A stretch of DNA of 21,624 nt from a virus: IMG/VR virus record IMGVR_UViG_3300002121_000046, positions 1 through 21,624 of that record. One strand, written 5' to 3'. Of the stretch, positions 1 to 21,624 are shown one piece after another (positions within the stretch are counted from its first letter, which is position 1; each line of letters begins with the position of its first letter). The translations under genes and the position numbers were made by a program. The notes beneath the pieces were generated by a model. The model did not search any database. It had not been told where the DNA came from and saw only the letters and a program-made list of their open reading frames with translations.

Positions 1-29
1 AAGCCGAGCCGACAACAAAACTTGTACGC

Positions 30-65
30 TCAGGTAGAGGGTTAAACTATTAACCCCCCACCTGA
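30..65 (-). terminator. Two-tier hairpin terminator closing the leftward operon
   Basis: The inner stem GGGTTAA/TTAACCC (39-45 with 50-56, loop ACTA) is capped outside by TCAGGT/ACCTGA (30-35 with 60-65), separated by 3-nt internal loops. It begins directly after the stop codon (66-68) of the last minus-strand gene. Read leftward, it is followed within about 10 nt by a T-rich tract (AAGTTTTGTTG). Position and structure fit a transcription terminator. The U-tract is imperfect, so efficiency is uncertain. Confidence 0.6.
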
Positions 66-248
66 TTAAAGACTGATAGCCGGTTGTAACTGATACTCGG
101 TATGTTGCAAGCCGGTGCTACTGCCAGGGCAGCTAGCAACAACTGGCTTCTCTGATAGCGATATGGTTGCTCCTATCGCTATTCCTGCTGTCGCTATTCC
201 TGCTGCGAACCATATCAAAACGGCTGCAACAATAAAAAACTTCGTCAT
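66..248 (-). CDS. Small single-span membrane or exported protein (60 aa)
   Basis: This is the last gene of the leftward operon. It starts MTKFFIVAAV and has one hydrophobic stretch at about residues 4-30, rich in Ala, Ile and Gly, followed by a polar tail of about 30 residues. That is the pattern of a small inner-membrane protein or an uncleaved signal anchor. The hydrophobic stretch ends without a clear lipobox, although a single Cys lies at about residue 40. A strong ribosome binding site (AGAAAGGAG) lies about 5 nt before the ATG, and the gene begins 19 nt after the VWA gene ends. I recognise no family. A role beside the AAA/VWA pair, for example as a membrane anchor or a holin-like peptide, would be pure inference. 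Confidence 0.6.
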   Translation of the reverse strand: MTKFFIVAAVLIWFAAGIATAGIAIGATISLSEKPVVASCPGSSTGLQHTEYQLQPAISL

Positions 249-267
249 TTGCGCTCCTTTCTAAGTA

Positions 268-1479
268 TTACACGCCTCTCTTGATATTCTTTTTAAGATA
301 ATCAACAACCACTGCTTGTAATTGGCTGCCATCATTTATTCTTATGCTGTCCGGCACTTGTCGCGCGTTAGAGTCAATACCTATCCCAAAAGTTTTAGCG
401 ATATGGCGGTTAGAGTGGACGTAGGCTCTGATATGGTGGTCTTGTCCCCTCTGAACAGAAGTGAGTTTTATAGACTCGTCATACCAAAAAGTATGTTTTT
501 TACCGCTGCTGTCAGTCAGGACTGGTAACTCCTCATGGCGATAACGCCCTTGTCGTATATCCTCTATAAAGCGGCTCGGTGCTGGCTGGCCATCACTAAT
601 CATAATTACTATGTTCTGTTGGCCGAGCCTCGGTCTGAGCAATTTATAAGCCATCGCCAATCCGTCTATATCGTTATTTTCAGCGCCACCACCGCCTCTA
701 ACATTATTGACAATAATCCCATAAAGCTCCTCTAAGTCTGGTAGGTGTTCATCAAAATTTTTATGTATCATAATAAAGCGGTTAAATCCGACAATCGCCA
801 GTTCGATATTGATATTGTCTAGGTGCTTGGCTAAAAAAACGGCTGTTCTGGCTGCTTGGTGGCTTCGGAGAAGTTCGGCCTTATCTGAGGCTTTGTCACT
901 AGGCATGTGCTCGCGGAGTTGGTAGTAGGTCGCCAATCGGCTGCTAACTGCTGCATGCATACTGCCCGACTCATCAATCAGTAATACGATGTTATAACGC
1001 TTATTTTTACGAGATTGCTTTTGAGTGAAAACATTGGTCGCGCCGGTGGATACTCGCCACAAGCTTTTATGGTCAATATTGCCTTTTTTACGTCCCTTTA
1101 AGTGCCTATCGTATTTGTTGTCGGTCATTACAGACATGAGCTGCTGTTTGAAAACAGGGTCGAGCTTGGTAGGGTCGGTTTCAAAAAAACGCTTATTGAC
1201 TTTAATATCGCCAGTGTTCACTCCTGCTCCCCAACCACCGCCATCTTTGCCATCATCTTCGCCATCGCTCGGACTGATGGCTTTGTCAATCCAGTCCGGT
1301 ATTTCGTTTTGTACTTCGCTTTGTACTATTTCGCTTTGTACTTCGCTATCACTATCACCGCCAGCTTGAGTTTCGGTGGGGGGTTCGGTTATCGGAATAA
1401 CACCGACTATTTCGCCATTCTCGAACCTAACTAAAAACGGTTGCTTGCCGACTCTAACGCCGATTAAAAAGCTGCTCAT
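268..1479 (-). CDS. VWA-domain protein, CobT-like partner of the AAA+ ATPase
   Basis: This 403-aa protein has a C-terminal von Willebrand A domain (about residues 160-330). The MIDAS motif is LIDESGSM (D169, S171, S173), a Gly-rich loop precedes NDIDGLAMAY (about 270-278), and ISDGQP lies at 295-300. The DGxA segment resembles the ENIDGEA region of CobT, the VWA subunit of aerobic cobaltochelatase. The N-terminal 100 residues are acidic and low in complexity (SEVQSEIVQSEVQNE), also CobT-like. No catalytic chelatase subunit is visible here. MoxR/CobS-VWA pairs usually act as ATP-driven remodelling machines, with the VWA protein binding a client through a metal ion. The ATG overlaps the TGA of a 20-aa ORF (ATGA) and has GGAAG just upstream. 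VWA family is secure; the client is unknown. Confidence 0.85.
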   Translation of the reverse strand: MSSFLIGVRVGKQPFLVRFENGEIVGVIPITEPPTETQAGGDSDSEVQSEIVQSEVQNEIPDWIDKAISPSDGEDDGKDGGGWGAGVNTGDIKVNKRFFETDPTKLDPVFKQQLMSVMTDNKYDRHLKGRKKGNIDHKSLWRVSTGATNVFTQKQSRKNKRYNIVLLIDESGSMHAAVSSRLATYYQLREHMPSDKASDKAELLRSHQAARTAVFLAKHLDNINIELAIVGFNRFIMIHKNFDEHLPDLEELYGIIVNNVRGGGGAENNDIDGLAMAYKLLRPRLGQQNIVIMISDGQPAPSRFIEDIRQGRYRHEELPVLTDSSGKKHTFWYDESIKLTSVQRGQDHHIRAYVHSNRHIAKTFGIGIDSNARQVPDSIRINDGSQLQAVVVDYLKKNIKRGV

Positions 1480-1538
1480 ACATCTTCCACAACTACATAA
1501 CCGCCGTCTTTAGGATTTACTAAGACTTTTTTACTCAA
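1476..1538 (-). CDS. Tiny ORF (20 aa) bridging the AAA+ and VWA genes
   Basis: The ORF reads MSKKVLVNPKDGGYVVVEDV, starting with TTG. Its TTG overlaps the TGA stop of the ATPase gene (TTGA), and its own TGA overlaps the ATG of the VWA gene (ATGA). It therefore exactly fills the gap between them and keeps a ribosome moving from one gene to the next. The upstream AAA+ gene uses the same TTGA arrangement. It has no strong ribosome binding site of its own, so it would rely on re-initiation. It may be a translational coupler, a functional micropeptide, or chance. The double overlap is the main support. Confidence 0.4.
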   Translation of the reverse strand: MSKKVLVNPKDGGYVVVEDV

Positions 1539-2797
1539 AGTTTTAACTTTTCAGCCAAACTGAGGCGTTTCTTAGTTGTCTTTTTTGTAGTTCCTTTTTT
1601 CTTGGCTTTGAGTTCAGCCAAAATCTCGGCTCTGATTTTTTTCTCAATATCTTTTTGTTGAGCGATTAGCTGTTCTTTGGCTTTGTTAAGCGTGATAGCC
1701 ATTTCGATATTGAGGGTGATATTCTCCGCGATAGCTTCCTCATAACCGCTAACCAGTTTGGCGATTATCTCTCTAAGCTTTTTCTCATCGCCGTTACCTT
1801 TGTTGACAATGCCGACAGTCAACGCGTCATCTATGCCTAGTGGCTCAACCAGTTTGGCGGTCTGTATTAGGTCGCGAGTTGAGCAAGTGAAAAATACCTC
1901 GTCATTGGCTTTGGCTTTGCGAATAGCCAGGCCGATATCAACCAGTAAAGCCGCCATCTCTGGCGTGGTCTCGCCTTTCAACTCGACAATCTGGCGCTCG
2001 ATTTTAGCCGGTGGGTATTTCAACTCCAAAATCATACCAAAACGGGACTTGAACGCCTTGTTCAAGTCTTTAGTTCCGGCGTACTCGTCAACAGGGTTCA
2101 TTGTACCAAAGAACCTAAATTCGGCGTGTGGCTTGATGATTTCGCCATCGTGTTGAGTAACAAGTACCTGTTTATCATCATCAAGCAAGCTATGTAGAAC
2201 AAACAGGATTTCCGGTAAGGCGACATTTACCTCATCAACCACCAACCAGTGTCCGGCTTTCATGGCGTAAAGTAATATGCCATCTTGCCACTTGGTTTCT
2301 CCGGCCTCTAAGACGTATTTACCGACAAACTCGTCCACTGTGGTTTCACCAGTAATACTAAAACGAAGAACAGTTTGCTTGCGGCCGTCAGCAATATCCT
2401 TGATTATAGTGGTTTTACCGGTGCCGGTATCGCCGACAAGCAAAACTGGTAGATTGTGCTTGATAGCCACCCCAAGATGTTTTTTAGCTTTTGGCTGGCC
2501 TAAGATGGTATGAATACCGATTTTAGGTAAGTTGCTCTTTTTAACCTTTGTTGGTATCCTGCCAGTTGATTTTTTTGATTTATCAACAACCGGCCTAGAT
2601 AGCCAGCGCTTTGAAAATCCCATCGAGCCACGCGGAGTATTAAGCATTACATAGTTACGTTCTACGGACTCCACTGTGAGGGTTGAACCTTTAAGGGCTT
2701 CATGGTGAGGTGTCCAGGTTGGCCATCTAAGGGTGATAACAGGGTCGTCAGTTACAACGACCCTTTCGCCGGCTTTAAGGTTGCGTATCGCTCTCAA
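1535..2797 (-). CDS. MoxR/CobS-like AAA+ ATPase
   Basis: This 420-aa ATPase shows Walker A GDTGTGKT (122-129), Walker B WLVVDEVN (184-191), sensor-1 GTMNP (231-235) and an arginine-finger-like SRF (251-253). This set is typical of the MoxR/CobS group. Residues 1-70 are beta-rich and SH3-like (GERVVVTDD, LKGSTLTVESV), an extra domain probably used for binding. The C-terminus is a charged helix ending in a Lys-rich tail (about 385-420). The start codon is TTG: it overlaps the upstream stop (TTGA) and has TTAAGG about 8 nt before it. It very probably forms a ring that works with the VWA protein encoded just downstream. Target unknown; cobalt insertion is unlikely without the other subunits. Confidence 0.9.
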   Translation of the reverse strand: MRAIRNLKAGERVVVTDDPVITLRWPTWTPHHEALKGSTLTVESVERNYVMLNTPRGSMGFSKRWLSRPVVDKSKKSTGRIPTKVKKSNLPKIGIHTILGQPKAKKHLGVAIKHNLPVLLVGDTGTGKTTIIKDIADGRKQTVLRFSITGETTVDEFVGKYVLEAGETKWQDGILLYAMKAGHWLVVDEVNVALPEILFVLHSLLDDDKQVLVTQHDGEIIKPHAEFRFFGTMNPVDEYAGTKDLNKAFKSRFGMILELKYPPAKIERQIVELKGETTPEMAALLVDIGLAIRKAKANDEVFFTCSTRDLIQTAKLVEPLGIDDALTVGIVNKGNGDEKKLREIIAKLVSGYEEAIAENITLNIEMAITLNKAKEQLIAQQKDIEKKIRAEILAELKAKKKGTTKKTTKKRLSLAEKLKL

Positions 2798-3231
2798 AGT
2801 TCGGCCTTAAGCTGCTGGATTAGCTCTGCAAGGATAGCCGCGATATAGACTTGGCGTATCATTTCGGCTTTCGCTTGGTCGCCATTTTTGGCTTTACCCA
2901 AAAATGACTTGCGCTTACGTAAAATTGTGTCCAGTTGCTCAGTAAACTTTACTATTTCATTTAGTAGCGCCATTGATAGACCAAAGGTTTTAAGTTCCCC
3001 GACCATCTTAAACATTACCTCGCCAAACCCAGCGGAATTTTCGACTTCATCAATTTCAGCCATAAAGCGCTGTAGAAACTTGGTGGCGTTTGGCTCGGCT
3101 ACATTCCAAACTTTTTGGGTACGTTCTATATCGTTTAGCATATTATCGGTTAGGTCGCTGCCTATGCCATCTTGTTTAGCTTGTTCTAGTAACCTATTTA
3201 CTTTTTCGTTATTGACTCCAACCATTGCCAT
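2794..3231 (-). CDS. Hypothetical helical protein (145 aa), first of the AAA/VWA set
   Basis: The product is almost wholly alpha-helical by composition (many Leu, Ala, Glu and Lys, few Pro or Gly) and has no cysteines or recognised motif. It begins MAMVGVNNEK with a good TTAGGAG site 6-7 nt upstream, and its TGA overlaps the TTG of the ATPase gene. Tight coupling suggests it is made in proportion to the ATPase and may be an adaptor or client. Inference only; I do not recognise the family. Confidence 0.7.
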   Translation of the reverse strand: MAMVGVNNEKVNRLLEQAKQDGIGSDLTDNMLNDIERTQKVWNVAEPNATKFLQRFMAEIDEVENSAGFGEVMFKMVGELKTFGLSMALLNEIVKFTEQLDTILRKRKSFLGKAKNGDQAKAEMIRQVYIAAILAELIQQLKAEL

Positions 3232-3232
3232 T

Positions 3233-3343
3233 CTAAACTCCTAACAACGCTATTATGATTATTGATAGTGATTTTATGATTGCCCCGATAGCGAACCACG
3301 CCAGCAGCGTTAAACTGGCGAGTAAGGGCAAGGTTCTATTCAT
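3233..3343 (-). CDS. Small membrane peptide (36 aa)
   Basis: The product starts MNRTLPLLASLTLLAWF and is nearly all hydrophobic: two short apolar runs (residues 5-18 and 21-36) are separated by one Lys-Ser pair. The ATG overlaps the stop of the 69-aa gene upstream (ATGA, 3340-3343). The ribosome binding site of the next gene (TTAGGAG) overlaps its own 3' end. Its overlaps on both sides, in an operon built the same way throughout, argue that it is real. Function unknown; membrane location is predicted from composition only. Confidence 0.6.
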   Translation of the reverse strand: MNRTLPLLASLTLLAWFAIGAIIKSLSIIIIALLGV

Positions 3344-3549
3344 AAGCAAACCTCATATTTATTTAGTCTTATTGACTGTCGGTAGCGCCGCGGCAAGTTT
3401 TTAATTGCTCTGGCGAGTTGTCCGGCTTCTGAGCTTGTGATTAAGCCCTCGTGCTCGGCTTCGGCAATCGAACAGCCAGAGGGAATACGTTTAACTATTT
3501 TGATGGCTTGAAAATTATTGCCGGATTGTAGGGCTTGGCGCATGGTCAT
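3340..3549 (-). CDS. Small basic hypothetical protein (69 aa)
   Basis: The product begins MTMRQALQSGNNFQAIKIVK. It is soluble and basic at the C-terminus (NLPRRYRQSIRLNK). A GAGG ribosome binding site lies upstream within TGAGGCCATAAA, almost the same leader as the preceding 55-aa gene (TGAGGCCACAAA). A second ATG two codons downstream is possible. No recognised family. Confidence 0.6.
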   Translation of the reverse strand: MTMRQALQSGNNFQAIKIVKRIPSGCSIAEAEHEGLITSSEAGQLARAIKNLPRRYRQSIRLNKYEVCL

Positions 3550-3558
3550 TTTATGGCC

Positions 3559-3726
3559 TCAGGCAATTCTATACCCTAGTTTATCTAGGGCATTTGTTAA
3601 TTTTTTCTCTATGGCTAGGATTGTTTTATTGTAGTCTGAGGTCTTTGGCTCATCACTTGAAAGCATTATGCTATTTAAGATGATGGCTGTCTGTTTGGGG
3701 GTCAGATTTACTTTTACATTTTTCAT
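3559..3726 (-). CDS. Small hypothetical protein (55 aa)
   Basis: Translating the minus strand from 3726 gives MKNVKVNLTPKQTAIILNSI, a charged middle segment, then a helix ending KLGYRIA and a TGA stop. It looks like a compact soluble helical protein. The ATG overlaps the stop of the 56-aa gene upstream (ATGA), and GAGG lies 7-8 nt before it. Too short for most automatic gene calls. No family recognised. Confidence 0.6.
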   Translation of the reverse strand: MKNVKVNLTPKQTAIILNSIMLSSDEPKTSDYNKTILAIEKKLTNALDKLGYRIA

Positions 3727-3893
3727 TTTGTGGCCTCAGCTAAACTAGCGACTGTGAACTCGCCATCGTTAGTTCTCACTCGATAGCCACCGGATATCTT
3801 ATCTATCTGGTGCTTAGTGTAGGGTTGAGGGTTACCGCTTGGCGGTAGCTTAACCCTTTTCTCACGCGGTGGGTGTTTGACTTTAACGGTCAT
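3723..3893 (-). CDS. Small basic hypothetical protein (56 aa)
   Basis: The product starts MTVKVKHPPREKRVKLPPSG and continues into a beta-like segment (GGYRVRTNDGEFTVASLAEA). A strong AAAGGAG site sits 7-8 nt before the ATG. The last codons overlap the next gene (ATGA). The pattern of a short positively charged arm then a small beta unit would suit a nucleic-acid-binding microprotein, but that is inference. Confidence 0.6.
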   Translation of the reverse strand: MTVKVKHPPREKRVKLPPSGNPQPYTKHQIDKISGGYRVRTNDGEFTVASLAEATK

Positions 3894-3905
3894 TGTGTTA
3901 CTCCT

Positions 3906-3989
3906 TTATAAGAACATTATTAGATAAAGTGAAATGAAAAACAGAACGATTGCTGTTAGTTCGAGCAGTGTTTGTTTGAGGTCGGTCAT
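3906..3989 (-). CDS. Membrane micropeptide (27 aa)
   Basis: The product is a short polar start (MTDLKQTLLELT) followed by about 14 hydrophobic residues (AIVLFFISLYLIMF). It has one of the best ribosome binding sites in the operon (AAGGAGAG, about 6 nt before the ATG), and its 3' end abuts the binding site of the next gene. Such peptides are often regulators or lysis helpers in phages, but nothing here decides that. Confidence 0.5.
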   Translation of the reverse strand: MTDLKQTLLELTAIVLFFISLYLIMFL

Positions 3990-4057
3990 TGTCGGCTCTC
4001 CTTATTAAGTTGCTGGCGTTTTTTTATCTCGGGATATTTACGAGTCCGGATTGTCAT
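3986..4057 (-). CDS. Possible first micro-ORF of the leftward operon (23 aa)
   Basis: It reads MTIRTRKYPEIKKRQQLNKE and ends in TGA overlapping the next ATG (ATGA). It is very basic. Only a weak GGAAA lies upstream. The overlap matches the style of the rest of the operon and it lies about 45 nt downstream of the predicted transcription start. It could equally be an untranslated leader. Confidence 0.3.
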   Translation of the reverse strand: MTIRTRKYPEIKKRQQLNKESRQ

Positions 4058-4093
4058 TAAGCGTTTCCGATTGCACGCGCCAGCAGTGTTATG

Positions 4094-4213
4094 TTAATGG
4101 TACACTCTAATCTTATCACCTTAATGGTATAGGTGTCAATGGTAAAGCGTTGTAGTTTTAGGTATTCCGTAACAGAGGTCAGAAAGACATTGTGCGACAT
4201 AGGGTCAATGGTA
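4094..4213. repeat. Four TYAATGGTA repeats in the divergent control region
   Basis: Copies lie at 4094-4102 (TTAATGGTA), 4121-4129 (TTAATGGTA), 4136-4144 (TCAATGGTA) and 4205-4213 (TCAATGGTA). The first three sit on the start-site, spacer and -35 parts of the leftward promoter. Copies three and four share the longer TCAATGGTAAA. Placement suggests operator sites for a regulator; the small DNA-binding-like proteins encoded nearby are candidates. Confidence 0.5.
4110..4139 (-). promoter_or_regulatory. Promoter of the leftward AAA/VWA operon
   Basis: On the minus strand, a perfect TTGACA (4134-4139) is followed by an 18-bp spacer and TAAGAT (4110-4115) with an extended TG one base upstream. The predicted start is near 4103, giving a leader of about 45 nt before the first possible ATG. 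TYAATGGTA repeats overlap the -35 and the spacer. The spacer also holds CACCT/AGGTG (4117-4121 with 4131-4135) as an inverted pair. Confidence 0.55.
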
Positions 4214-4258
4214 AAAGAGGCATAGAATATCGTTATAAGCTTAAAAACGGGTGTCGTA

Positions 4259-4293
4259 CAATATCACTCAATATCACTGAAAGGTGATAAAAT
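4259..4293 (+). promoter_or_regulatory. Extended -10 promoter and operator-like repeats for the terminase small subunit gene
   Basis: TAAAAT at 4288-4293, preceded by TGA (4285-4287), makes an extended -10. No -35 match is visible. Upstream is a tandem 10-bp repeat CAATATCACT (4259-4268 and 4269-4278). An inverted repeat TATCAC/GTGATA (4272-4277 with 4284-4289) runs into the -10. The predicted start falls at about 4300, on the A of the ATG, so the mRNA would be leaderless. Confidence 0.45.
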
Positions 4294-4299
4294 ATATCC

Positions 4300-4665
4300 A
4301 TGTTAAAAGAAAACTCCAAACGAACCCTAGATATCATCGCCGGTCAGAAAAAGCAGAACGCCACAGCCGCCTATAAAGAGGTTCACCCAAACGCTAGCGA
4401 CATAACGGCAGCGGTAAACTCTTACCGGTTACTCCAAAAACCGGAGGCACAAATCTACTTAGAAAAACATATAACGAAGGCAAGGAATAAGGTAGTACAG
4501 TTAGTAGAAAGCAAAAAAGAAGGAATAGCCCTACAAGCTAGCGAGGCAGTTCTAGACCGAGCTTTAGGTAAAGCGACTCAGAGAACAGAGGTACAGACCA
4601 CCGGCGTGACTATCAACATAGACTTAACTACTGGCTCAAGCTTAGCTCAAGATATAGATACCTGA
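4300..4665 (+). CDS. Phage terminase small subunit
   Basis: This 121-aa protein recognises phage DNA for packaging and hands it to the large subunit. The N-terminal part (about residues 15-60) has the family pattern: an Ala-rich segment NATAAYKEVHPNAS, then SYRLLQKPEAQIYLEKH, matching the helix-turn-helix region of terminase small subunits of the Terminase_2 kind. The ALDRALGK-like segment near residue 88 (VLDRALGKATQRTEVQ) is also usual near the end of this family. A tail of about 20 residues may contact the large subunit. No ribosome binding site is well placed; the only AAAGG is about 15 nt away and lies inside the promoter. The large subunit follows after three intervening genes, about 1.6 kb downstream, a looser arrangement than the adjacent pair seen in many phages. 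Confidence 0.75.
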   Translation: MLKENSKRTLDIIAGQKKQNATAAYKEVHPNASDITAAVNSYRLLQKPEAQIYLEKHITKARNKVVQLVESKKEGIALQASEAVLDRALGKATQRTEVQTTGVTINIDLTTGSSLAQDIDT

Positions 4666-4770
4666 GTGAGTGATTGAGTTAGAGAAAATAAAAACATACA
4701 ACCCCTTTTACCTGCTTACCCTACCCCCCTGCCACCTCTGGGCTGCTGAGTTACATCTCCATCTGTTATA

Positions 4771-4798
4771 TCGCCGAGAGCGAGAGTGACCTCGGCGA
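4771..4798 (+). other. Hairpin TCGCCGAG/CTCGGCGA
   Basis: An 8-bp perfect GC-rich stem with a 12-nt loop lies between the terminase small subunit gene and the promoter at 4816. No T-run follows on the plus strand, so it could be a weak terminator or a pausing or protein-binding site. The rest of the 4666-4815 gap shows no supported gene. Confidence 0.4.
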
Positions 4799-4815
4799 CA
4801 TGCATAGGTGGTAGA

Positions 4816-4844
4816 TTGACATATATATGGCTGAGTGATACACT
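4816..4844 (+). promoter_or_regulatory. Consensus promoter directly before the 71-aa gene
   Basis: A perfect TTGACA (4816-4821), a 17-bp spacer and TACACT (4839-4844) form a good sigma-70-type promoter. The -10 ends 6 nt before the ATG at 4851, so transcription should start on or next to the start codon. No ribosome binding site exists between. Confidence 0.65.
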
Positions 4845-4850
4845 GAGTGT

Positions 4851-5066
4851 ATGCCCCAAGTTAATGTTTATATACGCGACGAAGATTACCCAAAGTGGGC
4901 TACGATTAAAAAGAAGTCTGAATTTATCCATAATGCGTTGAATATCAATCTGGATTTGAACCCTTATACTAATGGAGCATTTCAACCCATCAAAACCCCC
5001 AAAGACGCCCGTAAAGCGGTAGAGCCTTTAATTGGGCACAAAACTTATTTTAAAGGGAAGAAATGA
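4851..5066 (+). CDS. Small ribbon-helix-helix-like protein (71 aa)
   Basis: The first 30 residues (MPQVNVYIRDEDYPKWATIK, then KSEFIHNALN) show a short strand with alternating hydrophobics and two helices, the pattern of the Arc/CopG ribbon-helix-helix fold used by small repressors and antitoxins. The remaining 40 residues are a basic Lys-rich tail. Its own strong promoter and predicted leaderless mRNA fit a regulator made early. The gene overlaps the next by ATGA (5063-5066), so the pair is translationally coupled. A toxin-antitoxin arrangement was considered, but the partner has no toxin motif I can name. Fold call is from pattern only. Confidence 0.55.
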   Translation: MPQVNVYIRDEDYPKWATIKKKSEFIHNALNINLDLNPYTNGAFQPIKTPKDARKAVEPLIGHKTYFKGKK

Positions 5067-5410
5067 TAGACGACAAACTTAAAGAGATAATCAGACCCCA
5101 TATTCGTTACCTGATTACTAAAAAGGGTTACAGGGAATTGAAGGAACGAGGTGAAACTGCCAAAGATTCAGAGAACCTCGTAATAGCCCAAATCAAACAA
5201 GCCTTTGATGATGAGGGGTGGCATAAGGCAGAGGTTAAAAACGAAGTCAACCTTACTTTTGATAATGACAGGCCAGAACTTCTTTTGACCGGCTCCGAAT
5301 GGTTAGCAAGATTCAAGGAAGAGCTAGAAAAAGAATACGAGGGGCACGGGATTATAAGAGACATACGTGAGGGTGTTTTAAGAGCCGCTAAGAGAGCTAG
5401 CAAAATCTGA
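5063..5410 (+). CDS. Hypothetical charged helical protein (115 aa)
   Basis: Starts MIDDKLKEIIRPHIRYLITK and is rich in Lys, Glu and Arg, with long predicted helices at both ends and a short hydrophilic middle (NLTFDNDRPELLLTG). No cysteines, membrane segments or catalytic motif. The ATG overlaps the stop of the ribbon-helix-helix-like gene. Being co-translated with a likely DNA-binding protein and lying in the packaging module, it may act on DNA or packaging, but I recognise no family. Confidence 0.65.
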   Translation: MIDDKLKEIIRPHIRYLITKKGYRELKERGETAKDSENLVIAQIKQAFDDEGWHKAEVKNEVNLTFDNDRPELLLTGSEWLARFKEELEKEYEGHGIIRDIREGVLRAAKRASKI

Positions 5411-5428
5411 GCTATGAGCTGGAAAAAA

Positions 5429-5458
5429 TTGACAAGCACTAGCTCGTCGTGTTATTAA
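5429..5458 (+). promoter_or_regulatory. Promoter upstream of the 248-aa gene and terminase large subunit
   Basis: TTGACA (5429-5434), an 18-bp spacer and TATTAA (5453-5458) with TG just before it. The predicted start is near 5465, leaving a leader of about 40 nt that carries AGGAG before the ATG at 5506. The 5411-5505 gap holds nothing else. Confidence 0.5.
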
Positions 5459-5505
5459 AAAGACAAATAAACATCTCTTAAAAAATAACTTAACAGGAGA
5501 TAAAA

Positions 5506-6252
5506 ATGCCTCGACCTAAAAGGGGAAGTCCCGAAGCTAAGGCTTGGGGAGTCCAGATGCGTGAAGCTAGACGCGCCAAACAAATTCTAGCTGCACCTTC
5601 AATCCCATCCGACCAGGATGAGTCCGACCTAATCAAGCAAATTAAAGAACTGAAGGATAATCAGGAGTTATTAAAAGCCGCTCTTCTGCATTCTGGCCCT
5701 CAGGTGACTGACCGTGGGGTTATCGGAACGCGCGAAAAATACCGCCTTGACCCAGACTTATACCCGGACCCGCGCGAACGGCTGGCCGAACAAGAACAGT
5801 TCAAGCGATTAGCTTTCTCAGAAAATTGGGAACTTGACTGGGCAATTTCGCCGACTCGCTATCAAACAGTCGATGGGATTTGGCAGACTGAACCTCGATT
5901 CACCCTGAAGTTAATCAAAATCATCTTTGATGACAAAACTTACGAGAAGACCAATCGGAGGTATGTTGCTCGCCAGCTGATTATGCACGAAGACCCCGAA
6001 GCGGCGGTGGTGATTGCCCGCGAACAGGGTCTACCGGTAGATGAGAAAAACGAACTCAATTTTCTCAACGAAATGCGCTTTATAAGGATGCGCGACTGGT
6101 TGATTGAAACCTTCTTTCCGCCCCCGACCCCGATAAATCAGAATAAACGCCAGGTAGTCATTGATAATCAGCTGGTTGAGCTCTACGAAATCACTTCCGA
6201 AAGTAAAGAATCTATACCTTTCGATAAAATCGGCACCTTCAAGAACGGCTAG
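5506..6252 (+). CDS. Hypothetical protein next to the terminase large subunit (248 aa)
   Basis: The N-terminus is basic and AT-hook-like (MPRPKRGSPEAKAWGVQMRE, then ARRAKQ). A probable coiled-coil helix follows (IKQIKELKDNQELLKAALLH, residues 43-62) and then a globular region rich in Arg, Glu and aromatic residues. An AGGAG site sits 6 nt before the ATG. It ends 8 nt before the terminase large subunit start. A DNA-binding arm plus an oligomerisation helix beside the large subunit is what a packaging accessory protein might look like, but no family is recognised. Confidence 0.7.
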   Translation: MPRPKRGSPEAKAWGVQMREARRAKQILAAPSIPSDQDESDLIKQIKELKDNQELLKAALLHSGPQVTDRGVIGTREKYRLDPDLYPDPRERLAEQEQFKRLAFSENWELDWAISPTRYQTVDGIWQTEPRFTLKLIKIIFDDKTYEKTNRRYVARQLIMHEDPEAAVVIAREQGLPVDEKNELNFLNEMRFIRMRDWLIETFFPPPTPINQNKRQVVIDNQLVELYEITSESKESIPFDKIGTFKNG

Positions 6253-6260
6253 CCGTAGAG

Positions 6261-7619
6261 TTGTCTGTGGGCTACCAGCCAACCAAAAAACAGGCCATAG
6301 CCCATGTAGCTTTTCTGACTGGTGGTTTTAAACGTGGCGTCCTACTCATGGGGCGTCAATCCGGGAAAACTTATTTTGCTACCCAGCACGCTTGGTTAAA
6401 TGCTGTTATTCGCCAGGGGCGCTATTTTGTGGTATTCCAGACCTATAAACAAGCCCACGAAGTTGTCTGGCGACAGTATATCCCACTAATCCCGGAGGAA
6501 TTGATAAACAAAAAAAACGAACTGGATTTGATAGTCGAACTTGATTATGTCCACGGTCCGGTAAAACTCCCTGACGGCCAGACAATTCAGGTTGACCATG
6601 ACCACTCTCAGCCACGGAGTGTTATCCAGCTCTTGGGTTCTGACCAAGCCGACTCACACCGTGGTTTCAAAGCCCATGGAATTATTTTTGATGAGTATGC
6701 CGACCAGAATCCCGACAACTGGGAAGCAGTCTACAAGCACTTTTTCACAACAACCGATGGCTGGGCAATATTCATGGGGACCCCACGTGGATACAATCAT
6801 TTTTATGACCTTGTGGAATATGCCAAGGAAAATCCGCGCTGGTTCTACCAGGAAGCTACTTGGCGCGATTCGCCCTATGTTTCCGAGAAATTTATTATCG
6901 ATGAACGCAAAGAAGCTGAAAAAACCGGCAAATTGTCGACTTTTTTACAAGAAGTGGAACTAGAATTTCGGGCTATTCAGGGTGCGGTCTATCCAGACTT
7001 TGACAGAGACATCCACATCAAGAAGCCTGCCGAGTTTCCTGACCTTGAAGAGCTTGATATCTACGCCGGGATAGATTTCGGCTTCCATACCACCGCCGTA
7101 ATTTTCATCGGAATAGATAAAGAGCAGAATTGGTGGATTTTTGACGAAGTTTATGGTCGAGAGGAGACCCTGGAGGATGTTATGCCCCGGATTTGGACCA
7201 AATTAGGCGACAAACGGTTGATTTTAATAGTCGGCGACTCGCAGAATAAGGATGCTATTGAAATGATGGCTTCCAAGGGCTTCCCGGTTACCCCGGTAGT
7301 CAAACATCAGGGGTCGATTATTGACGGTATTGACCTGATTCGGGCAAAACTTAAGCCTCGCACCCAGCTAGTCGGCGAACCCAAGCCATCAATCTTCTTT
7401 TCCTCTGCCTGTAAGAACCTCATCCAGGAAGTCGAGGCCTATAAGTACCCCGAAGACAAGCCCGACAGGAACCCGACTGATTTGCCGATGAAAGACAACG
7501 ACCACGGTCCTGACGCTCTGCGCTATGTAGCTATTCAAATGAAGTTTGGTCGTCTGACTGAGGACAAAATGCCGGAAAACACCACCATAAAAGCTCTTAA
7601 TGAGTATGGGTTGATGTGA
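6261..7619 (+). CDS. terL: Phage terminase large subunit (ATPase and nuclease)
   Basis: This 452-aa motor pumps DNA into the prohead and cuts it. The ATPase half carries Walker A GRQSGKT (residues 32-38), Walker B GIIFDEYAD near 140 and the coupling motif MGTPRG near 173. The nuclease half has the three expected acidic sites: YAGIDFG near 270, VGDSQNKD near 328 and DHGPDALRY near 425. Length fits the family. No ATG is available: translation starts at TTG 6261 or GTG 6267, with only a weak GTAGAG upstream, so initiation probably depends on coupling to the gene ending at 6252. It acts with the small subunit and docks on the portal encoded next. Confidence 0.96.
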   Translation: MSVGYQPTKKQAIAHVAFLTGGFKRGVLLMGRQSGKTYFATQHAWLNAVIRQGRYFVVFQTYKQAHEVVWRQYIPLIPEELINKKNELDLIVELDYVHGPVKLPDGQTIQVDHDHSQPRSVIQLLGSDQADSHRGFKAHGIIFDEYADQNPDNWEAVYKHFFTTTDGWAIFMGTPRGYNHFYDLVEYAKENPRWFYQEATWRDSPYVSEKFIIDERKEAEKTGKLSTFLQEVELEFRAIQGAVYPDFDRDIHIKKPAEFPDLEELDIYAGIDFGFHTTAVIFIGIDKEQNWWIFDEVYGREETLEDVMPRIWTKLGDKRLILIVGDSQNKDAIEMMASKGFPVTPVVKHQGSIIDGIDLIRAKLKPRTQLVGEPKPSIFFSSACKNLIQEVEAYKYPEDKPDRNPTDLPMKDNDHGPDALRYVAIQMKFGRLTEDKMPENTTIKALNEYGLM

Positions 7620-7625
7620 TATACT
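7597..7625 (+). promoter_or_regulatory. Possible extended -10 promoter before the portal gene
   Basis: TATACT (7620-7625) is preceded by TGA, and a weak TTAATG lies 17 bp upstream. The element spans the end of the terminase gene. It shares GTGATA with the promoters near 4110, 4284 and 4836. A 24-nt leader with an AGGAAA site would precede the portal ATG. Confidence 0.35.
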
Positions 7626-7648
7626 TCGCTTAAACAGGAAAATAAACA

Positions 7649-9766
7649 ATGGCTGACTACGGTTCAGAAAAAACTTCCTCAAAAGAAAATCCTTACGAGT
7701 TCGAGTATAAAAAGGACTATCAGGACGACTGGGACGTTCACCGCTATTATATCCAGACTTTTGACGCTTATGAGGCGATGCTTCTGTCCCAGGTCTACGA
7801 CTCGGTTTCGCGTAGCATCGATGGAGCTAAAATCACCGACTCTTATAATACTACCCTAGCCAAAGAACGGGCTGACCGGGTAATCGCCAAACTACCCGAC
7901 GGCCAAACTACGCCTGCCGGGAAAGCCGATGTCGGTAAAGCCTCCTTTATGGATATCCTTCGTCAGAAGTGGGTTTACCCCAACGCTAATGCTCAGCATC
8001 CATTTTTGGAAAAGCTCAATATGTGGCAACTTTATTCTTCGGTTTACGGTTATATGCCGATGTTTTACGATTGGAACGTTTCCGAGACAGGATACGTCGG
8101 GCCTGACTGCTGGCTGTGGAACCCGCGCCATCTTGTGCCGCAGCAGGGTCGAGTGTCTTTGGCGGATATGGAATACGTCACGGCTTTGACCTGGGTCAGT
8201 AAAAAATTCCTCCAAGATAAACTCGACAATGAAAGTGATGCTGACGGCTGGGACCGCGACGCTCTTCGATTGTTAATCGAAAAGGCCGACCAGGAAACTT
8301 CGTCTGATTCCGACCAAGATACCCAAACTGAAAAAACCCGGATTGCTCGACCAACCAAAAGGGGCGTTTGTCTAGCTACTCGCTACGAATCAGGAGAGGA
8401 TGGTAAATGGTGCACTTTCGCCCCAGACCATTCTCACATAGAAGTCCGGCGGATTAAGAACCCGCACAAAAATGGCAAAATCCCGTTTATTATAAAGTAC
8501 TCTCAACCGTTGTTTGATTCATTCTATGGTCTAGGAGATTTTCAGCGGGCTCAATCTTTACAGTTCGCCCGTGATGCTCTCGATAACTTCTACTTCAAGG
8601 GCATAAAGATAAACCTGATACCACCGATTGTGGCTAATGCTAATGGTGTTGTAAAACATACCCTAGATTACCGTGAAGGTCAGGTAATGCTGGAAACTAT
8701 TCCTAATTCAATTCGTAGGTTGGAAAGTTCTCCGGCGGGGTTAAACACCTACCAAGCCGCTAAGCAAGCCCTGACTGGTTCTTTACTAGCACTATATGGT
8801 TCGCAGAATGCTTCAATTCCGGGGGCTGACGCGCTTAACCCTTCGCAAGGGCGTACTCCGGCAGCCATCTCTTTGTACGCTGACAAGGAAGCCACCCGCG
8901 ACGGTGCCGAGCGTCGTCACCTGGAAGCCGCTCTCGAGCAATTAACCGACGCCTTCTTCTCGCTGATTGCTAATATCGGTACTGAGAAGATTCCTATTAC
9001 CTTATTCGCCGAGGACATTAAGGCGATTATCGAATCCGGACAGGAAGACTTGATGGAACTATTCATCCCCAACGCCGAAGCTAATGCTGGGACGTTGCAA
9101 ATCGACCCCGCTAAATTGAAGGATATAGAATATCGTTTCTCTATCACCACTGATTCGATGGCGAAAATAAACAAAGACGCCCAACGCCAGGCTTTAGAAA
9201 ATTATATCGGTCTACTAGGGAAATATCAGAATGTGCTGAAGGATGACCCGACCATCAAGGTTGAGTGGGGGCTGATAATGCAGGCTTACGAGAACGTCTC
9301 CGACATCTCGGGAGCTTCCAAATTTATCACCATCACCCCAGACGCCAAGCCACAACCACCGCCACAAACTCCGCCGCGCCCTCCATCGGAGACAATCACC
9401 TTTAAAGATGCCGTCCAAGCCGGGGCCCTTAAAGCCGCAGCCGGGATGCTTAATCAAGCTGGGTTACCGGCTGATGACTTACAACCCCCCCAAGAACCCG
9501 AGCAGTCGCCGACTGTTGCCGAAACCGGTCACTCTTTCATGGACCCGCATATAGCTGAAATTGCTTCCAGTATCTCTAAGATGGGAGTTAATTCTCCGCC
9601 TGCAATCGAACCAATGATTTCCAAAGGCGGTATAAGCTTTAACGACCCGCACATAGCCAAAGTAGCTACCGCTGTCGAGGGGATGCACCGTATGCCTGAT
9701 GGCTCAATGATGAAGAACTCTGATATGAAAGGCAAAAATGCCGTTCCGAAGAGTCGGGCCAGATGA
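7649..9766 (+). CDS. Phage portal protein
   Basis: The 705-aa product follows terL as portal genes do. It forms the dodecameric gate for DNA entry at one capsid vertex. The first 500 residues are the mixed alpha/beta core, with family-like segments such as DCWLWNPRHLVPQQGR (about 150-165), the aromatic block FDSFYGLGDFQRAQSLQFAR (about 290-309) and a long helical region near 430. A Pro-rich linker (PQPPPQTPPRPP, about 568-580) leads to a C-terminal extension of about 125 residues. The extension has two copies of a SFxDPHIAxxA motif (codons at about 9533-9586 and 9635-9685). Portals with such tails can guide scaffold or capsid assembly; that part is inference. The 3' end overlaps a 59-aa ORF in another frame. 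Confidence 0.88.
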   Translation: MADYGSEKTSSKENPYEFEYKKDYQDDWDVHRYYIQTFDAYEAMLLSQVYDSVSRSIDGAKITDSYNTTLAKERADRVIAKLPDGQTTPAGKADVGKASFMDILRQKWVYPNANAQHPFLEKLNMWQLYSSVYGYMPMFYDWNVSETGYVGPDCWLWNPRHLVPQQGRVSLADMEYVTALTWVSKKFLQDKLDNESDADGWDRDALRLLIEKADQETSSDSDQDTQTEKTRIARPTKRGVCLATRYESGEDGKWCTFAPDHSHIEVRRIKNPHKNGKIPFIIKYSQPLFDSFYGLGDFQRAQSLQFARDALDNFYFKGIKINLIPPIVANANGVVKHTLDYREGQVMLETIPNSIRRLESSPAGLNTYQAAKQALTGSLLALYGSQNASIPGADALNPSQGRTPAAISLYADKEATRDGAERRHLEAALEQLTDAFFSLIANIGTEKIPITLFAEDIKAIIESGQEDLMELFIPNAEANAGTLQIDPAKLKDIEYRFSITTDSMAKINKDAQRQALENYIGLLGKYQNVLKDDPTIKVEWGLIMQAYENVSDISGASKFITITPDAKPQPPPQTPPRPPSETITFKDAVQAGALKAAAGMLNQAGLPADDLQPPQEPEQSPTVAETGHSFMDPHIAEIASSISKMGVNSPPAIEPMISKGGISFNDPHIAKVATAVEGMHRMPDGSMMKNSDMKGKNAVPKSRAR

Positions 9767-9917
9767 TTACGTCTCACCTTCGGGAAGACACTGGACAGCC
9801 GCCCAGGTGAAGATGTATCATGCTACCAATGGATTTACCAACAAGCCGAAAGTTAAATTAAGGAGGAAAAATGGCCGAACCAGCCAACGCCATCATCGGC
9901 GAAACATTCGGTACTGA
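9738..9917 (+). CDS. Small basic protein overlapping the portal 3' end (59 aa)
   Basis: In the +1 frame relative to the portal an ORF reads MPFRRVGPDDYVSPSGRHWT, then AAQVKMYHATNGFTNKPKVK and a very basic tail. AAAGG lies 5 nt before the ATG, an ideal site. It has a globular, tyrosine-rich start and a composition unlike a random shadow frame, and it fills the otherwise empty 104-nt gap. It overlaps the portal by 29 nt and the next gene by 47 nt, so the tail also encodes the next gene's AAGGAGG. It may instead be a frameshift extension of the portal. Small basic head-assembly protein is my guess; family not established. Confidence 0.55.
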   Translation: MPFRRVGPDDYVSPSGRHWTAAQVKMYHATNGFTNKPKVKLRRKNGRTSQRHHRRNIRY

Positions 9918-10209
9918 CATACCACAAACAAAAATTGATGAAACGCAATTAGCCGAAGAAAAAAATGCCGCTCGTTATTCCAAGACTAAGGAATTCCGAC
10001 AGCTCAAAGAATATCTAGAGGGTAGGATTAAATTCTTCCAAGGGCATCTGCCCAACGGAGACCCAGCAGCTACCCAATCGCCTGAAGTTCTCTACCATAA
10101 CTGGGTAGTCGCTAATCTGGTTATTGGTGAGTTCCAAGCTGTTCTGAACTTTTACGCTAATGCCGAGGAAGCGGTCAAAGATGTCACCCGAGGAAATCGA
10201 CCAGTTTAA
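9871..10209 (+). CDS. Hypothetical helical protein in the head module (112 aa)
   Basis: Begins MAEPANAIIGETFGTDIPQT with one of the strongest ribosome binding sites in the window (AAGGAGG, 5-6 nt before the ATG), which implies high expression. Residues 25-105 look helical (TKEFRQLKEYLEGRIKFFQG, then VLYHNWVVANLVIGEFQAVL). No cysteines or membrane segment. Its place between portal and scaffold suits a head accessory protein. No family recognised. Confidence 0.7.
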   Translation: MAEPANAIIGETFGTDIPQTKIDETQLAEEKNAARYSKTKEFRQLKEYLEGRIKFFQGHLPNGDPAATQSPEVLYHNWVVANLVIGEFQAVLNFYANAEEAVKDVTRGNRPV

Positions 10210-10426
10210 AGAGTGGGGAGTGCCGCTCCCGACCCGCGACGTCCACATTAAGGATGAGGACATCGCTAAGAATATGGAAAAAGCCGAGGTCAAGAGCTGG
10301 CGTCAGGAAGGCAATAAGTTAATCGCTGAAACTCAATTAGGTGATGTGGTTAATTTTCTACCAACTGACACGATGCTGACTGGTGTTAAAAATAATCGAC
10401 CAGTATTGACGAAAGTCAGACTTTAG
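10181..10426 (+). CDS. Hypothetical protein in the head module (81 aa)
   Basis: Starts MSPEEIDQFKEWGVPLPTRD, mixed helix and strand, ending in a beta-like segment (LIAETQLGDVVNFLPTDTML). The ATG at 10181 is preferred over the in-frame ATG at 10160 because GAGGAAG lies 11 nt before 10181, while 10160 has no site. It overlaps the upstream gene by 29 nt, implying coupling. Its 3' end contains the promoter for the scaffold and capsid genes. No recognised family. Confidence 0.65.
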   Translation: MSPEEIDQFKEWGVPLPTRDVHIKDEDIAKNMEKAEVKSWRQEGNKLIAETQLGDVVNFLPTDTMLTGVKNNRPVLTKVRL

Positions 10427-10435
10427 CTATATATT
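10406..10435 (+). promoter_or_regulatory. Promoter for scaffold-like and capsid genes
   Basis: TTGACG (10406-10411, one mismatch) is followed by TATATA (10428-10433, 16-bp spacer) or TATATT (10430-10435, 18-bp spacer). It lies at the end of the 81-aa gene. The resulting transcript would have a leader of about 110 nt. Confidence 0.5.
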
Positions 10436-10549
10436 ATAAGTATCGCGCCGTTCGACGAACGAACGTTAAACAAATAAGGAACCAAAACAGGTTCCAATAA
10501 GCAAGCCGCCCGTTGCGTGAATCAGGGGCGTAAAAAAAGGACAAACAAT
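10436..10549 (+). promoter_or_regulatory. Structured 5' leader of the scaffold/capsid transcript
   Basis: Three hairpins fit in this gene-free stretch: GTTCG/CGAAC near 10449-10465, a perfect GGAACC/GGTTCC (10478-10483 with 10490-10495, loop AAAACA), and CGCCC/GGGCG near 10507-10531 just before an A-run. The AAGGA site follows in open sequence. Possible mRNA stabiliser or translational control; no known riboswitch recognised. Confidence 0.35.
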
Positions 10550-11389
10550 ATGGCCGACAAGCCCAAGAAAGAGGAGCCTGAGGCTCCCGCAGAAGTAACA
10601 CCAGAGGCGCCTGTCGCCGAAGAACCGAAGGAAGAGCCAAAAGCTGAACCTCCGGTAGAGGAACCCGCAGCAGAACCACAAGCCGAGGAGCCGGAACCGC
10701 CGGAGCCAGAGCTAGAGAGCGAGGAACCCGAGCTGACGCCGCGCCAGCAGGAGCGTGTCAAAGAAGCTAAAGAACGGGGGATGGACCCCCTGAAAATCGA
10801 GCGACTCATCACGAATATGACTCGGCCTAAACAAGCCGATGAACCTTCCCAAAAACCCGAAATCGATTACAGTACTGAGTTGGACGCTGACGAGGAAGTC
10901 GTAAAGACCCTCGAAGCAGACCGAAAACAGTATGGTGATAGAGAACGGAACGCTGGATTGGAGATGGCTAAGAACATCCAATTCCACACCCGTCTAGAGG
11001 TTGATGCGCCAAGAGTAGAACAAAAGTACAGCTTTTTAGATAAGAACAGTTCAGATTTTGACCCGGTGAGGGCCAACGCTATGAATATGCTCTATCTAAA
11101 CACTGTCGGTTACTCTCCTGGCAATCCTGACCGTGGTGCCCCAGAATCGGTGGTGAACCCCAATGTTCGCTATTACGATTTCGTGGAAGCCCAAATGGAA
11201 TTTGCAGAAGCTCTAATGGCGGAACGTAGTGTCCGCTCGACTAGAAATATCGCCAAGCAGGCGGCCGAAACTGGTCTACGACCAGATGGCAGCTCGGCGA
11301 AGGGCCTAGATTTGTCCAAGGCGCCTAAAGATATGTCCAACGAAGAACTTAATGCCGCCTTGAAAATTGTTGTTCCGCTCACAAAATAG
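10550..11389 (+). CDS. Scaffold-like protein with Pro/Glu-rich N-terminus (279 aa)
   Basis: The first 75 residues are low-complexity acidic repeats of Glu, Pro and Ala (EEPEAPAEVTPEAPVAEEPK). A mostly helical region follows, with a segment rich in Asn, Tyr and Asp near 170-210 and a helical C-terminus. It sits directly before the major capsid gene, the usual place for a capsid scaffold, and flexible acidic arms are common in scaffolds. The ATG at 10550 (AAGGA, 8-nt gap) is preferred over an in-frame GTG at 10517, which lies in the structured leader without a site. No protease is visible nearby. A decoration or DNA-binding head protein is the alternative. Confidence 0.6.
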   Translation: MADKPKKEEPEAPAEVTPEAPVAEEPKEEPKAEPPVEEPAAEPQAEEPEPPEPELESEEPELTPRQQERVKEAKERGMDPLKIERLITNMTRPKQADEPSQKPEIDYSTELDADEEVVKTLEADRKQYGDRERNAGLEMAKNIQFHTRLEVDAPRVEQKYSFLDKNSSDFDPVRANAMNMLYLNTVGYSPGNPDRGAPESVVNPNVRYYDFVEAQMEFAEALMAERSVRSTRNIAKQAAETGLRPDGSSAKGLDLSKAPKDMSNEELNAALKIVVPLTK

Positions 11390-11412
11390 AAACTTAAACA
11401 AGGATTCATATT

Positions 11413-12276
11413 ATGGCAGCTCCAACGCTGAATACTAATGTGACCTTAGCGATTGCCCAGACAGCTCAGTACGTTAAAGAGCTCTGGACGCGCGAAATCG
11501 AGCAGCCGTTTGATGCTAAACTTCAGATGGCAAAGCTAGTCTTAGACCGCTCCGGTATTGCCGCAGGCGGTGGAGACACAGTCCGTGTACCATTCGTAGC
11601 AGGGGTTAACGCTCGCGCCAAAAGCGCCAGCACGGACCTAACCTACGATTCACCCGATGGAACGGCTATCGCGCACTCTATTGACAAGCACTACTACAGT
11701 GCGGTCAAAATCGAGGATATCGCTAAAGTCCAATCAAATTTCAATCTAAGAAGTGCTTTCCAGGAACGAATGGCTGAATCACTAGCCCGTCAAATCGACA
11801 CCGATTTGCACGCGCTCTATGCTTCCGCTGGTTCGACTGTAACTGGAGGCGCAAACATTGACGACGCTGATATTCTATCCGTCGTTAGTACTTTCGATGA
11901 CGCAGATACGCCACAAGGCCAACGCCGAGGTGTTATCGGCCACAATACCAAGTCCGACCTACTTGGTGTCAACAAATACGTTGCTTACGACCAAACCGGT
12001 ATGAAAGGCAAAGCCGTTGACGGTTCTGATGGTCTAGTCGGCTCGATATATGGGATGGACATTTACCACTCGGGTAATGTTCCGACCTCAACAACGGGTC
12101 GCAATCTGTTCTTCCACAAGAGTGCGATTGTGCTGATTAAACAGCTCAAGCCGACATTCGAAGCCGAGTACAGTGTCGATTCGTTAGCGTGGAAAATCGC
12201 TGTTCAATGCGTCTACGGAGTAGGCGTCGAACGCGCAGCTTCGGTTATCGAACTGACCCGTACTACAGCTCCTTAA
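11413..12276 (+). CDS. Major capsid protein (HK97 fold)
   Basis: This 287-aa protein builds the icosahedral shell. It has the expected order: a helical N-terminal arm (NVTLAIAQTAQYVKELWTRE), a segment VRVPFVAGVNARAKSASTDL typical of the E-loop, the spine helix region (SAFQERMAESLARQIDTDLH, residues 114-133), and a C-terminal A-domain with TTGRNLFFHKSAIVLIKQL and a closing strand VERAASVIEL. Composition is soluble and cysteine-poor (one Cys). An AAGGA site lies about 8 nt before the ATG, 23 nt after the scaffold-like gene. It is likely the most abundant virion protein. Capsid subfamily not decided. Confidence 0.9.
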   Translation: MAAPTLNTNVTLAIAQTAQYVKELWTREIEQPFDAKLQMAKLVLDRSGIAAGGGDTVRVPFVAGVNARAKSASTDLTYDSPDGTAIAHSIDKHYYSAVKIEDIAKVQSNFNLRSAFQERMAESLARQIDTDLHALYASAGSTVTGGANIDDADILSVVSTFDDADTPQGQRRGVIGHNTKSDLLGVNKYVAYDQTGMKGKAVDGSDGLVGSIYGMDIYHSGNVPTSTTGRNLFFHKSAIVLIKQLKPTFEAEYSVDSLAWKIAVQCVYGVGVERAASVIELTRTTAP

Positions 12277-12277
12277 T

Positions 12278-12331
12278 GACGCCTAGCGTCTAATCTGAGC
12301 TGACCGTTAGGGGCGGCGGTCAAACCGCCCC
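12278..12331 (+). other. Two hairpins after the capsid gene
   Basis: GACGC/GCGTC (12278-12282 with 12286-12290, loop CTA) comes 1 nt after the capsid stop. GGGGCGG/CCGCCCC (12310-12316 with 12325-12331) follows. Neither has a T-run behind it, so they more likely trim or protect the capsid mRNA 3' end, or lower read-through, than fully terminate. Confidence 0.45.
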
Positions 12332-12371
12332 ACCAATAAATCGAAGATTCTAATAAATTAAGGAGGCCACC

Positions 12372-12563
12372 ATGGCAAGTAGAGCAGAACTGGAACTTCG
12401 GGCAAGCGCCGTCAACGTTGTTGTCGCTGATTACCCGAATGATTCCAAACTCGAACAAGCAGTAATCTACGCCGAGAAAGCCGTCACCACTACTGGCGCG
12501 GCTACCACGATTGCCCCCGCAGCAGCACAGGTAGCTAAAGTATCCGGCGGGGCTAACGTATAG
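12372..12563 (+). CDS. Small Ala-rich protein after the capsid gene (63 aa)
   Basis: MASRAELELRASAVNVVVAD followed by YPNDSKLEQAVI looks like a short helix-extended loop-helix (HeH/SAP-like) unit. The last 25 residues are low complexity (Ala, Thr, Val). AAGGAGG precedes the ATG by 6 nt, so translation should be efficient. HeH-type motifs occur in small phage head-completion or DNA-end proteins; the resemblance is by eye only. Confidence 0.6.
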   Translation: MASRAELELRASAVNVVVADYPNDSKLEQAVIYAEKAVTTTGAATTIAPAAAQVAKVSGGANV

Positions 12564-12571
12564 GAGACATT

Positions 12572-12784
12572 ATGGCTAAAGAAAGACATATTGAAGTCGC
12601 CGAAGGGGTGGTTCACCACCTTGACCGCGACCCTAACGACCCTCGTAACCGGAAAAATGTAATTTTGCCTAACCTGCCGGTTGTCGAATCACCCGCGATT
12701 CCGCCCAAGGATTTGGATATACATAATCCGGAACACGCTAACCTGACCTATGATGAGCTCCAAGAGCTCTTAAAAGCAGAATAG
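12572..12784 (+). CDS. Small polar protein (70 aa)
   Basis: Starts MAKERHIEVAEGVVHHLDRD, rich in Asp, Asn, Pro and His, and ends in a short helix NLTYDELQELLKAE. AGGAGA lies 4-5 nt before the ATG, 8 nt after the previous gene. It is likely a minor virion or head-tail joining protein from its position. No recognised family and no catalytic motif. Confidence 0.55.
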   Translation: MAKERHIEVAEGVVHHLDRDPNDPRNRKNVILPNLPVVESPAIPPKDLDIHNPEHANLTYDELQELLKAE

Positions 12785-12793
12785 CTCTCGTCT

Positions 12794-12847
12794 GCGGTGA
12801 CTGACCGCTTTGCGGTGACTGACCGCTTTACGGTGACTGACCGCTCG
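12794..12847. repeat. Three tandem 18-bp palindromic repeats
   Basis: Units GCGGTGACTGACCGCTTT lie at 12794-12811 and 12812-12829. A third at 12830-12847 differs at its first base and its last two bases. Each can fold as GCGGT/ACCGC around GACTG. Same-arm hairpins (GGCGGT/ACCGCC) occur just before the 63-aa gene. Likely protein-binding or RNA-processing sites. Confidence 0.85.
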
Positions 12848-12882
12848 CAACTAAGTTCCTTTATTATTCAGGGACTTAGTTG
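12848..12882 (+). terminator. 12-bp hairpin, terminator-like
   Basis: CAACTAAGTTCC (12848-12859) pairs with GGGACTTAGTTG (12871-12882) with one G-U pair and an 11-nt loop. The stem is perfect and comes right after the triple repeat. It ends the head-gene block, but the following TATTATGATAAA is AT-rich rather than a clean T-run, so it may instead block exonucleases. Confidence 0.5.
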
Positions 12883-12914
12883 TATTATGATAAATGTTAA
12901 GGGTAAAAATAAAT

Positions 12915-13214
12915 ATGACTATCCAAAGTGTTGCCGTAAATCAAGATTCCGCAGGAACGACTACGCTTGTCACGGTCAGTGCCAGCGAAGCGGTGACGGT
13001 AGTTAGCTATTTTTTGGTTCTAAGTGCTACTGGGACCTATCAGTTTGCGGGTCTTTCAAACCTAACCGGTGACGTACCCGTGGATGCTAAGGGTGGAGTC
13101 GTCGTAGCTGGTAGACCAGAATCGCCCGTTTTCGTGTTACCTCGCGGTAATAACTTGTCTATCGTCACTACTGGGGGAGCAGCCAAGGGACACCTAAGCT
13201 ATTTTATAAGCTAG
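12915..13214 (+). CDS. Small beta-rich virion-like protein (99 aa)
   Basis: Starts MTIQSVAVNQDSAGTTTLVT and alternates hydrophobic with Ser/Thr/Gly residues throughout, with no charged helices: a beta-sandwich pattern common to capsid decoration or tail-tip proteins. The ATG at 12915 is chosen over one at 12894 because AAGGG lies 11 nt upstream, whereas 12894 has no site. Its stop is 10 nt before the Ser/Pro-repeat gene. No specific family recognised. Confidence 0.6.
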   Translation: MTIQSVAVNQDSAGTTTLVTVSASEAVTVVSYFLVLSATGTYQFAGLSNLTGDVPVDAKGGVVVAGRPESPVFVLPRGNNLSIVTTGGAAKGHLSYFIS

Positions 13215-13224
13215 GTAGTACAGC

Positions 13225-14646
13225 GTGGCTTTAACTCTTGGAACCAACTCGGGCTTTGTAACCGTTGCACCTACAGAAGACCCTGCTGGAACAAGCACTA
13301 CTTTTGATGGCTCGTCTGTAGTTACAAAAGATACCAGCCCTGCTGGGGCTACAAGTATAACCGAGATAGGTTGGTATCGTGCTGCTGGAACTAATAGTGC
13401 TAATTTTGAAGTAGCTTTATATTCTGATACTGCTGGCGTAGCAGATGTTAGGCTTTTTGTTGATGACACCAACTCAGACACTGCGGGTGGATGGGTACGT
13501 GTAACAGTTGACTGGGCAATTTCTGCCAGTACGGCTTATTGGCTCGGCTTACAAATGGACGCTCACAGTGGCAACAGTGGAGTTGACCGTGCAGATTCTG
13601 GGGGTGCGGGGAGAGATATACTGGCATCTCAAACCGCTCTAAACGACCCCTACGGCGGGGGTGCGGTAGGAGACGCTGATGGGATGTATGCTATTTATGC
13701 TTTAGTCGTAGCTCCTAGTCCCTCGGTTAGCCCTAGCTCATCTGAGTCCCCCAGTATATCGCCTTCCGCCTCAGAGAGTCCGTCGGCCTCAGTAAGTCCA
13801 TCCATCTCACCCTCTGCCAGCGTATCTCCATCTGCTAGTGAAAGCCCCAGCGCCAGCGTTTCACCCAGTATTTCTCCTTCAGCTTCGATTTCACCAAGTG
13901 CTAGCGAGTCGCCAAGTATTTCACCCTCGGCTTCTACCAGTCCGAGCGCCAGCGGGTCTCCATCAATCTCGCCTAGCGCCAGCGTTAGTCCCAGTAGCAG
14001 TATTTCAGCTAGTATATCGCCCTCCTCGTCCGTCTCTCCTTCAGCCTCAACCAGCCCGAGTTCGTCAAGCAGCCCTTCCCTCTCCCCTAGCAGTTCTTTA
14101 AGCCCTTCGTCATCCGAGAGTCCGAGCATCTCTCCCAGCGCTTCAGTTTCACCGAGTAGTTCAGAATCTCCATCAATCAGCCCCTCCGCATCTGTATCGC
14201 CTAGCGCCTCAACTAGTGTTAGCGTTTCCCCTAGTGCAAGTGCTTCGCCGTCAGAAGGTAGCTCCATCTCGCCCTCGGCTTCTGTCTCGCCATCGGCATC
14301 TTCATCGCCCTCAATTTCACCCTCAGCTTCCTTGTCACCGTCAGCTTCCATCTCTGCTAGTATCTCCCCTTCGGCAAGCTTATCTCCGTCAAGTTCCACT
14401 AGTCCATCCCTGTCCCCTTCGGCTTCGGTCTCAGCATCCACAAGTCCCAGCGCCTCGACCAGCCCTAGCATCTCGCCCTCGGCAAGTGTTAGCCCATCAA
14501 GTAGTATCTCCCCATCAATTTCACCTAGTAGTAGTTTAAGCCCATCAAGTAGCCTCAGCGCTAGTCTGTCCCCATCATCCTCGGCTTCCCCTAGCGCCGC
14601 CGGGCAGACGCCTCAGTGGCGGACTATGCTTGGTGTCGGTTTATAA
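13225..14646 (+). CDS. Fibre-like protein with long Ser/Pro repeat (473 aa)
   Basis: Residues 1-160 form a beta-rich domain (YWLGLQMDAHSGNSG) that resembles virion adhesion or carbohydrate-binding domains. About 295 residues of SPSxS-type repeats follow, then a short end GQTPQWRTMLGVGL. The repeat uses all six serine codons freely, so the protein pattern is kept while the DNA is not a clean tandem repeat. Start is GTG with AGG about 9 nt upstream. It probably projects from the virion or tail. The Ser-rich rod is an obvious candidate acceptor for the sugars handled by the downstream cassette, which is inference. Confidence 0.75.
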   Translation: MALTLGTNSGFVTVAPTEDPAGTSTTFDGSSVVTKDTSPAGATSITEIGWYRAAGTNSANFEVALYSDTAGVADVRLFVDDTNSDTAGGWVRVTVDWAISASTAYWLGLQMDAHSGNSGVDRADSGGAGRDILASQTALNDPYGGGAVGDADGMYAIYALVVAPSPSVSPSSSESPSISPSASESPSASVSPSISPSASVSPSASESPSASVSPSISPSASISPSASESPSISPSASTSPSASGSPSISPSASVSPSSSISASISPSSSVSPSASTSPSSSSSPSLSPSSSLSPSSSESPSISPSASVSPSSSESPSISPSASVSPSASTSVSVSPSASASPSEGSSISPSASVSPSASSSPSISPSASLSPSASISASISPSASLSPSSSTSPSLSPSASVSASTSPSASTSPSISPSASVSPSSSISPSISPSSSLSPSSSLSASLSPSSSASPSAAGQTPQWRTMLGVGL

Positions 14647-14661
14647 CCGGCTGAAACTTTG

Positions 14662-14692
14662 TTGTAATTCTGGAACCTTTTTGTGTTAAAAT
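14662..14692 (+). promoter_or_regulatory. Promoter of the glycan cassette
   Basis: TAAAAT (14687-14692) has TGT before it (extended -10). A weak TTGTAA lies at 14662-14667 with a long 19-bp spacer. The predicted start is about 14699, only 2-3 nt before the ATG at 14702, and no ribosome binding site is present. Confidence 0.45.
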
Positions 14693-14701
14693 TAATTTAA
14701 T

Positions 14702-14974
14702 ATGCGTAAAGCTCCCAAAAGCCAACAGGAAAAAAAGGAAATTTTGGAAGCTGACCGTCGTACTAAACGCACTAAAGGTTTCGCCCTAATGAGTGTCCGC
14801 GACCAAGGTTATGCTCGGCTACGGGACTATAACCAGGGCGAGTCGGTCACGATGGACTGGAACATCCCTGGTGAGAATAAGTTCTTGCTCCATCTAGAGA
14901 GCAATAGTAAACACGATGAAATAAATCTGGTATTTGATGCCGAGGAGTTCCGTAAGTGGTTGCGCTGGGCTTGA
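14702..14974 (+). CDS. Hypothetical protein opening the glycan cassette (90 aa)
   Basis: A basic N-terminus (MRKAPKSQQEKKEILEADRR, then TKRTK) is followed by a small beta-rich unit (SVTMDWNIPGENKFLLHLES, then HDEINLVFDAEEFRKWLRW). The gene has no ribosome binding site and its promoter -10 ends 9 nt before the ATG. The 3' end encodes GAGGAG, the binding site for the overlapping glycosyltransferase gene. First gene of the operon, so it may be a regulator or small partner; no family recognised. Confidence 0.65.
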   Translation: MRKAPKSQQEKKEILEADRRTKRTKGFALMSVRDQGYARLRDYNQGESVTMDWNIPGENKFLLHLESNSKHDEINLVFDAEEFRKWLRWA

Positions 14975-15909
14975 GTGTTATTATCGCCAGTAGAGTCGAC
15001 CAATACCTACAAAAAACGGTTGACGATTTATTAGAAAAAGCTGACGGCGAGATTGAGGTCATTGTAGTGCTTGATGGTTATTGGCCTAATCCGCCCCTGA
15101 AGGAGGACCCTAGGGTTGTTATCATCCATCAAGGGACGATTCACGATAACCTGGGTATGCGCGAAGCCATAAATGCCGGGGTAAGTATTGCCCGGGGTAA
15201 GTACATTATGAAGATTGATGAACACTGCATGGTCGACCAAGGATATGACCTGAAATTGGCCGCCGATTGCCAAGACAACTGGGTGGTAATACCCCGCCGA
15301 TTTCGATTAGAGCCCGACAGCTGGACCCTGCTAGAAGATGGTCGCCCGCCCATTGATTATATGCAGATAGACTACCCCTACCAACGCCCCTATGACCGTA
15401 CTTGTGGGCTGCATGGCGGAGAATGGCGCTGGCGCCACTATGACCGCAAGCATATTTTGATAGACGATACTATGAGCTGGCAGGGGTCATGTTGGTTCAC
15501 CACCAAGGCCTATTGGGATAAACTACTTTTTCCCCTAGAGACCTCAAAATACGGCACTTTTACTCACGAGTCCCAGGAAATCGGCATGAAGGTCTGGCTG
15601 TCGGGTGGACGCCTGGTGGTTAATAAAAAGACCTGGTACGCTCATTATCATAAAGGTAAAAAAGGCAAGGGCTATGGTTTCTCTCGGGCCCAATATGCTA
15701 GACACATGGCCGACATGGAGAAAGGTCGTTTATTCGCCATAGATTATTGGGTCAACGATAAATGGGACAGCCCCGCGCGGATACACAGCTTCCAATGGTT
15801 GATGGATAAATTCTGGCCGGTACCAGGGTGGCCCGACAACTGGCAGGAGCAAATTAGAATCGACCAGGAAAAGGATTGGTCGAAGTTAGGAGAACCAACG
15901 TGGTCATAG
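14956..15909 (+). CDS. GT-A glycosyltransferase with DxH motif (GT2/GT27-like)
   Basis: This 317-aa enzyme likely transfers a sugar from a nucleotide-sugar donor. It opens with the GT-A strand LSVIIASR, then VIVVLDGYW (D40), and has GVSIARGKYIMKIDEHC with the DxH metal motif at 88-90. Further on are SWQGSCWFTTKAYW, an acidic SQEIGMKVWLSGG segment and WYAHYHKG. That order (DxH, Q/G-G-x-F, E-x-x-x-x-x-W-x-x-G-G, H) is the one seen in polypeptide GalNAc-transferases (GT27) and their GT2 relatives. GTG 14956 is favoured because GAGGAG lies 8 nt upstream; TTG 14971, overlapping the previous stop as TTGA, is the alternative. Paralogous to the first half of the 556-aa protein. Substrate unknown. Confidence 0.85.
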   Translation: MVALGLSVIIASRVDQYLQKTVDDLLEKADGEIEVIVVLDGYWPNPPLKEDPRVVIIHQGTIHDNLGMREAINAGVSIARGKYIMKIDEHCMVDQGYDLKLAADCQDNWVVIPRRFRLEPDSWTLLEDGRPPIDYMQIDYPYQRPYDRTCGLHGGEWRWRHYDRKHILIDDTMSWQGSCWFTTKAYWDKLLFPLETSKYGTFTHESQEIGMKVWLSGGRLVVNKKTWYAHYHKGKKGKGYGFSRAQYARHMADMEKGRLFAIDYWVNDKWDSPARIHSFQWLMDKFWPVPGWPDNWQEQIRIDQEKDWSKLGEPTWS

Positions 15910-16394
15910 GTCATGGTGATATTGCAAAAGTACTGCCCCAAAGAAAGAATCTACTATTTTTCGCTTCGGGTGTATCGAACTCTCAGGAAATTCATCGCCA
16001 CGCTTATGCCCGCGAAGAGGATTTGTTAATGTCTCAACCGAGGGACGAGCATATCGTTTACTTCAGTAGCTTGAGTATTTTTTATGATAATACTCTTTAT
16101 ACTCGCCACAAACGCTACATGGAGACTTTAGTCAAAGAGAATTTCCCGACTTACACTATTATGAGGTTGGGCAATATTGCTTGGGGAAATAATCCCCATA
16201 CTCTAATCAATTATCTCCGCGCCCACCCCAAGGCGGAGATAAGAAATGAATATAGGTATATTATCAGTAAAGACGAATTTCTGCATTGGATAAATCTGAT
16301 ACCGAGTTGGCCCTGCGAGATGAATTGCCCAGGTGAACGTTTAAAAGTGAAGGAGGTTTATGAGCGCTTTGTTAAACCGTATCGAACTAGCTAA
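15900..16394 (+). CDS. Half-size SDR / NAD-dependent epimerase-like protein (164 aa)
   Basis: Epimerase-like features: MVIGHGDIAK at the start as a degenerate Rossmann loop, FFASGVSNS, HIVYFSSLSIFYD before the catalytic YTRHK (YxxxK, Y67/K71), then TIMRLGNIAWGNNP, a typical sugar-epimerase segment. At 164 aa it is about half the usual 300 or more, with the nucleotide-binding half shortened and a small C-terminal part. GTG 15900 has AGGAG 7 nt upstream, better than TTG 15876. It overlaps the previous gene by 10 nt. It may be a minimal sugar-nucleotide-modifying enzyme or an evolving remnant. Confidence 0.6.
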   Translation: MVIGHGDIAKVLPQRKNLLFFASGVSNSQEIHRHAYAREEDLLMSQPRDEHIVYFSSLSIFYDNTLYTRHKRYMETLVKENFPTYTIMRLGNIAWGNNPHTLINYLRAHPKAEIRNEYRYIISKDEFLHWINLIPSWPCEMNCPGERLKVKEVYERFVKPYRTS

Positions 16395-16884
16395 GTATTT
16401 CGCCGAGCTGGGTTTTAAGGTCGGAGCAGAAATTGGTGTCAATCGGGGACTTTATGCCCAGACGATGTTCGAGAACAACCCAGGGTTAAAACTATACTTA
16501 GTAGATAACTGGGCTTCTGAGCGACGTCGGAGTAACATGGCTGAGGCGCTAGACCGAACCAACGAATATAATGCCGAAGTCATGGAGATGACTAGCTTGG
16601 AAGCTGCCCAGCAATTTCAATCTGAAGCTTTAGATTTTGTCTTTATCGACGCTGGGCATACTTATAAAGATGTCAAAGAGGACCTTGAGGCCTGGACCCC
16701 CAAGGTCAGAAAAGGTGGTATTGTTTCGGGCCACGATTACTATGAATTCCCTTCTGGTAGAGGCGGCGTCATTCCAGCCGTCAACGAATATATCGCCGAG
16801 CACGGCTATGCATTGCATATAATCCCTTGGGATAAGACCCAGAGTGTCGATAATCGTCAACCTTGTTGGTACTTTCGACGATGA
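16360..16884 (+). CDS. Class I SAM-dependent methyltransferase (174 aa), copy 1
   Basis: Motif I is GAEIGVNRGLYAQTM (22-36), then YLVDNW (46-51) and FVFIDAGHTYKDVKEDLEAW (93-112), and GGIVSGHDYY (119-128). This is the Methyltransf_24 / cephalosporin-hydroxylase-like pattern often seen in sugar or glycan methylation loci. AAGGAGG precedes the ATG; it overlaps the epimerase-like gene by 35 nt. Likely methylates a sugar or glycan end. Target not decided. Similar to the next gene. Confidence 0.85.
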   Translation: MSALLNRIELAKYFAELGFKVGAEIGVNRGLYAQTMFENNPGLKLYLVDNWASERRRSNMAEALDRTNEYNAEVMEMTSLEAAQQFQSEALDFVFIDAGHTYKDVKEDLEAWTPKVRKGGIVSGHDYYEFPSGRGGVIPAVNEYIAEHGYALHIIPWDKTQSVDNRQPCWYFRR

Positions 16885-17468
16885 CGGTTATACCAGATTT
16901 CGGCAGAAATCAGTTGGCCTCGCTCACGGCCTTGCTGGGATTTACGGTTGGCGTGGAAGTAGGAGTAGCTGCCGGAGGGTTTTCTAAGGTCATCCTAGAC
17001 GCTAATCCTAAAATGGAACTTTATGGGGTAGACCCCTGGACACCCTACGGCGGGTATAGAGACTATGCCCGAAAATCCACCCTAGATACTCTGGAAATAA
17101 AAGCCCGCCGTCTGTTAAAGGGATATGACAACTATGAGTTCATCAAGGCCTTCAGTATGGACGCTGTTCAGCAGTTCTCGGACGGTTCCTTGGATTTTGT
17201 ATACATAGATGCCAACCACCAGGAACCGTATGTCTCCCAAGATATTAACGAGTGGTATCGAAAACTCCGACCTAGGGGTATCCTCTCTGGACACGACTAT
17301 GTACGAAGTGCCCATCGGGATGGGACACCCCTGTATCACGATGTCAAGAACGCCATTCACCGTTTCACGAATGAAAATGGGATAGAGCTGTTCATCCTGG
17401 GGAATGAAGCCATAGACGAAGGGCTAGTCAGAGACCGCCCGAGAAGTTGGATGCTATGGAAAAGGTAG
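16881..17468 (+). CDS. Class I SAM-dependent methyltransferase (195 aa), copy 2
   Basis: It shares the layout of copy 1: GVEVGVAAGGFSKVI (24-38), YGVDPW (48-53), DFVYIDANHQEPYVSQDINE (105-124) and RGILSGHDYV (132-141). Its ATG overlaps the previous stop as ATGA, so that start is chosen over an upstream TTG at 16863. A tandem duplication that diverged, possibly to methylate different positions. Same uncertainty on substrate. Confidence 0.85.
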   Translation: MTVIPDFGRNQLASLTALLGFTVGVEVGVAAGGFSKVILDANPKMELYGVDPWTPYGGYRDYARKSTLDTLEIKARRLLKGYDNYEFIKAFSMDAVQQFSDGSLDFVYIDANHQEPYVSQDINEWYRKLRPRGILSGHDYVRSAHRDGTPLYHDVKNAIHRFTNENGIELFILGNEAIDEGLVRDRPRSWMLWKR

Positions 17469-18124
17469 CCATCTTAAGTTGCGTCTTGGGTGGCTTCGAC
17501 ACCCCCAAAGACCCCGTCGAGCAGGACATCCCCGCTACTTTTCATCGCTGGACTGATGAGAATTTTCCGTTAATCGCTGGTTTGACCCCAAGGTTACAGT
17601 ACAGAATCCCTAAATACTTCGGTTGGCAGATGTTGCCTGGATATGATTTTTATATTTGGTTGGATGGAGGTATATCTCTGTTAAGACGAGATTGTGCGAC
17701 GTGGTATTTATCACAAATAGATGGTTATGATATCGGCTTTTTCGAACATCCGCACCGTAATTCCATCGAAGCCGAGGTTCGGCACGTAGACGACTATCTT
17801 CACCGGCGGGTAGGGACCAAGAGAGGGCAGGACTACATCATCTCAAGATACGAGAACGGTCTTCATAAAGAGCAGTTACGAATAATCCAGAAAGACAAGC
17901 ATTATTCGGACGATAAATTATACGCTACCACAGTATTCGCTTACCGCAATAATCCGAGAGTCCAGGCTTTTATGAAGGACTGGTGGTACTACCAGAGCCG
18001 ATATTTTACTTGCGACCAGATTCCCTTGCCTTGGCTATGCGATAATTGGGGACTTAAGGTTAAGACATTCGATGAACCGCTTTATAAAACAGGGTACATG
18101 AGTTTGGTAAGCCACCACCGATGA
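17456..18124 (+). CDS. DUF616 / TOD1-like glycosyltransferase (222 aa)
   Basis: MEKVAILSCVLGGFD is followed by RLQYRIPKYFGWQMLPGYDF and YIWLDGGISLL (67-77). This matches the family pattern in which a Tyr-x-Ser/Tyr-Ile-Trp-Leu/Ile-Asp-Gly acidic motif sits after a Lys/Arg-x-Pro-Lys stretch. The family has a GT-A-like fold, with Asp70 a likely metal or donor-binding residue. ATG 17456 is used; TTG 17447 is an alternative. It overlaps the previous gene by 13 nt and the next by 4 nt (ATGA). Function as glycosyltransferase is inferred from the family. Confidence 0.6.
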   Translation: MEKVAILSCVLGGFDTPKDPVEQDIPATFHRWTDENFPLIAGLTPRLQYRIPKYFGWQMLPGYDFYIWLDGGISLLRRDCATWYLSQIDGYDIGFFEHPHRNSIEAEVRHVDDYLHRRVGTKRGQDYIISRYENGLHKEQLRIIQKDKHYSDDKLYATTVFAYRNNPRVQAFMKDWWYYQSRYFTCDQIPLPWLCDNWGLKVKTFDEPLYKTGYMSLVSHHR

Positions 18125-19005
18125 GCAGAATTGCCGTAGCCGTACCCACTATTCCTGAGCGAGCTGACATTTTCGCCAAGTTCATGGAGGCGTGGCAACC
18201 GCTGTTCGATAAGCATAAAGCCGAATTTATCAAAGTGCTAGATGGCAAATACCCAACAGTTATAGGGACTGACGAAAATACCTTGCCCTATTCCCCCGTG
18301 GATGTCATGGGTGAATACGCTGACTGTTTGTCTAATCTCAACGCTGGAATCCGGAACCTTGGCTTTGCCTATATAGCTAGGTACCTACCAGAAGTCGAGT
18401 ATATCGTCACCCTAGACGACGACGTTCTACCGATAGGCGACCCCATTGCTGACCATATTACCGCCCTCAGAAAAATGGTTCCTGTAAGCTGGATATCCAC
18501 CGCAGTCGACAACTACACCAGGGGGTTCCCCTATCTAATAAGAGAAGAAGCTGAGGTCGTCCTATCGCATGGTGTCTGGCGAGGCGTGGCTGACTGGGAC
18601 GCTGCTTCTCAGCTTATTCTGGGGAGCCACAGACCGGTAGAGTTTTATAAAGGTCCGATTCCTAAAGGTGCCTATTACCCGATGTGCTCTATGAATTTGG
18701 CTTTCAAGCGGAAGATGCTGCCTTATATGTACCACGCTCCCTGGGCGTTGGGTATCCATCGTTTTGATGACATCCTAACGGGCGTGGAGAGTAAACGCGA
18801 GATAGATAAACACGGCTGGGCAGCGGTCACTGGATATGCTAGAGTCCACCACGAACGAGCCTCCAATGTTTTCACCAATCTCAAGAACGAAGCTCCTGGC
18901 ATGGAGCTAAATGAACATTTCTGGGAGGGCGATGAGAGCCATCCCTACTTTAAGATTTATAGGGAGAAATACGCCTTATGGCAAAAATACATAGCAATGA
19001 TATAA
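18121..19005 (+). CDS. Reversibly glycosylated polypeptide / UDP-arabinopyranose mutase-like protein (GT75)
   Basis: The 294-aa protein closely follows plant RGP/UAM proteins, which convert UDP-arabinopyranose to UDP-arabinofuranose. Shared features in order: IAVAVPTI at the start; VTLDDDV with the DDD triad (99-101); RGFPYLIREE (134-143), which holds both arginines seven residues apart as in the RGYPFSLREG region of plants; VLSHGVWRGVADWDAASQLI (147-166); PKGAYYPMCSMNLAFKR (181-197); RFDDILTG (214-221); and HHERASNVFTNLKNE (243-257). From memory, the DDD and first arginine are needed for mutase and self-glycosylation. The first ATG overlaps the previous stop (ATGA). Whether it acts on arabinose or another sugar here is unknown. 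Confidence 0.82.
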   Translation: MSRIAVAVPTIPERADIFAKFMEAWQPLFDKHKAEFIKVLDGKYPTVIGTDENTLPYSPVDVMGEYADCLSNLNAGIRNLGFAYIARYLPEVEYIVTLDDDVLPIGDPIADHITALRKMVPVSWISTAVDNYTRGFPYLIREEAEVVLSHGVWRGVADWDAASQLILGSHRPVEFYKGPIPKGAYYPMCSMNLAFKRKMLPYMYHAPWALGIHRFDDILTGVESKREIDKHGWAAVTGYARVHHERASNVFTNLKNEAPGMELNEHFWEGDESHPYFKIYREKYALWQKYIAMI

Positions 19006-19691
19006 CCGCTGTTTATTACACGGCTGACGAGTTACCCCACAAGTTCGCAGTGGCTACAATGAATCAGTTGCTGAAGGCACTTGGCGATATCCCTATAATT
19101 ATTATCAAGAAAGACCCTTTAGCAGAACGTTCCCAGGCCAATATCTATCGCCAAGCATTGCAGGGGGCGAAACTGGCTCACACTAAATATATAGCTTGTT
19201 GTGAGGACGATGTTCTTTATTCCCCAGAGCACTTCAAATTTCGCCCTAAAGACGGACACTGGGGTTATAACATGAACGCCTGGAGTATCTTTACCTGGGG
19301 AGAGCCGGTATTCAGCTATAAAGCTCCCGGAGGCCGAAGGAACTTGGCTGGCCTTATCTGTGACCGCCAGATGTTTATAAATCACTTAGAAGAAAGGTTC
19401 CGGTTATGGTCGGATGATTCTAAAATCCGCAAAGAAATATTCGGTGAACCCGGAAAGTATGATAACCAGCTCGGTACGACTCCTTACCCTTCCGAATATT
19501 TTTACATTAACCCACCCAATATAATATTCTCGCACCAGACCGCCTTGCAGTTCGAGGGGTTGGGCACCCGCAAGGCATTGGGTAATATTCGTGCCACCGA
19601 GATACCTTTTTGGGGGCGGGCATCTGATATAGTAAAACTATATAAGGAAAATAAAAATGCCACAACTCAGTATCCTTATTCCAAGCCGTAG
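18978..19691 (+). CDS. Glycosyltransferase-like protein with EDD motif (237 aa)
   Basis: GT-A-like start ITAVYYTADELPHKF, a strand IIIIKKD and a central TKYIACCEDDVLYSPEHFKF (69-88) with EDD as the probable metal-binding acidic motif. NMNAWSIFTWGE and the C-terminal FSHQTAL segment follow. The YI-EDDVLY-P-HF signature is shared with the second half of the 556-aa protein (FFTEHDVLYHPSHFDF), so the two are paralogues. It overlaps the RGP-like gene by 28 nt, with AGGGAG upstream. Assigned to glycosyl transfer from pattern and context; family not named with certainty. Confidence 0.6.
   Translation: MAKIHSNDITAVYYTADELPHKFAVATMNQLLKALGDIPIIIIKKDPLAERSQANIYRQALQGAKLAHTKYIACCEDDVLYSPEHFKFRPKDGHWGYNMNAWSIFTWGEPVFSYKAPGGRRNLAGLICDRQMFINHLEERFRLWSDDSKIRKEIFGEPGKYDNQLGTTPYPSEYFYINPPNIIFSHQTALQFEGLGTRKALGNIRATEIPFWGRASDIVKLYKENKNATTQYPYSKP
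19627..19643 (+). other. Hairpin before the 556-aa gene start
   Basis: ATATAGT/ACTATAT (19627-19633 with 19637-19643, loop AAA) lies within the end of the upstream gene and 2 nt before the AAGGAAAA ribosome binding site. Could tune re-initiation. AT-rich, so stability is low. Confidence 0.35.
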
Positions 19692-21327
19692 GGAAATGTT
19701 CACGGCCAAGACAGTCGAGAACCTCCTAGAGAATATTGAGGGCGATACTGAAATCTTAATCGGGCTAGACGGAGAATGGAGCGACCCCGGAATAGTTGAT
19801 GATAAGCGAGTTAGAATCGTCCGTTATCCTCAATCAATCGGTCAGCGAGCAATGACTAATCAATTAGCCCGATTATCAACCGCTAAATACATCGCCAAAT
19901 GTGATGCTCACTGTAGCTTTGACAAGGGTTTTGACCGCATACTAATGGAGAACATGCAGGATGATTGGACGGTTGTGCCGGTAATGAAAAATCTCCATGC
20001 CTTTGATTGGGTCTGCCCGGACGGGCACCGGCGCTACCAGTCGCCTTCAGGACCGTGCAAGGATTGCGGGAAGCCCACCGAAAGGGACGTGTTATGGTTT
20101 GCCAAGCCATCGCCTAATTCCACCGCCTACTGCTTCGACCCTGAACCGCACTTCCAATATTTCAATGAATATAAAAAACGGCAGCAGGGAGACCTGGTTG
20201 AAACCATGAGCTTACAGGGGTCTTTTTTTATGATAACCAGAGACAAGTATTGGGAGCTAGGCATCTGCGACGAACAGTTTGGTTCATGGGGCTCGCAAGG
20301 TATAGAAGTAGCTGTTAAGACTTGGCTGTCGGGCGGTAGGGTGCTGTGCAACCGTAAGACCTGGTATGCTCATATGTTTCGTACCCAGGGGGGAGATTTC
20401 AGCTTCCCCTATGAACAGAAGCAATCGAGCGTGAACTTTGCTAAAAAACGCGCTAGGCAGATATTCTTCGAGAACAAGTGGGACAAACAGGTATACCCGT
20501 TATCCTGGCTGGTGGAAAAGTTCTGGCCAGTCTACGGCTGGAAGGACGAAGATTTAACCAAGCTCAAACAGTTCGACCATGTTATGCCACCACCCGCTAC
20601 TGAAAGAGGTATTATTTACTACACTGATAATCGCCTGCGATTGAGTATCGCCCGTCCAGTCCAAAAGCAGATTAAAAGTATCGCTAAAGATAGGGGTCTA
20701 CCAATAGTATCAGCCACGCTAAAACCGATGGCGCATATGGGGCACAACATCCGTTTAAAGGGCGAGCCCAGTTACTTAATGATGTTTAAACAAATCCTGA
20801 CCGCACTCCAAGCTAGTCGTGCTAAATATGTCTTTTTCACAGAGCATGACGTGCTCTACCACCCCAGTCATTTTGACTTTACCCCACCAAGAGACGACAG
20901 ATTTTATTACAACTTCAACTGGTGGTGTGTCCGCACTAAGGATGGGCTAGCGACCCACTGGGATGCCTATAAGGTTTCACAGCTGTGCGCTAACCGCGAG
21001 TTGCTCATAGGCCACTATCGTAAAAGGGTCGCCATTGTTGAAGAGTACGGCTATAACAATTCCATGGGATTTGAACCTGGGGCACATAATACCGAGGAAT
21101 CGGTGGCTACACGTGATAATTCAGCGATTCCTAAAGACATCTATGTTGACGACATCCTAATGGATTCTTGGCGCTCAGAGTCTCCTAACATTGATATTCG
21201 CGGTCATGGTCAGAACCTATCTGATAGCAAATGGAGCTTGAAGGATTTTCGGGATAAGGCCGCTGCCGTCAACTTCACTCAGAGCACAGTCGATAAAATA
21301 CCAAGTTGGGAGCATCTCAAGCTATAA
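19657..21327 (+). CDS. Two-domain glycosyltransferase fusion (556 aa)
   Basis: The first half (1-300) is a GT-A enzyme: LSILIPSR, LIGLDGEW, STAKYIAKCDAHC with DAH at 83-85, MSLQGSFFMITRDKYW, QGIEVAVKTWLSGGR and WYAHMFR. It is paralogous to the 317-aa enzyme. It carries an insertion with C120, H124, C134 and C137 (CPDGH, CKDC), a probable zinc-binding knuckle the paralogue lacks. The second half (about 315-556) matches the 237-aa protein: GIIYYTDNRL, then AKYVFFTEHDVLYHPSHFDF with EHD at 396-398. Gene fusion would couple two transfer steps. It overlaps the previous gene by 35 nt. Substrates unknown. Confidence 0.85.
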   Translation: MPQLSILIPSRREMFTAKTVENLLENIEGDTEILIGLDGEWSDPGIVDDKRVRIVRYPQSIGQRAMTNQLARLSTAKYIAKCDAHCSFDKGFDRILMENMQDDWTVVPVMKNLHAFDWVCPDGHRRYQSPSGPCKDCGKPTERDVLWFAKPSPNSTAYCFDPEPHFQYFNEYKKRQQGDLVETMSLQGSFFMITRDKYWELGICDEQFGSWGSQGIEVAVKTWLSGGRVLCNRKTWYAHMFRTQGGDFSFPYEQKQSSVNFAKKRARQIFFENKWDKQVYPLSWLVEKFWPVYGWKDEDLTKLKQFDHVMPPPATERGIIYYTDNRLRLSIARPVQKQIKSIAKDRGLPIVSATLKPMAHMGHNIRLKGEPSYLMMFKQILTALQASRAKYVFFTEHDVLYHPSHFDFTPPRDDRFYYNFNWWCVRTKDGLATHWDAYKVSQLCANRELLIGHYRKRVAIVEEYGYNNSMGFEPGAHNTEESVATRDNSAIPKDIYVDDILMDSWRSESPNIDIRGHGQNLSDSKWSLKDFRDKAAAVNFTQSTVDKIPSWEHLKL

Positions 21328-21361
21328 TGTAGCTAGTCCTTAAATAAAAAGGTAAAACAAA

Positions 21362-21624
21362 ATGGCTAGACTTTGGTCTTCAGGATTTGAGTTAAACTCC
21401 GTCACCGCCGGGATGGAGTGGACGGTGTTAACCAATTCTCCCACCATCCAGACAACTACCGTGCGTAGCGGCACTTACGCCATGAGGGTAAATCCGGCTG
21501 GTGCTACTGCTAACTTAGCGTATGATTTCCTGGCTTCTGGCGGCGGTACTGACAATCTGTTTCTCCGTTTTTACCTTAGAATTGCCTCTTCCACCAATGC
21601 TCTTGATGATATTTTCAGAATCAG
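21362..21624 (+). CDS. Virion structural protein, 5' end only (partial)
   Basis: Begins MARLWSSGFELNSVTAGMEW, then TNSPTIQTTTVRSGTYAMRV and LFLRFYLRIASSTNALDDIF, running off the window after 87 codons. The N-terminal pattern (a phrase like SSGFELNS, a strand, then FLRFYLR) is that of LamG/concanavalin-like jelly-roll domains found in phage tail or fibre proteins. AAGG lies 10 nt before the ATG. It comes 34 nt after the glycan cassette, with no visible terminator, so structural genes resume here. Confidence 0.65.
   Translation, partial: MARLWSSGFELNSVTAGMEWTVLTNSPTIQTTTVRSGTYAMRVNPAGATANLAYDFLASGGGTDNLFLRFYLRIASSTNALDDIFRI

Follow-up and report, generated by a model that had tools for sequence, protein, structure and literature searches.

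In animals, polypeptide GalNAc-transferases of family GT27 start mucin O-glycans. In Gram-positive bacteria, the long repeats of serine-rich repeat adhesins are O-glycosylated in the cytosol by clustered glycosyltransferases (GTs), with GtfA/B as initiators. Among viruses, chlorovirus PBCV-1 uses a virus-encoded set for capsid glycosylation. Mycobacteriophages also encode GTs, by which capsid and tail-tube subunits are glycosylated at their C-termini, and this is reported to act as a shield from anti-phage responses (Freeman et al. 2023, as cited in PMC12619734).

Here, we describe a gene island in a stretch of viral DNA of 21,624 nucleotides (IMG/VR record IMGVR_UViG_3300002121_000046, positions 1 to 21,624; hereafter the window). 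In our judgement, it is probably a soluble eight-gene kit with which phages of Patescibacteria carry out mucin-type O-glycosylation of their Ser/Pro-rich virion proteins, and which has been exchanged with a tatC-linked host locus. As in mycobacteriophages, the GTs are phage-encoded, but here they belong to a multi-gene island with an exchangeable middle, the proposed acceptors are Ser/Pro repeats, and a tblastn search of 50,697 records of cultured phages gave no match to g9 or g2, the GTs at either end. The locus shares long Ser-rich repeats and clustered GTs with the Gram-positive adhesins, but has GT27-like enzymes in place of GtfA/B and bacterial copies that lie by tatC. PBCV-1 is an unrelated virus, and differs from the present case in both the proposed Ser/Pro-repeat acceptor and the GT27-type bookends. 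A literature search, with most subscription papers outside its reach, found no paper on phage GT27 enzymes or on such Patescibacteria loci.

Layout of the island

Nine ORFs overlapping at all eight junctions had been described in the first-pass annotation, and this is borne out (table 1). The overlaps measure 19, 34, 35, 22, 22, 4, 28 and 35 nt in ORF order, some of them inflated because the earliest start was taken for each ORF. Likelier starts are GTG 15900 for g3 (preceded by an AGGAG site, and where homologues begin), ATG 16881 for g5 (leaving a 4 nt overlap) and ATG 17456 for g6; even with these, overlap persists at every junction. Dense gene overlap is a genuine trait of these islands: with mechanical earliest starts used throughout, it is seen at 82% of the 336 junctions within related islands and at 34% of the 565 beyond them (p = 4e-48). 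The earlier boundary stands for g2–g9 (14956–21327) and fails at the left end: the island is counted as eight genes because the first ORF, g1, is part of the head module, with homologues in relatives that have no cassette, which rules out a nine-gene unit. What had been called a LamG-like structural gene on the right is the beginning of a Ser-rich protein 814 aa long.

The island sits between capsid and tail genes, inside the head–tail structural block. Within this block, the GT genes follow immediately on those for the capsid and Ser-rich proteins, both in the window and in 46 loci of a capsid-anchored sample.

Table 1. Genes of the island and its flanks in the window, with proposed assignments.
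Feature	Position	Strand	Basis or remark
Terminase large subunit	6261..7619	+	PF03237, PF17288, phrog_2; head module context
Major capsid protein	11413..12276	+	phrog_267 1e-38
Ser/Pro-rich structural protein 1 (putative)	13225..14646	+	37% Ser; proposed acceptor; co-occurrence tests
g1, small head-module protein, outside cassette	14702..14974	+	homologues near capsid gene in cassette-less L152 and L157
g2, GT27-like (polypeptide GalNAc-transferase-like) GT, 5′ bookend	14956..15909	+	PF00535
g3, mini-SDR (short NDP-sugar epimerase/reductase-like)	15876..16394	+	motifs GxGDIA, SSL, YxxxHK conserved
g4, Methyltransf_24, proposed sugar O-methyltransferase	16360..16884	+	PF13578 1e-19
g5, second Methyltransf_24, g4 paralogue	16863..17468	+	PF13578 1e-16; 34% identical to g4
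g6, GT-A-fold GT, distant DUF616/TOD1 similarity	17447..18124	+	predicted structure
g7, GT75/RGP-like NDP-pyranose mutase, putative furanose donor supply	18121..19005	+	PF03214 1e-27
g8, orphan family, putative GT	18978..19691	+	homologous to C-terminal half of g9; conserved EDDxLY
g9, bidomain GT, 3′ bookend	19657..21327	+	GT27-like domain (1–305) + g8-like domain
Ser-rich structural protein 2 (putative), start only	21362..21624	+	814 aa in longer contig

Enzymes of the island

The two bookends are homologous (hhalign 100%, E 5e-83), and their closest relatives of solved structure are the polypeptide GalNAc-transferases of GT27. These enzymes also account for the PDB profile matches of the bookends, at E 1e-9 over residues 4–230 for the g2 family profile. 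The g9 model aligns to GalNAc-T2 with Z 27.3 (2.4 Å over 262 residues), against Z 19.0 for the best non-GT27 GT; searches with this model were filled by the first domain, and these matches cover the GT27-like domain, not the C-terminal g8-like domain. The metal motif of g9 is DAHC at 83 and its late-His motif AHMFR (HxFR) at 238, and among 159 distinct g9-type proteins DAHC is found in 140 and HxFR in 141. In g2, the equivalents are DEHC at 88 and AHYHK at 229, in which the late His is kept and FR is lost. The YAHxHK of g2 at the place where HxFR is expected was counted against the GT27 reading.

Catalytic-domain fold (Z 27), DxH and HxFR motifs and a Ser/Pro-rich proposed acceptor are thus common to the phage enzymes and the GT27 GalNAc-transferases. 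By contrast, the phage enzymes are only remotely similar (18–22% identical), soluble and prokaryotic or viral; g9 is fused to an orphan g8-like domain, and a Pfam scan that admitted matches up to E 1 found no ricin-type lectin domain in it. No NCBIfam family scored over cut-off. A GT27-like fold does not guarantee a GalNAc donor or a peptide acceptor.

Of the remaining genes, g7 scores 97.5 bits against PF03214 (cut-off 23.8) and matches the UDP-arabinopyranose mutase of PDB entry 8cid at 6e-14, with the DDD motif and the Arg of RGxP retained; of 12 distinct members of its family, 11 have DDD and all have RG[FY]P. These features are those of the GT75/RGP NDP-pyranose mutases (PMC9937993), from which g7 differs in belonging to a phage island. 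The TOD1/DUF616 match of g6 in the Pfam scan is weak (E 0.045) and its PDB sequence search gave chance-level matches only; its AlphaFold model (pLDDT 92) has the PBCV-1 capsid glycosyltransferase and GT6 enzymes among tied best matches (Z 11.8). A profile of g8 drew nothing meaningful from PDB sequences, and profile comparison showed no relation to g6. For g3, of about 165 aa, no Pfam or PDB profile match was obtained, including none to known epimerases, and a full-length substrate domain is absent; Rossmann GxGxxA and YxxxK are conserved in 26 relatives, and these motifs suggest a half-size epimerase. The two Methyltransf_24 proteins gave just one weak match in the PDB search (6g7d) and additionally match a PHROG named DNA methyltransferase; their family membership would be consistent with an O-methylated glycan cap. 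The gene contents first proposed hold by Pfam for two GT2-family GTs, two Methyltransf_24 proteins and the RGP-like enzyme, and are weaker for the DUF616-like g6 and the motif-based epimerase. The products look cytosolic and soluble, with no transmembrane helices bar one hydrophobic stretch in g5, at the Rossmann core, and the enzymes might find use in peptide glycosylation.

Spread among viruses and Patescibacteria

Relatives of g9 are encoded in 449 viral contigs. A comparative search, proposed with the first description, recovered the order g2-type to g9-type in roughly 70 of the 80 viral loci sampled, a shared arrangement rather than scattered members. Between these bookends lies a variable middle with UDP-glucose/GDP-mannose dehydrogenases, RmlD/epimerases, DegT, GDP-mannose dehydratase, further GTs and methyltransferases. 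The island is missing as a block from four capsid relatives (L152, L153, L156 and L157), a check likewise proposed with the first description, and cassette-less capsid relatives likewise have no Ser repeats. A gene set unique to the window is ruled out by a near-identical set between Ser-rich genes (L280) and a close one in a Saccharimonadales locus (L111). The island is conserved yet modular, with fixed bookends and an often-exchanged middle, and because of this exchange surface glycans would differ between phages.

Related blocks occur in genomes, of which about 39 of 45 loci are Patescibacteria by title. The distance from these bacterial copies to tatC is often 5–14 kb. Ser-rich proteins like those of the phages accompany them, and the pairing of GTs with such proteins holds here without head genes. 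TatC is found in 21 of 28 cassette-bearing genomes versus 15 of 192 sampled Patescibacteria genomes. The locus is not general to the group, being present in 3 of the 192, all already known carriers. A prophage origin of the bacterial copies is disfavoured because a terminase-family match was found in only 4 of the 28 genomes, in a check that could miss divergent terminases, and because the flanks hold tatC, a Mg-chelatase/ComM-like gene and surface Ig-like proteins. The phage hosts are most likely Patescibacteria, and movement of enzymes and acceptors between phage and host is the best reading.

Proposed targets of the glycans

In the Ser-rich proteins, the long SPSxSxSPS repeats are 51.5% Ser, 15% Pro and 1.4% Thr. 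In the capsid-anchored sample, 46 loci have both island and Ser repeats, two have neither and none has one of the two. When contigs with Ser repeats, 8 kb or longer, were sampled by DNA pattern regardless of capsid family, GTs were present in 18 of 32, versus none of 12 controls with the pattern outside a Ser-rich ORF (p = 5e-4). Two observations count against the pairing: 14 of these 32 loci have no such GT within the available piece, and one relative (L011) has the island and no Ser-rich gene on its available piece. Together, the data suggest that the Ser/Pro repeat proteins, putative virion components, are the likely glycan acceptor. Dedicated virion glycosylation, as first proposed, is the best-supported reading, given the position in the structural block, the cytosolic-looking products, the block absence in relatives and the co-occurrence with Ser-rich proteins.

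Alternatively, the island might alter the host cell surface, through a capsule or glycolipid-like glycan that serves superinfection exclusion, rather than virion proteins. Its sugar-nucleotide genes do resemble O-antigen or capsule sets, and homologous loci exist in Patescibacteria chromosomes, but we consider this unlikely, since the soluble-looking products include no membrane-anchored GT, flippase or polymerase, the bookends are GT27-like, the island comes straight after the capsid gene in the structural block and its pairing with Ser-rich proteins is tight. It is improbable, too, that the GTs have different structural targets, such as the capsid or tail tube glycosylated in mycobacteriophages, with the Ser repeats being just flexible spacers common in the lineage. 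The location between capsid and tail genes would fit, and co-occurrence among related sampled phages could be a lineage effect, yet Ser-repeat genes sampled across capsid families carry GTs too, the repeats are Ser/Pro-rich and almost Thr-free, and bacterial loci show the same pairing away from head genes. Hypermodification of phage DNA with sugars is very improbable: DNA is a frequent target of phage GTs, and the PHROG match of g4 and g5 points that way, but a non-exhaustive scan of proteins from the 44.7-kb contig found no hydroxymethylase, thymidylate-synthase-like or hydroxymethyl-pyrimidine synthesis gene, and the Ser-rich linkage and GT27-like fold speak against it.

For O-glycosylation of the Ser/Pro-rich proteins, the island architecture, Ser-repeat co-occurrence, GT27-like fold and motifs and tatC linkage are available from sequence or structure prediction; from these, we infer the reactions, their acceptor, sugars, order and host, and a benefit that may be shielding, mimicry or adhesion. 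Mucin-like repeat domains of phage structural proteins would be decorated in the cytosol of the host, either ahead of assembly or while it proceeds. The first HexNAc-like sugar would be put on serines of the SPSxSxSPS tails by a GT27-like enzyme, for which the N-terminal domain of g9, g2 or both are the likeliest candidates. The glycan would then be extended or branched by g8, g6 and the g8-like domain of g9. Special NDP-sugars (furanose; epimerised or reduced) would come from g7 and g3, and g4 and g5 would O-methylate the glycan.

The chances seem to us evenly balanced for a wider proposal, in which mucin-type O-glycosylation exists in prokaryotes, is initiated on SPSxS 'mucin' tails by a GT27-related enzyme and is common to Patescibacteria (Ser-rich glycoproteins and tatC in one locus) and their phages (virion coat, exchanged cassette). 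If true, phage particles would wear host-type glycans. If the island is read correctly, mucin O-glycosylation would have a counterpart in prokaryotes that can be put to the test, its enzyme encoded next to its acceptor, and TatC, otherwise rare in Patescibacteria, would gain a candidate role. Functional leads on surface construction in phages of uncultured ultra-small bacteria are rare, and the island would supply one. Its layout of fixed bookends and variable middle also suggests an arms race over surface glycans whose traces are legible in the sequence.

Gene content of the island and the affinity of its bookends

The first-pass annotation described nine open reading frames (g1–g9) joined by eight overlaps, and all are present exactly as described; alternative start choice shortens several overlaps but abolishes none. 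Junctions overlap in 82% of cases inside approximately 70 related islands, against 34% outside, and tight packing is therefore a trait of the island rather than a fluke of this window. The window is a virus record of 21,624 bases, and its right half is identical to part of a 44,744-base IMG/VR contig. Pfam assigns g2 and g9 to GT2, g4 and g5 to Methyltransf_24 and g7 to RGP, and matches g6 weakly to TOD1/DUF616, while g1, g3 and g8 have no Pfam match. The island is made of a few repeatedly used families, since g9 is a fusion of a part homologous to g2 (residues 1–305; hhalign E = 5e-83) and a remainder homologous to g8. The g7 protein aligns with the UDP-arabinopyranose mutase structure 8cid (6e-14) and retains the DDD and RGxP elements; GT75 enzymes interconvert NDP-pyranoses and NDP-furanoses (PMC9937993). 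At only approximately 165 aa, g3 retains the GxGxxA, Ser and YxxxK elements of short-chain dehydrogenases, and no database match to it was found. The g6 model is a confident GT-A fold (pLDDT 92), whose best structural neighbours, at equal Z near 11.8, are GT6 enzymes and the capsid glycosyltransferase of PBCV-1. The phrog_2675 name 'DNA methyltransferase' is likely to be misleading for g4 and g5.

Polypeptide GalNAc-transferases (GT27), the initiators of mucin O-glycans, are the top or near-top PDB sequence matches of the g9 and g2 profiles (60 and 36 sequences, respectively). They also form nearly all leading Foldseek matches of the g9 model (pLDDT 91), and in a second structural alignment they score Z 23–27, the next unrelated glycosyltransferase scoring 19.0; GalNAc-T2 superposes at 2.4 Å over 262 residues. 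In alignment, DxH (as DAHC) and the late HxFR match the corresponding elements of human GalNAc-transferases, and each occurs in approximately 88% of 159 distinct g9-type proteins. By profile for both, and by model and motifs for g9, the bookends g2 and g9 thus resemble GT27 enzymes. No lectin domain was found, and with the activity putative, membership in GT27 is not claimed.

Recurrence in viruses together with Ser-rich genes

Relatives of g9 are encoded in 449 viral contigs, of which 80 were read; neither g9 nor g2 had a match among 50,697 phage records. Most loci read share one order, namely [Ser-rich], g2-type, methyltransferase, 0–12 variable genes, g9-type, [Ser-rich], and one locus (L280) nearly equals the window's gene set, the object of the comparative search proposed at first pass. 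The variable genes encode NDP-sugar dehydrogenases, epimerases, DegT aminotransferases, GDP-mannose dehydratases, methyltransferases and additional glycosyltransferases. A short dehydrogenase-like gene lies beside or inside many islands (see table).

Block-wise absence from close relatives, which was also to be checked, is seen in four capsid relatives (L152, L153, L156 and L157; 64–69% identity), which keep the visible head genes, from terminase or portal through capsid, but lack both the island and the Ser-rich repeats in the downstream sequence available. Homologues of g1 in L152 and L157 make it a head-module gene, and the proposed nine-gene unit loses its first member. In a second capsid family, among loci for which 2 kb or more of downstream sequence is available, the Ser-repeat gene and glycosyltransferases are both present in 46, both absent from two and never found singly, although kinship among phages inflates such counts. 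The association was tested independently on contigs sampled with a DNA pattern encoding SPSASxSPS: of those pieces that reach 8 kb or more, glycosyltransferases occur in 18/32 with a Ser-rich ORF and 0/12 with the pattern elsewhere (p = 5e-4). Ser makes up 51.5% of the repeats, with 15% Pro and 1.4% Thr.

Coordinates of features in the window and in related loci
Sequence	Positions	Strand	Feature
Window	268-2797	-	VWA/CobT-like and AAA (CbbQ/NorQ-like) pair, transcribed away from head module; AAA protein labelled 'porphyrin biosynthesis' in PHROGs; probably MoxR-VWA type
Window	10121-21624		Right half, shared with longer contig
Window	16360-17468		Both Methyltransf_24 proteins; match phrog_2675 over its middle only
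LR756511.1	205984-206775		RGP/GT75 homologue, 33% identity to g7, in 595-kb uncultured phage
L011	5735-6511		Short UDP-glucose/GDP-mannose dehydrogenase-like gene (~255 aa, about half known enzyme length)
L014	8273-9028		Same
L012	4017-4814		Same
L111	2363-3136		Same
L016	2801-3289		Gene for small protein bearing homing-endonuclease-like repeats; lies between g9 and Ser-rich gene; possible agent of cassette exchange
L138	11069-15958		Bacterial Ser-rich protein
L141	15901-16635		TatC beside island

A bacterial counterpart beside TatC

Approximately 39 of 45 bacterial loci carry the names of Patescibacteria lineages (Woese-, Levy-, Davies-, Collier-, Zambryski-, Saccharibacteria and others), and the remainder come from unnamed bacteria, one Planctomycetota and one Proteobacteria MAG. 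TatC is present in 21 of the 28 genomes searched, against a background of 15/192 Patescibacteria (p = 8e-15). In 14 of the 28, TatC and the g9-type gene are on one contig, 5–14 kb apart, and in a fifteenth (G019) the contig with TatC carries other genes of the island. The g9 family is itself rare in Patescibacteria (3/192, all previously known). In L141, on the complete chromosome CP066693.1, the island neighbours TatC and a Mg-chelatase-family gene. At five loci on Patescibacteria chromosomes (L111, L117, L128, L139 and L141), TatC, otherwise rare in the phylum, adjoins the glycosyltransferase island and giant SPS-repeat proteins. By hydropathy, no signal peptide was found in the bacterial Ser-rich proteins.

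Non-repeat parts are shared with phage Ser-rich proteins by 9/27 bacterial ones, and the first 285 residues of that in L138 are 70% identical to the phage protein of L103. Since the g9 tree (a quick tree with long branches) also requires at least five to nine phage/host switches, exchange between phage and host, in whichever direction, is likely. Binning errors in MAGs may account for some bacterial loci; L119, L121 and L122, for example, resemble phage contigs.

A proposed scheme for virion glycosylation

The island glycosyltransferases look soluble and are encoded within the structural block. In the proposed scheme, every chemical step of which we infer, the GT27-like bookends would serve as initiators; the Ser/Pro repeats, gained and lost together with them, would be the acceptors, and the sugar-nucleotide enzymes and methyltransferases placed between the initiators would take part. 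Outside phages, virion glycosylation occurs in chloroviruses. Among phages, it is known in mycobacteriophages, according to PMC12619734 citing Freeman et al. 2023. The system proposed here differs from both in its GT27-like initiator, mucin-like putative acceptor, cassette with fixed ends and tatC-linked bacterial relative, and a search of the accessible literature found no paper describing it. Possible benefits, none favoured over the others, are that the glycans shield the virion from lectin-like defences, mimic the host surface or promote adhesion.

Follow-up and report, generated by a model that had tools for sequence, protein, structure and literature searches.

A predicted GT75/RGP-type mutase within a conserved glycan cassette of a phage genome

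The phage genome and its glycan genes

The window analysed here is the whole of IMG/VR record IMGVR_UViG_3300002121_000046 (21,624 nucleotides). An earlier note, made from the letters of this DNA, had taken it for a phage genome, and so it is: genes for the terminase and the major head protein lie within the window, and a second IMG/VR contig, IMGVR_UViG_3300025324_000016 (44,744 bp), is 100% identical to it over positions 1-3562 and 4089-21624. The two belong to the same virus and, when joined, give a closed circle of about 45.3 kb. The phage also encodes a CHAP-domain protein, a NinG/HNH-like protein and a CbbQ-like AAA ATPase with a VWA protein; this last pair, of the CbbQ/MoxR and CobT/CoxE-like types, lies at 268-2797 on the minus strand. 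As the portal-like protein (705 aa) had no relative among 50,697 phage records, the phage was assigned to an uncharacterised group. The features discussed below are the following.

11413-12276, plus strand: major head protein (phrog_267, E=1e-38), which marks the cassette as inside the structural region
13225-14646, plus strand: Ser/Pro-repeat protein, 473 aa, candidate glycosylation target 5′ of the cassette (from its translation)
14956-15909, plus strand: GT2 glycosyltransferase, 317 aa, head of the cassette, conserved in cassettes (PF00535, E=4.5e-10)
15876-16394, plus strand: short SDR-like protein, 172 aa, with a YxxxK motif; family found in 8 contigs
16360-16884, plus strand: Methyltransf_24 methyltransferase, 174 aa (PF13578, E=1e-19)
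16863-17468, plus strand: Methyltransf_24 methyltransferase, 201 aa (PF13578, E=1e-16)
17447-18124, plus strand: P225, TOD1/MUCI70-like GT-A glycosyltransferase, 225 aa (PF04765 via relatives, GT-A fold matches, gene order)
18121-19005, plus strand: predicted GT75/RGP-type NDP-pyranose mutase, 294 aa (PF03214, AlphaFold model, Foldseek, residue map)
18978-19691, plus strand: GT-A/GT2-like glycosyltransferase, 237 aa, overlapping the mutase (local profiles shared with GT2 genes)
19657-21327, plus strand: GT2 glycosyltransferase, 556 aa, conserved in the cassette (PF00535, E=2e-9)

Genes from 14702 to 21327 overlap by 4 to 35 bases, their starts having been chosen mechanically, which suggests that the run forms one translationally coupled operon. 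Pfam confirmed that the mutase lies beside glycosyltransferases and methyltransferases, as the earlier note had proposed. No significant Pfam match was found for the short SDR-like protein, read as SDR from its motifs only, nor any for the 237-aa protein, which the C-terminal region of the 556-aa GT2 resembles. The stop of P225 overlaps the mutase start. Against the window's P225, PF04765 scored 13.5 bits (E 0.045), under the cut-off of 21.4; seven of the 10 members of the P225 family matched it at E up to 5, the best at 2e-7. By the evidence of its relatives, P225 is a predicted member of the TOD1/MUCI70 glycosyltransferase-like family. A PDB profile search of P225 returned only CTCF zinc-finger matches, judged to be due to chance, and an iterated local profile drifted into long proteins of two loci (L047 and L056), which were set aside.

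Family assignment of the 294-residue protein

The mutase ORF starts with ATG, ends with TAA, and encodes every motif quoted for it in the earlier note: D99-D100-D101, R134 and R141, SHGVWRGVADWDAASQL, PKGAYYPMCSMNLAF and HHERASNVFTNLK. An alignment was made of 42 homologues: 40, the window's own copy among them, come from viral contigs, and two from contigs of Patescibacteria MAGs. Both arginines are present, seven apart, in the window protein; R134 is invariant in all 42 sequences, and R141 is not (Lys in L017).

The note had placed the protein in GT75/RGP, with a mutase-type active site, and had proposed a profile search and a structure prediction as checks. Both upheld the assignment, as did the residue mapping described below. 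Pfam PF03214 (RGP) matched with E=1.2e-27 and 97.5 bits, for a curated cut-off of 23.8; NCBIfam and PHROGs searches assigned no family. A PDB sequence search returned 8cid (OsUAM2) at E=6e-14, and with the viral mutase profile 8cid was found at 5e-43 and MtdL at 9e-38. The AlphaFold model, built with the 42-homologue alignment, had a mean pLDDT of 93.9 and a pTM of 0.91. When it was compared with the PDB by Foldseek, ranks 1 to 7 (E 1e-14 to 1e-16, TM 0.72-0.79) were all GT75, namely OsUAM2 and MtdL, which are the sole GT75 proteins among the results of the PDB searches; the next family came at E 9e-7, a gap of more than 7 orders of magnitude. The predicted fold is thus GT-A of the GT75 type. 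Compared with five close homologues, the window differs at about 60% of third codon positions, with a dN of 0.17-0.28, which indicates strong purifying selection on this frame. From sequence and model, we conclude that the product of 18121-19005 is very probably a GT75 NDP-pyranose mutase.

GT75 has been described as the sole glycosyltransferase family also making NDP-furanoses, without flavin (PMC9937993), and it is, as the note stated, best known from plants. With the plant UAM/RGP proteins (OsUAM1, AtRGP1-3) the phage protein shares the DDD motif, the catalytic Arg, the Asp pair and the GT75-type GT-A fold, and the TOD1/MUCI70-like family of its neighbour P225 is also known from plants. It differs from them by its low identity (19% to OsUAM2 in the structural alignment), by an Ala in place of the Ser91-type residue and by its location in a phage glycan cassette. 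The bacterial GDP-L-Fucp/L-Galp mutases MtdL and Hyg20 have the same fold (TM 0.72-0.75) and the same catalytic residues, and here the differences are three substitutions (below) and a location outside an antibiotic pathway.

Active-site residues and what they say of the substrate

The catalytic residues of MtdL, which were tested by mutation (PMC9937993), were mapped onto the phage protein. The DDD metal/nucleotide motif (D99-D101, for D109-111) and the metal-binding His (H244, for H287) are kept, as are the sugar-accepting Arg (R134, for R159, the proposed nucleophile, and for R158 of OsUAM1), the Asp pair around it (D158 for D195, D217 for the general base D260), R214 (for R257) and R246 (for R289). 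All are invariant or almost so across the 42 homologues. That the DDD motif and R134 share one pocket of the model is implied, by the fold match plus the residue alignment only.

The substitutions relative to MtdL are Met191 for Gln229 (Met being found in nearly all RGP-like sequences compared), Ser248 for His292, and Ala75 for Asp87. At this last position active plant enzymes have Ser (Ser91), and among the homologues Ala or Gly is found in the window's nearest relatives, Ser or Asp in most others. The plant UAM subgroup requires a Ser at the position of S91 in AtRGP2; the phage protein, having A75 instead, was not filed as a UAM. S91D and S91Y in AtRGP2, and D87S and D87N in MtdL, abolish mutase activity, Ala not being among the replacements (PMC9937993). 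As activity is lost in both of the enzymes characterised, homology does not tell which substrate is used. UDP-arabinofuranose, named as the product in the earlier note, is therefore not established as the sugar, the specificity residue being Ala75 against Ser in plants and Asp in MtdL.

The same substitution could be taken to mean that the protein has no mutase action at all, and would be limited to self-glycosylation of Arg134, or would be a carrier or an inactive paralogue, like OsUAM2 or AtRGP5. A75 replaces precisely the Ser/Asp whose substitution ends mutase activity, and AtRGP2 given UDP-Glc shows transferase activity only (PMC9937993). We nevertheless hold this to be quite improbable: in OsUAM2, which was crystallised and reported inactive, the third Asp, the counterpart of Arg257 and the His are gone, whereas the phage protein keeps all of them and so looks, by its residues, like an active enzyme. 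We infer that it acts as a mutase.

The cassette in related contigs

At least 46 relatives of the mutase were found in viral contigs, in several clades. In the tree the window's copy falls in a clade of 15 (support 100/100), and its close kin are phages plus one Saccharimonadales contig; other relatives are from a Planctomyces plasmid, haloarchaea and actinobacterial MtdL. MtdL and OsUAM2 form long branches that attract each other, which limits the placement relative to plants. Among the 50,697 phage records, a single match to the window mutase was found (LR756511).

P225 lies immediately 5′ of the mutase in all 10 contigs of one alignment (A3), and a gene of the 237-aa glycosyltransferase-like type immediately 3′ in 9 contigs; GT2, SDR-like and Methyltransf_24 genes usually follow further 5′. 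As the order P225, mutase, glycosyltransferase is kept while the terminase, portal and head genes of these contigs are mostly unalike, the cassette behaves as a module. This conserved, overlapping cassette of a TOD1/MUCI70-like glycosyltransferase, a mutase, further glycosyltransferases, methyltransferases and a short SDR is a new finding.

A phage RGP was already present in UniProt: A0A6J5N5Z7, 'Reversibly glycosylated polypeptide (Fragment)', from an uncultured Caudovirales phage (BFVD). It is 42% identical to the window's protein, with a TM of 0.70 (query) and 0.82 (target) against the mutase model; unlike the latter it is a fragment, and no account of its surroundings was found. What we describe is thus a well-supported variant of phage glycan cassettes and not an unprecedented gene. 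No earlier paper on RGP or arabinopyranose mutase in phages was found in the literature searched, which is not proof of absence. The abstracts found on virion glycosylation of the mycobacteriophage Maravista type, where phage-encoded glycosyltransferases are suggested to decorate the capsid (PMC11256854), do not mention a furanose mutase.

With MtdL rather than the window protein as query, MtdL-like proteins were found in the cultured cyanophages S-T4 and Sf-CH8 and in a 735-kb huge phage. Synechococcus phage S-T4 gp110 (L106, 5929-6837) matched MtdL at 5e-22 and, at a probability of 98.8%, the viral RGP profile; Pfam RGP misses it. The Sf-CH8 protein, SfCH8_159, resembles it: both are GT75-like, with the DDD, Arg, Asp, Ser-Gln and Arg-Asp residues kept, and lie in a phage sugar cluster with a GT10-like gene, heptose genes, an epimerase and methyltransferase genes. 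They differ from the window's mutase in being of the MtdL-like branch, Pfam RGP negative, annotated as hypothetical, and in having Gln for the metal-site His. By its sequence, gp110 is an unrecognised MtdL-like relative in a cultured phage, which makes the idea testable. L107 5980-6837 likewise holds an MtdL-like GT75 protein of a cultured cyanophage, and in the huge phage (LR756501, L108 around 3001-3681) a very divergent one keeps the DDD, Arg and Asp residues.

Nucleotide-sugar supply

A UDP-glucose-dehydrogenase-like gene is present in six relatives (G2, G3, G4, G7, G11 and the Saccharimonadales contig). The six proteins are shortened and without the C-terminal domain, and keep the catalytic-Cys segment (SKCIPKD and variants); they stand at L018 2891-3664 and five sister loci, as a conserved feature of phage cassettes. 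One relative, G8, has a GalE-like epimerase. In the window virus neither of these, nor any other NDP-sugar-forming enzyme, was recognised. The self-contained route suggested by the earlier note is not supported for this virus, supply genes having been seen in sister cassettes only.

A Saccharimonadales copy and possible acceptors

The full cassette, with a mutase 69% identical to that of the window, was found in a Saccharimonadales MAG, on a contig of 38.9 kb (JANWIN010000010, L071/L072). Besides the cassette, this contig has valS-like, tsaD-like, groEL-like, tatA and tatC genes (named from sequence) among its chromosomal genes, together with a Ser/Pro-repeat gene, a tRNA gene and tail-fibre-like genes. 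It showed no capsid genes, and no terminase was found in the MAG. Relatives of tatC were present in 6 of 20 kin genomes. A fibre-like gene also lies near tat in three kin genomes (L113-L115). The mutase is not a core gene in this class or phylum, as it was found in 1 of 295 genomes of the class, and any match in 3 of 380 of a sample of the phylum. Kin of the portal protein in the class are distant (20-24% identity). Some of the cassette phages may infect Saccharimonadales-like Patescibacteria; the evidence is suggestive and consists of one MAG contig.

Ser/Pro-repeat proteins offer the leading candidates for acceptors. The 473-aa protein of the window is 55% S+T+P, with units such as SPSASxSPS, and the same virus has more S/T/P-rich genes 3′ of the cassette. 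Of 16 close relatives, 9 have such genes (at least 100 aa, with a 60-aa stretch of at least 60% S+T+P, within 9 kb of the mutase), against none of 31 distant mutase loci (Fisher p 8e-6, the kinship of contigs being ignored). It is this enrichment, which is not proof, that puts them first.

Alternatively, the same enzyme might supply furanose for host surface glycans, in receptor masking or superinfection exclusion, and not for virions. Where it adjoins tatA/tatC on the chromosomal contig of Saccharimonadales, with no capsid genes in sight, the cassette can serve a cell, and Patescibacteriota phages have been reported with O-antigen nucleotide-sugar genes including galE (PMC12911398). In the phages, however, the cassettes are flanked by head and fibre-like genes within the structural region, and Ser/Pro-repeat virion-like genes adjoin them, in the Saccharimonadales contig too, so that we regard this destination as rather unlikely. 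Phage DNA as the target, rather than protein or glycan, appears very improbable. Phages with pentose- or arabinose-modified cytosine do exist (PMC12838424); here, however, the structural-region location argues against it, no base-hypermodification enzyme was seen in a scan of ten early-region proteins, and the PHROG label 'DNA methyltransferase' on the methyltransferases comes from one matching stretch within a profile of 599 positions.

Discussion

The reading we prefer, with a probability of roughly 0.55, is that the GT75 mutase makes an NDP-furanose for the co-encoded glycosyltransferases, as part of a mobile phage module, with the Ser/Pro-repeat proteins as the most likely acceptor. An NDP-pyranose from the host pool would be reversibly converted to the NDP-furanose. 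As proposed for MtdL, Mn2+ would be held by D101 and H244, Arg134 would attack C1 and carry the sugar, and Asp217 would serve as acid/base. The furanose donor would then be used by the TOD1/MUCI70-like, GT2 and GT2-like glycosyltransferases, and trimming or capping of the glycan is probably the part of the methyltransferases. The cassette would travel between phages as a mobile module, and the most likely acceptor would be the Ser/Pro-repeat fibre-like proteins that the phage itself encodes beside it, a host surface glycan being the second choice. The sugar, acceptor and host that we infer for this pathway are putative ones.

A wider proposal, unlikely but worth stating, is that a module moving among phages and Patescibacteria builds furanose-containing O-glycans on Ser/Pro-repeat fibres, in parallel to the hydroxyproline-rich glycoproteins of plants, by means of RGP/UAM and TOD1/MUCI70 relatives, some modules having their own nucleotide-sugar dehydrogenase and epimerase.

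These results extend the range of GT75, which is conserved in phage cassettes in two branches, RGP-like in the window's relatives and MtdL-like in cultured cyanophages. They bring many new enzymes with natural variation (Ala, Gly, Ser or Asp at position 75) at the specificity site, and a system in which the making of rare sugars by phages can be tested. In Saccharimonadales, the copy found suggests that the cassette passes between phages and an epibiont lineage for whose attachment surface glycans are important. For the phage, the mutase and its cassette probably help to put an unusual sugar on its fibres or on its host.
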